Origin: Chloroflexota bacterium
Lineage (GTDB): Bacteria > Chloroflexota > Anaerolineae > Anaerolineales > Villigracilaceae
Assembly: GCA_016195815.1 (NCBI GenBank)
Contig: JACPYX010000018.1
Coordinates: forward strand, 1 to 64,000
Length of the DNA: 64,000 nt
Direction of reading: 5' to 3'
The notes under the pieces were generated by a model. That model saw only the letters and a program-made list of their open reading frames with translations. It ran no database searches and was not told where the DNA came from. Below, piece by piece: positions 1 through 64,000 of this stretch (position 1 is its first letter; every line of letters begins with the position of its first letter). A program made the position numbers and the translations under genes.

Positions 1-386
1 ATGAAGGCATGGCTGGGGACAACCTGGGCTTGTTGTTGCGCGGCATCGAGCGCACGGACATCGAGCGCGGGCAGGTGCTGGCCAAGCCGGGCTCGATCAC
101 GCCGCACAAGAAATTTCTGGCGCAGGTGTATGTGTTGAAGAAGGAAGAGGGCGGCCGCCACAAAGCATTCTTCAGCGGGTATCGTCCGCAGTTCTACATT
201 CGCACGATGGATGTGACGGGCAACATCACCCTGCCGGAGGGGGTGGAGATGGTGATGCCGGGCGATGATGTAAACTTGACGGTGGAGTTGATCGTGCCGG
301 TGGCGTTGGAGCAGGGTTCGAAGTTCGCCATTCGCGAAGGCGGCCTGACCGTCGGCGCGGGTGTTATCACCAAGATCATCGAGTAA
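1..386 (+). CDS. tuf: Elongation factor Tu, C-terminal part (cut by window edge)
   Basis: This is the C-terminal third of EF-Tu, the GTPase that delivers aminoacyl-tRNA to the ribosome. The frame is open from the window edge; the first in-frame ATG at position 9 is internal. The visible part covers the end of domain II ([11 protein letters not shown]) and domain III ([45 protein letters not shown]), ending with the usual IIE tail and TAA. The G domain lies outside the window. It sits upstream of rpmG, tRNA-Trp, secE and nusG, a common bacterial order. Confidence 0.97.
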
Positions 387-406
387 GTTGAAAGTAAGGT
401 AGCAAG

Positions 407-577
407 ATGGCTTCCAAGAAAAAAGATGTCCGCCCTGTGGTTACGTTACAATGTGGAGACTGCAAAGAGCGGAACTATACAACTGAGAAAAATCGGCGTA
501 ACGATCCAAACCGGCTTGAGTTCAAGAAGTATTGTCCGCGTTGCCGAAAACATACGGTTCATCGCGAGACGAAGTAG
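407..577 (+). CDS. rpmG: 50S ribosomal protein L33
   Basis: A 56-residue protein beginning [20 protein letters not shown]. It has the L33 zinc-binding pattern of two CxxC pairs (QCGDC and YCPRC) and the [21 protein letters not shown] core, ending HTVHRETK. The length matches the zinc-containing (C+) L33 form. It begins 20 bases after tuf and is followed by tRNA-Trp and secE, as in many bacteria. Confidence 0.95.
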
Positions 578-581
578 AAGC

Positions 582-643
582 AAGTGTCAAGTCCAGGTAA
601 TATATTGCAAATCGTTACGCGTGACGCCGGGCACTTGACACTT
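582..643. repeat. Inverted repeat between rpmG and tRNA-Trp
   Basis: AAGTGTCAAGT at 582-592 is the exact reverse complement of ACTTGACACTT at 633-643, with a 40-base loop. The same word family (ACTTGACACTTGAAACTT) is seen inside the FemAB-like gene near 45130. It looks like a small dispersed repeat rather than a terminator, because no T-run follows. Confidence 0.6.
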
Positions 644-646
644 CAT

Positions 647-719
647 AGGCCAGTAGCTCAATTGGCAGAGCACTCGTCTCCAAAACGAGGGGTTGAGGGT
701 TCAAGTCCTTCCTGGCCTG
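647..719 (+). tRNA. tRNA-Trp (anticodon CCA)
   Basis: A complete 73-base cloverleaf. The acceptor AGGCCAG (647-653) pairs with CTGGCCT (712-718), followed by discriminator G719. The anticodon stem CTCGT/ACGAG encloses the loop CTCCAAA with anticodon CCA at 680-682. The T arm carries GGTTCAAGTCC. The 3' CCA is not encoded. Confidence 0.96.
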
Positions 720-726
720 TAATGGC

Positions 727-752
727 AACGCCGTCGACCGAGGCGGCGTTTT
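727..752 (+). terminator. Hairpin with T-run after tRNA-Trp
   Basis: AACGCCG (727-733) pairs with CGGCGTT (744-750) and runs into TTTT. It may end the tuf-rpmG-tRNA transcript or act as a partial attenuator before secE. Confidence 0.6.
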
Positions 753-782
753 AGCCGTAAATAGAGAAGAAGGAGATTGGCT

Positions 783-989
783 TTGGCTGAAAAAGTAAAA
801 AAACAAAACAGCATACAACGTTATCTTAATGAGACGAGTGGCGAATTGCGTAAAGTCTCCTGGCCCAGTTGGTCAGAGGCCCGCCAGTTAACCATTCTCG
901 TAATTATCGTTATGGTTGGCATGGGTCTGTTGTTGGGCCTGGTAGATCTACTTGGAACCAAGTTGATGGATTTGGCGCTGGGCATCTAA
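783..989 (+). CDS. secE: Preprotein translocase subunit SecE
   Basis: A 68-residue single-span SecE, the small essential clamp subunit of the SecYEG channel. The conserved amphipathic segment ETSGELRKVSWPSWSEA is followed by one transmembrane helix (LTILVIIVMVGMGLLLGLVDLL). I chose TTG 783, seven bases after AGGAG; the in-frame TTG at 777 lies too close to that Shine-Dalgarno site. nusG follows directly. Confidence 0.93.
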   Translation: MAEKVKKQNSIQRYLNETSGELRKVSWPSWSEARQLTILVIIVMVGMGLLLGLVDLLGTKLMDLALGI

Positions 990-1007
990 TCAAACCATCG
1001 AGGTGTC

Positions 1008-1793
1008 ATGGACATGCAGGGATCCGAAGAACAGTTCGAACAAGAACCGCAAGAATCAATTATGGCGGAATCAACCGAGGAGCCAAAGGCTGCTGAGGCG
1101 GATTCGGCGCGGGTGAACGAACCTGTTCAGGAAACGGAAACCAGCCAACCCGTCCAGGATGAAGCGGCGGACGATGCTCCTGTTATAGAAGAATCCGTAC
1201 CGGCCGCGTCTATACCTGGACCGAACAGCGCACAGCCCTCCGAAACTGAATCGCCGGTTGAAGAGGCGGCTGAACCCGCCTGGTTTGTGATCCATTGCTA
1301 TTCGGGCTATGAAAACAAGGTTCGCCATAATCTCGAGCAGCGTATCGAGACGATGGGGATGAAGGATAAAATTTTCGATGTTGTTATTCCTACTCAGGAA
1401 GAGATCGAAGTGCGCGACGGCAAACGGCGCACAGTCGAACGACATATTTTCCCGGGTTATGTATTGGTGAATTTGATCCTGAGCGAAGAGTCCTGGTATG
1501 TGGTGCGTAATACGCCGGGTGTGACAGGATTTGTGGGCATGGGAAATTTGCCTACGCCCCTGCGACCTGAAGAAGTTTCGCAGATTGTCAAACGCATGGA
1601 GGCCGATGCGCCGACGGTGAAGGTGACATTTAAAGTCGGCGAACGCGTTCGTATTGTGGACGGGCCGTTCAATGACTTCCGCGGCACGGTTTCCGAAATT
1701 GATATGGAGCGCACAAAAGTGCGCGTGATGGTGTCGTTCTTTGGGCGTGAGACACCGGTTGAGTTGGATTTCCTGCAAGTTGAGAAAGCGTAA
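1008..1793 (+). CDS. nusG: Transcription termination/antitermination factor NusG with acidic N-terminal extension
   Basis: NusG binds RNA polymerase and modulates pausing, termination and transcription-translation coupling. From about residue 88 the protein has a standard NGN domain (WFVIHCYSGYENKVRHNL, HIFPGYVLVNL, NTPGVTGFVG) and then a KOW domain (FKVGERVRIVDGPFNDFRG). The first ~85 residues are an acidic, E/P/A/Q-rich, probably disordered extension not present in typical ~180-residue NusG. GAGGTG precedes ATG 1008. It is followed by rplK, the usual order. Confidence 0.95.
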   Translation: MDMQGSEEQFEQEPQESIMAESTEEPKAAEADSARVNEPVQETETSQPVQDEAADDAPVIEESVPAASIPGPNSAQPSETESPVEEAAEPAWFVIHCYSGYENKVRHNLEQRIETMGMKDKIFDVVIPTQEEIEVRDGKRRTVERHIFPGYVLVNLILSEESWYVVRNTPGVTGFVGMGNLPTPLRPEEVSQIVKRMEADAPTVKVTFKVGERVRIVDGPFNDFRGTVSEIDMERTKVRVMVSFFGRETPVELDFLQVEKA

Positions 1794-1918
1794 TCTGATT
1801 TGTAACTTACGCGGAACAGAAATGTTCAACGTTGAGTGGAAGGGCGTCTAGCAAAGCAAGCGTCCGCTAAAACCACACCTGTGCCTGTGTCCCAGGTGCA
1901 GGCAAAGGAGATATAGAA

Positions 1919-2344
1919 ATGGCAAAGAAGTTTAAGGCAATTGTTCGTCTCCAGCTTGAAGCTGGAAAAGCCAATCCGGCGCCGCCTGTTGGCCCGGCCC
2001 TGGCTGGTCATGGTATCAATATCATGGCGTTTTGCAAGGAATATAACGCGCGCACATCCAATCGTCCGGGCGAAGTGCTTCCTGCAGAGATCACGGTTTA
2101 TACCGACGGCTCGTTTACTTTCGTTCTCAAGACCTCTCCCGCTGCAGTCCTGATCCGCAAGGCGGCTGGCGTGGCGAAAGGCTCGGGTGTGCCGAACAAG
2201 GATAAGGTCGGCAAGGTGACGCGCAAACAGGTTCGCGAGATTGCAGAGTTAAAGATGAAAGACTTGAATGCAATCAATCTCGAAAGCGCGATGAAGCAAA
2301 TCGAAGGTACGGCCCGTTCGATGGGTATCAATATTGTAGATTAA
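1919..2344 (+). CDS. rplK: 50S ribosomal protein L11
   Basis: A full-length 141-residue L11, part of the GTPase-associated centre. It has the proline-rich N-terminal domain ([26 protein letters not shown]) and the rRNA-binding C-terminal domain ending with [15 protein letters not shown] strong AAGGAG site precedes ATG 1919. It starts the rplK-rplA pair; L1 follows by 44 bases. Confidence 0.98.
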
Positions 2345-2388
2345 TTTGTGGGAGGGCCTCCCGGCCCGTTTGCACCACGGAGGATCAT

Positions 2389-3108
2389 ATGCCTAAACAA
2401 GGAAAGAAATACAGGGCCTCTCTGGCCAAAGTAAATCTCGATAAGAATTATATGCCGCAGGAAGCACTGGCTCTCGCCAAAGAAACGGCGTATACCAAAT
2501 TCGATGCGAGCGTAGAAATCCATATGCGCACCGCGCTTGACCCTCGCCAGGCTGACCAGCAAGTGCGTGACGTGGTTGTTCTTCCGCATGGACTCGGCAA
2601 GACAGTGCGCGTTCTTGTATTTGCGCAGGGTGACGGAGCGGCGAACGCCCGCGCTGCGGGCGCAGATTTGGTCGCCGATGACGATGAGACTTTGAAAAAG
2701 ATCGAAGGCGGTTTGACCGATTTCGATGTTGCGATTGCCACGCCAGATATGATGGGTAAGGTTGGCCGACTTGGCCGCGTTCTTGGGCCGCGTGGCCTGA
2801 TGCCAAACCCGAAGGCTGGTACCGTTGTTCCGCCGCAAGATATGCAACGCGCTATCAATGAAGCGAAGGCCGGCCGCGTCGAGTTCCGTCTCGATAAGAC
2901 TGCCAATATCCATGTGGTCATCGGCAAGGCTTCGTTCGATGCAAAGAAGTTATATGAGAACTTCGTGGCGTTGATGGATGCAATTGGCAAGGCTCGTCCG
3001 GCAGGCGCCAAGGGTTTATACATCAAGCGTATCGTGGTTAATGCTACCATGGGGCCGGGAATCAAGATCGATCCGAGCGCGGCTCTTTCTGCGGAGGCTT
3101 CCGAGTAG
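2389..3108 (+). CDS. rplA: 50S ribosomal protein L1
   Basis: A full-length 239-residue L1, the protein of the mobile L1 stalk and often a translational repressor of its own operon. Landmarks are [14 protein letters not shown] near the start, the [10 protein letters not shown] core, [19 protein letters not shown], and the C-terminal segment [16 protein letters not shown]. It has a GGAGG-type site before ATG and is co-directional with rplK and rplJ. Confidence 0.98.
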
Positions 3109-3184
3109 AAACCCTTCGATAAACTCAGGGCGAGTACTCGTTACCTAACTAATAGCAAGCCATTTCACTGACCTTAGGGTCGCT

Positions 3185-3351
3185 TCGCTGATGACGGCGG
3201 GTGTTCTTCATTTGAAGGACTTAATTTCCTGCCCAGGTGGAGACTGAAAGCAAATTTCAACCCAATTGGGTTGATCCCTTCGTGGGGCTTAAAAAGTCTT
3301 TGCCTGCAAAGTGGTAGGAGAGTTTCCTGCCAGAAATGGCAAAGACTTTTT
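3185..3351 (+). promoter_or_regulatory. L10 leader (rplJ autoregulatory RNA) with distal long stem
   Basis: The 265-base gap before rplJ carries words typical of the bacterial L10 leader: GACGGCGGGTG (about 3193), CTTAAT (about 3221) and CCTGCCCAGGTGGAGACTGAAAG (two blocks, 3229-3250). In the family, L10(L12)4 binds this RNA and represses rplJL. Downstream, AAAAAGTCTTTGCC at 3291-3304 pairs perfectly with 3338-3351, ending in a T-run, with a nested GGTAGGA/TCCTGCC hairpin. This could be an attenuator. The leader is recognised by sequence resemblance, not by covariance scoring. Confidence 0.75.
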
Positions 3352-3373
3352 ATTGAAAGGAGGTGAATACACA

Positions 3374-3904
3374 TTGGCTCTTACTAAACAACGCAAAGAT
3401 GAAGTCCTGGCAATTTATCAGGATTGGCTGAAGCGCAGTCAGGCTGTGATCCTTGTGGAATACACGGGCGCGAAGATGAAAGATTTGGATAGTATCCGCG
3501 CAAAGATCCGTGAATCCGGCGGAGAATTCCACGTTGTCAAGAACACCCTGGCCCGCCGCGCGTTTGCGGACCATGGAATGAATCTGTCCGAGGAATCCCT
3601 CGCCCGGTCAACAGCCGTCTCGTTTGCATTTGCAGACCCTGCCGCAACCGCCAAGGCGCTTTCCGACGCGACCAAAAGCATGGAATTCGTCAAGGTAAAG
3701 GGCGGCTTCCTTGCCGGACAGGCATTAAATACAGCGCAGGTCAAGGCATTGGCAGATCTTCCGCCGCTGCCGGTTGTCCGGGCACAGTTGCTTGGCACTC
3801 TGCAAGCCCCGGCTGGCAAGCTTGTTCGTACGATTGCTGAGCCGGCTCGTTCGCTTGCTTCGGTTTTCCGCGCATATTCAGAGCAGGCGCAGGCCGCGGC
3901 CTAG
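3374..3904 (+). CDS. rplJ: 50S ribosomal protein L10
   Basis: L10 is the stalk base that carries L7/L12 dimers. The 176-residue product begins LALTKQRKDEV and contains SQAVILVEYTGAKMKDLDSIRAKIRESGGEFHVVKNTLARRA in its N-terminal rRNA-binding domain and a C-terminal helix for L12 (PARSLASVFRAYSEQ). The start is TTG 3374, eight bases after AAAGGAGGTGA; the open frame extending upstream to 3311 overlaps the leader stem and is not a likely start. Confidence 0.96.
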   Translation: MALTKQRKDEVLAIYQDWLKRSQAVILVEYTGAKMKDLDSIRAKIRESGGEFHVVKNTLARRAFADHGMNLSEESLARSTAVSFAFADPAATAKALSDATKSMEFVKVKGGFLAGQALNTAQVKALADLPPLPVVRAQLLGTLQAPAGKLVRTIAEPARSLASVFRAYSEQAQAAA

Positions 3905-3978
3905 GCATTCTGCGGCGATATTGCAATACTTTAACCTTCAAATAAAATCTATCTAAGAAAGTAAGGAGTTTCTATACA

Positions 3979-4356
3979 ATGGCTGCAAATCTTGAAAAAT
4001 TGGTCGAAGAATTAAGCGTGCTTTCTGTGCTCGAAGCCGCTGAGTTGGTCAAGGCCCTGGAAGAGAAGTGGGGCGTTTCCGCCGCCGCTCCGGTTGCTAT
4101 GGCCGCTGCTGGTCCCGCCGCCGCCGCTGAACCCGTCGAAGAGAAGACCGAGTTCGATGTGATCATTAAGGACGCGGGCGCCAAGAAAATTGACGTCATC
4201 AAGGTTGTTCGTCAGTTGACCAGCCTTGGTCTCGGCGAAGCCAAGGCGTTAGCCGAAACCGCCGGTGGAAAAGTTCTTTCCGCCGTTGGCAAGGATGCCG
4301 CAATGGATGCCAAGAAGAAGCTGGAAGAAGCTGGCGCTTCCATCGAAGTCAAGTAG
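3979..4356 (+). CDS. rplL: 50S ribosomal protein L7/L12
   Basis: A 125-residue L7/L12 stalk protein that recruits translational GTPases. It has an N-terminal dimerisation domain ([30 protein letters not shown] split across the first 35 residues), an Ala/Pro hinge, and the C-terminal globular domain ([32 protein letters not shown]). GGAGT precedes the ATG. A strong terminator follows and the next gene is convergent, so rpoB is not in this cluster. Confidence 0.98.
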
Positions 4357-4361
4357 TTCGA

Positions 4362-4413
4362 AAAGCCAAACAAAAAAGACGACTCGCTGGAGTCGTCTTT
4401 TTTGTTTGGCTTT
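4362..4413. terminator. Bidirectional terminator between rplL and thiolase
   Basis: A long hairpin of AAGCCAAACAAAAAAGACGACT with its near-complete reverse complement, loop CGCTGG, flanked by A-run and T-run. It can end both the ribosomal operon and the convergent thiolase gene. Confidence 0.9.
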
Positions 4414-4462
4414 AATCTTTGGCCACGAAGGGTTGATAAAAGAAGCCTGAGTTCGAATATCG

Positions 4463-5662
4463 TTATTCGATTTCAATTGCCATTGCCACCGCTTCGCCGC
4501 CGCCGAGGCACAGCGAGGTGATGCCGCGCTTCAAGCCGCGATCTTTCAGCGCGTAGATCAGCGTGGTCAGCACGCGCGCGCCGCTTGCGCCGAGCGGATG
4601 CCCCAATGCGATCGCGCCGCCATTGACGTTGACCTTGTTCCAGTCCCAGCCCTGATCGGCGAGAGCGTATCCGTCCGCCAGAACTTGCGCCGCGAAGGCC
4701 TCGTTGACTTCAAACAAATCAACGTCTTTCATCGTCCAGCCGATTTTCTTCAACAGTTTTGGAATCGCCTGTGCCGGCGCGGCGAAAAGATATTTCGGTT
4801 CGACTGCGGCCTGAGTGTAGCCGACAATTTTCGCAAGCGGCTTCAATTTATTTTTTTCCGCGTAGGCGCGTGATGCGATCACAACTGCCGCGGCGCCGTC
4901 GTTCATGGACGAGGCGTTGCCCGCCGTCACTTTGCCGTCGGCTTTGAAAGACGGTTTGAGTTTCGCCAGCGACTCGAGCGACGAATCTTTTCTCGGCCCT
5001 TCATCCGTATCGAACACATTCACTTCGCCTTTGCGCCCCGCGATTTCCACCGGCGCGATCTCGGCTTTGAATTTGCCCGCTTCTATCGCCGCGATTGCCT
5101 TCTGGTGACTCTCCAGCGCGAATTGATCCATCGCTGCGCGCGTGACTTCATATTCATCTGCGATAAATTCAGCCGCGTTGCCCATGCCCCAATTCTCGAA
5201 CGCATCCCACAGTCCGTCGTTGAGCAAAGCATCGGTGAGTTGCGTGTTGCCAAACTTCAACTCGCCGCTTCGCCCGTTGACCAGGTACGGCGCGCGGCTC
5301 ATGGATTCGAATCCGCCCGCCACGAATAGATCCGCGTCGCCGGCGCGGATGGCTTGCGAAGCCAGCATGGCGGCTTTCAAGCCCGATCCGCAGACTTTGT
5401 TCACAGTCGTCGCGCCGACTGTTGCGGGCACGCCGCCCCAAATCCCGGCCTGACGCGCCGGTGCTTGTCCTTCGCCAGCCTGCACGACGTTTCCCATAAT
5501 AACTTCTTCGATATCTTTCGCGTCTATCTGCGCGCGTTCCACTGCGGCATTCACCGCAATTGCTCCGAGTTTCGTGGCGGGGATTCCGCTCAACGCGCCC
5601 TGGAATTTTCCGATCGGCGTGCGCGCCGCGCTCAAGATCACGGCTTCGTTTTCTTTGCTCAT
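4463..5662 (-). CDS. Acetyl-CoA C-acetyltransferase (thiolase)
   Basis: A 399-residue thiolase that condenses or cleaves acyl-CoA. It begins [20 protein letters not shown]. The nucleophile is Cys91 in [17 protein letters not shown], the catalytic His lies in [16 protein letters not shown], and the C-terminal Cys in [16 protein letters not shown] 5662 is preceded by AAGGAG; the frame is open further upstream but that part overlaps the neighbouring terminator. No beta-oxidation genes are adjacent, so biosynthetic versus degradative use is not decided. Confidence 0.93.
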
Positions 5663-5714
5663 GCCTGCTCCTTGGCTGAAATATACTGAACCTATTATAG
5701 CCGCGACAAAAAGA

Positions 5715-5746
5715 AAAACGTCCATGATAAATTGCATGGACGTTTT
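5715..5746 (-). terminator. Terminator of the DUF3048 lipoprotein gene
   Basis: AAAACGTCCATG (5715-5726) pairs with CATGGACGTTTT (5735-5746). On the minus strand it lies just after the stop at 5753 and continues into TTTTTCTTTT. Confidence 0.8.
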
Positions 5747-5752
5747 GGATGT

Positions 5753-7381
5753 TTATCTTGCTTCGCCCTCCGGTGCGGCATAGCGGACGAGATACGCGCC
5801 GCTCTGTTGTTCCTGGAATATGCTAAAGGGTGTGACGATGATCACCCATGTGCGGCCCGGCTTGAGGGCGGCAGGCGAACCGTCTGCATTGACGAATTTG
5901 ATTGGGCGCTGGAATCCGGTCTTCTGTTCGTATTCGCCGCCGCGTGTATTCCATCTGATCTTGAACATTTGCCCATTGCGAAATAAGAAAGCATAGCCCT
6001 GGTTTCCCGGGTCGAGTTTGATGTCAATGTTGGTCGGCGAAACAACTTCAGTGTCTGCCATCACGACGATGATATTTTCAAAATAAAGTTGGCGTCCGGT
6101 CAGGCGGTCGGTGTCCAAATGCAGAACGCCGGGATTGTTTTTATCAGCATTGTCCACTGAACGAAGCCAGGCCTGATACAGCGGATCGTACGTCCAGCCC
6201 GATTGATTCAAACTTGCAAAGAATACATTGATCTGCGAAGCAGGCAATCCGCCCGCGGGCGTTTCGTCTGAAAAAAGATTGCTCGTATAGTTGAATGGTT
6301 TGTCGGCTGTTTTACGCATGTTGTCTTCGGCGATGGCTTTCATACGCTCTATCTCCAGCATTGCGCCGCCGCCCGATTCTTCGTGCGCCACAAACGCACA
6401 TTGGGGAATTTTTGCGAGAACTTCCTCAGACGCGAATGCGTAGATCAAACAACTGTTTTGAAAAAATCGTTGGATGTAAAGATACAACAGACGACCCGAA
6501 CGAACCGGCCCGACCTGCGGCTTGGGATCGCGTTTTGGATCGGGCGTTGGCGCGGCGAACGCTTCATTCGGGAACAGTCCGGCGTCTGCCGATAAATAAT
6601 CTTTTTCCACGCTGACGGTCTGAGTCTTCCCGCTGGATGGATCTGCATCGCTGTCATGATTCTCATCGCCGGCGTTTGGCTGTGTGAAGTTCAAATATGC
6701 CGGCCTGACGAATTCGACTGTGTAAGATTGTCCGGCTTGCGCGTTGAATCCATAATAGCCATTCGAGTCGGTTGTGGTTTTATCAACCAGTTTTCCGGCC
6801 GCATCATATAAATTAACGCAAATGCCGCCGATGCCCGGTTCGTCAACATCCTGAATGCCGTTCTTGTTTTTATCCAGCCAGGCTTGGTTTCCGAGAATAA
6901 TTCCTGTCTGCTTGAAAAGGCCTTTGCGGATTTCGCAATCGCCCGTGATCGGAACTTCCGGCGCGGGGAACTTGCCGTAGAACGCGGCTAGAAAACGCGA
7001 CTCGCCTCCCGTGATCGAAAACTCGAACACGAAAGGCGCGAATGAAAGTCCCGCCTGCGGGCGCGCAGTAGCGGGGAAGTGGGAAATCGAGATCAACATG
7101 GCGGGAATTTTCAGCAGTGAAGGGTCAGCCGCTGGTTGCCCGGTGAGCGGATTGATGCCCGCGGGAAATTCCGTTTGATCGGGGCCGTAGACGGCAGACG
7201 TTGAGGTGGGCTGCGGAGTTGGAGTAAAAACCGGCAGAGTTGGAGTCGCCGTGCTTGAGTCTATTTGCGGATCGCTGTTATTTGTCGGTGATTGTTGAGC
7301 CTGCGCCGAGGGCGCGCAGGCATTGAATAGAAACGCTGTGCCTGCAATCAAAGCCCATAAAATGGGCTGGGTGTGTCTCAT
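5753..7381 (-). CDS. DUF3048-family lipoprotein with an SdrD-B domain inserted in the middle
   Basis: A 542-residue predicted lipoprotein. The signal peptide ends in a lipobox (FLFNAC, lipid Cys22), followed by a Thr/Pro-rich linker. The first DUF3048 (YerB-like) part, about residues 75-140, has GINPLTG and the ARPQAGLSFAPFVFEF core. Residues ~163-271 form an SdrD-B/Cna-B-like beta domain (GNQAWLDKNKNGIQD, TTTDSNGYYGFN, SADAGLF). DUF3048 then resumes with VGPVRSGRLLYLYIQ and runs to the C-terminus. The function of DUF3048 is unknown. GGAGG precedes ATG 7381. Confidence 0.85.
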   Translation of the reverse strand: MRHTQPILWALIAGTAFLFNACAPSAQAQQSPTNNSDPQIDSSTATPTLPVFTPTPQPTSTSAVYGPDQTEFPAGINPLTGQPAADPSLLKIPAMLISISHFPATARPQAGLSFAPFVFEFSITGGESRFLAAFYGKFPAPEVPITGDCEIRKGLFKQTGIILGNQAWLDKNKNGIQDVDEPGIGGICVNLYDAAGKLVDKTTTDSNGYYGFNAQAGQSYTVEFVRPAYLNFTQPNAGDENHDSDADPSSGKTQTVSVEKDYLSADAGLFPNEAFAAPTPDPKRDPKPQVGPVRSGRLLYLYIQRFFQNSCLIYAFASEEVLAKIPQCAFVAHEESGGGAMLEIERMKAIAEDNMRKTADKPFNYTSNLFSDETPAGGLPASQINVFFASLNQSGWTYDPLYQAWLRSVDNADKNNPGVLHLDTDRLTGRQLYFENIIVVMADTEVVSPTNIDIKLDPGNQGYAFLFRNGQMFKIRWNTRGGEYEQKTGFQRPIKFVNADGSPAALKPGRTWVIIVTPFSIFQEQQSGAYLVRYAAPEGEAR

Positions 7382-7447
7382 GAAAATCCTCCGATACATC
7401 TCTGCAGTTTAGTCTATCTGATTCCCCAAAATTCTTACGCATACTTT

Positions 7448-7927
7448 TCAATTTTGGAAGCCTTCGCTCAAGCGCTTCCATGTATCTTCCAGCAATTCCG
7501 GTAAAACGCGCGTCTCGCCCAGCGACGACATGAAGTTCGTATCGCCCACCCAGCGCGGCACGATGTGAATATGGACGTGTTCCTTCACGCCCGCGCCCGC
7601 CGCCTCGCCAATGTTCGCGCCGATGTTGAAAGCGATTGTTTTATACACCGCGCTCAATACAGTCGTGGCGCGTGAAGTCAGTTCGATCATTTCGGCGCGC
7701 GTGGCCGCGTCCAGTTCTTCGAGATTGGGTTTGTGCATGAACGGCACAACCATGACGTGACCGCTGGTGTACGGATAACGATTCAGGATTACATAGGCCA
7801 ATTTGCCGCGCTGGACGATCAGATTCTCAGGCCCGTCTTTCTTCGCAGGCAGGTTGCAAAATATACAGCCGTCTTCTTTGGAATTTTCGATGTATGTCAT
7901 GCGCCAGGGTGACCAGAGTCGTTTCAT
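7448..7927 (-). CDS. HIT-family nucleotide hydrolase/phosphorylase
   Basis: A 159-residue HIT protein. It has the start MKRLWSPWRMTYI typical of the Ap4A-type bacterial branch, a CIFCN motif, and the histidine triad HVHIHIVPRW with the catalytic His. The family hydrolyses or phosphorolyses nucleoside-phosphate links, for example in dinucleoside polyphosphates. It is divergent from xseA, with about 50 bases between the two starts. Confidence 0.92.
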   Translation of the reverse strand: MKRLWSPWRMTYIENSKEDGCIFCNLPAKKDGPENLIVQRGKLAYVILNRYPYTSGHVMVVPFMHKPNLEELDAATRAEMIELTSRATTVLSAVYKTIAFNIGANIGEAAGAGVKEHVHIHIVPRWVGDTNFMSSLGETRVLPELLEDTWKRLSEGFQN

Positions 7928-7980
7928 TTTATTGCCTGATTTTAGCAGATAAATTTCAAACTTATGGTATCCTCGCTTCG

Positions 7981-9201
7981 ATGCAACCCTCGCTTTTCGC
8001 CTCCGTCCAATGGACGGTCTCGTCTCTCACCCGCCACATCCGTGACCTGCTCGAGTCGGACGCGGAACTTCAGGATATGTGGGTCGAGGGCGAAATTTCG
8101 AATCTTTCGCGCCCGGCTTCCGGCCACATTTATTTCACGCTCAAAGACGCAGGCGCGTCTCTAAAAAGTGTGATGTGGAAAACGACCGCCGCGCGTTTGC
8201 CCCTCAAATTGCAGGACGGAATGGCGGTCGCGGCGCATGGCCGCATCGGCGTCTACGAAGTTAGCGGGCAATATCAACTCTACGCCGATCAAATCCGACC
8301 AGTGGGCGAGGGCGCGTTATATCAGGAATTTCTGCGGTTGAAAGCCATGCTCGAATCCGAAGGACTCTTCGCTGCGGAACGTAAACGATCCATTCCTGAA
8401 TTTCCGAAACGAATCGGAATCGTCACCTCTGCAACCGGCGCGGCCTTGCGCGACATGCTCACGGCCATTCGGCGGCGATTGCCAATCGTCGAAGTAATTC
8501 TGTCGCCCGCGCCCGTTCAAGGCGAAGACGCGCCGCCCAAGCTGGTCGAAGCGATTGCATCGCTCAACGCGTTGAAACCAAAACCGGATGTGATTCTGCT
8601 GGCGCGCGGCGGCGGTTCGATCGAAGATTTGTGGGCTTTCAACGATGAACGCGTTGTGCGAGCGGTGGCCGCGTCTGAAATCCCGATCATTTGCGGCGTG
8701 GGCCACGAGACGGATTTCACGCTCTCCGATTTCGCGGCTGACTTGCGCGCGCCGACTCCCACGGCCGCGGCGGAATTGGCAACGCCCATTACTGTCATTG
8801 AACTTGCAGACAATCTGAAAACTCTCGACTCACAACTAACAACTTTTTTACTTGATCTTTTACAGCAACAGAGCAATTCTCTTTCATCTTTGCGCGATGG
8901 AATGCGTTTCTTCTCGCCCGCGCGCCGCATTCAATCGGACCGTCAGCGATTGGACGATCTTGTCCGCCGCGCCGATGCGGGACAGGCCCATCGTCTGATG
9001 CTCGAAGCGAGCCAACTCAAAGGGCTGGATAAACGCCTCGAAGCGCTGAGTCCGCTGAAAGTCCTGGCAAGAGGCTACGCGGTGGTCACGCGTCAGAAAG
9101 ACGGTTTACTCATCCACAAAGTTGCGCAGGCCGAAGATGGAATCCGCGTGCGCGTCTCGGATGGCGAGTTCGATGCGGAAGTCGTAATTCGTAATTCGTA
9201 A
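7981..9201 (+). CDS. xseA: Exodeoxyribonuclease VII large subunit
   Basis: A 406-residue XseA, the catalytic subunit of ExoVII, which degrades single-stranded DNA. It has an N-terminal OB fold (LQDMWVEGEISNLSRPASGHIYFTLKD split here), then the nuclease domain (RIGIVTSATGAALRDML, DVILLARGGGSIEDLWAFNDE, ICGVGHETDFTLSD), a coiled-coil region and the C-terminal SPLKVLARGYAVV. ATG 7981 is chosen because the longer frame overlaps the HIT gene. TGGTATCCT lies about 6 bases upstream, suggesting a leaderless or nearly leaderless transcript. The final codons VVIRNS lie in a TAATTCG direct repeat. Confidence 0.95.
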   Translation: MQPSLFASVQWTVSSLTRHIRDLLESDAELQDMWVEGEISNLSRPASGHIYFTLKDAGASLKSVMWKTTAARLPLKLQDGMAVAAHGRIGVYEVSGQYQLYADQIRPVGEGALYQEFLRLKAMLESEGLFAAERKRSIPEFPKRIGIVTSATGAALRDMLTAIRRRLPIVEVILSPAPVQGEDAPPKLVEAIASLNALKPKPDVILLARGGGSIEDLWAFNDERVVRAVAASEIPIICGVGHETDFTLSDFAADLRAPTPTAAAELATPITVIELADNLKTLDSQLTTFLLDLLQQQSNSLSSLRDGMRFFSPARRIQSDRQRLDDLVRRADAGQAHRLMLEASQLKGLDKRLEALSPLKVLARGYAVVTRQKDGLLIHKVAQAEDGIRVRVSDGEFDAEVVIRNS

Positions 9202-9204
9202 TTC
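9184..9204. repeat. Short direct repeat GTAATTC x3 at the xseA stop
   Basis: Three tandem GTAATTC units supply the last xseA codons and its stop. Related words (GTAATTCGTAA, GCAATTCGTAATG) occur near 38041 and 39490, again next to gene ends. Confidence 0.6.
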
Positions 9205-9217
9205 GAATGGAGTCTTT

Positions 9218-9457
9218 ATGCCAAAATCGTCCGCCCCAAAATCTGTTGAAAATCTAAGTTATGAAGAAGCATTCGCCGAGTTGGAAAAAATCGTGGCTGC
9301 GCTGGAGGGCGAACAAAAATCGCTGGACGAATCAATGTCGCTGTATGAGCGAGGCCAGGCACTGGTGAAGCGCTGCGCCGAACTGCTCGATCAGGCCGAA
9401 TTGAAGGTCAGGCAATTATCGGGAAATGAATTGACCGGCTTCGAGGAAGCAGAATGA
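9218..9457 (+). CDS. xseB: Exodeoxyribonuclease VII small subunit
   Basis: A 79-residue XseB with the family helices (LSYEEAFAELEKIVAALEGE, LDESMSLYERGQALVKRC, AELKVRQL). It binds XseA to form ExoVII. It starts 16 bases after xseA, and its stop overlaps the ATG of the next gene by four bases, so the three genes are probably co-transcribed. Confidence 0.94.
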   Translation: MPKSSAPKSVENLSYEEAFAELEKIVAALEGEQKSLDESMSLYERGQALVKRCAELLDQAELKVRQLSGNELTGFEEAE

Positions 9458-9906
9458 ATCTTGGCGCGATCCTTCAAAACCGTGTCCTGATCATCGCCAT
9501 GCTGGCGTGGACCGCAGCACAGGTCTTGAAAGTGCCGATGGAATATTTGCGTTCGCGCAAATGGAACTGGGCCATGGCTTTGGCCGCAGGCGGAATGCCG
9601 AGTTCGCACTCGGCTTTGATCGTCAGTGTGACGCAAGCCATCGGTTTGTATCAGGGCTTCGACAGCCCGCTCTTTGCGTTGGGTGTGGCGGTCACAATGA
9701 TCGTGACTTATGACGCGGCGGGCGTGCGCCGCCAGGCCGGCAAACATGCAGAACGCATCAACATGTTATTCGATGAATTGATGCGCGGCCAGATGCCCGA
9801 TGAAAAGGAATTGCGCGAGGTACTGGGCCACACGCCTCTGGAAGTGGCGGGCGGAATTCTGTTGGGCATTGTCATTGCGATGGCGATGTGGTCGTTATGG
9901 AAATAA
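9454..9906 (+). CDS. Divergent PAP2-family membrane protein (DUF212)
   Basis: A 150-residue small membrane protein of the divergent PAP2 family. It carries the signature MALAAGGMPSSHSALIVSVTQ, then VTYDAAGVRRQAGKHAE, and ends with a C-terminal transmembrane helix (GGILLGIVIAMAMWSLW). The fold is that of acid phosphatases acting on lipid phosphates, but its substrate is unknown. Its ATG overlaps the xseB stop (ATGA). Confidence 0.88.
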   Translation: MNLGAILQNRVLIIAMLAWTAAQVLKVPMEYLRSRKWNWAMALAAGGMPSSHSALIVSVTQAIGLYQGFDSPLFALGVAVTMIVTYDAAGVRRQAGKHAERINMLFDELMRGQMPDEKELREVLGHTPLEVAGGILLGIVIAMAMWSLWK

Positions 9907-9943
9907 AACACCGCTTCTTTCTCGACGCGAAGTAGCCCGCCGT

Positions 9944-11551
9944 TTAGCCGGCTCGCTTCAATCTGCGGGCAATTCCGTTGATCACCGCCGCGAGTTCAGG
10001 GACTCGCAAGGCGAACATCATCGCCGCGTAGACCAGTCCGCCCAGGGCCACGCCGCCCAACCCGCTTATCCAAACCGAAGATTCGATCTGCGACCAAAAT
10101 ATAATAACCAGGCTCATTGCCAGCGTTCCAAGCGCGGCCTGAATGAAACCGCGCCAGATGTTCATGCCGTCCAATCCTTTCAAACGGCGGCGCATGAGAA
10201 TGAAGAGAGCGGTCATCTCCAGTGCGGTGGCGAAAGAATTTGCTAGGGCGAGTCCGCCGTGAGGAAGCCAGCCGAGTCTGCTGAATAAGGCCGAGAAGCC
10301 AAAACTGAAAAGGACGTTGAGCGTCATGGCCGCCGCGCCAACGAAGACCGGAGTCTTGGTATCGTGCAGGGCATAAAATGCGCGCGAGAGAATCTCAACC
10401 ATGTTATGACCGATCAGTCCAGCCGCGTACCAGAGCAAAGCCCACGCCACGAGGTCGGTTGAGCGCGCGTCGAAACTGCCGCGCTGAAATAGCAGAGAGA
10501 TCAACGGCTGGCGGAGCAGAATGATTCCCAGCGAAGCCGGAAGTGACAGGAACAGCACACCGCGCAAAGTCGCGGCCAGAGACGAGCGCATTTGTCCCGT
10601 CTCGCCTTGCGCGGCCTGCGCGGAAAATGTCGGCAGGGCGGCGATGGCAATCGCCTGCGCGATCACGACCTGCGGCATGGTCATGACCTGCCAGGCGTAT
10701 TTGATGGCGGATAGCGAGCCTTCGCTGAGTCCGCTGGCGATGATGACGTTGACTACGAAATTAAGTTGGACAACCGCAACGCCCAGCAAGCGCGGTCCCA
10801 TCAGTCTTCCCACTTCGCGAACAGATGGATTGTTGATGCCAAGACCCTCATCCCCCGCCCGTCTCCCATTGGGGGAGGGGATGGGGTGAGGGAGAATTTT
10901 GATTAGATCTGGAATTTGAACGCCAAGATGAAATGCCGCGCCTAAGGCAGCTCCCCAGGCCAGGCCGTAAACGCCCATGGATGGAACGAGGAAGATAAGT
11001 CCGAAGATCATTCCGAGCCAGTACATGCTCGGAGCCAGCGCGGGCAGGAGGAAGCGCTGATGCGCATTGAGGATACCCATCAACAATCCGCTTATGCCGA
11101 AGATGGCTGGCGTTAGCAATAGGATGCGTAACAGGGAAGCGGCCAGCGCCTGCTGGTCTGGGCTGAATTGCGGCGCGAGGATGTAACGGATGATCTGGGG
11201 CGCCAGCACAGCCGAGAGGATGCTCAGGGCGCTCAGGATGATCAAGATCAAATTGGCAATCGAAGACGCCAGTTTCCAGGCCGAGGCGCGTTCGTTTTTG
11301 GCAAGAAGAGTCGTGAATGTGGGAATAAATGCTGATGCCAGCGCGCCGCCTGCGACCAAGCTGAAAATCAAATCGGGATAAGTGGAGGCGGCATAGAACG
11401 CGTCAATGGCTTTGTCGGTGCCAAATGCGCGTGAGATCAAGATCTGCCGCACAAGGCCAATGATGTTGCTTAATGCAAAAGCCAGCATGATCGTCCCGGC
11501 AGCGCGGGCGATCTGGCGATTGGCAGTGTTTGGAATTTCAGACTCGTTCAT
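9944..11551 (-). CDS. murJ: Lipid II flippase MurJ (MviN family) with repeat-encoded insertion
   Basis: A 535-residue multi-pass membrane protein of the MOP superfamily, proposed to flip lipid II during peptidoglycan synthesis. It begins with the classical segment MLAFALSNIIGLVRQILISRAFG, TYPDLIFSLVAGGALASAFIP follows, and at least twelve hydrophobic helices are visible. Residues ~220-237 (PHPIPSPNGRRAGDEG) are encoded by a palindromic dispersed repeat and sit in a loop between helices. On the minus strand TATAAT (11568-11563) precedes the ATG by 11 bases. Confidence 0.93.
   Translation of the reverse strand: MNESEIPNTANRQIARAAGTIMLAFALSNIIGLVRQILISRAFGTDKAIDAFYAASTYPDLIFSLVAGGALASAFIPTFTTLLAKNERASAWKLASSIANLILIILSALSILSAVLAPQIIRYILAPQFSPDQQALAASLLRILLLTPAIFGISGLLMGILNAHQRFLLPALAPSMYWLGMIFGLIFLVPSMGVYGLAWGAALGAAFHLGVQIPDLIKILPHPIPSPNGRRAGDEGLGINNPSVREVGRLMGPRLLGVAVVQLNFVVNVIIASGLSEGSLSAIKYAWQVMTMPQVVIAQAIAIAALPTFSAQAAQGETGQMRSSLAATLRGVLFLSLPASLGIILLRQPLISLLFQRGSFDARSTDLVAWALLWYAAGLIGHNMVEILSRAFYALHDTKTPVFVGAAAMTLNVLFSFGFSALFSRLGWLPHGGLALANSFATALEMTALFILMRRRLKGLDGMNIWRGFIQAALGTLAMSLVIIFWSQIESSVWISGLGGVALGGLVYAAMMFALRVPELAAVINGIARRLKRAG
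10845..10892. repeat. Palindromic dispersed repeat inside murJ, in frame
   Basis: The element starts CCCTCATCCCC and ends GGGGTGAGGG, with CTCCC/GGGAG in the middle. A relative sits at 60946-60986. Here it is read in frame by murJ, adding about 16 residues. Confidence 0.75.
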
Positions 11552-11610
11552 GGGACGCGGGGATTATACCGTACTGTTTTAGTTGAAACGAAAGCTCATT
11601 AGAACATTAA

Positions 11611-11619
11611 TGCTATAAT
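11611..11619 (+). promoter_or_regulatory. Extended -10 promoter of the phospholipase-D-like gene
   Basis: TGCTATAAT is a consensus extended -10 element, followed after ~11 bases by a GGCGAGGAG ribosome site and ATG 11638. Confidence 0.65.
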
Positions 11620-11637
11620 TACGGCGAGGAGATTCCT

Positions 11638-12774
11638 ATGCTAAAAAAAATACTTGGCTTGTTTTTTGTCGGCATTCTGCTGGCTGCATGTCAGCCGCTG
11701 CCTGAAACTTCCAGCCCGGCGACGATTGCTCCCCCGCCCGACACTTCAGTGCCGGTCACACAACCTCCCTCCGGCCCGCCTCCATTGACTGAAATTCCGA
11801 TGCAGGTCGGCTATGGAGTGAGCGATTCGTGGTTTGAATTGTACTTTACCGACCCGACAAATCCGCTGGCAAAGCAAATAGCGGGCGGGCCGGATGGTCC
11901 GCTGGTAGCGGCGATTGATTCGGCGCGCGTCAGCGTGGATGCGGCCATGTACAGCCTGAGTCTTAACAGTGTGCGTGATGCGCTGATCCGCGCTCAGCAA
12001 CGCGGCGTACAGGTGCGCGTGGTGATGGAAAGCGATAATATGAATCGCGCTGACCCGCAGGCGTTGAAAGATGCGGGCATTCCCATGCTAGGCGACCGCC
12101 GCCAGGGATTGATGCACAACAAGTTCGTCGTGATTGACCGCTCCGAAGTGTGGACGGGTTCGATGAACTTCACCGATACAGGCGCATACAAAGACAACAA
12201 CAATCTGATGCGCATCCGCTCGACGAAAGTGGCCGAAGATTACGAGACCGAGTTCAACGAAATGTTCGTGGATGATAAATTTGGCACGAACGTTGTGGCG
12301 GCCACTCCGAATCCACGCGTGACGATTGACGGCACACCGCTCGATATTTATTTTTCTCCCGACGATAACATCCAGGCGGCTTTGGTTAATTTGCTCAACA
12401 ACGCCCAATCGAGCATTTATTTTATGGCCTATTCATTCACCGCAGATCCGCTGGGCGAGGCAATTCGTCAGAGAGCCGCGGCCGGCGTCAAAGTTTCGGG
12501 CGTGATGGAGTCCGATCAGGTCGCGTCCAATGTCGGCACGGAATATGACCTGTTTCGCACGGCAGGGCTGGATGTGCGCCTCGACGGCAACTCCGGCCTG
12601 ATGCATCACAAAGTCATGATCATTGATAATCAGATCGTGGTGATGGGCTCGTATAATTTTACCGCCAGCGCCGAGACAACCAACGATGAGAATGTGGTCG
12701 TGATCTATAATCCTGACATTGCCGCGCAGTACATGCTGGAGTATCAGCGCGTATACGCTGCAGCAAAGCCTTAG
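11638..12774 (+). CDS. Phospholipase D-like lipoprotein with two HKD motifs
   Basis: A 378-residue predicted secreted lipoprotein (lipobox ILLAAC) with a Pro-rich linker and two phospholipase-D domains. The catalytic HxK(x4)D motifs are MHNKFVVIDRSEVWTGSMNF and MHHKVMIIDNQIVVMGSYNF. Two HKD motifs in one chain form one active site. Family members hydrolyse phosphodiesters in lipids or nucleic acids; the order and surface location do not tell which here. The gene is flanked by a promoter and a strong terminator, so it is probably monocistronic. Confidence 0.92.
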   Translation: MLKKILGLFFVGILLAACQPLPETSSPATIAPPPDTSVPVTQPPSGPPPLTEIPMQVGYGVSDSWFELYFTDPTNPLAKQIAGGPDGPLVAAIDSARVSVDAAMYSLSLNSVRDALIRAQQRGVQVRVVMESDNMNRADPQALKDAGIPMLGDRRQGLMHNKFVVIDRSEVWTGSMNFTDTGAYKDNNNLMRIRSTKVAEDYETEFNEMFVDDKFGTNVVAATPNPRVTIDGTPLDIYFSPDDNIQAALVNLLNNAQSSIYFMAYSFTADPLGEAIRQRAAAGVKVSGVMESDQVASNVGTEYDLFRTAGLDVRLDGNSGLMHHKVMIIDNQIVVMGSYNFTASAETTNDENVVVIYNPDIAAQYMLEYQRVYAAAKP

Positions 12775-12792
12775 TCTGCGTTGATTGCGGCG

Positions 12793-12837
12793 ATCCCCGT
12801 TTCTGTCCGTAAATGGATGGCAACGGGGATTTTTTTG
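12793..12837 (+). terminator. Terminator after phospholipase-D-like gene
   Basis: ATCCCCGTT (12793-12801) pairs with AACGGGGAT (12822-12830) and is followed by seven T. Confidence 0.85.
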
Positions 12838-12909
12838 TCATCTGCCCGTAACCTTTGTGTGCGGCCAGCGACTATTCGGATGAAACCAATCCAACATAAG
12901 GAGTATGAA

Positions 12910-13680
12910 GTGAATAAATCAATCCGTTTGTTCTTGTTATCGGTGCTGATGCTGGCCGCGCTGGTGTTGAGCGCCTGCAGCGGCGCGGTCCCAGCCGGCG
13001 CGGCTCCTCGTGTCCAACAGAGCATTATCTTCACCGGCACAATCGAAGCTATCAACGGCAATCAATGGACGATCAGTGGGCAGACCATTACTGTCGCCCC
13101 ATCGGCTCTTAAAGGTCAGTTTGCAGTGGGTGATACTGTTCAAGTCCAGGGCGCGGTCGCAACAGATGGAACCATTACTGTCACTGGCATCGAAAAACCA
13201 AGCGCTGACTCTGCGACCCAGTCTCCAGAGATCGGGACGGAAACCCCGGATGTATCCAGTACCCCGGATGTTTCGGGCACGCCTCAAGTTGGCGAAACTC
13301 CGAATCCCAATGAAGTCGTCGGCCTGATCACTGCCATGGACGCGACAACCATTACCATTGACGGTGTAGTCTACAACCTGGCGGCTTTCAGCAAAATTGA
13401 CGGCTCCATTCAGGTCGGCGATACGGTCAAGTTGGAATTTATTACCAATGCAGACGGTACGTTGACGGTCCGGGAAGTCAACATCGCATCCGGCGACAGC
13501 AACGATAACGGCAATGTCAACGGCAACGAGAATGGCAATGACAACAGTCACGACAACGGCAACAGCAACGATAACGGCAACAGCAACGACAACGGCAAAG
13601 ACAGCGGCGGCAACAGCAACGACAGTGGCAGCAATGAGAACGGCCACGGCAGCGTCACTGCCGGCTACAGAATCTCATAA
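12910..13680 (+). CDS. DUF5666-type lipoprotein with Asn/Gly/Asp-rich tail
   Basis: A 256-residue predicted lipoprotein (LVLSAC) starting at GTG 12910, six bases after AAGGAG. It has two related beta modules: FTGTIEAINGNQWTISGQTI...GDTVQVQGA and VVGLITAMDATTITIDGVVY...GDTVKLEF, matching the DUF5666 pattern. The last ~60 residues are a low-complexity NDNGN/NGNEN repeat, plausibly a cell-wall-spanning or disordered linker. Function unknown. The adjacent anti-sigma protein carries the same module and tail, so the two proteins are related. Confidence 0.8.
   Translation: MNKSIRLFLLSVLMLAALVLSACSGAVPAGAAPRVQQSIIFTGTIEAINGNQWTISGQTITVAPSALKGQFAVGDTVQVQGAVATDGTITVTGIEKPSADSATQSPEIGTETPDVSSTPDVSGTPQVGETPNPNEVVGLITAMDATTITIDGVVYNLAAFSKIDGSIQVGDTVKLEFITNADGTLTVREVNIASGDSNDNGNVNGNENGNDNSHDNGNSNDNGNSNDNGKDSGGNSNDSGSNENGHGSVTAGYRIS
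13506..13640 (+). repeat. In-frame low-complexity repeat (AACGGCAACAGC-like units)
   Basis: Degenerate 12- to 18-base units reading N-D-N-G-N-S encode the tail of the DUF5666 lipoprotein. This is coding tandem repeat, not a CRISPR array. Confidence 0.8.
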
Positions 13681-13689
13681 ATAAATTTC

Positions 13690-13718
13690 CCTGTGAGGCA
13701 GGAAACCTGCCTCACAGG
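13690..13718 (+). promoter_or_regulatory. Perfect 13-bp hairpin upstream of sigma factor gene
   Basis: CCTGTGAGGCAGG, loop AAA, then its exact complement. No T-run follows, so termination is unlikely to be strong. TGATATACT (13723-13731), an extended -10 match, lies right behind it and about five bases before GTG 13736. Confidence 0.6.
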
Positions 13719-13735
13719 AGGATGATATACTGGGC

Positions 13736-14335
13736 GTGAACACACAACCCGCATTCTATTCCATCAATCGGACAGCTGTCACACCCATGCAGAACTTTGA
13801 CGAAAGTCAAGCGCTGGATGGCCTGCGAAATCTTGATTCACAGGCTATCGGCGCGGTGTATGATCAATATTTCCCCGCCGTCTATCGCTATGTACGTTAT
13901 CGCCTCAACGATGAACAACTCGCCGAAGATATCGCCAGCGATGTTTTCATGCGCCTGCTCGAAGCCCTGCAAAGCATGCGCGGCCCGCAGACCAATTTGA
14001 AGGCCTGGTTGCTTTCGACTGCATCGCACATTGTGGCTGATCATTTGCGCCGCGCATATCGGCGGCCGACTGAAGCTTTATCTGAAAACCAGCTCGATTC
14101 GGCTCCCGCTCCGCACGATGAGTTCGACCGCCGCGAACAGGCCCGTAATTTCCGGCAGGCCTATACTCAACTCACGCCCGAACAACAGCATGTTTTGGCC
14201 TTACGTTTCGGGCAGGGATTCTCATTGGAAGAAACTTCTTCTGTGTTGAAGAAAAACGTCAACGCAGTCAAAGCCCTCCAATTTCGCGCGCTGGCCGCAC
14301 TCCAGCGCAGCATTGGGGAGGTGGATCATGAATAA
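13736..14335 (+). CDS. ECF-type RNA polymerase sigma factor
   Basis: A 199-residue sigma-70 family protein of the ECF group. Region 2 is seen as IGAVYDQYFPAVYRYVRYRL...EDIASDVFMRLLEAL, and region 4 as LTPEQQHVLALRFGQGFSLEETSSVLKKNVNAVKALQFRALAAL (helix-turn-helix). GTG 13736 directly behind an extended -10 suggests a leaderless start; ATG 13787 (MQNFDES) is the alternative. The stop overlaps the following anti-sigma gene, the usual arrangement for a sigma/anti-sigma pair. Confidence 0.9.
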   Translation: MNTQPAFYSINRTAVTPMQNFDESQALDGLRNLDSQAIGAVYDQYFPAVYRYVRYRLNDEQLAEDIASDVFMRLLEALQSMRGPQTNLKAWLLSTASHIVADHLRRAYRRPTEALSENQLDSAPAPHDEFDRREQARNFRQAYTQLTPEQQHVLALRFGQGFSLEETSSVLKKNVNAVKALQFRALAALQRSIGEVDHE

Positions 14336-15515
14336 CAAATTATTCGAAGCCCTCGAAAATTGTTTGCAGGCCCTTGAGCAGGGACAGAATATTGACGCCG
14401 TATTGGCTCAATATCCTGACCTTGCACAGCAACTGCGCCCCATGCTTGAGGCCTCGCTTCAAGCACGGACGATGAGCGGCGAGGCCGTCCCAGGCGACGT
14501 TCAACGCCGCGCCCGCGCCCGACTGCTTCAACGCGCCGCCGAAATGCGCGAAGCCAAACGCGCGCCGCGCCGAAGGATGATCCCTGCCTTTTCGCGGCTG
14601 GCGATTACCCTTGGCTTGGCGGGCGCATTATTTCTCAGCAGCACCGGCCTTGTGAGCGCCTCATCAGGAGCATTGCCCGGCGATCAACTTTATCCGGTCA
14701 AACGTACATGGGAAGATGTGCGTTTGCTCTTCGTATTCAGCCCGCAAGGACGCGATATCCTGGAAAGCCAGTATGAACAGGAACGCCTCGACGAAATTGA
14801 TGAACTGCTCGTGATAAGACGCAACGCGCCGATCTCATTCTCCGGTTTGGTGACAAAGCAACAGGACGGGCAATGGCTGGTTTCAGGCATCCCGGTCCTG
14901 GTCACAACTGAGACGCGTTTGCCTGCAACCGCCATTTCGAACGGGGCGCCGGTCACAGTCATTGGAATGACGCACGCGGACGGCGTTGTCGACGCGCAGG
15001 AGATTCGGCTTCTCGCGCCGGGAGTTGCCTTGCCGCCGCTCGAGCCATCCGGCGATAATGACCAAAATGGCGAGAATGATAATGAGAACCACAACTTCAA
15101 TGCCGCGCCCACCCCGGTTGTAATATCTACGCCCGATACTTCCGCCTCTGCATCGCAAGAACCGCAGAAGCAGGAGCTTAATAGCTATGAATTTAGCGGC
15201 GTGGTCGAGTCGATGCAGGGCAATATCTGGAGCATCAATGGGCAGATTGTCACTGTGGATCAGGCCCAAATTGATGGCGCAGTGAAAGTTGGCGTTCTCG
15301 TAAAGTTTGAAGGCTATTATGACTCGAATGGAAAATTCATCGTCACAAAGATCGAAGTTAAATCCGGTGACGGCGATTCGTCCAAAGGCGATCAAAGCGG
15401 AAGCGGCTCCAGCGGCGATAATCAAAATATGAGTTCAAACACCAACGATCAGGCTAATGCCAACGACAACACGAATATAAATAGCAACGACAACGGCAAC
15501 GAAAATGAACATTAA
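14328..15515 (+). CDS. Membrane anti-sigma-like protein with DUF5667/DUF5666 modules
   Basis: A 395-residue protein, translationally coupled to the ECF sigma gene (8-base overlap; GGGAGG before ATG 14328). The N-terminus (LFEALENCLQALEQGQNIDAVLAQYPD) resembles the cytoplasmic part of DUF5667 anti-sigma-like proteins. One transmembrane helix (LAITLGLAGALFLSSTGLVSA) is followed by GALPGDQLYPVKRTWEDVRL, the DUF5667 signature. Two DUF5666-like beta modules and an Asn/Ser/Gly-rich tail follow. By context it should hold the sigma factor inactive at the membrane. This is inference from order and topology. Confidence 0.8.
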   Translation: MNNKLFEALENCLQALEQGQNIDAVLAQYPDLAQQLRPMLEASLQARTMSGEAVPGDVQRRARARLLQRAAEMREAKRAPRRRMIPAFSRLAITLGLAGALFLSSTGLVSASSGALPGDQLYPVKRTWEDVRLLFVFSPQGRDILESQYEQERLDEIDELLVIRRNAPISFSGLVTKQQDGQWLVSGIPVLVTTETRLPATAISNGAPVTVIGMTHADGVVDAQEIRLLAPGVALPPLEPSGDNDQNGENDNENHNFNAAPTPVVISTPDTSASASQEPQKQELNSYEFSGVVESMQGNIWSINGQIVTVDQAQIDGAVKVGVLVKFEGYYDSNGKFIVTKIEVKSGDGDSSKGDQSGSGSSGDNQNMSSNTNDQANANDNTNINSNDNGNENEH

Positions 15516-15532
15516 CGCTTAAATGCCATTCG

Positions 15533-15564
15533 CGCCGCACTCGAAGAGTGCGGCGTTTTGTTTT
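15533..15564 (+). terminator. Terminator after anti-sigma gene
   Basis: CGCCGCACTC, loop GAA, GAGTGCGGCG, then TTTTGTTTT. Confidence 0.85.
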
Positions 15565-15641
15565 GCGGGGTTGCCTTTTTCAAAAAACTCGATTACATTA
15601 AGCGGAATAGAACATTCGTGCCAATTACGAGGAGAGACGCA

Positions 15642-18206
15642 ATGGCTGAAACAAATTTTTATATTGGTCGTTTGTTTGACCTGAAAAAGAATCAAGTTAC
15701 CGCCGCTCGCGCCGAATACGACCCGGCTGATCTGACCACGCACGCGGTCGTAACCGGCATGACCGGCTCCGGCAAAACGGGTTTATGTATTGGCCTGCTG
15801 GAGGAAGCCGCACTGCAAAATATCCCGGCCATCATCATTGATCCCAAAGGCGACCTGACCAATTTACTTTTGCATTTCCCCGATCTTGTCCCGCAGGACT
15901 TTCAGCCGTGGATAGACCCCGATCTCGCGCGCCGCGCCGGTGAGACCATTGAACAGGCCGCCAGCGCCGCTTCGTCCGCGTGGCGCAAAGGCTTGCAGGA
16001 GTGGGGCATCAGCCGCGAGCGGATGCTGGCGCTCAAGAACGCGGCCCAGTTTGCGATCTACACGCCCGGCTCGGACTCAGGGATTCCAGTCAGCGTCTTA
16101 TCGTCGCTGGCCGCGCCCAATTTGGATTGGGAATCAAATCGCGAAATCCTGCGCGAGAAAATCTCCAGCACGGTCACGGCGTTGCTCGGATTGATCGGCA
16201 TGGAGGATGTTGACCCGATTCAATCGCGCGAACATATTCTGCTCTCGAATCTTTTTGAAGCCGCGTGGAGTCGTGGCAAAGACATCGAACTGACCGAATT
16301 GATTCTGCAAACGCAAACGCCTCCGTTCGATAAACTCGGCGCATTCTCCGTTGACACCTTCTTCCCGCCCAAAGATCGCATGGCGCTGGCGATGCAGTTG
16401 AATAATATCCTGGCCGCGCCCGCCTTCGAGACCTGGCGCGAGGGCCAAAGCCTGGATGTGGCTTCATTGCTCTTCGGCAAGGATGGCCGTCCGCGTCACA
16501 GCATTTTTTATCTGGCGCATCTCTCGGATGCCGAGCGCATGTTCTTCGTCACATTACTTTTCTCCGCGGTCGAAACCTGGATGCGCACGCAAAGCGGCAC
16601 GGGTTCATTGCGCGCCATTCTTTACATGGACGAGATCTTCGGTTATCTGCCGCCCACCAGCAATCCGCCGTCGAAGACGCCGCTCTTGCGAATGCTCAAG
16701 CAGGCGCGCGCTTTCGGTCTCGGACTTTTGCTCGCCACGCAAAATCCGGTGGACGTGGACTACAAAGCTCTCTCCAATGCCGGCACATGGATCATCGGCA
16801 AACTACAAACCGAGCAGGACAAGAATCGTTTGCTCGACGGCCTGTCCAGCGCGTCGGGCGCGGCCCCGCGCGCCGCTCTCGATCAATTGATCTCCGGCCT
16901 CGGCAAGCGCGTCTTCGTGCTTCACAACGTCCATTCAAAAGCGCCGGTCTTATTTCAGACTCGCTGGACGATGAACTTCCTGGCCGGACCGCTGACGCGC
17001 GCGCAAATCCCGGCGTTGAATCAATTGGTCGGCGCGAAGCAGACCATAGACGATAGACCGCAGACCGCGACGCGGACGACGTCAGCCGCGCCGACGCTTC
17101 AATCGGCCGCGCCCGCCTCAAATCCGGACCTGGAAGCGGCCCCTGTTCCTGCGGCCTCATCCACACCTCAACCGTCCACTGTCAACCGTCCACCGTCTGC
17201 GAATGCGAATCAAACCAAGCCCACTTTGCCCGCCGGCGTCGCTGAATATTTCCTGCCGCAGACTCACAGCCTGCCTGAAGCGTTTGCCGCCGCAAATCAA
17301 TCCATGCCCGCCGAGGCCGTGATTCAAAATGTTGTGTATCGCCCGGCGTTGATCGGCTCGGCGCAGATTCGATTCCTGGATCGCAAACTGGGCGTGGACA
17401 GCACAATGACGCGTGCCGCGCTGGTGGAAAAGCCGGAACGCAGTGGCGTCGTCCGCTGGGATGATTTTGCGTATCGCGGCCCGGCGCTCGATAAACTTGA
17501 GAATACTCCAACTCCCGGTGCGCGCTTTAGCATGATGGATGCACCGTTCAACGATTCAAAGCGCATGACGGCCATGCAAAAAGATTTCGCGGACTGGGTG
17601 TATCGCAACTCTTCGGTCAAGGCGCGCGCGAATCAGGCGTTGAAAGTTTTCGCGGGGCCGGATGTCTCACAAGCCGACTTTATGAAAGCCTGCGCCGAGG
17701 CGGCGCGCGCGGCGCGCGATGCCGAACTGGTGAAAGTGACCGGCGCGCTGGAAAAGAAGATAAAGGCATTAGAGGACAAATTAGCGCGTGAAGAGCGCGA
17801 ACTGCAACAGGATCAAACCGAATTGAGTCAGAGAAAGGTGGAGGAGATCGGGACCGCCGCGGAAAGTGTGCTGGGTATGCTTGGTGGACGCAGGAGCATT
17901 GGCCGCAAAGTGTCCACTTCGCTGACCAAGCGCCGTATGACCGAGCAGGCCAAAGCGGATGTGGAAGAATCGGTGGATTCGATTGACCAATATAAAAAGG
18001 ATTTGGCCGACCTGCAAGCGCAACGCGATGAAGCCGCGGCGGAAATCAACAGCCGCTGGGGCGATGTGGTCAACGACATCAGCGAGGTCGACGTAACGCC
18101 TAGGAAGACGGATATTTACGTTAATATTTTTGGCGTGGCATGGATGCCATATTACGTTGTTCAGTCTGGTGGACAGGCGTTGGAATTGCCAGCGTTCGGC
18201 GAATAA
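15642..18206 (+). CDS. HerA/DUF87-like ATPase with C-terminal coiled coil
   Basis: An 854-residue P-loop ATPase of the HerA/VirB4-like group. Walker A is GMTGSGKT at residues 39-46, preceded by a short beta segment (FYIGRLFDLKKNQVT) as in HAS-barrel HerA relatives. IIIDPKGDLTNLLL follows. The Walker B-like LYMDEIFGYLPP is near residue 328 and an Arg/Gln-rich sensor (LLLATQNPVDVDYKAL) follows. A Pro/Ala/Thr linker (~residues 465-525) includes short repeat-encoded words. The last ~200 residues contain a strong charged coiled coil. The role is unknown; DNA translocation is the family theme. ATG 15642 has GAGGAG upstream. Confidence 0.85.
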   Translation: MAETNFYIGRLFDLKKNQVTAARAEYDPADLTTHAVVTGMTGSGKTGLCIGLLEEAALQNIPAIIIDPKGDLTNLLLHFPDLVPQDFQPWIDPDLARRAGETIEQAASAASSAWRKGLQEWGISRERMLALKNAAQFAIYTPGSDSGIPVSVLSSLAAPNLDWESNREILREKISSTVTALLGLIGMEDVDPIQSREHILLSNLFEAAWSRGKDIELTELILQTQTPPFDKLGAFSVDTFFPPKDRMALAMQLNNILAAPAFETWREGQSLDVASLLFGKDGRPRHSIFYLAHLSDAERMFFVTLLFSAVETWMRTQSGTGSLRAILYMDEIFGYLPPTSNPPSKTPLLRMLKQARAFGLGLLLATQNPVDVDYKALSNAGTWIIGKLQTEQDKNRLLDGLSSASGAAPRAALDQLISGLGKRVFVLHNVHSKAPVLFQTRWTMNFLAGPLTRAQIPALNQLVGAKQTIDDRPQTATRTTSAAPTLQSAAPASNPDLEAAPVPAASSTPQPSTVNRPPSANANQTKPTLPAGVAEYFLPQTHSLPEAFAAANQSMPAEAVIQNVVYRPALIGSAQIRFLDRKLGVDSTMTRAALVEKPERSGVVRWDDFAYRGPALDKLENTPTPGARFSMMDAPFNDSKRMTAMQKDFADWVYRNSSVKARANQALKVFAGPDVSQADFMKACAEAARAARDAELVKVTGALEKKIKALEDKLAREERELQQDQTELSQRKVEEIGTAAESVLGMLGGRRSIGRKVSTSLTKRRMTEQAKADVEESVDSIDQYKKDLADLQAQRDEAAAEINSRWGDVVNDISEVDVTPRKTDIYVNIFGVAWMPYYVVQSGGQALELPAFGE

Positions 18207-18344
18207 TTGTTTCCAGGTTTTTAGACGTTGGCAGGTTTGAACGTTCGCGCGTTTCAATTTGCAGCGCTCACCAAGCGTCATGACGCCGCCCAAAATTTGT
18301 GACTTATTTGCCATTTTTCACATGCTCTAATTTCATTAACTTTT

Positions 18345-18353
18345 TGTTATAAT
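18345..18353 (+). promoter_or_regulatory. Extended -10 promoter for GGDEF-EAL gene
   Basis: TGTTATAAT matches an extended -10. It implies a ~125-base leader before ATG 18484. Confidence 0.6.
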
Positions 18354-18373
18354 CGGTTGTGCAATTCCTGACC

Positions 18374-18437
18374 ACTGCTCATCAACGGCTTCCTTTGGCT
18401 CTCAAGCAACCAAATTATGCCTTATTTGATGAGCAGT
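18374..18437 (+). promoter_or_regulatory. Structured leader upstream of the GGDEF-EAL gene
   Basis: ACTGCTCATCAA (18374-18385) pairs exactly with TTGATGAGCAGT (18426-18437), closing a 40-base loop that itself contains CCAAA/TTTGG words. AGCCTTTTATCC follows. It is not a riboswitch class I recognise. It could be an attenuator. Confidence 0.5.
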
Positions 18438-18483
18438 AGCCTTTTATCCATTTTGTAGGGCAATCAGTACTCAATATTACCTT

Positions 18484-20529
18484 ATGGGCATTTGTAGAGT
18501 AATCGAAATGAATAAACAATTATTCCGCCTGCCTGAAAACCTGACACCCCCGGCGCGCGACGCCTTTCGTTTAACGCTGATGTTCATAGGGGTGTCCTTC
18601 GCGTTTCTGGTTTTTTTTGGTTTCCAAATTGTTCAAACCTCCTCCTGGCATTCCTGGGTAGTAGCTTCCGAGTCAGTCATCCTTATCATCCTTGAAGTTG
18701 CCGCTCTGGCGCTCATGCGCCGCGGCCGGCATGAATTGGGCATCTGGATTGTATTTGTACCCTTCCAGCTGGTGCTGATCCTTACCTCGGTCTTGATCTC
18801 CGGTTTGGACCTGGTAATTCTGTCCAGCATAATGACGTTCAACACGCTGACGGCGGGTCAAACCCTGCCGCCGCGGCGGTCTCGCGCTTTGCTCTTCGCG
18901 GGCGTTTTTGCAGGCATTGCAATATTGCTGGTTGATTTGCTTATTCCAACCGAGCGTATCAGCCTGGGAGATTTCCATGTGATTATTCTGATCGGCATCG
19001 GCCTGCTCGTGGTGACCTTTAAGAACACGACCGCGCAACTACGCGGTCTGGTCGAGACACTGGTGGCCGAGATGGAAACCCGCAAATCAGCCGAGCAAAC
19101 GATTCTGCGTCAAAACCAAATGCTACAAGTCGAACTCGCGGAGCGCAAGCGAGCGGAAGATGAGTTGGTCTATACCGCGTTACATGATCCGTTGACGAAT
19201 CTACCTAATCGAGTATTGTTTATGGACCGCCTGCGCTACGTCATGGAACGCGCCAAACGGCATAGTGATTATAGATTTGCAGTCCTCTTCCTCGACCTGG
19301 ATCGCTTCAAAGTGGTGAATGACAGCCTGGGACATAATATCGGAGACCTTCTGCTGATCGAAAGCGCACGCCGTCTGGCGGCCTGCCTGCGCAGTGAAGA
19401 TACAGTTGCCCGCCTGGGAGGCGATGAGTTTGTTATCTTACTTGAAGATGTTCAAAACCCCATGGTCGCCACACGTATTGCGAATCGAATCGAGCATGAT
19501 CTGGCTTTACCCTATGATTTGGAGGGTCACAAGGTATTCATCTCCGTAAGTATTGGCGTTGTCCTGAGCGCGGCCAGGTACGAACGGCCGGATGACATCC
19601 TGCGGGATGCCGATATTGCAATGTATCGCGCCAAAGGGCTGGGCCGCGGGCGACATGAAATATTCAATTCGACAATGCTTGCCCGCGCAATGACGCGTCT
19701 GGAACTGGAGACCGACTTACGGAAAGCCTTGGAGCGTCAGGAGTTTATCGTGCATTACCAGCCGATTATAGAATTGGGAGCCCGCCAGATCGTCGGGTTT
19801 GAGGCGCTGTTGCGCTGGCAGCATCCAACGCGGGGTCTCATCTTGCCGACAGAGTTCATCCCAACGGCCGAAGAAACCGGCCTCATCGTTCCGATCGGTT
19901 ACTGGGTTCTCGCCGAGGCGTGCCGTCAGATCCGCGAGTGGCAGGTACAGTTCCCTGCAAATCCACCGTTGACGGTTAGCGTAAATCTGTCGACCAGGCA
20001 ATGCGCCCAAATGGATTTGGTCCAAAAGGTTGCCGGGGTCCTGCAAAAGACCGGATTGGATGCCAGCAGTTTGAAACTGGAATTGACGGAAACCATGATC
20101 GTGGAAGACGCCGAGTCCACAGCGGCCATGCTTTCGAAGTTGCGCGCATTGGGTGTACAGGTGCAAATAGATGATTTTGGCACGGGATATTCATCGCTGG
20201 GTTACCTGCATACTCTGCCGATTGATACTCTCAAGATTGATCGAACCTTCATCAGCCGCATAGGAAATGACGGTAGCGGCTCAGAGATCGTCCGCACGAT
20301 TTTGGCGCTGGCGCATGATCTGGGGATGAAGGTGGTTGCGGAAGGCGTAGAGACGGAAGAACAGCTGTCAAATCTGAAATTGATGGAATGCGAGTATGGA
20401 CAAGGATATCTTTTTGCCAAACCGATCGATAGCCAGACGGCAAGTATCTTGCTTGCAGAGCCGCTTCCGCCATTAACCAATACTTTGCCCAAGCCAGCGC
20501 CAAATTCAAATGCAACTTATCCGGCTTAA
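18484..20529 (+). CDS. Membrane GGDEF-EAL c-di-GMP turnover protein
   Basis: A 681-residue protein with about six N-terminal transmembrane helices (residues ~35-185), a short coiled coil with Q/E/R-rich sequence, then GGDEF and EAL domains. The diguanylate cyclase motif [10 protein letters not shown] (about residue 311) is intact. The EAL domain keeps EALLRWQHP (about 440), [25 protein letters not shown] and [12 protein letters not shown], so both activities look possible. ATG 18508 is an alternative start. It is the only intact c-di-GMP enzyme in the window, 7 kb from two c-di-GMP riboswitches. Confidence 0.92.
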
Positions 20530-20650
20530 TCAGCCATGTTTCAGATGATAGACGGTTTATTTTGTTTTGTTGGCGACCTGCGGGACGTTCTGCGTAAAGT
20601 GAGCAATTAATTTTCGGTTACGTTATTAAGGCATCTTTCATTTGGATGTT

Positions 20651-20656
20651 TATAAT
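20651..20656 (+). promoter_or_regulatory. TATAAT box just upstream of VanW-family gene
   Basis: TATAAT ends eight bases before ATG 20664. Transcription would begin at or next to the start codon, so the mRNA is likely leaderless. Confidence 0.55.
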
Positions 20657-20663
20657 CAAACCC

Positions 20664-22553
20664 ATGAGTACACTATCCTTCCCTGTGTCTCAACGTGTTC
20701 CGGTCCTTGTACAAATTTTGGCGGCCTTGCTGAGTGGTTTGATCCTGTTCCTAGTCATTATCACTCTCTGGGTGGCGGGGTACCAACTCGTGTATGCCGG
20801 GCGTATCTTCCCGGGTGTTTCGGTTGCAGGCATTGATCTTACTGGCCTGGCCCCGCAGGACGCAGCAATGAAACTGAACCAAACTCTTTCCTATCCGATC
20901 AATGGCAAAGTGCTGTTCAGAGATGCGGATAAGGTTTGGGCGGCGTCTCCGGCGCAATTAGGCATGGTCTTTGATGCGTCATCCAGCGCGCAGGCCGCTT
21001 ATCGCCTGGGTCGAAGCGGCGGCTCGTTCGGCGCGCTCAGCGGGCAGATCCGCGCCAGGGGTTTTGGTTATGATGTGGCGCCAGTTATTGTGTTTGACCA
21101 GCGCGTTGCTTATCAATATCTGCAGGGACTTTCGCAACAGGTGGATCAGCCGATGGTTGAGGCCGGTCTGCGCCTGGATGGAACAAATATTATTACTCAA
21201 GCAGGCCAGGCGGGGAAAATGCTCGATGTGGATGCGACGCTCGTTTATCTAAGCGCTCAACTGCAATCTTTCAGCGACGGCGAAGTGCCGTTGGTTGTGC
21301 GGGAAACCCAGCCGTCCATCATGGATATTTCGGCACAGGCGGATGTGGCGCGCGTTATTTTGAGCGAGCCATTGCGATTGGTCATTTCCAACGCGCAATC
21401 AGGCGATCCGGGCCCATGGGTGTACGATCCGCAAATACTGGCAAATATGATCGGTGTTCAACGCGTCCAGAATGGCGACAAAACTGAAATTCAAGTGACA
21501 TTGGATCCCAAAGCCCTCGGCCAGACGTTGGCCGGGATTGAAACCCAGGTGAATCGCCAGGCTTCGAATGCGCGTTTTCACTTTAATGAGGCGACGGGTC
21601 AATTGGTCGTCCTGTCTCCGTCCACCACCGGCCGCTCCCTTGATATTAGCGCCAGCCTGAAAGCCATCAGCGACGCGTTGTTGCGCGGTGAACACACCGT
21701 TCCGCTGGTCATTCAAGAGACCCAGCCAGCCCTGCCCGATACTGCCACCGCGCGGGAACTGGGAATCACTCAAGTGGTCAGCCAGCAGACGACATATTTC
21801 TGGGGTTCCGGTGAACCGCGCATTCAAAATATCACAGTCGCCGCGCAGCGCTTAGACGGTGTGCTGGTCGCGCCGGGCGAAACTTATTCCATGGGCCAGG
21901 CTCTTGGCGATATCAGCCTCGACAATGGATTTGCCGAAGCGGCCATCATTTATGGCGGACGCACGATTAAGGGTGTGGGAGGCGGCGTGTGCCAGGTCAG
22001 CACCACACTGTTCCGCGCTGTGTTTTATGGCGGATATCCGGTGGTGGTGAGAAACCCACACGCGTATCGGGTTTCTTATTATGAACAAACCTCCAGCGGC
22101 GCGGTTGATCCCGGCAGGGCCGGTCTGGACGCGACCGTTTACTTTCCCCTGGTTGATTTTAAGTTCAAAAATGATTCGCCTTACTGGATTTTGATGGAAA
22201 CGAACGTGGATTTGAACACACGCTCGCTGACTTGGACCTTTTATTCCACATCCGACGGGCGCTCCGTCACGGCGGATACCACCGGCCCGCAAAATATTGT
22301 GCCTGCACCTGATCCTTTGTTCAAAGAAAACTCCGATTTGAACCCCGGCCAGATCACGCAAACAGATTGGGCTGCCAATGGCGCAGAAGTGACTTGGAAT
22401 CGCACGGTCTGGAAGAATGGCGCTGTTTATTTTCAGGACCAATATCGAACGATTTATCAAGCCTGGCAGGCTGTCTGCGAGTACGCACCCGGCCTGGAGA
22501 ATCCTGAAAAAGTTGCCAAGCGCAAAAACCTTTGCAGACCGCCCGCTTTCTAG
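20664..22553 (+). CDS. VanW-family cell-envelope protein with peptidoglycan-binding-type repeats
   Basis: A 629-residue protein anchored by one N-terminal helix (ILAALLSGLILFLVIITLWVA). Two YkuD-associated/PG_binding_4-like modules follow (GVSVAGIDLTGLAPQDAAMKL; FHFNEATGQLVVLSPSTTGR). The C-terminal VanW domain has YSMGQALGDISLDNGFAEA, GGRTIKGVGGGVCQVSTTLF and NPHAYRVSYYEQ. VanW domains occur near wall-active proteins; their biochemical role is not established. ATG 20664 is preferred over 20646 because the TATAAT box lies between them. Confidence 0.88.
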   Translation: MSTLSFPVSQRVPVLVQILAALLSGLILFLVIITLWVAGYQLVYAGRIFPGVSVAGIDLTGLAPQDAAMKLNQTLSYPINGKVLFRDADKVWAASPAQLGMVFDASSSAQAAYRLGRSGGSFGALSGQIRARGFGYDVAPVIVFDQRVAYQYLQGLSQQVDQPMVEAGLRLDGTNIITQAGQAGKMLDVDATLVYLSAQLQSFSDGEVPLVVRETQPSIMDISAQADVARVILSEPLRLVISNAQSGDPGPWVYDPQILANMIGVQRVQNGDKTEIQVTLDPKALGQTLAGIETQVNRQASNARFHFNEATGQLVVLSPSTTGRSLDISASLKAISDALLRGEHTVPLVIQETQPALPDTATARELGITQVVSQQTTYFWGSGEPRIQNITVAAQRLDGVLVAPGETYSMGQALGDISLDNGFAEAAIIYGGRTIKGVGGGVCQVSTTLFRAVFYGGYPVVVRNPHAYRVSYYEQTSSGAVDPGRAGLDATVYFPLVDFKFKNDSPYWILMETNVDLNTRSLTWTFYSTSDGRSVTADTTGPQNIVPAPDPLFKENSDLNPGQITQTDWAANGAEVTWNRTVWKNGAVYFQDQYRTIYQAWQAVCEYAPGLENPEKVAKRKNLCRPPAF

Positions 22554-22555
22554 CA

Positions 22556-22564
22556 TGGTAAAAT
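22556..22564 (+). promoter_or_regulatory. Extended -10 promoter for Trm112-like/HEAT/LCP genes
   Basis: TGGTAAAAT directly after the VanW gene, about 49 bases before ATG 22613. The same element occurs before two GT2 genes (58676, 63141). Confidence 0.55.
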
Positions 22565-22612
22565 TGCCACTTGCCCGCGCCAATGTCGCAGGCATAAGTG
22601 ATTGGAGTAAAC

Positions 22613-22831
22613 ATGGTCAGTAAAGAATTACTTGAAATTTTGCGTTGTCCGAATTGTGTCCGCGAAAAAGACGGACTTCTAAAACTTTACAAGGATGCCT
22701 GGCTGATCTGTCAGGATTGCGGTCGTAAGTACCCGATCGTAGACGATATCCCGGTGATGCTGATTGACGAAGGCGATAAGTGGGTTAATACTGCGCAGGA
22801 TAAATTACCTGTTCCGCCGCCTGCCAAGTGA
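22613..22831 (+). CDS. Trm112-family small zinc protein
   Basis: A 72-residue protein with an LRCPNC...ICQDCGRKYPIVDDIPVML zinc-ribbon pattern, typical of bacterial Trm112/YcaR-like proteins. In other organisms Trm112 activates methyltransferases; in bacteria the role is unknown. GGAG lies five bases before ATG 22613. The HEAT-repeat gene follows by 9 bases. Confidence 0.85.
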   Translation: MVSKELLEILRCPNCVREKDGLLKLYKDAWLICQDCGRKYPIVDDIPVMLIDEGDKWVNTAQDKLPVPPPAK

Positions 22832-22840
22832 CGAGGCCCC

Positions 22841-23416
22841 GTGTCTTTGCTGGACGATATGCTGGCAGACTTGACCGGCGGAGATGAATCTCGCGCCGAA
22901 GCCGCCGCGTTGAAATTGGCGCAGTTAGGCGAATCTGCACTCCCGGCGTTGAAGGATTTATTGGCCTCCTCTAAGGCCGATCACCGCTGGTGGGCGGTTC
23001 GAACCCTGGCGCAGATTCCAGGATCAGATGCCAGCTTGTTTTCAGCCGCATTGAGCGACTCGTCTGTGGAAGTTCGTCAGGCCGCAGCGTTAGCGCTTGC
23101 CGAGCATCCGCTGGAGGAGGCCGCGCCGTTTCTCGTTCGGGCTTTGAGCGATGCAGACGACCTGCTTGGAAGCCTTTCCGCAAATGCATTGATAGCAATT
23201 GGCAAACCGATTATTCCCATCCTGCTGGGTGCATTTGAATGCGAATCGTCATCTGCGCGCATTCATATCATGCGCATATTGGCTGGGATAGGCGATTATC
23301 GTGCAATCCCAATAATGATGAACGCAATGGAATCGGATTCGGCCATGCTGCATTATTGGGCAAATAAAGGTCTCGAGCGGCTTGGCCTGGATATGGTATA
23401 TATTAAACCTGAGTAA
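22841..23416 (+). CDS. HEAT-repeat protein
   Basis: A 191-residue all-helical protein with about five HEAT/PBS-lyase-like repeats of ~31 residues (WWAVRTLAQIPGSDASLFSAAL, VEVRQAAALALAEHPLEEAAPF, LLGSLSANALIAIGKPIIPIL). Such proteins are scaffolds; no enzyme motif is seen. The start is GTG 22841 after ACGAGG. It is tightly packed between the Trm112-like and LCP genes and likely in their operon. Confidence 0.82.
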   Translation: MSLLDDMLADLTGGDESRAEAAALKLAQLGESALPALKDLLASSKADHRWWAVRTLAQIPGSDASLFSAALSDSSVEVRQAAALALAEHPLEEAAPFLVRALSDADDLLGSLSANALIAIGKPIIPILLGAFECESSSARIHIMRILAGIGDYRAIPIMMNAMESDSAMLHYWANKGLERLGLDMVYIKPE

Positions 23417-23419
23417 CCC

Positions 23420-24907
23420 ATGAAAACTATTCTAGATGTACTAAAAGATTCTCTAAAAAATGTAAAGTTCCCTAAATTGCAGAGACCATCTGTGCGCCAG
23501 ATGATTTTCTGGGGTGTGATGCTGGTGTTTACGGTGGGCTTGTTTTTCTTTGCGCGCAGTTTTACTGCCTGCTGGCGGTTGACTTCTCTATCTGGAATTC
23601 CGCCATCTGCTTGTCCTGGCGCGGTTGTTGATCCGTTGGGGACCCCGATCGTCAATGATAAAGGGACTCCGGTTGATACGTCGAGTTTGCCGCCAACACC
23701 TGACCTTGCCGCTCCGGTAGTGCAATATCCGCAGTGGGATGGCGGTAGCCGCATCAATGTAGTGTTCTTCGGCCTGCGCGGCGGCGACATTGCCGGCGAA
23801 GATTGCCCGCAATGCACTGATACGATTATCTTATTAACTGTGGACCCTGTCACGAAAACGGCGGGCATGCTTTCGATCCCGCGCGATATGTGGGTAAATA
23901 TCCCCGGGTTTGGCTTCAGCAGAATTAATACTGCCTGGACCGACGGCGAGGGAGCCAAGTTGCCAGGGGGCGGGCCGGGACTGGCGATGAAAACCGTCTC
24001 GCAGTTTATCGGTGTTCCTGTCCAATACTACATTCAAGTAGACTTTGAAACGTTTGTCTCTTTCATTAATATGATCGGCGGCATTGACATTTATTCTGAC
24101 GAGAAACTGGTGCTTGATCCGATCGGCAGTGGGACCGATAAATTCGTCATTACCTGTTGCGGGATGCGCCATCTGGATGGCAAAAGGGCCCTGGCTTATG
24201 CGCGCACACGTAAAACATCAGACGGCGATGTGGACCGCGCCAAGCGCCAGCAAAAAGTGATCCTTGCCGTTCGCGATAAGGTATTCAGCCCCCAATATTT
24301 CCCCAAATTGATGGCCCAGGCGCCCCAGCTATACAATATGTTTTCGGCCGGCATCCGCACGAACATGTCGTTGGATGACGCCCTCAAGTTGGCTGTGCTG
24401 GCAAAAGATATTTCAATTGAAAATATCAAGCAGGGTGTGATTGATAACAGCATGGTCACGTTCGGTAACGTCACGCTCGGCGGCCAGAATGCCAGCATTC
24501 TTAAACCTATTCCTGATAAGATCCGCGTCTTGCGCGACCTAGTCTTCACTTCAGGCGGACCGGTCAGCCCGATCGCGCAAGGTGACGCAGTTGCCTTAAT
24601 GAAGGCAGATGGCGCTCGTGTAGTCGTCGCGAACAACACATACACTGCCCAGCTCGATGCTCGTACCGCCAACTTCCTGATCGCGCAGGGAATGAACGTT
24701 GTCGGGCTGGGTCAACCCAGCGGTGTGTCTGATCAGACGACTGTGGTGATCTATTCCCCAAAGCTCTATGCGCTGCGTTATATTATTTCCACGTTTGGAA
24801 TTGCGAGCAGCAATCAGATTATTTTCAAGAACGATCCAGCCTCACCAATGGATATTGAAATTCGAATCGGGAATAATTGGGTGAGCAAAATCCCAGCCGG
24901 GTATTAG
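23420..24907 (+). CDS. LytR-CpsA-Psr family glycopolymer transferase
   Basis: A 495-residue membrane-anchored LCP protein. One N-terminal helix (FWGVMLVFTVGLFFFARSF) precedes the LCP domain: INVVFFGLRGG, CTDTIILLTVDPVTKTAGMLSIPRDM, YYIQVDFETFVSFINMIGGIDI, and LDGKRALAYARTRKTSDGDVDRAKRQQ with the conserved Arg pair. A C-terminal LytR_C domain (VVVANNTYTAQLDARTANFL) follows. LCP enzymes transfer undecaprenyl-linked glycopolymers onto peptidoglycan or protein, which fits the EPS genes at 39-45 kb. Confidence 0.92.
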   Translation: MKTILDVLKDSLKNVKFPKLQRPSVRQMIFWGVMLVFTVGLFFFARSFTACWRLTSLSGIPPSACPGAVVDPLGTPIVNDKGTPVDTSSLPPTPDLAAPVVQYPQWDGGSRINVVFFGLRGGDIAGEDCPQCTDTIILLTVDPVTKTAGMLSIPRDMWVNIPGFGFSRINTAWTDGEGAKLPGGGPGLAMKTVSQFIGVPVQYYIQVDFETFVSFINMIGGIDIYSDEKLVLDPIGSGTDKFVITCCGMRHLDGKRALAYARTRKTSDGDVDRAKRQQKVILAVRDKVFSPQYFPKLMAQAPQLYNMFSAGIRTNMSLDDALKLAVLAKDISIENIKQGVIDNSMVTFGNVTLGGQNASILKPIPDKIRVLRDLVFTSGGPVSPIAQGDAVALMKADGARVVVANNTYTAQLDARTANFLIAQGMNVVGLGQPSGVSDQTTVVIYSPKLYALRYIISTFGIASSNQIIFKNDPASPMDIEIRIGNNWVSKIPAGY

Positions 24908-24913
24908 CCCATA

Positions 24914-24953
24914 AAAAACTGCCGCAGTTTCAATGACTGCGGCAGTTTTTTAT
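24914..24953. terminator. Bidirectional terminator after LCP gene
   Basis: AAAAACTGCCGCAGT (24914-24928) pairs with ACTGCGGCAGTTTTT (24936-24950). It serves the LCP gene and the convergent minus-strand gene. Confidence 0.9.
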
Positions 24954-25817
24954 TTACGGCTGTTGGAAGATCAAATGCAGCCCGCCTGTATATGTCTGCC
25001 CGCTTGAGTCTGTGCAGGCAGGGGCTGTCAGGTTTGGGGCCGGAGTACCCGATCCCGCAATCCGCACAGTGTAAGTAATGCCGGCCTGCATAATGTAATC
25101 GGCATATCCATTTGCGATCTCGGGTTTCAGGCCGGTGAAAAAATGTTCCTCGCCACCGCTCCATGTAATGACAATTTCCACGCCGGGCATTTGGCGGCTA
25201 TTTCTATCAACGACCGTGATTTGCATCAGGCCATCTGTCAGATTTGGATTACAGACCGTATCCTGCTTGGTAAGAGCATACGGCGCTCCCGCTGTTGGGA
25301 TGGGAGTGCGCGTTGGGCGCGGTGTGGGAGTATCGAAGATACCCGCAGTGCTGACTGTTTCGCTGGCTGTCAAATCAATTGTTGCTGTGGGCGCCTCCAG
25401 GCTGGACCCGGGAGCGGTTGCCGTTTGTGTGGCTATTCGTGCGCTGACGGTTGCTATCGTCGTGGTGGATGGCGGGGCTTGCGCCACGCCTCTTTGCAAA
25501 TCGGCTGCCAGTTGAGCGACTTGTTGAACAATATCGAAAGGCTCGCCCGCCGCCAACATGCGCTGTGCCTGCGCCGTTAATGCCTGGTTTGAGTCGCCAT
25601 CGCCGAGCAGGGCAAGGCGCGCTTTGGCGCGTCCAAGATCACGCGTCGATGCATATGATGCGGCGATCGCGATCCGAAATTGGTCTTTGAAATCTGCGCG
25701 CAAGGTATTCGGTGTGGTGTCTATGTAGCGGACGGGGGCGATCACCCAGGCATAGATCAAGCCGAGCGCAAATCCGGCCAGGACGGCGGCCAGCGATACC
25801 CACGGAAAACGCCTCAT
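24954..25817 (-). CDS. Membrane-anchored protein with Thr/Pro linker and C-terminal beta domain
   Basis: A 287-residue protein, not recognised as a named family. One N-terminal helix (VSLAAVLAGFALGLIYAWVI) is followed by PVRYIDTTPNTLRADFKDQFRIAIAASYA, a helical region with repeated Ala/Leu, a Thr/Ala/Pro-rich linker and a C-terminal beta domain with two Cys (KQDTVCNPNLTDGL; APACTDSSGQTYTGGLHL). It starts within the stop of the gene before it (ATGA). Its first ~95 residues are paralogous to that neighbour. Confidence 0.7.
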   Translation of the reverse strand: MRRFPWVSLAAVLAGFALGLIYAWVIAPVRYIDTTPNTLRADFKDQFRIAIAASYASTRDLGRAKARLALLGDGDSNQALTAQAQRMLAAGEPFDIVQQVAQLAADLQRGVAQAPPSTTTIATVSARIATQTATAPGSSLEAPTATIDLTASETVSTAGIFDTPTPRPTRTPIPTAGAPYALTKQDTVCNPNLTDGLMQITVVDRNSRQMPGVEIVITWSGGEEHFFTGLKPEIANGYADYIMQAGITYTVRIAGSGTPAPNLTAPACTDSSGQTYTGGLHLIFQQP

Positions 25818-26173
25818 GGGCTGTTTCCTGGCGCGGGGATAGGCTGATAGGCTTGCATGGCGCGCGTCAATTCCTGAAGCAGGGAAATGTCGCTTGCGGC
25901 GTAGCCGCTTGCTTGTCCGGTTTGAAGCGCTTGTGCGGCGATTGTTGCGGGTGCGTCGCTGCCGAAGACGGCGAGTCGGCGGGCCGCTATCCCAGCATCC
26001 TGATTTGCATGGTAAGCCTCGGCAATCATGAGAACGTAATCGCTGCGATAATCGGCGCGCAGGGAATCCGGGGTAGTGTCCACGAATTGGACAGGGTTAA
26101 TGACCCAGCCGTAAATCAGGCCAAGCGCGATGCCAAGAATAATTGCAATAAGGGGGGGAAGCCAGCGTGGCAT
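25814..26173 (-). CDS. Small membrane protein paralogous to its downstream neighbour
   Basis: A 119-residue protein from ATG 26173 (MPRWLPPLIAIILGIALGLI). It shares the pattern GLIYGWVINPVQFVDTTPDSLRADYRSDYVLMIAEAY with the start of the next gene, then a short helical region, and lacks the linker and beta domain. The tandem arrangement and shared module suggest duplication followed by domain gain or loss. A longer frame upstream overlaps the SRP RNA and is rejected. Function unknown. Confidence 0.7.
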   Translation of the reverse strand: MPRWLPPLIAIILGIALGLIYGWVINPVQFVDTTPDSLRADYRSDYVLMIAEAYHANQDAGIAARRLAVFGSDAPATIAAQALQTGQASGYAASDISLLQELTRAMQAYQPIPAPGNSP

Positions 26174-26242
26174 GGTTTTATTTTGCCACAGGAATGAAAA
26201 ACCCGACAGGTCTTGCGGACGCCTCAGGTTTGTTTCTAAATA

Positions 26243-26344
26243 TCCGGGCAGGAGACCGGCGGCACCCAGAGACACTTCCTTACCGTTGCTATCTTTCGAT
26301 CCTGGCGGGGTTTGGCAGGCTCTGCCGCGCCGGGCCTGCCCGGA
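26243..26344 (-). ncRNA. ffs: Signal recognition particle RNA (4.5S-type)
   Basis: Read on the minus strand, TCCGGGCAGG at the 5' end pairs with CCTGCCCGGA at the 3' end, then CCGGCGCGGCA with TGCCGCCGG. The apical domain has the family core AACCCCGCCAGG, a GAAA-capped ATCGAAAGAT hairpin, and AGCAACGGTAAGG, the symmetric/asymmetric loops bound by Ffh. The ~102-base length matches the small bacterial SRP RNA. It lies between the sortase and the paralogous membrane genes, 54 bases after the sortase stop. Confidence 0.88.
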
Positions 26345-26397
26345 CGCGCCGAAGCATACACGAGATAGCGGGAGATGTCAATCTAAGTTTGAATTTG

Positions 26398-27042
26398 TTA
26401 TTGAATCTGGGCTGCAAGCTGTGGCAAAGATTTCTCCGGCTCGGCTATCACGAACAAACGTCCCCAGCTCGAGTTGCCGTTGTTTGCGATGCAGGTCTGG
26501 AACGTAATGTGCCGCGGCCCTTTGTAGACTTTGGCAAATAGATCATAGGCAGTCAGGTATTCGCGCGTGTCGAGATCTGTGAAGTTGCTTTTTGTGCTGA
26601 ACGGCGATTCGGCCTGATAGCGATAGATGCCCGTCACGCGGAAATATTCGATGCGCCCGTCGCCGTAGACCAGTTGAATTCTTTCTCCTTGATAGAGTTG
26701 AAAGAAATACTGGCCGCTCAAGTCGTTGTGCGCCAGCAGGCCGACGTTGCCAAATTGACTCGCCAGGCTGAATTGGGTCACGGAATTTGGGTCTCTGGAA
26801 ACGAAAGCCGCGTTGTAAGTGGGTTGTTGCAGGACCGGCAGCGCGAAGATGTTTTCAGCGTAAACTCCGCGTAATGTATTTGCCTCTCCGTTTTGAACCG
26901 CCAAAGCGAAGGCGTTGAGATCGGGTAATGAGGCCTCGTTTAACGTGCGGGCAGAAACCGGATGGGGAAGAAGAGTTGCAACGACCAGCAGAATCAGGCC
27001 GAGGCTTAGAATGAAGCGTCGTGCATTTGTTTTGGGTGCCAT
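26398..27042 (-). CDS. Secreted sortase-family protein under c-di-GMP riboswitches
   Basis: A 214-residue protein with a signal peptide or anchor (FILSLGLILLVVATLLPHPVSA) and a sortase-type C-terminal half. The presumed catalytic triad is His105 (VGLLAHNDLSG), Cys184 (HITFQTCIANN) and Arg195 (SWGRLFVIAEPE). Sortases join surface proteins to the wall or to pilins; no LPXTG-type substrate is adjacent, so the substrate is unknown. SD AGGGAG lies eight bases before ATG 27042. The 350 bases upstream carry two c-di-GMP-I aptamers and a terminator, so expression probably follows c-di-GMP. Confidence 0.85.
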   Translation of the reverse strand: MAPKTNARRFILSLGLILLVVATLLPHPVSARTLNEASLPDLNAFALAVQNGEANTLRGVYAENIFALPVLQQPTYNAAFVSRDPNSVTQFSLASQFGNVGLLAHNDLSGQYFFQLYQGERIQLVYGDGRIEYFRVTGIYRYQAESPFSTKSNFTDLDTREYLTAYDLFAKVYKGPRHITFQTCIANNGNSSWGRLFVIAEPEKSLPQLAAQIQ

Positions 27043-27131
27043 GGAATTGTCTCCCTGATAAGGGCACCCGAGTCAGCGCGGCGGCTGTTGGCATGATTTG
27101 GTTGCAGATGTGTTTGTGTGTTCATGTCGTT

Positions 27132-27210
27132 TTCGGCGGCCTGGCAATCGTGGTCACTTGCGTGACGGTAGACCCATTGGCTTTGCGTCGCCGGCTTTCG
27201 CCGGGTTTGC
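27132..27210 (-). promoter_or_regulatory. c-di-GMP-I (GEMM) riboswitch aptamer, proximal copy
   Basis: On the minus strand the element reads GGGCAAACC, a CCGGCGAAAGCCGG hairpin with a GAAA tetraloop, GACGCAAAGCC, then a TCAC-GCAA-GTGA hairpin, and ends CCAGGCCGCC. These are the conserved blocks of the GEMM-I class. It is 90 bases upstream of the sortase ATG. Its 5' edge GATAAGGGC (27217-27209) is exactly complementary to GCCCTTATC next to the sortase SD. Confidence 0.9.
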
Positions 27211-27245
27211 CCTTATCGTGAACGATAAGCAGATTTGGACCTCTT

Positions 27246-27284
27246 GAAAAAAATAAGGCGAGCCTGGAAATTTCCAGGCTCGCC
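27246..27284 (-). terminator. Intrinsic terminator between the two riboswitches
   Basis: A perfect 28-base palindrome (27257-27284; half-site GGCGAGCCTGGAAA) followed on the minus strand by TTATTTTTTT. It is placed 27 bases after the distal aptamer, as expected for that aptamer's expression platform. Confidence 0.88.
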
Positions 27285-27311
27285 GTGTGGCAGAATCATA
27301 ATGGCATGATC

Positions 27312-27390
27312 TTCGGCGGCCTGGCAATCGTGGTCACTTGCGTGACGGTAGACCCGTTGGCTTTGCGTCGCCGGCTTTCGCCGGGTTTGC
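27312..27390 (-). promoter_or_regulatory. c-di-GMP-I (GEMM) riboswitch aptamer, distal copy
   Basis: The same 79 bases as the proximal copy with one difference (G at 27356 versus A at 27176), offset by exactly 180 bases. It is followed by the palindromic terminator. The near identity indicates a recent tandem duplication or gene conversion. Confidence 0.9.
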
Positions 27391-27491
27391 TATTGTCGGA
27401 TATTTAACTCTGCCTGCATTCTAATACATTTATGTTGTTTTGCGCTTTGCGTTTTGGTAATTTTCGATTTCAGAAGTGCAAGTACCGCGCG

Positions 27492-27701
27492 CTATTTTTT
27501 CCTGCTGTTTTTCAAAAACCCAAGAAAAAGTTCCACCAGGCGCGGATCGAACAAGCGTCCCGATTCTTTCTCGAGATAAGCAATGACATCTTCTTCAGAA
27601 GGCGCCTTGCCATAGTCGCCGAGGGGCGGACCGCCGTGCTTTGGCCTTGCGCATTCTGCGTGATACCGATCACGTTGTATTACTTGATGATCTTCGCGAG
27701 A
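27492..27701 (-). pseudogene. Remnant resembling the C-terminus of an HD-GYP-type protein
   Basis: A 69-codon open frame with no start codon. Its second half, GKAPSEEDVIAYLEKESGRL then FDPRLVELFLGFL, has the pattern that ends HD-GYP c-di-GMP phosphodiesterase domains (x-K-A-x-x-x-E-x-V-I...G-x-x-F-D-P-x-L-V). The rest of the domain, including HD and GYP motifs, is absent; a stop at 27702-27704 ends the frame upstream. I read it as decay. Identity is tentative. Confidence 0.4.
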
Positions 27702-28355
27702 CTATAGCATGATATGCCAGCATCAAGATCGGCAGGAGGACAATCACTGCGATCATCTCGCGGAGAAATTCGAGTCCGTATTCTGTAAAAAATGACACAA
27801 TAATTATCACGGCCCCTATGATTGCCCAGTCCGGATCGGACATGATTTCGCCTGGCATGTACGATATGACGCTCCATTCATTACTCAATAAGAACAACAC
27901 CCATTCGCAAAAAATACCGGCGCTAACGCCAAGCATGCCCGCGTAAACAGCGGTAGCAATATCCTTTCGCCGGTTATATTGCTTGACTCTTAACTTGAAG
28001 AGACCTGTGATAAAGCCTGTCAACCCATCACTGACCATCCACAGCAATGGGGGCGGAATAAAAAATCCGTTTTGGAAAGGAATAATAATTACGCCGTTGT
28101 TGGCTCGGGTAGGAGCAGGGGGCATCTATAACTCCCCATGGCCAAACGGCCGCCAAACGCGCCCACGATGCCAACGATCAAGCCGACCCATGGACCGAAG
28201 GCAATGCCGAAGAAAATCGGTATGGCCAAGCTGATGTAACCTGCCAGCATAGGCAGGTGGAAGGTGACGACGATCCATGCGAGTATGCCATGACATAGCA
28301 TGCCAATAACGCTATACATGATCTGACGCTCCCCGAATTCCCACCGGCTATCCAT
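27670..28355 (-). pseudogene. Multi-pass membrane protein split by a frameshift (ECF S-component-like)
   Basis: Two overlapping minus-strand frames look like halves of one gene. The first (28355-28089, MDSRWEFGERQIMYSVIGML...) has helices ending FGIAFGPWVGLIVGIVGAFGG. The second (28125-27670) continues with NGFFIPPPLLWMVSDGLTGF and four more helices. The G-x-x-x-G-x-x-G-G followed by a W/D-G-L-x-G-x-x-x-G-L-F pattern recalls substrate-binding S components of ECF transporters. The second frame has a stop immediately before its ATG. Joined near 28125 they give about 230 residues. The family call is tentative. Confidence 0.55.
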
Positions 28356-28415
28356 ATTGCGCTCTATTGCTTTTTGTTTTCGGCGAAGCATCCATAGGTC
28401 GTGTCACAGTTTCTT

Positions 28416-29117
28416 TTACTTTTGGGTCCATCGTTGCCATATCCAAATGATAGCGGCGACCGCAAGCGCTGCTCCAATAAGCAAAAGGATGATTGGGAGC
28501 AAAGCCGCAATTGGGCCATAACTATCCGGCATCGCACAACGCATTCCCCAATACGTTTTCATCCAAAAAGACACTTCTTGCAAATCATTTTGACAAGGGA
28601 TTAAGATCTTCTTAGGAGTGGCATCGATTTGGCTAAGATTGAAAGGATCAAAGAAACCTCCTGAAGCTCCACCTGTATAATAGATTCCACTGCTGTCTTT
28701 TGCCCAGCACTGTATGTCCATTTTCTCAAAAGAATAAATTCCCACCAATCGATTCGATTCCATTTGGTAAAGCATCAGTTCTTCCGCATCGCGGTAAGTA
28801 GTGGCAGAAATTACAATGTACCATTTTCCGTCCGGTGAATATGCTGGAAATTTTGGATTCGGATTTTCTCCGCTCGGTGGCCAAATTTGCACAGAACCTT
28901 TGCACGCTTCCAGAAATAAATTAAAATTTGGAAGTTCTTTCACTGGCAGGGTGGACACCGGCATATAGCCGCTGAAAAACGCCAACGCATAGAACAGCGC
29001 GACGCAGGCGACAACTACGGCTATACAACCCCATGCCCAATTCCGGTTCGTCTTCGGTGCTTTTACTCTTATGTCATTGGTATCAACTGGATCAGTGGCT
29101 TTCGAATCGTTTTGCAT
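28416..29117 (-). CDS. Hypothetical membrane protein with extracytoplasmic domain
   Basis: A 233-residue protein with one helix near the N-terminus (WGCIAVVVACVALFYALAFF) and one at the C-terminus (GPIAALLPIILLLIGAALAVAA). The domain between contains FPAYSPDGKWYIVIS and a YYTGG segment, recalling a single blade of a TolB/DPP-type propeller, and four Cys. No enzyme motif is seen. It lies just downstream of the lipase-like gene (18-base gap). Function unknown. Confidence 0.65.
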   Translation of the reverse strand: MQNDSKATDPVDTNDIRVKAPKTNRNWAWGCIAVVVACVALFYALAFFSGYMPVSTLPVKELPNFNLFLEACKGSVQIWPPSGENPNPKFPAYSPDGKWYIVISATTYRDAEELMLYQMESNRLVGIYSFEKMDIQCWAKDSSGIYYTGGASGGFFDPFNLSQIDATPKKILIPCQNDLQEVSFWMKTYWGMRCAMPDSYGPIAALLPIILLLIGAALAVAAIIWIWQRWTQK

Positions 29118-29135
29118 GTCGTCAGGATTTCAAAA

Positions 29136-31823
29136 TTAAGGTGCCACTACAAAACTGGTGCTTTGCATAGCCTGGCCAAAGATGGCAGCATCCACAGTAT
29201 AGGTCTTTCCTGCTTGAAAAGGATAATCTTTCAGGTGCAGGTTAACGATGTATGTGTCATCTTGAATGCGAATCGCTGTGCTTTGGCCTTGCACACCTTG
29301 TCCAGTCAGTGAGAATGATGCAATCGCCTTTCCGGGATCCGATGGGTCAACAATCCATACTATCGCATTATTGTCTTGCACAAAGTCTCCTTGTGCATCG
29401 TGAACTGTGAACTTGAGTGGAATGGTTCGGTTGATATTTACGTTCAATGGCTGTTCCTGTGAGTCAAGTGGAGGTAACCATTGTAAAGAAAGAGGCGTGG
29501 CAGGCAATGTGTTGAGATTATAGTTGATTGTATATTGATAATTTATCCCCGGTGAGGCAACTCCTGTAAAACTGGCTACAGTTAATATTCCAGTTTCGGT
29601 GACTGAATCTGCTCCCACTATGTAATTCCCACTGCCGGTTCCAACCAGTTTGATGGTATATGCGCCTTCGATTGAATTATTGATGATAATGAAGTTCGGC
29701 TCTCCTGTGGCATTTGATCGCGAGACCGTGCTTCCGGGTATTTCAGATAGTTCTTTCCCAGTTGCAAAATCCACGCCCGCTCCTCTCCCCTGCGGATCGA
29801 TCACTTGCATATCAACCGGAGAAAGCGCGAAAAAGACGAGAGAGTTGTTTACAGCAGTCTTAGCTATACCTGTGCCGAAGGGCAAACGCGTTCCTCCTAT
29901 TAGCGGTTGAATGGCGGTCAATTGAAGCTGAGTGGGAAGGGCGATATGACTAATTTTACTTTTCCCATCATCTGCCTGATTCGCGATTATAGATGAAATG
30001 CCGAACTTCCCAAGATCCGCGCTGATTGCCGGTACTGTATTATCGCCTGGAACATATTTTATGAAATTGCCATTGGGAACATATCCATTTGCCCAAAGTG
30101 GCAAGTTCCACGGCAACGTGGGCATTACCTGAAAGTATCCCATAGTATCAGCACTTGGGCGTTGGCCCACAATTGGAATGATATTGCTACTACCCAAGCG
30201 GTGTACTAAAGCGCTTATGTTTGCGTTGAGCGATTCAAGGAAATTGTTTCTCTGCATCAAATAAGGATAAGGTTGCGATGTCTGATATTGTATGAGATAG
30301 CCGCCCACGTTATTCGGATTATACGCCGTGGTTGGATATAACTCTCGAGCAGATGGAACCTTATCAACAATATACCGATAGAGATCGGGATTTGTTACTT
30401 TGCAACCGTATTCGGTTTTTGTACAATACCCTGCCTCTAAAGCGGAAAGCGTAAAATAGTCCAATATAATATGTCCCAGCCAATCTTGCGGGTCCAATCC
30501 ATCAGCAAGCAGATATGCCATAGGCGCACCGCTGTGGGGTGTGCCAAGTGTAACCAAGCGACGAACATTGTTCTGAGTACTCGACTGAATGTAGGAACGA
30601 GATATCAGTCCACCCATGCTGTGCGCGATGATGTCCGCCGAATCGGAAATTACATAAGGACGGCCGCTCGTTGAAGAGGCTTGCAGGAAGCCATTTATTG
30701 CGGTTCCAAGTTCATCGCCGCTATTCTCGTTTCTTTGCCGCCAATCATACGGGAAAGTAAATAGACTGATGCCGTCCTCGTACCCCGCGAACCGCAATTC
30801 GTTAAGCAGATTGTCGTACACAAAAGGGACGAGTTTCCAATTACCAAAAGGCAGCGAGCCGAAGATGCCTGGCACTACAACAACCGGGTGAATGCTGGCT
30901 TGAGGCACACTTGCCGATGCCGTATTGGAGTATTGCCCATAATTGGCTGTAACAGTGAATGTAGTCGCTTGGGATGGCTGTATCCAAACAGACCAATAGA
31001 GTGTCTTTGTGGATCCGGCCGGCAAGTCCAGCGCGCTAGCACCTGATCTGACGCAATCAGATACATAAGTTGTATAGGAATAAGATGTTGGACCTGCTGT
31101 ACACGTCGCTGTTACTTCACTGGCGTTTTCGTTAGGATCAACCGAATATACATAGAATCGAGCGCTGTTGTCAGGAGAACCGATCGTCAAACCCAGCGAG
31201 CCAAATGATGGTGATGTGCAATCTGCTCCGCCTGCCGGGCAGGTCAAGGTAACCCTCACTGTCAGTGGATCAGGCATGGGCCAGCCATCGTTATTTAAGC
31301 CTATAGTGGTTACGGGGTTTCCTGTTGTGTCGTTGATGGATATTGCAACGTTGGAAGCCAGCTTAATCACCAGTCTGGCGGAATATTGATAGCCTGGGTA
31401 CCAAACCGGCCGGTCGTAACCGATCACGCGGCGATGCCTGTTGACGCCGCTGGCGGAAAGAGATTTAGCGATGATCGAAAGCCCATTCCCGGAAGACCAA
31501 TCATCCCGATTGATAATTTCTTGAATGACCGGAGTCAGATCGGGAGTGTCGCGAGTCTCGCCAAGCTGCCATTGGTCGGTAGATGGGATATTCCATGTGG
31601 CGAAATTCTGTGTCAATGCTGGCCGAGTGGAACTGCCCGGAGGGCTGTAGAGGCCAAATGTGCCGGAGTTTCCAATGGCTTCCCCATAGAAATCGACCGA
31701 GACTTGATCGGTGTACGGGCCATCTACCGTGAACTCTAAATACGCCTGTGCGATTTTTGTCCACGGTGGACTTATTGGCTTTGTGTTGCCAACTTTGACC
31801 TTTGTTCGAATATTTTGTTCTGA
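29136..31823 (-). pseudogene. LCAT/lipase-like secreted protein, 5' end missing
   Basis: The frame is open from the stop at 31824-31826 down to 29136 (895 codons) but has no signal peptide and no convincing start; TTG 31616 is internal to a conserved module. That N-terminal module (AYLEFTVDGP...VSVDFYGEAIGNSG...TPDLTPVIQEIINRDDWSSGN) is a beta domain seen in secreted proteins. The middle is an alpha/beta hydrolase of the LCAT/PGAP1 type: VVVPGIFGSLPFGNW, the nucleophile elbow AHSMGG, and LVTLGTPHSGAPMAYL. The C-terminal part is beta-rich. It is probably a 5'-truncated gene. Confidence 0.6.
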
Positions 31824-31939
31824 TTACATTTTAGGTCATTTGTTTTGCCCTGCGCTTAACGATTTTGATATTTGGAATTCCCATATTGCATAAGCGGGCA
31901 ATGGTGCTCGCGGCTCGAAAATGTAAATTCATCCTCTCA

Positions 31940-31948
31940 TGATATAAT
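31940..31948 (+). promoter_or_regulatory. Extended -10 promoter of the STAS operon
   Basis: TGATATAAT, about 33 bases before the GGAGG site of the STAS gene. Nothing else is recognised between 31824 and 31991. Confidence 0.65.
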
Positions 31949-31991
31949 TTTATCAATCTCAAGAAACCTCACTCTTAGACGGAGGACGATC

Positions 31992-32327
31992 ATGGAAATC
32001 AGCATCAAGGAATTTAAGCACTGCAACATGGTCTCAGTGACGGGGCGTGTGGATAGCGCCACCGCACCGCAATTCAGCCAGACAATGGATGCCCAAATGG
32101 AAAAAGGTGTCTTCAAGCTGGTTGTGGATATGAGCGGCTTGGAGTATATGTCCAGTGCCGGGTTCCGCGCTTTGCTGGCGGCCCAGCGCAATTGTAAGCG
32201 CTATAATCGCGGCGAGGTATTTCTAGCCAGCGTCCCTGATCGTATTCGCGAAGCCCTGGAACTGGCAGGGTTTACTGAGTTATTCAAAACTTTTGCCGAC
32301 CCGCTTGAAGCGGTTGGCGGTTTCTAG
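31992..32327 (+). CDS. STAS-domain anti-sigma factor antagonist
   Basis: A 111-residue stand-alone STAS protein of the SpoIIAA/RsbV type. It has VSVTGRVDSATAPQFSQ and the switch region LVVDMSGLEYMSSAGFRALL, where Ser in YMSSAG is the phosphorylation position. GGAGG lies six bases before ATG 31992. With the kinase and phosphatase that follow it makes a complete partner-switching set: the kinase phosphorylates it and the PP2C restores it. Confidence 0.93.
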   Translation: MEISIKEFKHCNMVSVTGRVDSATAPQFSQTMDAQMEKGVFKLVVDMSGLEYMSSAGFRALLAAQRNCKRYNRGEVFLASVPDRIREALELAGFTELFKTFADPLEAVGGF

Positions 32328-32401
32328 CTTGCGTTGGTGAGTCCCCATTTTATTGAACGGAGGCCGCCCTCAGTTTCGTGTGAGGCGGCCTTTGATTGTC
32401 C

Positions 32402-32809
32402 ATGACTGCGATCAATTTTCCTGCCAGGTTTGAATATCTCGACGAAATCCGTGATTTCGTCGGCGAAAATGCCCGCGCCTGCGGCTTTAGCGAGAGGGAT
32501 GTATATTCGATCCAGCTCGCTGCGGATGAAGCCGCGTCGAATGTTATTGAGCATGCCTATGAGGGAATTTCAAACGCTTCGTTCGAGTTTGTTTGTGACT
32601 ATCGCGATGATCGTTTGGTGATTACAGTTATTGACCACGGCAAGCCTTTCGACCCGTCTAAAGTGGCTTTGCCCGACATCAAGGCCGATCTTTCTGACCG
32701 CAAGATCGGCGGCCTTGGAATTTTCCTGATGCGTAAATTGATGGACGAAGTTCGTTATGAGATTACTCCATCTGGGAACCGGCTTACGTTGGTGAAGCGG
32801 AAGGGTTAA
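32402..32809 (+). CDS. Anti-sigma regulatory kinase (RsbW/SpoIIAB-like HATPase)
   Basis: A 135-residue GHKL ATPase of the RsbW type. The N box is QLAADEAASNVIEHAYEG, G1 is VIDHGKPFDP and G2 is GGLGIFLMRKLMDEV. It should phosphorylate the STAS protein and bind either a sigma factor or another target. No sigma gene lies in this operon, so the final target is elsewhere. ATG 32402 is chosen. Confidence 0.93.
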   Translation: MTAINFPARFEYLDEIRDFVGENARACGFSERDVYSIQLAADEAASNVIEHAYEGISNASFEFVCDYRDDRLVITVIDHGKPFDPSKVALPDIKADLSDRKIGGLGIFLMRKLMDEVRYEITPSGNRLTLVKRKG

Positions 32810-32811
32810 TC

Positions 32812-35800
32812 ATGTCCGCCACACATTCGCCAGATGTTTGGGACTGGCGTGAGATTGCCAGTCTGGGGGAGCAATTAATCAATACCAATTCCCTCATTAC
32901 ACAACGCGACCGGATTGTCGCCATGACTGCCCGTCTCCTCGATGGGCGGGTCGAAGTTTGGCTGCACGAAAATCTTTTCCGCCTTCCTGATTGGAAAGAA
33001 AAGCGCTTGTTTCCTGCGCGGCCTCGCCTGGAGGGGATGCGCAGTGCCATTGAAAAACGCAAGCCGTGCGTCGTGCGAGCGGCAAAGAAGAGCGCCAGCA
33101 AAAAAGCCTGCGCGGCTGTCCCGATCGAAGATCAAGGCTTTGTGCTGGGGGCCATACAGATCACGCGCTCGAAAGGTCCCAACTTTCAAAAAGAAGAACT
33201 GGAAGTTTTGGAAAGCCTGGCCAGCGTTGTAGCGGTTGGCTTGTATGCCTCGCACCGCGCCGAGGTGGAACGTTTTCGCATGGAACAGTTGAACCTCGTT
33301 CGCGAAGTCAGTACGCAGATTGCCAGTGTTCTGCAGGTGGATGAACTCGCCCGCCGTGTGACTGAACTTATTCAAAAAACTTTTAATTATTATTACGTTG
33401 CCATCTTTACGCTTCAGCCCGGGACTTCAAGTTTGCGCTTCCGTTCCAGCGCGACTGCCCCTCGCAAAAGGCGCAAGAAGGCTGCGCTGGCCCTTGAAGT
33501 TGAAATGGGGCAGGGGTTGATCGGTGAGGCCGCGGCCTCGGGTGAGCGCATCATCGCCTCAGATGTTCGGGCGGACGCGCATTACCGACACTTTGCTCCC
33601 CTGCCCGAGACGCGTTCCGAAGCTGCCATTCCGCTCAAGATCGAGAATCGCGTATTGGGGGTCTTGGATGTTCAATCCGACAGATTGGCCGCGTTCCATC
33701 CCAATGACTTGCTTTTGCTGCAGGCGCTGGCAGATAATATTGCGCGCGCCGTTGAAAGCGCGCGGCTTTACAGCGACCTCCGCCGCCGCGCAGACCAATT
33801 GACTCTTATGGCTGAAGTCAGCCGGAGTGTGACATCCACCCTTGATTTGGGCGAGTTGATGGCTGAGACCGCCGCACTGATCCATGATAAATTCGGCTAT
33901 CCCTACGTGCACCTATTCACCGTCCATCACAACCGGCGATTGATCGAATACGAAGCAGGCAGTGGCAAGCGCAGCAAGGCATTGGAAGGTTATGCCATCC
34001 CTCTCGATGATTCGCAAGGCATCATTCCAACGGCTGCGCGTGAGGGCTTGACGATTCTGGTCAACGATGTGACGCGGGAACCGCTCTACCGCACCTCGCC
34101 ATTGCCGCCAAAAAATACGCGCTCTGAATTGTGCGTGCCGCTATTGTATGGGGAACGCGTTGTCGGCGTGCTGGATATTCAATCAGATCAGCCGAACGCG
34201 TTCACCGAAGACGACCGTGTCATGTTTGAAGCCGTGGCCGGGACGATTGCCGCCGCCATCCGCAACGCGGACTTGTATCGCTCCGAGCAATGGCGGCGGC
34301 AGGTCGCGGATAGCCTGCGCGAAGTGGCGGGTCTCCTCTCTGATAATGTTGGCGTTGAACAGGCGCTTGAAGCCATATTGATCGAACTTGAACGCAACCT
34401 GCCGGTGGATGTCTCTGCGATCTGGCTGTGCGACGATGATGATCTGTATCTCGCCGCGGTCCACGGCGCAGACGGAAACACCATTGAGCGTTTCCGCCTG
34501 TCCAGCCCGGAAGTATCTGTTGCACTGACCAGCGCCATGCTGGCCGAAGAGCCTGTGATTCGCAAGCCATCCGATCCGATTGGGCCTTCAGGCGCGGCCG
34601 CAGGATTTAAAAATAACTATTCATCGCTGGCCGCGCCTTTGCGAGTCGGCGATCAGCCGGTGGGCGTGATCACGCTGGCTCATGCAACTCCCGGGCGTTA
34701 TGGCCACGAAGCGCAAGCCATGGTCACGACCTTTGCCAGTTATGCGGCGGTCGCCATTGAAAATGCGCGGCTGTATGATACGGCGCAGGTACAGGCCTAT
34801 GCATCCGCGGCATTATTGCAGGTGGCGCAGGCCGTAGTCAGCCTGAGCGATCTCGATGAAATTCTTGGCACGATCATCCGCGTCATGCCGATTCTCGTTG
34901 GGGTGGAACGCTCTGCCTTGTATTTATGGAATCCAAACGAAGAAGTGTTTCATCCCGCCCACACGTATGGTTTTGAAGATACAACTAAAACGGTGTTGGC
35001 CGGTGATGATCTTGCCCGCGGCGCATTCCCATTATTGGACGCCACACGCGAATTGAACTGCCTGCTTGCCCAATCGCTCGACCCCAAAGACACGCCCGAA
35101 AATTGGATCTGCCTCGGCGAGCCGTGGCATCGCGAAAACGATGACATCATCCGCAGCAAAAACCAGCTTCTTTTCACGATCCCGCTTTCGGTCAAGGCAG
35201 ATGTATATGGCGTGATCCTGCTGCAGGAAGCGCATGGCGGACATCGCTTCCGCACGCGCCGTCTTGAAATCATCAACGGCATTGCCCAGCAGGCCGCGCT
35301 TGCCATCCAGAATGACCGCCTGCAAAAAGAGATGGTGGTGCGCGAACGCCTCGAGACGGAAGTTCAACTGGCGCGGCAAATTCAGCAGACTTTCATTCCC
35401 GAAAATTTGCCCGAACATCCTGAATGGGAACTGGCCGCGCGTTGGAAGACGGCTCGTCAGGTTGGCGGGGATTTCTACGATGTGATCGAGTTTCCAAATC
35501 ACAAGTTGGGACTCTTCATTGCGGACGTGGCCGACAAAGGCATTCCCGCCGCGCTTTTTATGGCTCTCACGCGGACCCTCGTGCGGGCCGCCGTTATAGA
35601 GACATCCTCTCCCGCTGAAGCCTTGCGCCGAGTCAACGACCTGCTCTTGCCCGATACGCGGCAGGGCATGTTTGTCACGGCCGTTTACGCCGTACTCGAT
35701 CAAAATACCGGCGAGTTGACGTATGCCAACGCCGGGCACAATCCCCCGCTATGGGTACGCGCGAACGGACAAGTGGAGAAATTAACCCGCACCGGCATCG

Positions 35801-36078
35801 CGCTTGGAGTAACAGATAACAGCGCGATGTTCGAGGGAACGATCCGATTGTCTGCGGGCGATTGCGTCTTGTTTTACACCGACGGACTGACCGAAGCCTT
35901 TTCCGCCGATCACGCTCTTTTTGGCGAAGCGCGCTTGCTTGAGTCCATTAAAGGCGCCGCGTCTTCTTCAGCCAATTCCTTGCTTGATGCCGTCGAGTTG
36001 TCCGTCAATGACTTCATTGAATCCATGCCTCTCTCTGACGATCTGACCATGCTGGCAGTCCGCCGTATAACCCCATAG
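32812..36078 (+). CDS. Multi-GAF PP2C/SpoIIE-type phosphatase (RsbU-like)
   Basis: A 1088-residue soluble sensor phosphatase. About five GAF-type domains in tandem are visible (each with an AVGLYAS/ARAVESARLY/AAIRNADLY/AVAIENARLY-type end helix), followed by a linker helix (ERLETEVQLARQIQQTFIPE) and a PP2C_2/SpoIIE domain with VGGDFYDVIEF (near residue 884), IADVADKGIPAALFMAL and LTYANAGHNPPLW. It probably dephosphorylates the STAS protein in response to signals sensed by GAF domains. It starts two bases after the kinase stop. Confidence 0.93.
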   Translation: MSATHSPDVWDWREIASLGEQLINTNSLITQRDRIVAMTARLLDGRVEVWLHENLFRLPDWKEKRLFPARPRLEGMRSAIEKRKPCVVRAAKKSASKKACAAVPIEDQGFVLGAIQITRSKGPNFQKEELEVLESLASVVAVGLYASHRAEVERFRMEQLNLVREVSTQIASVLQVDELARRVTELIQKTFNYYYVAIFTLQPGTSSLRFRSSATAPRKRRKKAALALEVEMGQGLIGEAAASGERIIASDVRADAHYRHFAPLPETRSEAAIPLKIENRVLGVLDVQSDRLAAFHPNDLLLLQALADNIARAVESARLYSDLRRRADQLTLMAEVSRSVTSTLDLGELMAETAALIHDKFGYPYVHLFTVHHNRRLIEYEAGSGKRSKALEGYAIPLDDSQGIIPTAAREGLTILVNDVTREPLYRTSPLPPKNTRSELCVPLLYGERVVGVLDIQSDQPNAFTEDDRVMFEAVAGTIAAAIRNADLYRSEQWRRQVADSLREVAGLLSDNVGVEQALEAILIELERNLPVDVSAIWLCDDDDLYLAAVHGADGNTIERFRLSSPEVSVALTSAMLAEEPVIRKPSDPIGPSGAAAGFKNNYSSLAAPLRVGDQPVGVITLAHATPGRYGHEAQAMVTTFASYAAVAIENARLYDTAQVQAYASAALLQVAQAVVSLSDLDEILGTIIRVMPILVGVERSALYLWNPNEEVFHPAHTYGFEDTTKTVLAGDDLARGAFPLLDATRELNCLLAQSLDPKDTPENWICLGEPWHRENDDIIRSKNQLLFTIPLSVKADVYGVILLQEAHGGHRFRTRRLEIINGIAQQAALAIQNDRLQKEMVVRERLETEVQLARQIQQTFIPENLPEHPEWELAARWKTARQVGGDFYDVIEFPNHKLGLFIADVADKGIPAALFMALTRTLVRAAVIETSSPAEALRRVNDLLLPDTRQGMFVTAVYAVLDQNTGELTYANAGHNPPLWVRANGQVEKLTRTGIALGVTDNSAMFEGTIRLSAGDCVLFYTDGLTEAFSADHALFGEARLLESIKGAASSSANSLLDAVELSVNDFIESMPLSDDLTMLAVRRITP

Positions 36079-36164
36079 AGTTTACAAAGTTTTTACACCC
36101 TCGCCATATATCCGTAACTGGCTCAGCCTACAATCACATTCATAACTCGAACAAGGAGGTTCGA

Positions 36165-36734
36165 ATGTCAAAGATTATGATGTGGTTCAGGAAGGCTTTG
36201 CTCGCGGCTGTGGTTGCCGCACTTGGATTATCTGCTTTGCCGACAGCCAGTGTATTTGCGCTCGGCTTGAATGATACGACCACACCCCCCGCGCCCGGCT
36301 GGTTTTCAAACGCAAGGCTGGAAATGAGTTGGACGCGTGAACAGGCAATCTACGCGCGTCTTGGCAGACTGTTTGATCAATCAGGCGAAATGATCGTCAA
36401 CGCCCAAAAGCTGATTGACCAGGCGAAATCGAACGGCAAGGACGTTTCTGCTGTGCAATCCGCGTTGGACGCCCTGATAGCAGCGATTAAGCAGGCCAGG
36501 CCCGTTTACGATGGCGGTCAAAGCGTGATCACATCCCATCCGGGGTTTGACAACGCCGGTAATGTTACTGATGTAACTCAGGCCAAAGCGACAGTTAAGA
36601 GCGTGGGCGACACTTTGAAACAGATCCGCCAGATTGTCGAAGGGCCTCGCAAAGCCCTGCGTGAAGCGGTCAAAGCTTTCCGAGACGCCAATAAGCCCGT
36701 GGGCACGCCTGCCATCGATCCAAGAGGCGGATAA
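36165..36734 (+). CDS. Secreted helical protein of unknown function
   Basis: A 189-residue protein with a signal peptide (ALLAAVVAALGLSALPTASVFA) and a mostly helical mature part rich in Ala, Lys and Gln (YARLGRLFDQSGEMIVNAQKLIDQAKSNG...). No known domain is recognised. AAGGAGG precedes ATG 36165 and a terminator follows, so it is a single-gene unit. Confidence 0.75.
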   Translation: MSKIMMWFRKALLAAVVAALGLSALPTASVFALGLNDTTTPPAPGWFSNARLEMSWTREQAIYARLGRLFDQSGEMIVNAQKLIDQAKSNGKDVSAVQSALDALIAAIKQARPVYDGGQSVITSHPGFDNAGNVTDVTQAKATVKSVGDTLKQIRQIVEGPRKALREAVKAFRDANKPVGTPAIDPRGG

Positions 36735-36753
36735 TAATAGCCCTCTCGTTTTT

Positions 36754-36793
36754 AAACAGAGACATGGACAAAAGTCTGTGTCTCTGTTTGTCT
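36754..36793 (+). terminator. Terminator after the secreted helical protein
   Basis: AAACAGAGACA (36754-36764) pairs with TGTCTCTGTTT (36779-36789), with inner GGAC/GTC pairs and a short T-run. Confidence 0.75.
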
Positions 36794-36914
36794 CATGAGT
36801 CGGCGGAATTATGTATCGTCAAGCCCGCTATTGCCTGTACTGTTCCCAGGCTGTATACTGCTTGAAAATTCGAGATACAGACCGCGTTGGAAATTTTTTC
36901 TAAAAGGAGTCGCT

Positions 36915-37325
36915 ATGTTCACAACCGAAGGCAAGAAAATTATTTTTACCGACAAAGCCCCGAAAGCCATTGGCCCTTACTCGCAAGCCATTCGCACAGA
37001 GTCGCTGGTTTTCACTGCCGGACAGGTTGGCATTAATCCGGCGACCGGCGAATTAGTGGAAGGCGGCATTGAAGCGCAGACGCGCCAGGTATTAACCAAC
37101 CTCACGAATGTGCTTGAAGCCTCCAATTCGGGTTTGAATTTTGTGGTCAAGACGACTGTCTTTTTGAAAGATATGAATGACTTCGCCAAAATGAATGCCA
37201 TCTACGCCGAATTCTTTTCCGAGAATCCGCCTGCGCGCAGTACCGTCGCTGTCGCGGGTCTGCCCAAAGGCGCGCTGGTGGAAATCGAGTCAGTTGCCAT
37301 GCTCCCCGACGCGCACGGCGACTGA
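36915..37325 (+). CDS. ridA: RidA-family enamine/imine deaminase
   Basis: A 136-residue RidA/YjgF protein that hydrolyses reactive enamine/imine intermediates. Features are APKAIGPYSQAIRTESLVFTAGQVGINPATGEL, the QTRQVLTNLTNVLEA helix, and PPARSTVAVAGLPKGALVEIESVA with the conserved Arg. AAAGGAG lies before ATG 36915. It is followed by a response regulator, 12 bases on. Confidence 0.93.
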   Translation: MFTTEGKKIIFTDKAPKAIGPYSQAIRTESLVFTAGQVGINPATGELVEGGIEAQTRQVLTNLTNVLEASNSGLNFVVKTTVFLKDMNDFAKMNAIYAEFFSENPPARSTVAVAGLPKGALVEIESVAMLPDAHGD

Positions 37326-37337
37326 TTACTGGATCGC

Positions 37338-38018
37338 ATGTCGTCTGAACTGATCCTGCTTGTGGACGATCAGCCGCCCATCGTTCAATTGGCGCGCATG
37401 TATTTGGAGCGTGAAGGATTCCGCGTGCTGGATGCCGGCGATGGAGAAGCCGCCCTCGAAGTTGTGACAAAGTCGCGGCCCGCGCTGGTTGTGCTGGATG
37501 TGATGCTTCCAAAACTCGATGGCTTTGAAGTCTGCCGCCGTTTGCGCGCGGGCGATAATTCGGTTGCGATCATCATGCTTACGGCCCGCGACGAAGATAT
37601 TGACAAGATACTCGGCCTTGAATTGGGCGCGGACGATTACCTGACCAAGCCATTCAACCCGCGTGAACTGGTGGCGCGCGTCAAAGCAATTTTGCGCCGC
37701 AGCGATGGGAAAACTTCCTCGACAGGCAAGCCCATCCATCTCGGCGACCTGACGATTGATCCCGCCAGCCGCGAAGCACGCGTCTCTTTCCGGACCCTTG
37801 ACCTGCGTACCCAGGAATTTGACCTTCTTCTCACCCTGGCCGAGCACCGCGGACTCGTCCTGAGCCGCGAGCAATTACTGCAAAAGGCCTGGGGCTTCGA
37901 TTTTTACGGCCAGACTCGCACGGTGGATGTCCACATCGCGCACCTTCGCAGAAAACTCGAAGGTGGAACAGCCCGGATCGAAACCGTGACAGGCGTCGGC
38001 TATAAACTGGTTGTTTGA
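37338..38018 (+). CDS. OmpR-family response regulator
   Basis: A 226-residue two-component regulator. The receiver has acidic Asp10-Asp11, phospho-acceptor Asp54 (VVLDVMLPKLDG), Thr in MLTAR and Lys in LTKPF. The C-terminal winged helix has LRTQEFDLLLTLAEHRG, LSREQLLQKAWGFDFYG and RTVDVHIAHLRRKLE. It pairs with the histidine kinase 38 bases downstream. Targets are unknown; the EPS genes that follow are candidates. Confidence 0.95.
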   Translation: MSSELILLVDDQPPIVQLARMYLEREGFRVLDAGDGEAALEVVTKSRPALVVLDVMLPKLDGFEVCRRLRAGDNSVAIIMLTARDEDIDKILGLELGADDYLTKPFNPRELVARVKAILRRSDGKTSSTGKPIHLGDLTIDPASREARVSFRTLDLRTQEFDLLLTLAEHRGLVLSREQLLQKAWGFDFYGQTRTVDVHIAHLRRKLEGGTARIETVTGVGYKLVV

Positions 38019-38056
38019 ATTTTACGAATTGCGTTGTTTGTAATTCGTAAACCGTA

Positions 38057-39469
38057 ATGCGAAAAATGTTCTCGTCCCTTCGTTCCCGCCTCTGGCTTAG
38101 TTATACATTTCTCGTTGTCACAGCCCTTGCAGTTGTGGCATTTGTTTTGATTCTGTTTCTTATTCGAAACCCGCTTCTTTACCGCCAAACATTTGATCGT
38201 ATCAAAGCCGCCGAAAATGTGCTGGTCGCGCAAGAAAACCAGTCTTTGCGGCTGCCTTCGGCGGATAAATTTGTCTCTGTGGCGCAAGCCTTCGATGTTC
38301 GTGTGTTGGTATTTGCCGGAAACGGTTCTGTGCTTCGAGATACAGACGCCGCAAGCCCGGCCATCGCGCTTCCGAACAAGCTGGCGGCCATGCGGGGTGT
38401 GCCTTCGGAGCGCGACGCGAATGGCAGAATTTGGCTGTATTCACTCCGGCCTTTGCAGGATGGAACCTGGCTGATGATCGCTGCGCCGCGTCCCAAGGCT
38501 CCTGTATTATCCATTTTGACAGATGAATTTTTACCGCCCTTGATCGAGGGCGGAGTTATCGCGTTGTTGTTTTCTTTAATACTGGCCTTCGTGATTTCGC
38601 GCTGGGTGGCCGACCCGTTACAAAATGTCATTGCCGCCGCGCGCACAATTCCCGCAGACGCCGCGCGGCCCGTCGAACTGAACGGTCCCCAAGAGGTCCA
38701 GGAATTGACGCGTGCCTTTAATGCCATGCTCAGACGCGTCCAATCGAGTCAAAGGTCGCAGCGTGACTTCGTGGCGAACGTCTCGCACGAACTCAAGACC
38801 CCGCTTACCTCCATTCAAGGATTCGCACAGGCCATCCTGGATGGTACAGCCAACACGCCTGAGACGCGCCGCCAAGCGGCCGAAGTGATCTATGCTGAAT
38901 CCGGGCGGATGCACCGCATGGCTCTTGATCTGCTTGATCTGGCGCGCCTCGAAGCCGGAATTGCGGATTTGAAGATGTCGCCGGTGGATATGGGCGCTTT
39001 GTTGAATCGCGTGATCGAAAAATTTGTGCCGATGGCTTCTTCGGCAGGGGTTAAATTAAAACTGGACCTGTCAGGCGGGCCGTTGACTTTCATGGGCGAT
39101 GGCGACAGGCTGGCGCAAGTCTTCACGAATTTGGTTGATAATGCCTTGAAATTTACCCTGCCTGGCGGCCTGGTGACTCTGCGCGCCGCGCAGGATAAAG
39201 GCGAGATTATGGTCTCGGTCAGCGACACAGGCAAAGGCATTCCGACAGATGCACTCCCGCATATTTTCGATCGCTTCTATCAGGCAGATTCGTCGCGAGC
39301 ATCGCGAGCGGGAGGGGGGAAGCCCGGAGCCGGATTAGGGCTGGCAATCGTTCAGGAACTTGTCAATGCTCACGGTGGTAGAATTAGCGTCCGCAGTACG
39401 GAAGGGCGCGGCGCGGCATTCATCGTTCATCTGCCTCTGAGCCGGCCTGACGGGCATTCCCAAGCTTAG
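38057..39469 (+). CDS. Sensor histidine kinase
   Basis: A 470-residue membrane kinase with two helices flanking an extracytoplasmic sensor domain of about 130 residues (helices at ~8-36 and ~155-180), a HAMP linker, HisKA with the phospho-accepting His in FVANVSHELKTPLTSIQGF, and a HATPase domain (DNALKFTLPGG, SDTGKGIPTDALPHIFDRFYQ, GAGLGLAIVQELVNAHGG). It forms a pair with the OmpR-type regulator upstream. Confidence 0.95.
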   Translation: MRKMFSSLRSRLWLSYTFLVVTALAVVAFVLILFLIRNPLLYRQTFDRIKAAENVLVAQENQSLRLPSADKFVSVAQAFDVRVLVFAGNGSVLRDTDAASPAIALPNKLAAMRGVPSERDANGRIWLYSLRPLQDGTWLMIAAPRPKAPVLSILTDEFLPPLIEGGVIALLFSLILAFVISRWVADPLQNVIAAARTIPADAARPVELNGPQEVQELTRAFNAMLRRVQSSQRSQRDFVANVSHELKTPLTSIQGFAQAILDGTANTPETRRQAAEVIYAESGRMHRMALDLLDLARLEAGIADLKMSPVDMGALLNRVIEKFVPMASSAGVKLKLDLSGGPLTFMGDGDRLAQVFTNLVDNALKFTLPGGLVTLRAAQDKGEIMVSVSDTGKGIPTDALPHIFDRFYQADSSRASRAGGGKPGAGLGLAIVQELVNAHGGRISVRSTEGRGAAFIVHLPLSRPDGHSQA

Positions 39470-39498
39470 ATATTGTCTTTTGCGTTCTGCAATTCGTA

Positions 39499-40506
39499 AT
39501 GTACATGACCCCTAAAGTTTCAATTATCGTCCCATGTTACAATGAACAGGACACCATTCGGCTTTTGCTGGATGCACTCCTGGCGCAGACGACTCCTCTT
39601 TCGCTGATGGAAGTTGTAATTGCGGATGGACTTTCACAGGATAAAACCCGTGCCGTGATCGCGGCTTTTCAAGGCGAACATCCCGCGCTTGCGCTTCGCA
39701 TTCTGGATAACCAGCAGCGCGGCATTCCATCGGCTTTGAATTTGGCTCTGAGCGCGGCGCGCGGCGAGATCATCATCCGGCTCGACGCGCATTCGATACC
39801 GGCGCCCGATTATGTCGAACGATGTGTAAAGGCGCTCGAAGCCGGAAAAGGCGCCAACGTTGGCGGCGTATGGATAATCCGCCCTGGCGGCAGTAGCTGG
39901 ATTGCCGAAGCCATCGCGGCTGCCGCCGCGAATCCGCTGGGTGTGGGCGACGCAATGTATCGGCTCGCGCCAAACGCCGGGCCGGTGGACACTGTCCCGT
40001 TTGGAGCGTTTCATCGTGAATTGATCGAAAAGATCGGCGGCTTCGATGAGACATTATTGGCGAATGAAGATTACGAGTTCAACGCACGCCTGCGGCAATC
40101 GGGCGGAGTAGTCTGGCTCGACCCTCAGATCCGCTCGACGTATTTTGCCCGCGCAACACTCGGCGCGCTGGCGGCACAATATTGGAATTATGGTTTTTGG
40201 AAATTCAAGATGCTTAGCCGTTATCCCAACACCATCCGATGGCGGCAGGCTCTTCCGCCGCTTTTTGTGGCGAGTCTCATTGGATTGTTTATCTTGTCTT
40301 TCTTATTTGATCAGGTTAAATTGGTTTTGATTTTTGAGATCGTTATCTATTTTGCTGCGTTAACCCTGGCTGGCTTGCATCAGGCCTTGCGACAACACAA
40401 ACCGCTCTTTATCCCCGGACTGCCTCTTGCCATTATGGTAATGCACCTCTCGTGGGGGAGCGGATTTTTATGGAGTATTGTTTCTAAAACATCAAAGAAT
40501 GGCTGA
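39499..40506 (+). CDS. Family 2 glycosyltransferase (ExoA-like)
   Basis: A 335-residue GT2 enzyme, with KVSIIVPCYNEQDTIRLLLDALL, VVIADGLSQDKTR, and the metal-binding IIRLDAHSIPAPDYVE. C-terminal membrane helices (FVASLIGLFILSFLFDQ; LVLIFEIVIYFAALTLAGL) place it at the inner face of the membrane. ExoA-type enzymes extend a lipid-linked exopolysaccharide unit. Its end overlaps the next gene by eight bases, which starts the EPS operon. Confidence 0.88.
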   Translation: MYMTPKVSIIVPCYNEQDTIRLLLDALLAQTTPLSLMEVVIADGLSQDKTRAVIAAFQGEHPALALRILDNQQRGIPSALNLALSAARGEIIIRLDAHSIPAPDYVERCVKALEAGKGANVGGVWIIRPGGSSWIAEAIAAAAANPLGVGDAMYRLAPNAGPVDTVPFGAFHRELIEKIGGFDETLLANEDYEFNARLRQSGGVVWLDPQIRSTYFARATLGALAAQYWNYGFWKFKMLSRYPNTIRWRQALPPLFVASLIGLFILSFLFDQVKLVLIFEIVIYFAALTLAGLHQALRQHKPLFIPGLPLAIMVMHLSWGSGFLWSIVSKTSKNG

Positions 40507-41941
40507 TACCCTGCGTTCCGGCCTGCGCTTGCGGCCCAATGAACATCGTGCCCTTCTGCTGGCGGGTGATCTGATTGCGTCCATTGCGGCAGTATTTTTT
40601 GCCTCATATACCTGGATACAATATTCGTTGTATATCTTGATATCAGATGGTATTAAACCAGAGCGCGCCGAGCAGCTGCTCAGGATTCAAATACCGATCT
40701 GGTTTTATCTTCTGCCGTTGGGTTGGCTGTTGTTGATGGTCGAACTTTACGAACCGCATACGGCCGCCAGCTGGAGGAAAACATTACGCGGTGTAGCAAT
40801 CACTGCCTTCGTGGGGATTGTGGCCTACTCACTGGTCTTTATCATTAAGCAGGACCCGAACTCATTGCCGCGTATTGGCGTGGGAGCATTCATTCTATAC
40901 GCTTCTTTCCTGACTTTGATCTGGCGCGCGTCCTATATCCGACTCTACACCTCATCTGGATTTCAGCGCCGCGTGCTCATTATCGGCGCGGGCAAAGCTG
41001 GGCAGACACTTGCGCAAATTTATCATCACCTCAGTCCGCCGCCTTTTGTCCTTGTCGGTTATGTGGACGACGACCCGAAAAAGGCAAAGCACTCCTACGA
41101 GGGATTTCCAGTCATCGGGCCCAGCAGGAATCTTCTTCAGCTTATGGATGATTACCGAATCTCCGATCTGGTCATGGCGATCCATGGCGAGGTACAAGGC
41201 AGTACCTTCCAAACCATTCTCGACGCCCAGGAACGCGGCGTGGAAGTGACGCGTATGCCAATTCTTTATGAAGAGATCACCCAGCGCGTTCCCATTCACC
41301 ACCTTGAATCCGATTGGCTGATCCGCTCTTTCGTGGACCAATTGCGGGTGAGCGTTATTTACGAAGTCCTGAAACGTCTCATGGATATTTTGGGCGGGCT
41401 GGCCGGCTTGTTGATGTTCGCCATCATCTTCCCGTTTGCGGCGCTGGCTACTTTGATAGACAGCGGGCTGCCCATCTTTTATTCACAAAACCGTCTTGGG
41501 AAGGGCGGACAGATCTTTAAGATATATAAATTCCGCACGATGAAACAAAACGCTGAAGCGGATGGCGAAGCTAGGCTTGCCGCCGAAAACGATCCGCGCG
41601 TCACGCGCGTGGGCAATTTCCTGCGACGCACGCGCCTCGATGAATTGCCTCAATTCTGGAATATATTTCGCGGTGAGATGAGCCTGGTGGGGCCGCGCGC
41701 TGAACGCCCATCGTTGGTTGCCGAATTCCAGAAGCAGATCCCGTTTTATCGGGCGCGCCTGCTGGTCAAGCCTGGGCTGACGGGTTGGGCGCAGATCAAT
41801 TATGGCTACGTCGCCACCGTGACCGAGACGGGCGTAAAACTGGAGTATGATCTTTATTATATTAAACATCGTTCATTGCCGATGGATTTCGCCATTATCC
41901 TGCGGACGGTCGGCACAGTGTTGAGTCGCAAAGGCAGATAA
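40499..41941 (+). CDS. Polyprenyl-phosphate sugar-1-phosphate transferase (WbaP/WcaJ-type)
   Basis: A 480-residue initiating glycosyltransferase of exopolysaccharide synthesis. Several N-terminal helices are followed by a Rossmann-like CoA-binding-type domain (RRVLIIGAGKAGQTLAQIYH) and the C-terminal bacterial sugar transferase domain (RLGKGGQIFKIYKFRTMKQNAE, RTRLDELPQFWNIFRGEMSL, GPRAERP, KPGLTGWAQINY). It attaches a sugar-1-phosphate to undecaprenyl phosphate. ATG 40499 is inside the end of the previous gene. Confidence 0.92.
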   Translation: MADTLRSGLRLRPNEHRALLLAGDLIASIAAVFFASYTWIQYSLYILISDGIKPERAEQLLRIQIPIWFYLLPLGWLLLMVELYEPHTAASWRKTLRGVAITAFVGIVAYSLVFIIKQDPNSLPRIGVGAFILYASFLTLIWRASYIRLYTSSGFQRRVLIIGAGKAGQTLAQIYHHLSPPPFVLVGYVDDDPKKAKHSYEGFPVIGPSRNLLQLMDDYRISDLVMAIHGEVQGSTFQTILDAQERGVEVTRMPILYEEITQRVPIHHLESDWLIRSFVDQLRVSVIYEVLKRLMDILGGLAGLLMFAIIFPFAALATLIDSGLPIFYSQNRLGKGGQIFKIYKFRTMKQNAEADGEARLAAENDPRVTRVGNFLRRTRLDELPQFWNIFRGEMSLVGPRAERPSLVAEFQKQIPFYRARLLVKPGLTGWAQINYGYVATVTETGVKLEYDLYYIKHRSLPMDFAIILRTVGTVLSRKGR

Positions 41942-41942
41942 T

Positions 41943-42884
41943 ATGCGGCAATATCTTGTCACCGGCGGCGCCGGATTCATTGGATCGCATATCGTGCGCG
42001 CCCTGCTCGAGCAGGGCGCATCTGTGCGTGTGTTCGATAATTTTTCGAGCGGCAAGCGCGAAAACCTAAAGGGTCTGGAAAACTTGAAAAACGGTGGCCG
42101 ACTCGAAGTCCGCGAAGGAGACGTGCGCGATGTGTTTAAAGTCGCCGAAGCAGTGCGCGGCGTCGAAGTCATCTTTCACGAAGCCGCGTTTGTGTCCGTC
42201 CCCGAATCGATGGAAAAGCCGCAGGATTGTTTTGACGTAAATATCACGGGCACATCGGTTTTGTTCGAGGCCGCGCGCAAGGCGGGCGTGCGCCGCGCCG
42301 TGATCGCATCCAGCGCGGCGGTGTACGGCGATTCGGACGCGCTGCCGTTGAATGAAGATACGCCGCTGAGGCCGATGTCGCCTTATGCCGTTTCGAAGCG
42401 CGTGGACGAAATGTATGCCGCGCTGTACACGCAATCTTTCGGATTTGAAGTTGCGGCGTTGCGGTACTTCAATGTGTATGGCCCGCGCCAGCGGCCCGAC
42501 TCGATGTATGCCGCCGCGGTGCCGATCTTTATCCGGCGCATGATGGATGGCAAACCCGTCACGGTTTTTGGCGATGGCGGACAAACGCGCGACTTGATTT
42601 TTGTCGGCGATGTCGTGCGCGCCAATTTAATTGCCGCCGAACATCCCGCTGCGCCAGGACAAGTCTTCAACGTCTGCACCGGGCGGGAGACGCGTCTACT
42701 CGACCTGCTCGAGGTAATCCATAAGCTTTTTCCCAACTCGCCGGAGCATGTCTTTGCCGAGCCGCGCGCAGGCGATATTTATAAATCATTGGGCAGTCCG
42801 ATGCGCGCCGAACAAACGATCGGCTTCAGGGCGCAAACAAAATTGGCTGACGGTTTGAAAGAGACTGCGGAGTGGATGAAGTAA
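41943..42884 (+). CDS. NAD-dependent nucleotide-sugar epimerase/dehydratase
   Basis: A 313-residue extended SDR enzyme: NAD loop GGAGFIGSH, catalytic S-S-A-A-V-YG and YAVSKRVDE (Tyr/Lys), plus RYFNVYGPRQRP and a nucleotide-sugar binding end. It resembles UDP-glucose 4-epimerases and relatives. It begins one base after the previous stop and overlaps the next gene, so it supplies a precursor for the same polymer. The exact sugar cannot be read from sequence. Confidence 0.9.
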   Translation: MRQYLVTGGAGFIGSHIVRALLEQGASVRVFDNFSSGKRENLKGLENLKNGGRLEVREGDVRDVFKVAEAVRGVEVIFHEAAFVSVPESMEKPQDCFDVNITGTSVLFEAARKAGVRRAVIASSAAVYGDSDALPLNEDTPLRPMSPYAVSKRVDEMYAALYTQSFGFEVAALRYFNVYGPRQRPDSMYAAAVPIFIRRMMDGKPVTVFGDGGQTRDLIFVGDVVRANLIAAEHPAAPGQVFNVCTGRETRLLDLLEVIHKLFPNSPEHVFAEPRAGDIYKSLGSPMRAEQTIGFRAQTKLADGLKETAEWMK

Positions 42885-44764
42885 AAGCCCGTCATCATCT
42901 TCGCAATCGCTACGTGTTGGCTGGCGATCTGGCTCTCATCATTGTTTCGGTGATGGGCAGTTTTGCACTGCGCCTCGATGTGGGTCAACTGCCGTTTTAT
43001 TTTCCAGCCATACTTATAATGTCCGGCGTGGCGCTGGTTGTCAAAACCTCGACCTATTATTTCTTCGGCTTGTATCGTCGCTTGTGGGTATATGCCAGCA
43101 CACACGAGTTGCGTCTCATTACTGTCGCGGTTACCACCGCCTCCGTTTTGACTTCGGGCGTGATGCTGATCTTGATCTCAGCCGGACTCGTCCTGCCGGG
43201 GATGCCGCGTTCGGCGCTTGGCATTGATTGGCTGATTTCACTCGTGTTGATTGGCGGATCGCGTTTTGCGCTTCGCATTTTGGCGGAACAATCTGCCGCT
43301 TCGCGCGGGACAAAGGGCGGACGCCGCGCCCTCATCATCGGCGCCGGGGACGCGGGCGCACTGGTAGTGCGCGAACTGCAAAAATCGTCCCAACTTAACC
43401 TGATCCCGATCGGCTTTCTCGACGATGACCGCGCCAAGCAAAAGCATGAGATTTATGGCGTGCCTGTGATCGGGTTTGTGCATGATATTGCAGATATTCT
43501 TGACAACCGGCGCATTGACGAAGTTATCTTTGCCATCCCGTCTGCGCCGGGGCGTATCGTGCGCCTGGTGAACGATGCCTGCCGCATCAAAGGCATTTCT
43601 TCGCGCACAATGCCCGGATTATATGAACTCATCGGCGGGCGTGTCAGCGTCAACCGTCTGCGCGAAGTTGACATTACCGATCTTTTGCGCCGCGAGCCTG
43701 TCACCATTGACGATAAACTGGTCGGCTCGAGTTTGAGCGGCAAGCGGGTTCTTGTCACGGGAGCGGGCGGTTCCATCGGCAGTGAGATCTGCCGCCAGGC
43801 CGCGCGCTGGAACCCATCTGAGTTGGTTTTGCTGGGGCATGGCGAAAATAGTATTTTTGAAATTCTCCTGGAGGTACAGGGAAACTACCCATCGCTTTCG
43901 ATCCATCCCCTCATTGCAGATGTGCGCGATTCTGCCAGGATTCAATCAATATTTGACGCTTACCGTCCCGAAGTGGTGTTCCATGCCGCCGCGCACAAAC
44001 ATGTTCCACTGATGGAGATCAATATCGAGGAAGCTATTACTAATAACGTGCTTGGCACGCGCAATGTTACGCAAGCCGCCGTTAAATCAAACGTGCAGCG
44101 CCTTGTGTTGATCTCAACTGATAAAGCCGTGCGCCCCGTCAGCGTGATGGGCGCAACCAAACGCCTGGCTGAGATGATTGTGCTGGATGCCGCGCAGCGC
44201 GGCGAACATTCATTTACCGTCGTCCGCTTTGGAAATGTGCTCGGAAGCCGCGGCTCGGTCGTCCCGCTTTTCAAACAGCAGATCGCCCGCGGGGGGCCGG
44301 TGACCGTTACCCATCCGGATATGATGCGCTACTTTATGACCATCCCGGAAGCCGTGCATCTCGTCATGCAGGCCTCCGCCATGGGTCGGGGCGGCGAAGT
44401 CTTTTTGCTCAACATGGGGCAGCAGGTGAAAATCCTTGACCTGGCTGAAGACCTCATTCGCCTCTCAGGCCTTGAACCCGGGCGTGATATTGAAATCACT
44501 TTTACAGGTATCCGTCCCGGCGAAAAGTTGAGCGAAGACCTGTGGGAAGACGGCATGCGCTCACAGCCCACGGAACATTCCGAAATTTTCCGCGCCGTGT
44601 CGGATGAAGACGTTGATGGTAAAAAATTGGCTGGGGCCGTTGATGAACTTGCGCGGCTTGCTTCCCAGAGTGAGACAGACGCAATCCTTCACATGCTCGA
44701 CGAAGTGATTCCCAGCGCGGCTGTGCGCTCGTCTCCTCCCCCAGGTTTGACATCCATCGTTTGA
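42872..44764 (+). CDS. CapD-like membrane nucleotide-sugar dehydratase/epimerase
   Basis: A 630-residue protein of the FlaA1/CapD/PglF type. Four N-terminal helices and a first Rossmann domain (RRALIIGAGDAGALVVRELQ) precede the SDR dehydratase domain (KRVLVTGAGGSIGSEICRQ, HAAAHKHVPLMEIN, LISTDKAVRPVSVMGATKR, FGNVLGSRGSVVPLF). Family members make 4-keto-6-deoxy UDP-sugars. The start is GTG 42872, overlapping the epimerase by 13 bases. It points to a deoxy/amino sugar in the polymer. Confidence 0.92.
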   Translation: MDEVKARHHLRNRYVLAGDLALIIVSVMGSFALRLDVGQLPFYFPAILIMSGVALVVKTSTYYFFGLYRRLWVYASTHELRLITVAVTTASVLTSGVMLILISAGLVLPGMPRSALGIDWLISLVLIGGSRFALRILAEQSAASRGTKGGRRALIIGAGDAGALVVRELQKSSQLNLIPIGFLDDDRAKQKHEIYGVPVIGFVHDIADILDNRRIDEVIFAIPSAPGRIVRLVNDACRIKGISSRTMPGLYELIGGRVSVNRLREVDITDLLRREPVTIDDKLVGSSLSGKRVLVTGAGGSIGSEICRQAARWNPSELVLLGHGENSIFEILLEVQGNYPSLSIHPLIADVRDSARIQSIFDAYRPEVVFHAAAHKHVPLMEINIEEAITNNVLGTRNVTQAAVKSNVQRLVLISTDKAVRPVSVMGATKRLAEMIVLDAAQRGEHSFTVVRFGNVLGSRGSVVPLFKQQIARGGPVTVTHPDMMRYFMTIPEAVHLVMQASAMGRGGEVFLLNMGQQVKILDLAEDLIRLSGLEPGRDIEITFTGIRPGEKLSEDLWEDGMRSQPTEHSEIFRAVSDEDVDGKKLAGAVDELARLASQSETDAILHMLDEVIPSAAVRSSPPPGLTSIV

Positions 44765-44794
44765 TGGTGATCAAGCAGCGGAGCATATCGAGCC

Positions 44795-45796
44795 ATGCCT
44801 GAAGTTTCTCTTCCCGATTGGAATAAATTTCTATCTCGATTTCCCGACGCGCACTTGTTGCAGATGGGCGAGTGGGGCGAGTTGAAATCTGCGTTTGGAT
44901 GGGAACCCGTGCGCCTCGTTCTGGACGATGGGGCGGGCGCGCAAATCCTGTTCCGGCATCTCCCGTTGGGCCTGACTCTGGCCTACTTGCCGAAGCCAGT
45001 AATCAATAATCAGTCGTCAATCATCAGTGAACGGTTTTGGAAAGAAGTGGATTCGATTTGCAAAAAACGCCGCGCTGTCTTTCTCAAGGTTGAACCTGAT
45101 TCATGGAACGAGCAAGTACCTGAAACTTGGAACTTGACACTTGAAACTTCGCCACACAATATCCAGCCTCCTCGCACCATTATTGTTGATATTCGTGGAA
45201 CCGAAGAAGAAATCCTGGCGCGCATGAAGCAGAAGACGCGCTATAACATTCGACTGGCGCAGAAGAAAGGTGTGACCGTCCGCGCCTGGGACGATCTCGA
45301 TGGCTTCTACAAAATGATGCAAGTCACCGGCGGGCGCGATGGATTCGGCGTCCACTCGCTGGAGTATTATCGCCGCGCGTATGAGTTGTTTCATCCAACC
45401 GGAACATGCGAATTGTTGGCTGCCGAATTTGAAGGCAAACCGCTGGCCGCGCTAATGGTCTTCGCTCACGGACAGCGCGCCTGGTACGTTTACGGCGCGT
45501 CAAACGATGAAGAGCGTAATCGCATGCCGACTTATCTTTTACAATGGGAAGCCATGCGCTGGGCGCGTTCCAAAAGTGCGCAGGAATACGATTTATGGGG
45601 TGTGCCTGATGAAGATGAAGAAACACTCGAAGAAAATTTTGAGTCGCGTCACGATGGTCTGTGGGGAGTCTATCGTTTTAAACGCGGCTTCGGCGGCGAT
45701 TTGAAACGCACAAGTCAGGCGGTGGATCGAGTCTATAATTCGTTGCTGTATCGGTTGTATTTGACCTGGATACAATCTAGGGGTGCGGAGGATTGA
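44795..45796 (+). CDS. FemAB/FemX-like peptidyl or GNAT-type transferase
   Basis: A 333-residue protein with two GNAT-like halves, typical of lipid II interpeptide-bridge enzymes. Motifs are LLQMGEWGELKSAFGWEPVRL, KQKTRYNIRLAQKKGV, AWYVYGASNDEERNRMPTYLLQWEAMRWA and YRFKRGFGGDLKR near the end. Two stretches, VINNQSSIISE and VPETWNLTLETS, are encoded by dispersed repeat words and replace part of the linker between halves. It ends the EPS operon and may modify the wall or a polymer subunit. Confidence 0.87.
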   Translation: MPEVSLPDWNKFLSRFPDAHLLQMGEWGELKSAFGWEPVRLVLDDGAGAQILFRHLPLGLTLAYLPKPVINNQSSIISERFWKEVDSICKKRRAVFLKVEPDSWNEQVPETWNLTLETSPHNIQPPRTIIVDIRGTEEEILARMKQKTRYNIRLAQKKGVTVRAWDDLDGFYKMMQVTGGRDGFGVHSLEYYRRAYELFHPTGTCELLAAEFEGKPLAALMVFAHGQRAWYVYGASNDEERNRMPTYLLQWEAMRWARSKSAQEYDLWGVPDEDEETLEENFESRHDGLWGVYRFKRGFGGDLKRTSQAVDRVYNSLLYRLYLTWIQSRGAED

Positions 45797-45958
45797 TGAG
45801 CTTGACAGGATTGGGTGGAAATCTGGGCAAACGCCTAGGTGTCGGCTTGTGCGCCCACCTGAAGGGAAAGCACTTTGGATACTTTTGTTCGCATTAACTT
45901 AAGCAACTTGATCCTGCCTTGATAGAACGGAGTGGGGGCGATAGTACTTTTTTCCTAC

Positions 45959-45987
45959 TTGACTTTATATGCTGTAAAACGTATATT
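45959..45987 (+). promoter_or_regulatory. Consensus sigma-70 promoter of the ubiquitin-like operon
   Basis: TTGACT (45959-45964), a 17-base spacer, and TATATT (45982-45987). It is the best-matching promoter in the window. The gap from 45797 contains no gene. Confidence 0.8.
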
Positions 45988-45997
45988 GTGTTTAGTT

Positions 45998-46011
45998 TGG
46001 TCTGACTACCA
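45998..46011 (+). promoter_or_regulatory. Candidate GntR-type operator
   Basis: TGGTCTGACTACCA is a dyad (TGGT/ACCA) resembling FadR-class GntR sites (TGGTC-GAC core). It lies just downstream of the -10 box and before ATG 46026, in a position where the GntR domain of the E1 fusion could block transcription. Confidence 0.5.
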
Positions 46012-46025
46012 TACCACAGGAAATC

Positions 46026-47663
46026 ATGAAAATTCAACCCGTTTCCCATTTGTCGCTTGCAGAGACTACCGCAGGTAAATTAGTGGCATCCATTCTGGAT
46101 GGCAGTTTGCAGCCTGGAACCCAGCTTCCGCCTGAACGTGAGCTAATGAGTCAATTGGGTATTAGCCGTTCTACGTTGCGTGAGGCTCTCAAGAGTTTAG
46201 AAGAGAAAAAGTTGATTGAATCGCGCCCGCATGTTGGCTGGTTCGCACGTGCGATTGATGCATCGAATATGACCCAGGCAAAGGAAATGGCGGGGAGCGC
46301 TGCACAAGCCGCTTCTCGCCGAGCGACGAGCGAGCCACCAACCGGACCGTTGCGCGTGCCAATTGCACCCGATAAACCCATCCACATCCCGAATTTGAAA
46401 AAAGATCGAGGAGGGACTTTTGAATTTATCTCATGGTGGGAACGCGAGAAAGTTCAGAATGCCAGGGTTTTGGTGATTGGGGCCGGCGCGTTGGGCAATG
46501 AAGTAATTAAAAACCTTGCGCTGATGGGTGTTGGCAACCTGTTCATTGTGGATTTCGATAAAGTGGAAGCGGCTAATTTGAGTCGCTCAGTTTTATTCCG
46601 TGAAACGGATAACAATCGCAGCAAAGCCGAAATAGCGGCAGCGCGGGCGAAATCAATTAATCCGGATGTGCATGTTCAATATTTGAATGGGGATGTGACC
46701 ACTCAATTAGGATTGGGCGTTTTTCGCCGCATGGATGTTGTGATTGGATGTCTCGATAACCGTGAGGCCCGTTTGGCGGTCAATCGCTTTTGTTATTGGG
46801 TGAACAAACCCTGGGTGGATGGTGCTATTCAGGAACTGCTGGGACTGGCACGCGTCTTTGTGCCCGGACAAGGTGCTTGCTACGAATGCACGCTGACTGA
46901 ACAGGCCTTGCGCGATCTCTCGTTACGTTACTCATGCCCGTTGCTTGCCCGTCAGAATATTTTGCTTGGGAAAGTTCCAACTACGCCGACTATTGCATCC
47001 ATTATCGGTGGAATGCAATCTCAGGAAGCGTTAAAGCTTATAAACAAGATGCCTGTTGAACCTGGAAAAGTAATCCACTATAACGGCATGGTCAATGAAA
47101 TGCATACGACAGCTTACGTTGCCCGCGATGATTGTGAAAGTCATTGGATGTATGGGGATATCACGGAATTGCCTGCGCGCGCCGAACATACCACTCTTGC
47201 GGATTTGCTTCGTATCGCTCGCGCCGACCTCGGACCGGATGCTATGATCGAGCTTGATCAGGAGTTGATCACATCTCTTGAATGCCCTAACTGCCATACC
47301 GTGGAGCATGTGTTGCGGCCTCTGAGCGAGGTCAGCTTCGAGGCTGGTCATTGCCCAACCTGCGGCATACTACGCGAGTCAACGCTGACCCATATCGTTT
47401 CAGGCGAGGAAAACTTTCTGCATCGCACGCTTGACAGTGTTGGCATACCGCCCTTGCACATTGTGCGCGCACATAACGGCGTTGAATATCGTTTTTATGA
47501 ATTGACTGGTGATTTGCCAGAAGCCCTGCATTTCCGTCATTTTGAGCGATCACGCGTTGATGTTTCAGCCACAGCGCGTGGCCGGGTACATATCAAAGGC
47601 GAAGTAAAGTTGAAAGGTATCACAACCAAACCCACTCATGGGCGCGTGAAATTGCGTGGATGA
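46026..47663 (+). CDS. GntR winged-helix fused to a ThiF/E1-like ubiquitin-activating protein
   Basis: A 545-residue fusion. Residues ~9-75 are a GntR winged helix (GTQLPPERELMSQLGISRSTLREALKSL). After a linker, residues ~130-360 form an E1/ThiF adenylation domain: ATP loop GAGALG (152-157), Asp176 (IVDFDKVEAANLSRS), Arg187, Lys200, Asp244 (GCLDNREAR). CYEC is at 285-288, and Cys304 in RYSCPLL is the likely thioester cysteine. CPNC (420-423) and CPTC (443-446) form a zinc ribbon. The tail repeats RVHIK and RVKLRG. By family it adenylates the C-terminal glycine of a ubiquitin-like protein and passes it to an E2. It is the first gene of the operon; CAGGAAA precedes the ATG. Confidence 0.9.
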   Translation: MKIQPVSHLSLAETTAGKLVASILDGSLQPGTQLPPERELMSQLGISRSTLREALKSLEEKKLIESRPHVGWFARAIDASNMTQAKEMAGSAAQAASRRATSEPPTGPLRVPIAPDKPIHIPNLKKDRGGTFEFISWWEREKVQNARVLVIGAGALGNEVIKNLALMGVGNLFIVDFDKVEAANLSRSVLFRETDNNRSKAEIAAARAKSINPDVHVQYLNGDVTTQLGLGVFRRMDVVIGCLDNREARLAVNRFCYWVNKPWVDGAIQELLGLARVFVPGQGACYECTLTEQALRDLSLRYSCPLLARQNILLGKVPTTPTIASIIGGMQSQEALKLINKMPVEPGKVIHYNGMVNEMHTTAYVARDDCESHWMYGDITELPARAEHTTLADLLRIARADLGPDAMIELDQELITSLECPNCHTVEHVLRPLSEVSFEAGHCPTCGILRESTLTHIVSGEENFLHRTLDSVGIPPLHIVRAHNGVEYRFYELTGDLPEALHFRHFERSRVDVSATARGRVHIKGEVKLKGITTKPTHGRVKLRG

Positions 47664-48525
47664 AATCAGGCTTTATATGGCTTTGAGAATTGCTAATGCG
47701 ATGAGCGTATATAACTCTGACAGAACACCCCAGCGATGGCACTTGCTGCGTAAATTATTTTTGCTGCTCCTGCTGATGGTTGCGCTTGCGCTCGGTTTGG
47801 TCATCGTATTTCGCCAGAAAAGCAATATTCCGTTTTTGTTGTTCAGCATATCGGCGGATGCCAGTTTGGGTCTGGCGGCAGGCTTTGGATCCCGGATTGT
47901 GTTGCGCGACCGAAACTGGATGATTCGAGGTATCGCATCGGCAGCCATGTCCGTAATCGGCTTGGCAGTGTTGGGTTACTTTACTGAATGGCGGGCCGGC
48001 ATTGGTCCGCTGCAATTCGGACGGCCAGAAGTAGATTGGCTCGATCTGGCTCACATGGTAATTGGTATTGATATATCCTGGATTGCATTGCGCGCTTGGC
48101 ATCAACCTGTAGGCGGTGTTGAACATCAACCAACCGGCTTGCTAAAGCGTGTAAGTGGCCGTAAACGAATTCGTTCATCTGGCGCAGTATCCGCCAATGC
48201 CCAGCCCAAGATTCATTTACCTGGCTCAAGCCCCACGCTTCAACCGAGGATAAAACGCAGAAAACCGGAACCTTCTTTAATTACCAAAGCGGTCAGGCCA
48301 GCTATGATCAAACCGGCCCGTGCCAGGCGATGGAATCCCCTGCGCCGCAGGCCGCCAGATATTCAGTTGTCGGTTTATGAAGAGCATCGCTGTCCGTACT
48401 GTCTTGAAGAGGTTAATCGCAAAGATCCACGCGGGGTAGTGGAGTGTGAAGTCTGCCACACATTGCATCATAAAGACTGTTGGGATATTACCGGTTCCTG
48501 TCAAGTGCCACATCTAAATACTTAA
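47656..48525 (+). CDS. Multi-pass membrane protein with C-terminal RING-like zinc domain (E3 candidate)
   Basis: A 289-residue protein. Four hydrophobic helices lie at about 33-52, 59-78, 92-109 and 131-148, followed by a basic linker (~160-235). The C-terminus is a RING/treble-clef domain: CPYC (246-249), CEVC (264-267), HH (271-272), DCW (275), Cys282. The spacing resembles prokaryotic RING fingers found next to E1/E2/JAB genes. The likely role is to bring the E2 to substrates at the membrane. The start is GTG 47656, overlapping the E1 stop; ATG 47677 or 47701 are alternatives. E3 activity is inference. Confidence 0.82.
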   Translation: MDEIRLYMALRIANAMSVYNSDRTPQRWHLLRKLFLLLLLMVALALGLVIVFRQKSNIPFLLFSISADASLGLAAGFGSRIVLRDRNWMIRGIASAAMSVIGLAVLGYFTEWRAGIGPLQFGRPEVDWLDLAHMVIGIDISWIALRAWHQPVGGVEHQPTGLLKRVSGRKRIRSSGAVSANAQPKIHLPGSSPTLQPRIKRRKPEPSLITKAVRPAMIKPARARRWNPLRRRPPDIQLSVYEEHRCPYCLEEVNRKDPRGVVECEVCHTLHHKDCWDITGSCQVPHLNT

Positions 48526-48540
48526 TCCGGAGGGAACAGT

Positions 48541-49455
48541 ATGCCTGATCTGAATGTAACGATTGTTTTGCCAAGCGGCGGCGCTCGAACTGCGGAAGTG
48601 CCCGATGACGTGAATGTTCATGACCTGTTGTCGGAATTCATATCTTTGTTGCAGTTGCCGACAATTGGGCCGGATGGACGGCCCATGGCTTATCGCCTAG
48701 ACAGCAAGGCGTTGGGCCGCGAATTGAAAGAAGATGAGACCTTGGCCGCGGCGGGAATTCCAAGTGACGATCGTTTAATGGTGACCGCCGATATCACGGC
48801 GGGTGCTGGAACAAACGTGGTGGCCGAAAGCCCTCGCATGCGCCGCTTGCGCGCTGATTATGAACTAATGCAGGAAATGGCATCACGCACCGACCTGATC
48901 AGCTTCGTAGCCCAGTCACCGCGTCCGAATCTGCCGCCTGAGCGCTATATTGTCACCTTTAAATGCAAGAGCATCGCGACTGTTGATCGTCAGGGTAATC
49001 CGCGGTTTAGTGAAAATCATCAAGTGGAGATTTACCTTCACAACCAGTATCCCCAACGCTGGCCGGGCATGAAATGGCTTACGCCCATTTGGCATCCCAA
49101 CATCAATCATTTGAACGGAAGCGTCTGCATTGATGCGGCCTGGTGGACGGCCAGCCGTTCATTAGACCGGCTGGTGATCATGCTGGGCGAAATGTTGCAA
49201 TATAAAAATTACCATGATGACCCAACCAAACCGCCGTTCCCGTGGGACCCCGAAGCGGCGCGCTGGAGCCGGGAGTACCGCAAGACACATCCAAACATCT
49301 TCCCGCTGGATCATCGTGAGTTGATGCGTCCCGAGCGCGTCAAACTTAATTCAGGCAAAGATGATAGCAAAAAGAAACCTGCGATTAAGCTTGAGGCTAA
49401 TCGGCCTGCTGCGAAGCCTGAAATTAAATCCAAGTCCAGGGTCCATATTAAGTAG
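48541..49455 (+). CDS. E2-like ubiquitin-conjugating enzyme with N-terminal ubiquitin-like domain
   Basis: A 304-residue fusion. Residues 1-88 are a YukD-like beta-grasp ubiquitin-like domain, about 62 of 88 residues identical to the free Ubl encoded next. Residues ~95-255 are a UBC fold: YIVTFKCKSI, FSENHQVEIYLHNQYPQRWPG, and the active site WHPNINHLNGSVCID with His185-Pro186-Asn187 and catalytic Cys196. WW at 201-202 and the helix SLDRLVIMLGEMLQY follow. The lysine-rich tail ends SRVHIK, like the E1 and VWA tails. GGAGGGAACAGT precedes the ATG. Confidence 0.92.
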   Translation: MPDLNVTIVLPSGGARTAEVPDDVNVHDLLSEFISLLQLPTIGPDGRPMAYRLDSKALGRELKEDETLAAAGIPSDDRLMVTADITAGAGTNVVAESPRMRRLRADYELMQEMASRTDLISFVAQSPRPNLPPERYIVTFKCKSIATVDRQGNPRFSENHQVEIYLHNQYPQRWPGMKWLTPIWHPNINHLNGSVCIDAAWWTASRSLDRLVIMLGEMLQYKNYHDDPTKPPFPWDPEAARWSREYRKTHPNIFPLDHRELMRPERVKLNSGKDDSKKKPAIKLEANRPAAKPEIKSKSRVHIK

Positions 49456-49526
49456 CGATTTCCCGCGCGGCGTAAACCGGTTTTGTAAGAGTCGAGTTCA
49501 ATCAGATTTAGAAAGGAGAATAAGCC

Positions 49527-49793
49527 ATGTCAGATGTACCCGTCACAATTGTGCTTCCTTCAGGAGGCACCCGCAATGCGGAGGTTCCAAATGACGTACC
49601 GGTGAAAGAGCTGATTCCCGAGCTGACTACCTCGCTGGAGTTGCCGGTCACGGGTCCGGATGGACGCGCCATGTCGTATCGTCTGGATAGCAAGGCGCTT
49701 GGCCGTGAACTGAAAGAGGAAGAGACGCTTTCAGCAGCTGGCATCCCGCAGAATGATCGGCTGATGATGACTGCCGATGTAACGGCCGGATAG
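49527..49793 (+). CDS. Ubiquitin-like modifier protein (YukD-like beta-grasp)
   Basis: An 88-residue stand-alone beta-grasp protein: VTIVLPSGGTRNAEVPNDVPVKEL, YRLDSKALGRELKEEETL, AAGIPQNDRLMMTADVTAG, where segments are given in order. It ends in a single exposed C-terminal glycine after Thr-Ala, so no proteolytic maturation would be needed. Between E2 and JAMM genes it is the obvious conjugated modifier. It nearly duplicates the N-terminal domain of the E2. AAAGGAG precedes ATG 49527. Confidence 0.9.
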   Translation: MSDVPVTIVLPSGGTRNAEVPNDVPVKELIPELTTSLELPVTGPDGRAMSYRLDSKALGRELKEEETLSAAGIPQNDRLMMTADVTAG

Positions 49794-49812
49794 ATTCGGT
49801 TCGATGTCTTTT

Positions 49813-49846
49813 CTCGCCGTGTCTGTCATCCGACAGACACGGCGAG
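49813..49846 (+). promoter_or_regulatory. Intercistronic 15-bp hairpin after the ubiquitin-like gene
   Basis: CTCGCCGTGTCTGTC, loop ATCC, then the exact complement. It begins 20 bases after the Ubl stop and has no T-run. It could stabilise the upstream mRNA or reduce downstream expression, raising Ubl over JAMM. It also argues against ATG 49804 as the JAMM start. Confidence 0.6.
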
Positions 49847-49860
49847 AGTCGAAAGTATTT

Positions 49861-50514
49861 ATGATATCCAGATTTGGTATTCGTCTATTGCCTTCCGATA
49901 TGACTCAGCCTATCACCACCCCGATTCCTTTAAAAAAGGCCATTCGCTGGTACTCATCTTATGATGCTTCCGGTTTGACGCCGCTCGTATCGGCGTTTAT
50001 GACGCAGCCAGCATATAGCCGTGTTTGCGTTCATTCAGTCAGCGATACGAGAAATGAGGTAGGCGGGATTCTCATCGGCCAGTGGTGTGTGGACGAAAAT
50101 AATGAACAATTCATTGTGATTGAGCATGCTCTTCCTGCCCGTTACACGCGGCAGGGCAGTGTCTATTTGACCTTTACTCAGGATAGTTTGGTGGATATCC
50201 ATGAGCAGATTGATACCAATTACAAAGGCCAGAAAATTCTGGGATGGTATCACACCCACCCAAGCATGGGAGTTTTTCTTTCCCATTATGATACATGGTT
50301 GCATAATCACTTTTTTCCGGAACCATGGCAGGTGGCGCTTGTGGTCGAACCTGTTTCATCAACCGGCGGTTTTTTCGTCCGCCAGAAAAATGGATTATTT
50401 GATCCAACCCGATATTTCGGTTTCTACGAACTGGATGGTAATTATGGTCGCAGCATGGTGAACTGGACCAACCTTTACCAATTTGAAGAAAAGGAAGGAG
50501 ATGCTTCCAAATGA
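49861..50514 (+). CDS. JAB/JAMM-family metalloprotease (deconjugase)
   Basis: A 217-residue protein from ATG 49861 (ATG 49804 and 49900 are alternatives). It has the complete JAMM zinc motif: Glu in RNEVGGILIGQ, then GWYHTHPSMGVFLSHYD with the H-x-H-(7)-S-x2-D spacing. JAMM proteases next to ubiquitin-like proteins remove modifiers from targets or release fused modifiers. It may process the Ubl-E2 fusion after Thr-Ala-Gly as well as act on conjugates. The stop overlaps the next ATG (ATGA). Confidence 0.9.
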   Translation: MISRFGIRLLPSDMTQPITTPIPLKKAIRWYSSYDASGLTPLVSAFMTQPAYSRVCVHSVSDTRNEVGGILIGQWCVDENNEQFIVIEHALPARYTRQGSVYLTFTQDSLVDIHEQIDTNYKGQKILGWYHTHPSMGVFLSHYDTWLHNHFFPEPWQVALVVEPVSSTGGFFVRQKNGLFDPTRYFGFYELDGNYGRSMVNWTNLYQFEEKEGDASK

Positions 50515-51368
50515 GTAGACGAATGCGTACATACTTTTATGCATTGCTCGGCGCTCTTGGCGGGCTGATCGGCTGGCAGGCAAGTGATTTGCTGGGCCTG
50601 TCTTTTGCCTCAAGCTTGTATTTAAGCGAGGCGGTTGTTGGCGCGTTGGTTGGTCTGTGCATTGGCCTTTTTATCGGGATCACAGAAGGCCTGATGACGC
50701 GTAACGCTGTTCAAGCCGCAAAGTCCGGCCTATTCAGCGGCCTGCTTGGGCTGGCGGCCGGCGCGATTGGCCTGCCGTTAAGCGAATTTCTGTTTCAATC
50801 TGTTGGTGCAGGCATGTTGGGACGCGCCCTTGGCTGGGGCGTGTTTGGCCTGCTGATTGGCTTCGCCGAGGGCGTGGTTGGAAAGAGCCAGATTTGGAAA
50901 GGCATGCTCGGTGGATTGCTCGGCGGGGCCTTGGGCGGTGTGTTGCTCGAGTCGGTTCATAACTGGCTCAAAGACCCGCTCACTGGAAAAGCCGCTGGCC
51001 TGGTCTTGCTTGGTGCTTCGGTTGGCGCGTTCATCTCGTTGATCGTTGTATTGCTCTCACGCGCCTGGCTCGAAGTTACTTCGGGCAAACTCAAAGGCAC
51101 CGAGTTTATTCTCGATAAATTCATGCGCGCAGGTGGCCCGGCAATTGCCATTGGTAGTTCGCCGTTGAAATCTGAGATCGTGCTGCCAGACCCTGATATC
51201 GCCCCTCAACATGCCATGTTGACCGGCGACGGAAACCAGTTTAGCGTTAAAGATATAAGCCTCTCGGGTACGTATATCAACAACAAAAAGATCGAGCTTG
51301 CCAGGCTCGCCAATGGACAAAAAATCCGAATGGGCAATACCGAGATGGTTTATCACGAAAAGAGGTAG
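50511..51368 (+). CDS. Glycine-rich multi-pass membrane protein with C-terminal FHA domain
   Basis: A 285-residue protein. About six glycine-zipper-like helices (residues 8-185, GALVGLCIGLFIG, GGLLGGALGGVLL) are followed by an FHA domain (~195-283) with GSS (215-217), His234 and SGTYINN (252-258). FHA domains read phosphothreonine. It connects this ubiquitin-like system to Ser/Thr phosphorylation at the membrane, although no kinase gene is present here. It overlaps the JAMM gene by four bases and the VWA gene follows by two bases. Confidence 0.88.
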   Translation: MSRRMRTYFYALLGALGGLIGWQASDLLGLSFASSLYLSEAVVGALVGLCIGLFIGITEGLMTRNAVQAAKSGLFSGLLGLAAGAIGLPLSEFLFQSVGAGMLGRALGWGVFGLLIGFAEGVVGKSQIWKGMLGGLLGGALGGVLLESVHNWLKDPLTGKAAGLVLLGASVGAFISLIVVLLSRAWLEVTSGKLKGTEFILDKFMRAGGPAIAIGSSPLKSEIVLPDPDIAPQHAMLTGDGNQFSVKDISLSGTYINNKKIELARLANGQKIRMGNTEMVYHEKR

Positions 51369-51370
51369 CC

Positions 51371-52501
51371 ATGTCCAAGACCATGCGCATCATTCTGACC
51401 CTCAACCTGCTCCTGTTTCTGACGATCTGGTCCACCCCGGCCACATTTGCGCAGGATGCAGGCACTCAAGTGCACATAACGCAGGTGGACAATTCCAAAT
51501 TCCCGCAAGTGACTGTTTATGTCTCAGTGACGGACGCGTCCGGTGAGCCGATCGGTGTTGATCCAAACACCATTCAACTTTCTGAGAACGGCCAGGCGCT
51601 CCAGGCAACAAATGTCAACAGTTCAGGCGATCAAAAGGGACCGGCGATAATCACAACGCTGTTGGTAATTGATGTCTCTGGCAGTATGGCGAATGGCAGC
51701 AAGATGGAGGGCGCAAAAACAGCCGCCAAGGCCTACATAGATCAAATGCGCCCAGGCGACCAGGCTGGCGTGATTGCATTTAATACTGATGTGAAAATAG
51801 CGCAGGATGTTACGACAGATCGTCAGGCGTTAATCACGGCGATCGATTCGCTTCAGCCATTGGGAAATACTGCCATGTTTGATGGGCTGCTTAAGTCTGT
51901 CGAGACTTTGGCAAATGTATCCGGTCGTAAGGCGATCATCCTCTTGAGTGATGGTATTGACAATCGTAGTAAAGCCAAAGAGGACGATGTTATTAAATCT
52001 ATTGGCTCGGCCGGGCTTACTATCTCAACCATCGGCCTGGGCGACCCACAACAAGTTGGCAACAATTTTGGCTTGGATGAGCCCGCCTTGAAATCCCTTT
52101 CTCAGCGTGCGGGCGGCGCCTATAGTTTTGCAACCGATCCGGCGGCTTTGGCTTCTGTCTATCAACTTTACGGACGCACCTTGCAGAGTGAGTATGCTTT
52201 TACATATACTTCGCCATCTACCTTGCGAGACGGAGTCAACCGCACCCTGACAGTCTCAATTAATGGTGGCGCCCTGTCCGCAAATTCACGCTATAACCCG
52301 GGCGGCGTATTGCCGGAAGTTGCCAGCCAATCCTGGCCGCTCTTTGGGACGATCCTAATCGTCTTGCTGGCTCTGCTGGTTATCCCCATGCTTGTGGGAA
52401 AAGGCATGCAAATGATGGGAGCGGGGCGCCAGAAGGGACGCATAAAACTTGGCGGTCAACCTGCCAATGCCCAACCAAGAGGCCGCGTGAAAATGAAATG
52501 A
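51371..52501 (+). CDS. Membrane-anchored VWA-domain protein
   Basis: A 376-residue protein with a signal peptide (LNLLLFLTIWSTPATFA), an N-terminal beta region, and a VWA domain with an intact MIDAS: DVSGS (Asp101, Ser103, Ser105), Thr167 in GNTAMFDG and Asp194 in LLSDGIDN. A C-terminal helix (FGTILIVLLALLVIPMLV, ~325-342) anchors it, leaving a short cytoplasmic tail that carries GRIKLGG and ends GRVKMK. That motif matches the E1 and E2 tails. It is the last gene of the operon; a strong terminator follows. Confidence 0.9.
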   Translation: MSKTMRIILTLNLLLFLTIWSTPATFAQDAGTQVHITQVDNSKFPQVTVYVSVTDASGEPIGVDPNTIQLSENGQALQATNVNSSGDQKGPAIITTLLVIDVSGSMANGSKMEGAKTAAKAYIDQMRPGDQAGVIAFNTDVKIAQDVTTDRQALITAIDSLQPLGNTAMFDGLLKSVETLANVSGRKAIILLSDGIDNRSKAKEDDVIKSIGSAGLTISTIGLGDPQQVGNNFGLDEPALKSLSQRAGGAYSFATDPAALASVYQLYGRTLQSEYAFTYTSPSTLRDGVNRTLTVSINGGALSANSRYNPGGVLPEVASQSWPLFGTILIVLLALLVIPMLVGKGMQMMGAGRQKGRIKLGGQPANAQPRGRVKMK

Positions 52502-52540
52502 ATAAGAGCCCGTTTTCAAAAGAAAACGGGCTCTTATTAT
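52501..52540. terminator. Bidirectional terminator at the end of the ubiquitin-like operon
   Basis: AATAAGAGCCCGTTTT (52501-52516), loop CAAAAG, exact complement (52523-52538). It serves the operon and the convergent lexA. Confidence 0.92.
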
Positions 52541-52561
52541 CACTATAAATTTATCGGGCAG

Positions 52562-53236
52562 TTACGACATCATTTCCACTTTGCGGATGACCATTACGAC
52601 TTTACCTTTGATCTCCACCGGTTCATCCTTTTTGAGCATGATAGGTTTCATGGTCGGATTGGCAGGTTGAAGACGGAACCCATCCTTCTCTTTGTAAAAA
52701 TATTTTAGAGTCGTCTCGTTTTTGTCCGGTAACCAGACTGCAACCATGTCGCCGTTCTTTGCATCCTGTGTGGGTTTCATGACAACAATATCGCCGTCAT
52801 TGACCATGGCGTCTATCATTGAATTCCCCTGTACTTCCAGCGCAAAGAACTGTTTGCCTTTTTCGCGCGAGGGCATTAGCGATGAAGCGATCTCAACCGA
52901 CTCTTCTGCATCGAAATAATTGAAATCAGAAGCAGGAACGGGAATCGGTTCACCAGCTTGAATTCGCCCAAGAACAGGGACGCGGAACATTTCGCCGATA
53001 GGGGATTGACCGGTCACGCGCAGGCCGCGTGAAATCTTCCGGTCACGCTCGATATGGCCTGTTTTTTCCAGTTGATCGAGATAGTAATTCACTACCGAAG
53101 TCGATGAGATACCACAGCTTTCGCCAATTTCACGAATTGATGGGGGATGCTTGTGTTTGCGTTGGTATTCCTGAATAAAATCCAGGATCTTCTGGTGGCG
53201 TTCACCCAGGCCTTTGCTTTTTCGAACCATCATCAT
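52562..53236 (-). CDS. lexA: LexA repressor
   Basis: A 224-residue SOS repressor/autoprotease. The winged helix is RHQKILDFIQEYQRKHKHPPS followed by GISSTSVVNYYLDQLEKTG. The cleavage site is Ala-Gly in RIQAGEPI, the catalytic Ser lies in QGNSMIDAMV and the Lys in ETTLKYFYK. AGGAGG precedes ATG 53236. A GAACAATTGTTC site lies about 75 bases upstream. The gene is divergent from fmt. Confidence 0.95.
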   Translation of the reverse strand: MMMVRKSKGLGERHQKILDFIQEYQRKHKHPPSIREIGESCGISSTSVVNYYLDQLEKTGHIERDRKISRGLRVTGQSPIGEMFRVPVLGRIQAGEPIPVPASDFNYFDAEESVEIASSLMPSREKGKQFFALEVQGNSMIDAMVNDGDIVVMKPTQDAKNGDMVAVWLPDKNETTLKYFYKEKDGFRLQPANPTMKPIMLKKDEPVEIKGKVVMVIRKVEMMS

Positions 53237-53309
53237 TTAAGCCTCCTGAGCCAAAGTGATTCTGTGGCACAGAACCATAAACTGCTCATTTGTGCTAACA
53301 TAATAACAT

Positions 53310-53321
53310 GAACAATTGTTC
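53310..53321 (-). promoter_or_regulatory. SOS-box-like operator of lexA
   Basis: GAACAATTGTTC is a perfect palindrome fitting the GAAC-N4-GTTC pattern of Gram-positive-type LexA sites. A second dyad, TTCTGTG-G-CACAGAA, lies at 53260-53274 close to the lexA start. Confidence 0.7.
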
Positions 53322-53384
53322 TGTGTCAAGGCTCTCGTTTTTGAAATTCAGACAATAGAATTGAAAGAGGCCGGAATGCTACTG

Positions 53385-53393
53385 TGCTAAAAT
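53385..53393 (+). promoter_or_regulatory. Extended -10 promoter of fmt
   Basis: TGCTAAAAT ends eight bases before ATG 53401, so the fmt mRNA would be leaderless or nearly so. ATG 53392 overlaps the -10 and is therefore not the likely start. Confidence 0.55.
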
Positions 53394-53400
53394 GCATTTA

Positions 53401-54315
53401 ATGACTCGCGTTGTTTTCATGGGTTCTCCTGATTTCGCCGCGCCATCGCTGCGCGCACTGGCTCGCCGCTATGAAATTGTTGGCGTTGTGACGCAACCCG
53501 ATCGTGCCTCTGGACGCGGGCGCGAACTTAAAGCGCCTGCGGTTAAGTCGCTTGCACTGGATCTCGGACTCGCGATCATTCAACCGGAAAAATTAAGACA
53601 GCCGGATGCGATCGATCAACTTCGCCTCTGGGCCCCGGACTTGATCGTGGTCGCCGCTTTCGGGCAGATTCTTCGCCCGGACGTTCTCGCGTTACCCTCG
53701 CGCGGATGTGTCAACGTTCATGCCTCGTTATTGCCGCGCGGACGCGGCGCCGCGCCGATCCAGGCATCCATTCTCGCGGGTGACGCGCAGACCGGGGTCA
53801 CGATCATGCAAATGGATAAAGGCGTTGACACGGGCGCGATAATCTCGCAACGTGCGATCCCGATTGAAGCTGAAGACACCGGCGGATCATTGTTTGAAAA
53901 ATTGTCCCAGCTTGGCGCAGACTTGTTGCTCGAAACTCTGCCGCGCTATTTATCCGGCGAACTAAAGCCTCGACCGCAGGACGAAAGCCAAGCCACGTAC
54001 GCGCCGATGTTGAAGAAGGAAGACGGCCTGCTTGATTTCACGCGCCCGGCTGAAGAGTTGGTTCGCCGCGTGCGCGCATTTAATCCATGGCCGGGCGCAT
54101 TCTTCGAGTGGGAAAGCGGGATGTTGAAAGTCCATCGCGCGCACGCGGAAGCGGGAAACGCGCCAGCGGGGAAGAGGCTGGTTTATCGGGGGCAGGCCGC
54201 GGTCGGCGCGGGAGGCGGGCTTCTCATCCTGGATGAAGTGCAGCCGCCCGGGAAAAAATCCATGAGTGGCAAGGCTTTTCTATCCGGCGCGCGTGATTGG
54301 ACGACAACCCGGTAG
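53401..54315 (+). CDS. fmt: Methionyl-tRNA formyltransferase
   Basis: A 304-residue enzyme that formylates initiator Met-tRNA. It begins MTRVVFMGSPDFAAPSLRAL and has the folate/catalytic motif NVHASLLPRGRGAAPIQASI, then GVTIMQMDKGVDTGAII, followed by a C-terminal domain (FNPWPGAFFEWESG). The gene stands alone between lexA and the glycerol block; def is not adjacent. Confidence 0.94.
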   Translation: MTRVVFMGSPDFAAPSLRALARRYEIVGVVTQPDRASGRGRELKAPAVKSLALDLGLAIIQPEKLRQPDAIDQLRLWAPDLIVVAAFGQILRPDVLALPSRGCVNVHASLLPRGRGAAPIQASILAGDAQTGVTIMQMDKGVDTGAIISQRAIPIEAEDTGGSLFEKLSQLGADLLLETLPRYLSGELKPRPQDESQATYAPMLKKEDGLLDFTRPAEELVRRVRAFNPWPGAFFEWESGMLKVHRAHAEAGNAPAGKRLVYRGQAAVGAGGGLLILDEVQPPGKKSMSGKAFLSGARDWTTTR

Positions 54316-54373
54316 CGAGGCGCGTACAGGCCGATGGGGTTATCAATTTCAAACCAATCCTCAGGAGGATAAT

Positions 54374-55105
54374 ATGTTCAATTCAAAAGTGTTCGTTGCC
54401 GAGTTGATTGGCACATTTGCCCTGACCTTCTTCGGCGCAGGCGCGGGCGTAGCCAAAGCGGGCTTGTTGGGCGTTGCGTTGGCGCATGGCATTGCGGTGC
54501 TGGTCTTTGTGTATGCGTACGGCCATATCTCCGGGGCACATGTAAACCCGGCTGTAACGTTTGGGCTTGCCCTTAACGGCGCGATCAAATGGGGACAGGC
54601 AATCTTCTATTGGATCGCTCAATTTTTGGGCGCGGTGATTGCCGCATTTGCGCTGAATACCTTTACGCCGGGAGGCGACATTTCCGGCGGCGCAACGGTT
54701 GGTAGCCTGACGGGTGCCGCGCCCTTCCTTGCGCTGACTGTGGAAGCGTTACTGGCTTTCTTCCTCGTCAATACGGTTTTACATACGGCGGTGGCTGGCA
54801 AGGGCGGGAACTTAGCTGGTGTGGCAATTGGCCTGACATTAACCTTGAACATTTTGGCAGGCGGCCCGTTGACTGGCGCGTCGTTTAACCCCGCACGGAC
54901 TTTTGGCCCGGCACTGTTTACGGGCGCCGCCGCCAACCCGATGACTTATGTGATCTATTTCATTGGCCCATTGCTCGGCGCGGCAATTGCAGCCGGCGTT
55001 TTCAAGTTCCTTAATAGTTCCGAAAAAGTTGCCGTGCCTGTCCCGGCCGGGGCGGCTTCGACTTCTAAGCCTGCCGCAAAAAAGACTGCGACTCGACGCA
55101 GGTAA
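54374..55105 (+). CDS. MIP-family channel (aquaporin / glycerol facilitator)
   Basis: A 243-residue six-helix channel with two NPA motifs: SGAHVNPAVTFG and GASFNPARTFGPAL. The sequence around the second NPA (NPART rather than NPARD) is more aquaporin-like, but position next to glpK and glpD argues for glycerol uptake. A basic Ala/Lys tail ends the protein. CAGGAGG precedes ATG 54374; the longer frame upstream overlaps fmt. Confidence 0.9.
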   Translation: MFNSKVFVAELIGTFALTFFGAGAGVAKAGLLGVALAHGIAVLVFVYAYGHISGAHVNPAVTFGLALNGAIKWGQAIFYWIAQFLGAVIAAFALNTFTPGGDISGGATVGSLTGAAPFLALTVEALLAFFLVNTVLHTAVAGKGGNLAGVAIGLTLTLNILAGGPLTGASFNPARTFGPALFTGAAANPMTYVIYFIGPLLGAAIAAGVFKFLNSSEKVAVPVPAGAASTSKPAAKKTATRRR

Positions 55106-55121
55106 TTTTACGTTTCAAGTT

Positions 55122-55156
55122 AACAGGACTGACAATCATGTCAGTCCTGTTTTGTT
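55122..55156 (+). terminator. Terminator after the MIP channel gene
   Basis: AACAGGACTGACA (55122-55134), loop ATCA, TGTCAGTCCTGTT (55139-55151), then TTGTT. glpK is therefore probably transcribed separately or by read-through. Confidence 0.85.
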
Positions 55157-55207
55157 ATAAAATACGAGTCGCAAATGGACGAATAGCACGGATAAGGGAG
55201 CAGGCTT

Positions 55208-56704
55208 ATGCCAAAATACGTCGCCGCGATTGACCAGGGCACGACCAGCACTCGTTTTATTATTTTCGACCACGGGGGAAATATCATTACCGCTGACCAG
55301 AAGGAGCATCAGCAAATTTATCCGAAGCCTGGATGGGTGGAACATGATCCGCTTGAAATTTGGGAGCGAACTCTGCAAGTGATTGACGGCGCATTGAAGA
55401 AAGCCAGCGATCAGTATTCAGTAACCAGCAATCAGATTGCCGCCATCGGCGTGACCAATCAGCGCGAGACGACTGTCGTTTGGGAAAAAGAAACGGGACG
55501 CCCAATCTACAATGCCATCGTCTGGCAGGACACGCGCACGGATTCGATTTGCGCTGAACTCGCAAAGAATGGCGGACAAGACCGTCTGCGCTCGAAAACG
55601 GGTTTGCCGCTGGCAACTTATTTTTCCGGCCCGAAGATTAAATGGATTCTCGATAATGTGCCCGGTGCGCGTGCTCGCGCTGAAAGGGGCGAACTGCTCT
55701 TCGGCAACATAGATACCTGGATCATCTGGAACCTGACGGCTGGCGTGTACGTCACGGATGTGACCAATGCTTCGCGCACGTTGTTGATGAATCTCGACAC
55801 GCTGGATTGGGACGATGAGATTTTGAAACTGCTGGATATTCCGCGCGCCATTCTTCCCGAGATAAAATCGTCATCGGAAATTTATGGCTCGGCAAAAGGC
55901 GCGTTGAATGGAGCTCAGATTGCAGGCGATTTGGGCGACCAGCAAGCCGCATTATTTGGTCAGACGTGTTATTCAGCCGGTGAGGCCAAGAATACGTATG
56001 GTACGGGTTGTTTTATGTTGTTGAACACGGGCGAAAAACCTGTGCCATCGAAATCGGGACTGCTCACGACGCTTGCATATAAGATCGGGAATCAAAAAGC
56101 CGTCTACGCGCTGGAAGGCTCGATTGCGATCACAGGCGCCCTGGTTCAGTGGTTGAGGGATAATTTGGGCCTCATCCGCCAGTCGTCCGACATTGAGGCG
56201 TTGGCGCAGACTGTCGAAGATAACGGCGGCGTTTATTTTGTTCCGGCCTTTTCCGGTTTGTTCGCCCCGTATTGGCGAAGCGAGGCGCGCGGCGTGATCG
56301 TCGGGCTAACGCGCTACGTCAACAAAGGTCATATTGCGCGCGCCGCGTTGGAAGCCACTGCATTTCAAACGCGCGAAGTTTTGGATGCGATGGAAAAAGA
56401 TTCAGGCGTAAAACTTACCGCGCTCAAAGCAGACGGCGGCATGGTCTTCAATGAATTGCTGATGCAGTTTCAATCGGACGTTTTGAATGTGCCGGTCGTG
56501 CGGCCCAAAGTGACGGAGACCACCGCGCTCGGCGCGGCGTATGCCGCGGGACTTGCCGCCGGCTTTTGGAAAGACTTCGATGAATTGCGCGCCAACTGGG
56601 GCCGAGGCAAGGAGTGGTCTCCAAAGATGGATTCGGCTTCACGAGAACGGTTATACTTGACCTGGAAAAAAGCTGTGACGCGCACATTCGATTGGGCCGA
56701 ATAA
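55208..56704 (+). CDS. glpK: Glycerol kinase
   Basis: A 498-residue FGGY kinase making glycerol-3-phosphate. It begins [19 protein letters not shown] and has [26 protein letters not shown], and the second-half ATP site [14 protein letters not shown] and [20 protein letters not shown] short insertion, QYSVTSNQ, lies before [11 protein letters not shown] and is encoded by a dispersed repeat word. It sits between the channel and glpD genes. Confidence 0.95.
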
Positions 56705-56761
56705 ATTTTTGCCGCGATTTTCGCGAATAAAAATTGCAGCTATGTTTATTTTGGAGACATC

Positions 56762-56914
56762 ATGGCGGAGTTGCTTCATAAACAGCTATCCTTTTCTATT
56801 ATTGGCGCGGCAATGGAAGTGCATAATGTGCTTGGCTCCTTGGATTATCATCGCGTGGTCAAGTCGGAAAAACAAATCAAAAAATTTGCGCCAATTAGCG
56901 AAATTCGCGGCTAA
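56762..56914 (+). pseudogene. Remnant of a GxxExxY-family gene
   Basis: A 50-codon frame beginning MAELLHKQLSFSIIGAAMEV then HNVLGS, which matches the N-terminus of GxxExxY proteins (a ~125-residue family), and then diverging into sequence derived from an AT-rich intergenic repeat (GCCGCGATTTTCGCG and relatives on both sides). The Y motif and the rest of the domain are missing. It lies between glpK and glpD. Confidence 0.6.
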
Positions 56915-56929
56915 ATCTTTTGGAGTTGT

Positions 56930-58630
56930 ATGAACAGAACTGAAATTCTTTTCGGACTCAAGAATAATCCCGCAATCTCCGTGTTGATCGTCGGCGGAGG
57001 TATCAATGGCATCGGCACATTCCGTGACCTGGCCCTCAACGGGCTGGATGTTCTGCTCGTGGATCGCGCCGATTTTTGTTCCGGCGCAAGCGCGGCTTCA
57101 TCGCACATGGCGCATGGCGGAATTCGTTATCTCGAGAACGGCGAGTTTCGACTCGTGCGCGAAGCGGTGGCCGAACGCAACCGCATGATCCAAAATGCGC
57201 CGCATCTCGTGCGGCCTTTGCCGACAACCATTCCGATCTTCAAAATTTTTTCTGGTTTGTTCAATGCGCCGCTGAAATTTATGCGCCTGCTCGACAAACC
57301 GTCCGAGCGCGGCTCGGTCGTGATCAAGATCGGCCTGATGGTTTATGATGCGTTCACTGCCCGCTCCAGAGCGCAAAAAACCGTCCCGCCGCATAAATTT
57401 CGCAGCCGCGCTGATTCGCTTTCGCTGTGGAGCAAACTCAATCCGCAAATCATCAACACTGCGACATATTTCGATGGAGCGATTCTCAGCCCCGAACGTT
57501 TGGCGCTTGAATTGATTTTGGATGCAGAAGCAGATAACCCTAATGCCCGCGCGCTCAATTACATGAGCCTGACCGGAGCCGACAAAGATGCGGTTCTTCT
57601 GCGGGACGAATTAACGGAAACCGTTTACGAAGTGAAACCGCGCCTCGTCATCAACGCGGCTGGCCCGTGGGTTGACTTTACCAATCACAGCCTTGGCCTT
57701 TCCACGCGCTTCATTGGCGGCACAAAAGGCTCACACCTCGTCTTGAATCATCCCGAACTGCGCGCCGCCATTGGCGAGAATGAGTTCTTCTTTGAAAATA
57801 AAGACGGGCGCATTGTTTTGATCTATCCGCTCTATGACCGCGTTTTGATCGGCACTTCTGACCTGCCCATTGAAAATCCCGATCAGGCAAGCTGCACCGA
57901 TGAAGAAGTGGATTACTTCATCGAGATGGTGGCGCGCGTGTTTCCGTCCATCAAAGTCACACGCCAAGATATTGTCTTCCGTTTCTCCGGGGTGCGTCCG
58001 CTGCCGTACACACATGTTAAAACAGCCGGGCAAATTTCGCGCGATCACAGCATCGAAGTTGTCAGCGGCGATTGGACGGGTTTGAGTTTTCCGGTCTATT
58101 CGCTGGTGGGCGGCAAGTGGACTTCTTTCCGCGCTTTTTCGGAACAGGTTGTTGATAAGACTCTGGCCTTCCTCGGCAGGACGCGCCAAAAACACACGCG
58201 TGACTTGGCCATCGGCGGCGGACGCGGATACCCGCACATGCCCGACGATATTAAACGAAGCGTGGATGGAATCGCCGCCTGGACAGGCGTACCCGCAGAG
58301 CGTGTGCAGGTTTTGTTTGATCGTTATGGCACACGCACTGACCAGGTCGCTACGTTTATCTCGCGCGGAGCGGATGCGCCGCTCAAATCACTGCCTTCAT
58401 ACAGCCGTCGTGAGATCGGCTTTCTCACCCAGCATGAGAAGATCGTGCATTTGGATGATTTGTTATTGCGGCGATCCATGCTGGCGATGCTGGGCAGGTT
58501 GACGCAGGATAATGTAGAGGAACTGGCCGATGCTTTGAGCGAATCGCTCAACTGGCCGGGGAAGCGGAAGAAACTTGAAGTGTCGCGTGCGCTCGAAATA
58601 TTGGCAGACCGTCACTCGGTCCGTTTGTGA
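56930..58630 (+). CDS. glpD: Glycerol-3-phosphate dehydrogenase (FAD-dependent)
   Basis: A 566-residue flavoprotein that oxidises glycerol-3-phosphate to dihydroxyacetone phosphate at the membrane. Its FAD site is VLIVGGGINGIGTFRDLALNG, followed by DFCSGASAASSHMAHGGIRYLE. VINAAGPWVD and RFSGVRPLPY lie in the middle, and a C-terminal DAO_C-type domain contains EIGFLTQHEKIVHLDDLLLRR. It completes a glycerol utilisation block with glpK and the channel. Confidence 0.94.
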   Translation: MNRTEILFGLKNNPAISVLIVGGGINGIGTFRDLALNGLDVLLVDRADFCSGASAASSHMAHGGIRYLENGEFRLVREAVAERNRMIQNAPHLVRPLPTTIPIFKIFSGLFNAPLKFMRLLDKPSERGSVVIKIGLMVYDAFTARSRAQKTVPPHKFRSRADSLSLWSKLNPQIINTATYFDGAILSPERLALELILDAEADNPNARALNYMSLTGADKDAVLLRDELTETVYEVKPRLVINAAGPWVDFTNHSLGLSTRFIGGTKGSHLVLNHPELRAAIGENEFFFENKDGRIVLIYPLYDRVLIGTSDLPIENPDQASCTDEEVDYFIEMVARVFPSIKVTRQDIVFRFSGVRPLPYTHVKTAGQISRDHSIEVVSGDWTGLSFPVYSLVGGKWTSFRAFSEQVVDKTLAFLGRTRQKHTRDLAIGGGRGYPHMPDDIKRSVDGIAAWTGVPAERVQVLFDRYGTRTDQVATFISRGADAPLKSLPSYSRREIGFLTQHEKIVHLDDLLLRRSMLAMLGRLTQDNVEELADALSESLNWPGKRKKLEVSRALEILADRHSVRL

Positions 58631-58639
58631 TGCGGAAAC

Positions 58640-58669
58640 AACGGGACGTTCACCGGTCCCGCCGTTTTT
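58640..58669 (+). terminator. Terminator after glpD
   Basis: AACGGGAC pairs with GTCCCG/CCGTT across a short loop and runs into five T. Confidence 0.6.
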
Positions 58670-58675
58670 ATCGCA

Positions 58676-58684
58676 TGGTAAAAT
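58676..58684 (+). promoter_or_regulatory. Extended -10 promoter of GT2 gene
   Basis: TGGTAAAAT ends eight bases before ATG 58693, predicting a leaderless transcript. Confidence 0.5.
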
Positions 58685-58692
58685 CATCTGCG

Positions 58693-59619
58693 ATGAATTG
58701 TTCCGTTGTGATCCCTGTATATCGCGGCGAGGCCACGCTGATTCCATTGGTTGAACGTTTGACAAAGGTCTTGCCGACCATTTCAACATCATACGAAGTC
58801 ATTTTGGTGAACGATGGCAGTCCTGATAAAAGTTGGGCGGTGATCGAAGGACTTGCAAAACAATATTTGTGGGTGCGCGGCATTGACTTGATGCGAAATT
58901 ACGGTCAGCACAATGCCACGTTGTGCGGTGTGCGCTCGGCGCGCTACGAAGTTATCTTCACCATGGATGATGATTTGCAAAACCTGCCCGAAGAAATGCC
59001 GAAGTTAATTGCAAAATTGAATGAAGGCTATGATGTGGTTTATGGTGTGGCGCGCAAACGCCAGCAGGGATGGTTCAAGAATCTCGTGTCTGTTCTGCTC
59101 AAGCGCGGCATCGCATACGTGATGCGGCAACATGCTGTCCGTGACATCGGCGCATTCAAAGCCTTTCGCGCTAACCTGCGAAAATCATTCGAATCTTTCA
59201 ACGGCCCGGATGTGCTGGTGGACGTTTTGCTTTCGTGGGGCACGAATCGTTTTGCTTCGGTGATCGTGGAAGAGTCACCGCGCGTGGCGGGAAAATCGAA
59301 TTACAACTTAATCAAATTGATCAAAGTTTCATTGCTCGTGCTGACAAGTTATACGACTCTGCCTTTGCGTTTTGCCAGCATCATCGGTTTTGTCTTCACA
59401 GTGTTCGGCTTTTTTGTTTTGGCCTACGTGTTGACCACATACTTCTCGGCGGGTTCAATTCAAGGCTTTCCATTTCTTGCTTCGATTATTGCCATCTTCA
59501 GCGGCGTGCAATTGTTCGCACTGGGAATCATGGGCGAATATCTGGCGCGCTTGTTTGAGCGTTCCAGCGGGCGCAAAACATATGCCATAGGCCAGATAAC
59601 TTTCGAGGCGAAGGAATGA
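58693..59619 (+). CDS. Family 2 glycosyltransferase with C-terminal membrane helices (ArnC/GtrB-like)
   Basis: A 308-residue GT2 enzyme: CSVVIPVYRGEATLIPLVERL, VILVNDGSPDKSW, NYGQHNATLCGVRSARYE, and metal-binding MDDDLQNLPEE. Two C-terminal helices (LRFASIIGFVFTVFGFFVLAYVL; FLASIIAIFSGVQLFALGIMGEYL) are typical of enzymes that load a sugar on polyprenyl phosphate. It starts a cluster with WbqC-like, methyltransferase and aminotransferase genes that follow with overlapping ends. Confidence 0.9.
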   Translation: MNCSVVIPVYRGEATLIPLVERLTKVLPTISTSYEVILVNDGSPDKSWAVIEGLAKQYLWVRGIDLMRNYGQHNATLCGVRSARYEVIFTMDDDLQNLPEEMPKLIAKLNEGYDVVYGVARKRQQGWFKNLVSVLLKRGIAYVMRQHAVRDIGAFKAFRANLRKSFESFNGPDVLVDVLLSWGTNRFASVIVEESPRVAGKSNYNLIKLIKVSLLVLTSYTTLPLRFASIIGFVFTVFGFFVLAYVLTTYFSAGSIQGFPFLASIIAIFSGVQLFALGIMGEYLARLFERSSGRKTYAIGQITFEAKE

Positions 59620-60311
59620 AAGTCGGCATCATCCAATCCAACTTCCTGCCGTGGCGCGGTTACTTTGACTTTATCCGCGAAGTGGACTTGTTCATCATTC
59701 ACGACGATCTGCAATATACAAAAGGCGATTGGCGCAACCGCAACAAGATCAAAACGCCGCGCGGCTCGGCGTGGATCACGGTTCCGGTCAATTACAAACG
59801 CACCAGTCAATTGATCGAAGAGACGACGATTGATTATTCCACAGCATGGGCGCAGAAGATGCTCAATCGGATCAGGGACTCTTATCATCACGCGCCGCGC
59901 TTTGACATCTATTTCCCTGAATTGAACAGTCTCCTGCCCGAACCTGCTACTTCCATCTCGGACCTAAATGTGCGTCTCATCCATTGGGCTTGTGCTCATC
60001 TGAAAATTACCACACCGATTCGCTTCTCGCGCGAATTTCATCCACAGGGAATGAAGACCGAGCGGCTGGTTGGAATCTTGAAACAAGTAAAGGCTGATGT
60101 GTATCTCTCCGGTCCCGCCGCGCAGGCGTATCTTATCCCAGAATTATTGGAACGCGAGGGGATTAAGTTGGAATATAAAAAATATAATTATGCTGAATAC
60201 TGTCAACTCTACCCGTCGTTCGATCCATTTGTCAGCATCATTGACCTGTTCTTCATGATGGGAGAGAGTTCGCGATTGTATTTGGAACCTTCTGAGGAGT
60301 TGCAAGCGTGA
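59616..60311 (+). CDS. WbqC-family protein
   Basis: A 231-residue WbqC-like protein: KVGIIQSNFLPWRGYFDFIREVD, DLQYTKGDWRNRNKI, and the C-terminal IIDLFFMMGE. The family is common in O-antigen/glycan loci and is thought to act in amino-sugar modification; its activity here is not known. It overlaps the GT2 stop by four bases and the next gene's start by four. Confidence 0.88.
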   Translation: MKVGIIQSNFLPWRGYFDFIREVDLFIIHDDLQYTKGDWRNRNKIKTPRGSAWITVPVNYKRTSQLIEETTIDYSTAWAQKMLNRIRDSYHHAPRFDIYFPELNSLLPEPATSISDLNVRLIHWACAHLKITTPIRFSREFHPQGMKTERLVGILKQVKADVYLSGPAAQAYLIPELLEREGIKLEYKKYNYAEYCQLYPSFDPFVSIIDLFFMMGESSRLYLEPSEELQA

Positions 60312-60943
60312 GCATTGACGAGACACAGAGAAAATTGAACGAATATTTCACCGAAAAACTGGAGACCTTTGGCGCGACTGCCAAAGGCGTAGACTACAAC
60401 GGCGAACAGGCGCAACAGATCCGCTTTGCGGAGTTGGTGAAAATCATTCGGCCCACCGGTAAGTTTTCGGTCATTGACTATGGAAGCGGCTACGGTGCGA
60501 TGTTCGATTTTCTCCGCGTCCGCGGCTGGGACTTCGAATATTACGGCGTTGATTTCATCGAGAAGATGGTCATTACTGGGCGCGAGAAGTACAAGGATTT
60601 CCCCAATGCCCATTTCACCACGAATGAAAAGGAGTTGCCCGTCGCTGATTATCTGGTCGCGGCAGGCATCTTCAACATCAAACTTGATTCCTTGTACGAA
60701 GACTGGCAGAACTTTGTCTGCGAGACTTTGCCGCGCATGAACGCGCTGTGCTCGAAGGGCTTCGCCTTCAACATGCTCACGAAATATTCCGACGCGGACC
60801 GCATGGCGCAACGCCACGATTTGTTCTACGGCGACCCGCTGTTTTTCTTCGACTTCTGCAAGCGTAATTTTTCGCGCAACGCGGCGCTGCTCCACGATTA
60901 CGGCCTGTATGATTTCACCATCCTTGTCCGCAAGGATGTGTAA
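60308..60943 (+). CDS. SAM-dependent methyltransferase
   Basis: A 211-residue class I methyltransferase. The SAM loop is FSVIDYGSGYGAMFDFLR (motif I), followed by YYGVDFIEKMVITG. The short length and cluster position suggest a small-molecule or sugar substrate. It overlaps the WbqC-like gene and is followed by a palindromic repeat. Confidence 0.88.
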   Translation: MSIDETQRKLNEYFTEKLETFGATAKGVDYNGEQAQQIRFAELVKIIRPTGKFSVIDYGSGYGAMFDFLRVRGWDFEYYGVDFIEKMVITGREKYKDFPNAHFTTNEKELPVADYLVAAGIFNIKLDSLYEDWQNFVCETLPRMNALCSKGFAFNMLTKYSDADRMAQRHDLFYGDPLFFFDFCKRNFSRNAALLHDYGLYDFTILVRKDV

Positions 60944-60945
60944 TT

Positions 60946-60986
60946 CCCTCACCCTTTGGGAGAGGGACGCGAAGCGTGGGTGAGGG
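60946..60986. repeat. Palindromic dispersed repeat, second copy
   Basis: CCCTCACCCTTTGGGAGAGG then CGAAGCGTGGGTGAGGG. It has the same ends and logic as the element inside murJ (10845-10892). It fills the gap between two genes of the glycan cluster. Confidence 0.75.
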
Positions 60987-60989
60987 ATA

Positions 60990-61928
60990 ATGCAGATCGT
61001 TCAGGCTCCGCGTGCCTTGGCCATTTTATACAGCATCCTGATCCAGCGCGCGGATTCGCACCCATGGCTTTTGCCAGCCAATATTTGCCCCATTGTCCCG
61101 ATCACATTTCTAAAGGCACGCGTCCCGTTTGAGTTTGTGGATATTTCAGCCGCGACCCTTCACATGGACTTGGAGCAGGCAAAGGGGCGGATAAAGACGC
61201 GGAAGTTCGGGGGATTATTGTATGCTCACACATATGGAGAACCTTCCACCCCACACGACTTTTTTACATCGCTCAAAAATCTCGACTCGGAACTAATCAT
61301 CGCGGACGATCGCTGTCTCTGCATCCCTGATTTTGAACCGGTCTCGCCGGCCGACGTGATTCTGTACAGCACGGGCTATGCCAAAATCGTGGAACTCAAC
61401 TTTGGCGGTTATGCTTTCGTCAATGGTGATTTAAATTATCAGCCTGCGCATTTGCCCTTCAATCGGGGCGATCACGAAGAACTCGAAAAGTGCTACAAAG
61501 ATTCCATCGAACATCGCTCCATTTTTTTCTACCGTGATGGCAACTGGCTGAATACCGACGCGCCACTGCCCACATGGTATGATTATCGCCAGAAAATTGA
61601 GAACGGACAAAAATCTTCGCTCGAACATCGCGCGGTGCTGAATCAAATTTATACTTCTCGTTTGCCGAAAGAGATACAACTGTCTGTGTCATATCAGACC
61701 TGGCGATTCAATATTCGAGTCAAAGACAAGATGCGGATTTTGAGCGCGATCTTCAAGGCAGGTTTGTTTGCTAGTTCGCATTACGCGTCCCTGGCTGGCA
61801 TCATGGCGGAAGGCCGCGCCCCGCAGGCCGAGATGCTTGCCGATAAAGTTATCAACTTATTCAATGACCATCATTTCGATGAAAACAAAGCACGGCGAAT
61901 CTGTGAAGTCATTTTGGAGAATGTATGA
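60990..61928 (+). CDS. Degenerate DegT-like (PLP aminotransferase fold) protein
   Basis: A 312-residue protein that follows the DegT/DnrJ layout in outline: a region with LLPANICPIVPITFLKARVPFEFVD, then LIIADDRCLCIPD at the cofactor Asp position, and ILYSTGYAKIVELNFGGYAFV where DegT enzymes have S-x-x-x-x-K followed by a GGA motif. The N-terminal phosphate-binding motif is poor, and the family residues are only partly kept. It overlaps the clear WecE-like gene by four bases. It may be a partner or a diverged enzyme; function is unproven. Confidence 0.65.
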   Translation: MQIVQAPRALAILYSILIQRADSHPWLLPANICPIVPITFLKARVPFEFVDISAATLHMDLEQAKGRIKTRKFGGLLYAHTYGEPSTPHDFFTSLKNLDSELIIADDRCLCIPDFEPVSPADVILYSTGYAKIVELNFGGYAFVNGDLNYQPAHLPFNRGDHEELEKCYKDSIEHRSIFFYRDGNWLNTDAPLPTWYDYRQKIENGQKSSLEHRAVLNQIYTSRLPKEIQLSVSYQTWRFNIRVKDKMRILSAIFKAGLFASSHYASLAGIMAEGRAPQAEMLADKVINLFNDHHFDENKARRICEVILENV

Positions 61929-63058
61929 TCAAGGTTGATTTCAATCGCCCGGTCACGGTGGGCAATGAATTTGAATATATGCGGCAGGCGGTTGAGAACG
62001 CACATATCTCCGGCGATGGCCCTTTCACCAAAAAATGTAACGCCTTGCTTGAGCGCGAACTTGGCGTTGCGAAGGCCTTGCTCACCACTTCCTGTACGCA
62101 TGCACTTGATATGACCGCGCTTTTACTGGACATTGAACCCGGCCACGAAGTCATCATCCCGGACTTCACATTTGTCTCGACAGTGAATGCTTTCGTGCTG
62201 AGAGGCGCGAAACCGGTCTTTCTGGACGTTCGACCGGATACCCTTAATTTAGATGAATCCAAACTGGAAGCGGCCATCACCCCGCACACGAAGGCCATCG
62301 TCCCCGTGCATTATGCCGGCGTGGGCTGCGAAATGGATTCGATCATGGAAATTGCAAACCATTACAAAGTATCCGTCGTTGAAGACAATGCCCACGGACT
62401 CTTTGGCAAATATAAAGGTAAATATCTCGGCACGTTCGGTTGCATGGCCGCTCAATCTTTTCACGAAACCAAGAACTTTTCCTGCGGAGAGGGCGGCGCG
62501 TTGCTGATCAACGACCCTGCTTTGGCGGAGCGCGCCGAGATCATTCGCGAGAAAGGCACCAATCGCTCGCGTTTCTTCCGCGGTCAGGTGGATAAATACA
62601 CCTGGGTAGATATTGGCTCATCCTACCTGCCGTCTGACATCCTCGCCGCGTTTTTATATGCCCAGTTTGAACAGCGCGAACGGATTCAATCTCATCGCAA
62701 ACAAATTTGGGAAATATACTCAGTGGGCTTGAAAGACTGGGCTGCTGCACACGATGTCCAATTGCCGCACGTCCCTGAAGATTGCGAACAGGCATATCAC
62801 ATGTTTTATATGTTGCTGCCAAACCTTGAACTGAGGCAGAAGTTCATCATGTATTTGCGCGAGCGCGGCATTTACAGCGTCTTTCATTATCTGCCTTTGC
62901 ATCTTTCTGATATGGGACGCAGTTTCGGCGGCAGACAGGGCGATTGTCCCGTCACGGAACAGGTCAGCGGCCAACTGGTTCGCCTGCCTTTTCATAATGT
63001 TTTGACAAGCTCCGAGCAGGAGCAGGTCATCGAGGCGATTTTGGATTTTGGATTCTGA
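61925..63058 (+). CDS. DegT/DnrJ/EryC1 sugar aminotransferase (WecE/RffA-like)
   Basis: A 377-residue PLP-dependent sugar aminotransferase. Features: ISGDGPFTKKCNALLERELG, LLTTSCTHALDMTALLL, EVIIPDFTFVSTVNAFVLRG, VVEDNAHGLFGKYKG (cofactor Asp), and SFHETKNFSCGEGGALLIN with the Schiff-base Lys. The GDGxFT/TSCTHALDM pattern matches WecE, which makes dTDP-4-amino-4,6-dideoxygalactose. It points to an amino-deoxy sugar in the glycan made here. Confidence 0.92.
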   Translation: MIKVDFNRPVTVGNEFEYMRQAVENAHISGDGPFTKKCNALLERELGVAKALLTTSCTHALDMTALLLDIEPGHEVIIPDFTFVSTVNAFVLRGAKPVFLDVRPDTLNLDESKLEAAITPHTKAIVPVHYAGVGCEMDSIMEIANHYKVSVVEDNAHGLFGKYKGKYLGTFGCMAAQSFHETKNFSCGEGGALLINDPALAERAEIIREKGTNRSRFFRGQVDKYTWVDIGSSYLPSDILAAFLYAQFEQRERIQSHRKQIWEIYSVGLKDWAAAHDVQLPHVPEDCEQAYHMFYMLLPNLELRQKFIMYLRERGIYSVFHYLPLHLSDMGRSFGGRQGDCPVTEQVSGQLVRLPFHNVLTSSEQEQVIEAILDFGF

Positions 63059-63140
63059 TCGGGGGTTGTTTATTTGAAGAGACAAATATGCCCATAACGT
63101 TTGCGGATGCCGCGCGTCCGATACGGCCATTTCCTGCGCA

Positions 63141-63149
63141 TGGTAAAAT
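63141..63149 (+). promoter_or_regulatory. Extended -10 promoter of the last GT2 gene
   Basis: TGGTAAAAT with the same GCA...C flanks as at 58676. The transcript would start about 14 bases before ATG 63170. Confidence 0.5.
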
Positions 63150-63169
63150 CACTGGACGAACAGAAACCC

Positions 63170-64000
63170 ATGCCGCGCAAATTCAAACCCTCGGTTGATA
63201 TTGTTATTCCTGTTTATAACGAAGCTGGCGTCGTCGAGCAGACATTTGCCGGTTTGCGCGCGGTCGCTGATTCGCTTTCGTATGAGTTTACATTTTATTA
63301 TGTCAATGATGGTTCGCAAGATGGCACCTCTGATTCTCTTGCCGCGCTAGCGAAGACGGATCACCGTGTGCGAGCGATCGAACTGAGCCGAAACTTTGGT
63401 CACCAGGCCGCGCTGACCGCCGGGTTGGACGCCTCGAGTGGGGATATAGTCATCACTATGGACGCAGACGGACAGCATCCGCCGGAAATGATTCCGCAGT
63501 TATTGGATTTGGTCAGGCAAGGCTATGATATTGTCCAGACCCAGCGCCTGGACGACGCGCAGCCCACCTCGTTCAAAAAATGGACATCCGGCCTATTTTA
63601 CAGACTCATTAATCTGATCAGCGGCACGCACATGATTCCCGGGGCCGCCGATTTTCGCGCGCTGACCCGTCAGGCGGTGGATGCGCTCAAAGCCATGCCG
63701 GAATATCATCGCTTCTTGCGCGGCATGATTTCGTGGATCGGTTTTCGAATTGTCATACTGCCTTACCAGCCCGTAGAACGCATCAGCGGCAGGTCAAAAT
63801 ATACGCTGGGTAAAATGACCAGGCTGGCATTGGATGCGATTTTTTCCTTCTCTCTTGCCCCGCTTTATATTGGTTTGAGCATGGGGGCCGTCTTGTTATT
63901 TCTTGCGCTTCTCGAAATGATTTATGTGCTTTCATTTTGGGTCACAGGCCGTACGTCCAACCTTGCGCCCGGCTGGAGTTCGTTGATGTTCGTTATTCTT
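63170..64000 (+). CDS. Family 2 glycosyltransferase, DPM/GtrB-like (cut by window edge)
   Basis: The first 277 residues of a GT2 enzyme: VDIVIPVYNEAGVVEQTFAG, FYYVNDGSQDGTSD, NFGHQAALTAGLDASSGD, and metal-binding MDADGQHPPEM. RISGRSKYTLGKMTRLALDA precedes the first C-terminal helix (LYIGLSMGAVLLFLALLEMI). It resembles polyprenyl-phosphate glycosyltransferases. The frame runs off the window without a stop. ATG 63140 is in frame but overlaps the -10. Confidence 0.9.
   Translation, partial: MPRKFKPSVDIVIPVYNEAGVVEQTFAGLRAVADSLSYEFTFYYVNDGSQDGTSDSLAALAKTDHRVRAIELSRNFGHQAALTAGLDASSGDIVITMDADGQHPPEMIPQLLDLVRQGYDIVQTQRLDDAQPTSFKKWTSGLFYRLINLISGTHMIPGAADFRALTRQAVDALKAMPEYHRFLRGMISWIGFRIVILPYQPVERISGRSKYTLGKMTRLALDAIFSFSLAPLYIGLSMGAVLLFLALLEMIYVLSFWVTGRTSNLAPGWSSLMFVIL

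Follow-up and report, generated by a model that had tools for sequence, protein, structure and literature searches.

A Chloroflexota ubiquitin-like conjugation operon with a GntR-E1 fusion that is most likely its own repressor

The DNA analysed belongs to a Chloroflexota bacterium (GCA_016195815.1, contig JACPYX010000018.1, positions 1-64,000), and this whole stretch of 64,000 nucleotides is referred to below as the window. Seven co-directional genes occupy positions 46026-52501 in the order GntR-E1, membrane RING, Ubl-E2, Ubl, JAMM, FHA membrane protein and VWA. The genes and their accompanying features are as follows.

45959-45987, forward strand: sigma-70-like promoter, TTGACT, 17 nt, TATATT; 10 of 12 positions match, the best of nine such sites in 45800-52700.
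45998-46016, forward strand: operator TGGTCTGACTACCATACCA, which the GntR domain is predicted to bind and which is the sole exact match to the pattern in its own genome.
46026-47663, forward strand: GntR-E1 (Pfam) with a winged helix (residues 12-73), a ThiF/E1 adenylation domain (138-369), Cys304, CxxC pairs and the tail GRVKLRG.
47677-48525, forward strand: membrane RING protein (Pfam), Prok-RING_1 finger at the C-terminus; the reading frame opens with GTG at 47656 and the start is uncertain.
48541-49455, forward strand: Ubl-E2 with a YukD-like Ubl (residues 1-88, ending TADITAG), a UBC domain (about 93-256; HPN, Cys196) and a disordered tail ending SRVHIK.
49527-49793, forward strand: free YukD-like Ubl modifier (Pfam), 88 aa, ending TADVTAG.
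49804-50514, forward strand: JAMM/JAB peptidase (JAB by Pfam); the start is uncertain and, judged from homologues, probably lies further downstream.
50511-51368, forward strand: membrane protein; its C-terminal FHA domain is without the usual phosphate-binding residues.
51371-52501, forward strand: predicted exported VWA protein that has a single C-terminal membrane segment and, on the inner side, a short tail closing with GRVKMK.
52501-52538, no strand assigned: stem of 17 pairs that separates VWA from the lexA gene converging on it; read on the minus strand, it resembles a terminator.

All seven reading frames of the initial annotation were found in their places, and Pfam assigned each window protein to the family named for it: E1 (GntR, 5.5e-20; ThiF, 1e-55), RING (Prok-RING_1, 5.5e-07), E2 (YukD, 2e-08; UQ_con, 4.4e-11), free Ubl (YukD, 5e-12), JAMM (JAB, 4.8e-09), FHA (2e-12) and VWA (5.9e-18). 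The co-directional, closely spaced layout described there also stands, with the reservation that the overlap of E1 and RING may be unreal, since the starts of homologues place the real RING start probably downstream of the GTG at 47656. Promoter-like sites in 45800-52700 numbered nine against 7.1 expected, which is no enrichment overall, and terminator-like sites in the region numbered ten against 7.7.

Merging of identical E2 ends condensed 117 E2 loci to 90 distinct ones, with two contig ends of one genome (L065 and L066) counted separately. The comparison of gene order, proposed earlier as a check, returned the order E1-RING-E2-UBL-JAB-FHA-VWA in 75 of the 90 and no alternative order; the remaining 15 are incomplete, 14 of them because a contig end interrupts the locus, and the last (L168) is devoid of FHA and VWA in spite of 7.4 kb of remaining sequence, so these two genes appear dispensable for the gene set. 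Nothing in the 90 loci spoke against the co-occurrence of E1, E2 and Ubl genes. The operon was found in at least 36 of 150 genomes, a lower bound because genomes scored E2-negative can carry part of it, as G001 does. Cultured carriers, identified by a contig scan with patterns that reach close relatives only, are Pelolinea submarina MO-CFX1, Leptolinea tardivitalis YMTK-2 and Leptolinea sp. HRD-7.

The catalytic residues claimed for each enzyme are conserved throughout the family (truncated copies being excluded from every per-protein count; the RING, JAMM, E1 CxxC-YSCP and VWA MIDAS patterns were revised after a first count). Among full-length E1s, the ATP-binding motif G.GALGN[ED] and the RYSC motif with Cys304 both occur in 76 of 76, and the narrower CxxC-YSCP pattern in 69 of 76. 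The HPN motif and catalytic Cys are kept in 87 of 87 E2s, and the E2 model superimposes on UBE2K (Z 12.7, 140 residues, rmsd 3.5). Of 85 closed copies of the free Ubl, 84 carry the C-terminal Gly and one ends in TAGGR, while all 86 Ubl-E2 fusions retain the Gly tail of the modifier in the fused Ubl (the comparison of fused and free Ubl covered 72 loci, from which 11 fusions were excluded for their variant ending). Prok-RING_1 was detected in all 50 RING proteins given (50 of those available were aligned; Pfam, E 0.01). The RING-like CxxC/CxxC/HH/C arrangement was borne out by binuclear zinc ligands in 87 of 87 proteins (a narrower pattern caught 78, and the misses still carry the ligands), to which a further invariant His beyond the last Cys has to be added; an [IV]x[LFI] motif just ahead of the RING (71/87) was disregarded because it is weak and without a control. 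JAMM residues are complete in 82 of 82 copies (80 by a narrower pattern, the misses again carrying the ligands), and the best match among solved-structure sequences is an RPN11-like JAMM. Families, conserved catalytic residues and fixed gene order give good support to the designation as a complete bacterial ubiquitin-like conjugation operon.

These same residues bear upon a reading in which the YukD-like proteins would be non-conjugated structural parts, as in type VII secretion, with E1 and E2 as relics. YukD is indeed the Pfam family of both Ubl domains, and the one fused to E2 superimposes on the Ubl part of mycobacterial EccD5 (7b9f_X, Z 11.9); yet E1, E2, RING and JAMM all keep their catalytic residues, the free Ubl keeps its Gly end, and a further YukD-like match was obtained in only one of the 12 operon genomes, out of 36, that were searched. 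In flanking ORF groups common to at least five loci, no FtsK-like ATPase or WXG100 protein was recognised by eye. We consider this reading highly improbable. Bacillus YukD has been reported as not conjugated (cited in PMC1779556), which counts against a working conjugation system.

Precedents for such a system exist among prokaryotes, some of which are close in composition. A sister operon in another family of the same class (L184 and L185) encodes an E1 that is 56-57% identical over residues 119-503, together with a Ubl ending in VTAG, E2, JAB and, in L184, Prok-RING_1; in contrast to the present operon, its E1 is without GntR, its E2 is without a Ubl, there are two JAB proteins, no FHA or VWA match was obtained, and genes for a dynamin-like GTPase and a CAP-domain protein adjoin. 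Burroughs, Iyer and Aravind reportedly described, in 2011, bacterial neighbourhoods of YukD-Ubl, E1, E2, Prok-RING and JAB, the same components as here, and are said to have already raised the possibility of conjugation for YukD-like Ubls. Another source, in the parts available, mentions complete bacterial operons and describes the reconstitution of E1, E2, a small RING and an Rpn11-type JAMM of Caldiarchaeum subterraneum as a full cascade (PMC5654768). The Caldiarchaeum JAMM was seen to cleave a linear ubiquitin-GFP fusion, an activity that the Ubl-E2 fusion would need here, while the archaeal ubiquitin differs in being trimmed to GG; a GntR domain, a Ubl-E2 fusion, FHA and VWA go unmentioned in those parts of the description (PMC5654768).

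An antiviral role has also to be weighed, as the operon could be a defence operon akin to BIL or CBASS E1-E2-JAB systems. BilABCD is a phage-defence system. Like the present operon, it unites Ubl, E2, JAB and E1, and the accessible text characterizes it as a four-gene operon devoid of RING, with two Ubl domains in BilA, trimming of BilA by BilC, and a CEHH motif in BilB (PMC11354881); here, the free Ubl is single-domain and the operon comprises seven genes with a RING. PADLOC component models for E1-E2 and JAB systems match the E1 and JAMM proteins (best 6.4e-18 and 2.7e-08), but RING, E2, Ubl, FHA and VWA match no PADLOC model at E 0.1. The neighbours seen are ribosomal-protein ORFs, which precede the operon in 13 to 19 loci, and lexA, which follows it in 19 of 90 (many flanks being short; families confirmed by Pfam in L032 and the window), and a tblastn search with E2 returned no match in 72,556 plasmid and 50,697 phage records. 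E2 identity declines with kinship, from 83-89% within the genus to 67-73% in other families, as under vertical descent. A defence island or mobile element is hence unsupported by PADLOC, neighbours and the plasmid and phage searches, and we regard the antiviral reading as very unlikely.

Proteasomal degradation driven by the Ubl was likewise rejected as a function: the Pfam proteasome family went unmatched in every one of the 12 operon genomes, out of 36, that were scanned for it, the control search being positive in 10 of 14 known genomes, E. coli included.

The membrane link put forward by the initial annotation is corroborated, since the RING, FHA and VWA proteins all contain hydrophobic segments. 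The phosphorylation sensitivity suggested alongside it found no support: in alignment with GarA the phosphate-site Gly-Arg of the FHA domain is replaced by Gly-Ser in 79 of 79 copies, and the Ser of SRxH is present in only 7 of the 71 pattern-readable ones, so that FHA as a phosphorylation sensor was rejected on sequence. In the VWA protein, DxSxS is retained in 73 of 73, the other two MIDAS positions in 51 and 67 of 73, and an alternative pattern finds both in 66 of 73.

The DNA-binding domain, whose role had been left open, is fused to E1 in all 70 E1 homologues given, both GntR and ThiF being detected by Pfam in each. In the alignment of these 70 of the available E1 proteins, R38, R48, R52 and C304 are invariant. 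A core sequence TGGTCnGACYR lies just behind the promoter in 64 of 76 E1 upstream regions, at a median of 30 nt ahead of the E1 start; in the other 12, 11 differ by one or two bases (by inspection) and one (L164) has none. Comparable promoter pairs were seen by inspection at the same position in many E1 upstream regions. The longer exact operator occurs as one copy, in front of E1, in each of 28 of the 36 operon genomes; the remaining eight comprise two one-base variants, one two-base variant and five in which E1 is cut by a contig end. As a control, the reversed pattern occurs once across all 36 genomes.

Three of the invariant residues, R38, R48 and R52, align by inspection with R35, R45 and R49 of E. 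coli FadR, which the available parts of the FadR study place among its DNA contacts; the two fadL probes given there contain TGGTCCGACC and TGGTCTGA (PMC4259882). GntR-E1 resembles FadR/PdhR-type GntR repressors (PdhR 5kvr, FadR) in its winged helix, its DNA-contacting Arg and a TGGT..GACC-type site (PMC4259882), and its predicted operator is palindromic and near its own promoter. The difference lies in the other half of the protein, where the effector-binding C-terminal domain of the FadR family is absent and a ubiquitin-type activating enzyme (ThiF/E1) takes its place; GntR-E1 may work like a GntR regulator, yet it is not a member of the FadR subfamily.

A conserved operator behind the promoter, present once per genome before E1, makes E1 most likely the repressor of its own operon, and the role of its DNA-binding domain most likely autoregulation through one conserved predicted operator; repression, in preference to activation, and the signal are what we infer from this architecture. 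The domain could conversely anchor E1 on DNA or regulate another regulon, with no switch on its own operon. Domain fusion by itself does not settle the role, and one exact operator match each was also obtained in two of the 34 genomes scored as E2-negative (one intergenic, one within a gene), so that a lone match can arise by chance; the single site behind the E1 promoter in most operon genomes nonetheless renders this alternative improbable.

The second common trait of the operon is a C-terminal tail. A PRIRLK-like end closes 88 of 89 E2s and 60 of 74 VWA proteins, as compared with 3 of 366 flanking ORFs, and after collapse at 80% identity it persists in 23 of 23 E2 groups and 12 of 17 VWA groups, a divergent clade having a different end. 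The strict pattern is met in only 20 of 87 E1s, while a looser form in the last 10 residues finds 73 of 87 E1s and 10 of 366 flanks, with E2 and VWA at 69 of 89 and 53 of 74; since E1 falls short under the strict form and E2 and VWA drop under the looser one, the tails are alike, not identical. Residue-class agreement among E2 pairs is 0.89 to 0.96 over the last four positions and 0.16 to 0.44 over positions -8 to -30; for the last four positions of VWA (0.43-0.47) and E1 (0.36-0.43) it is well below E2. Two E2 models were inspected for docking of the tail on its own Ubl or UBC domain; in the better one (pLDDT 82.9; the poor first model reached 67.2), tail residues 269-304 fall below pLDDT 50 and are disordered. 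The median net charge is -7 for the free Ubl and +4 for the terminal 12 residues in both E2 and VWA.

The tail was discarded as a general substrate tag, as two E2/VWA-type patterns scanned over its own genome (E1-type tails lie outside them) gave 19 and 9 DNA matches against 22 and 5 in reversed controls, the first no more than chance and the second hardly more. Only three of these 28 matches close ORFs longer than 150 codons; apart from E2 and VWA there is one ORF of 506 codons, which terminates in HIKISE and reads like an aminoacyl-tRNA synthetase. That the E2/VWA form of the tail ends no other convincing gene in its genome would also suit conjugation as proposed in which the tail lysines of E2, VWA and E1 are built-in acceptors and the system mainly tags itself. 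The final E2 residue is Lys in 80 of 89 (Arg in 7, Asn in one, Ser in one), and the Caldiarchaeum E2 is described as auto-mono-ubiquitylated on a C-terminal lysine (PMC5654768). On the other side, conservation concerns the way hydrophobic and basic residues alternate more than Lys itself: the six-residue E2 end PRIHLR is free of Lys, and likewise the E1 ends RVHLID and PRVVVH. We deem self-tagging rather unlikely.

The explanation that accounts best for these observations, and which we consider fairly probable, is a working YukD-Ubl conjugation system whose E1 doubles as a transcriptional repressor. Of this, the sequence directly shows the domains, the conserved residues, the rare operator and the tail motif. 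E1 would adenylate the free Ubl at its C-terminal Gly88 and hold the Ubl on Cys304, from where it would move to Cys196 of E2, and the membrane RING would deliver the loaded E2 to targets at the inner membrane. JAMM would strip the tag and may also cut the Ubl off the Ubl-E2 fusion. An E1 dimer with two FadR-type winged helices would bind the single operator over the likely transcription start. BirA combines two functions, being an adenylating biotin ligase and, with a winged helix of its own, the repressor of the operon to which it belongs, in response to biotinyl-AMP. The modifier here is a Ubl in place of biotin, and the ligase-repressor logic is inferred from architecture. Since E1 itself serves as effector domain in this GntR protein, DNA binding would be expected to track its ATP/Ubl loading, as in BirA with biotinyl-AMP, and the operon would be off when Ubl is abundant or targets are exhausted. 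For the common tail of E1, E2 and VWA the most likely role is that of a docking strand through which the enzymes assemble on a single partner, with the acidic Ubl as the likeliest candidate. More tentatively, it is possible that the E1 switch reads the free and loaded modifier pool while the tail assembles E1, E2, the membrane E3 and the cell-surface VWA around the modifier, such that outside binding at VWA could reach Ubl tagging at the membrane and gene control.

Overall, the operon is of a kind already known, and its probably self-regulating E1 and shared tail appear new; the operon itself may already have been described. No description of a GntR-E1 fusion was found among the matches listed for titles and abstract openings of the open-access literature, with subscription journals mostly outside; to our knowledge, neither the operator nor the shared C-terminal motif features in the 2011 work of Burroughs and colleagues. 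The control and purpose of bacterial ubiquitin-like systems are largely open, and here the control element sits inside E1. With control built into E1 and a single DNA site, short and rare, as its predicted target, a coupling of transcription to the modifier pool becomes testable with one protein and one oligonucleotide, and the common tail offers a handle for finding the hub of the complex.

Inspection of the open reading frames located all seven genes of the operon (GntR-E1, membrane RING, Ubl-E2 fusion, free Ubl, JAMM/JAB, FHA membrane protein and VWA protein) on one strand, and Pfam confirmed the family that the initial annotation had named for each of them.

Features of the window relevant to the operon
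1919-3901, ribosomal protein genes L11, L1 and L10 by Pfam, some 42 kb upstream of the operon
45959-45987, promoter-like TTGACT-17-TATATT, upstream of the operon
45998..46016, plus strand, predicted 19-bp operator of the GntR domain, before E1
46026-52501, the seven ORFs of the operon
52501-52538, 17-pair stem that resembles a terminator on the minus strand and separates the operon from the convergent lexA

When the region was scanned against shuffled sequence, promoter-like sites (9 found, 7.1 expected) and terminator-like sites (10 found, 7.7 expected) were hardly enriched, and the promoter call therefore rests on its place and conservation and not on the scan. The family of the convergent downstream lexA in the window was assigned by Pfam; among the collected loci, grouping of flanking ORFs showed lexA behind the operon 19 times and, ahead of it, ribosomal-protein ORFs in 13 to 19 loci, with Pfam identity established in the window and locus L032 only and many of the flanks being short. 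In a number of relatives the operon lies close behind the L11/L1/L10 cluster, as against some 42 kb in the window, so a rearrangement or insertion may exist between the two in the window.

The catalytic residues on which the claim of a complete ubiquitin-like cycle depended are retained throughout the family. Both the ATP-binding residues G.GALGN[ED] and the catalytic-Cys motif RYSC of E1 are kept in 76 of 76 sequences, GntR and ThiF domains were detected together by Pfam in 70/70 E1s examined, and the closest solved sequences are eukaryotic UBA7 and UBA1, with the N-terminus matching PdhR. HPN and the cysteine of E2 are present in 87/87, as is the RING pattern C..C, C..C, HH, C, together with a C-x(2,3)-H end (also 87/87), and the JAMM residues are kept in 82/82. 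The best solved sequence matches are UBE2K for E2 and RPN11-like proteins for JAMM; the free Ubl gave no match to solved sequences at E 1. A second model of the window E2 was built from 82 sequences (pLDDT 82.9). Over residues 96-256 it aligns with UBE2K (140 residues, Z 12.7, rmsd 3.5), and its residues 1-89 align with one chain of the ESX-5 secretion complex of mycobacteria (81 residues, Z 11.9, rmsd 1.9). The proposed membrane linkage is supported by hydropathy, which gives two segments for the RING protein and four for the FHA protein; VWA has one signal-like segment and one at the C-terminus, which would most likely place it outside with a short tail inside. Sensitivity to phosphorylation, also proposed, is not borne out, as the FHA protein is devoid of the phosphate site.

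Across 72 loci, the fused Ubl of E2 and the free Ubl share between 40 and 73 identical residues out of 88 (median 63.5), and of the positions conserved to at least 95%, 42 are common to both sets, 6 are found in the free set only and 1 in the fused set only. D[IV]TAG occurs in 86/87 E2s, the exception being the unfused E2 of locus L183, and the position that follows TAD[IV]TAG (n=77) is occupied by A (45), G (19), S (12) or K (1). Only after cleavage could the fused tail be activated, yet it is invariant, which suggests that the JAMM enzyme cuts the fused Ubl or that fused and free Ubl have a binding partner in common. An excerpt of PMC5654768 describes cleavage of a linear ubiquitin-GFP fusion by the Caldiarchaeum JAMM.

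A PRIRLK-like C-terminal end was found by strict pattern in 88/89 closed copies of E2 and 60/74 of VWA; it is absent from RING (0/88), Ubl (0/85), JAMM (0/84) and FHA (0/79), and occurs in 3/366 flanking ORFs of at least 200 codons. Only 20/87 E1s fit the strict pattern, and the looser [RK][IV]x[LIVFM] in the last ten residues is matched by E1 in 73/87, E2 in 69/89, VWA in 53/74 and flanking ORFs in 10/366. Residue-class agreement over all pairs of E2 is 0.89 to 0.96 at the last four positions and only 0.16 to 0.44 at -8 to -30, and with no shifts allowed the last-four agreement is 0.43-0.47 for VWA and 0.36-0.43 for E1. After collapse at 80% identity the tail is retained in 23/23 E2s and 12/17 VWAs, the VWA losses including one divergent clade with a different end. 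In loci L155, L156 and L158-L160, E1 carries a tail that is PR[IV]V[VL]H-like or PKIVVH, whereas the VWA protein has a WD[ED]-type C-terminus in place of the common motif. The E2 tail, disordered in the model, and its counterparts are taken for a putative docking strand, whose partner we infer from charge only (Ubl -7 vs tails +4). The unfused E2 of G159, a relative of the same phylum only, retains the tail KKRIKIK; the fused Ubl is therefore not the sole tail partner.

Upstream of E1, one conserved block was found, TGGTCTGACCA then nnATACCA, immediately 3' of the -10 box. Where 110 nt or more precede E1 (76 distinct loci), TGGTCnGACYR lies within 200 nt in 64/76 upstreams, at a median of 30 nt before the start; by reading, 11 of the 12 others hold the site with one or two base differences, and no operator-like site was found in that of locus L164. 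Whole-genome scanning placed TGGTCTGACYANNANACCA once per genome in 28/36 operon genomes, and the reversed pattern, as control, once in all 36 together; the other eight comprise two with a one-base variant, one with a two-base variant and five with E1 cut before its start. The pattern also matched in three of 35 genomes in which the E2 search had given nothing: one match precedes a GntR-E1 gene 86% identical, and that genome therefore has at least part of the operon; another lies between two genes reading like argG and argH, and the third within an ATPase gene. G159 retains GntR-E1 and the core TGGTCTGACCA. The invariant winged-helix residues of 70 E1s are E37, R38, R48, R52, L55 and G71, of which the three arginines by reading would correspond in position to DNA-contact arginines of FadR; PMC4259882 lists R35, R45 and R49 among the contacts and gives two fadL probes containing TGGTCCGACC and TGGTCTGA. 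MoeB is a homodimer according to an excerpt of PMC12355090, which fits a two-fold operator site.

Burroughs and colleagues in 2011 reportedly described prokaryotic RINGs together with E1, E2, JAB and YukD-like Ubls. Together with the complete operons in some bacteria mentioned in an excerpt of PMC5654768, this means that the operon is not categorically new. Extracts of the 2006 survey (PMC1779556) place YukD in secretion neighbourhoods and report Bacillus YukD as not conjugated. A sister operon in another family of the class (loci L184, about 5994-15821, and L185, about 636-12639) differs in having E1 without GntR, an unfused E2 and two JAB proteins, with a Prok-RING_1 protein present in L184; its E1 ends without the common tail. 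Genes for a dynamin-like GTPase and a CAP-domain protein adjoin it, and in L185 it is preceded by an S49 peptidase gene. A more distant operon (L186, 142-3411) encodes E2 (30%), E1 (35%), a small Ubl-like ORF recognized by eye and a protein that is cysteine-rich at one end and has no Pfam match. In L187, L188 and L189, from another family of the phylum, N-terminal YukD-like domains stand on long proteins that further along look like WD40 repeats.

E2 was found by search in 36/150 relatives, own genome included, with at least two matches in each of the 36 because the free Ubl matches too. A phylum-wide profile search matched 16/400 genomes, nine with this operon type, two with the sister operon and five weak or partial. 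From GTDB genome contigs, a single scan recovered 101 relatives, of which the best 80 were retained; their titles are those of Chloroflexota or Anaerolineae members, and carriers among them include Pelolinea submarina MO-CFX1, Leptolinea tardivitalis YMTK-2 and Leptolinea sp. HRD-7. The 117 loci with E2 reduce to 90 distinct ones; the gene order proved fixed, as 75/90 have the full set of seven arranged alike and none of the 90 has a differing order. A contig end cuts 14 of the 15 incomplete loci; the other, L168 (9976-15299), is without FHA and VWA though 7.4 kb of sequence remains, and oligopeptide-transporter-like ORFs occupy their place. E2 matches were absent from the plasmid and phage collections, and E2 identity declines with kinship. 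The operon thus reads as old, chromosomal and mostly vertically kept, and often lost.
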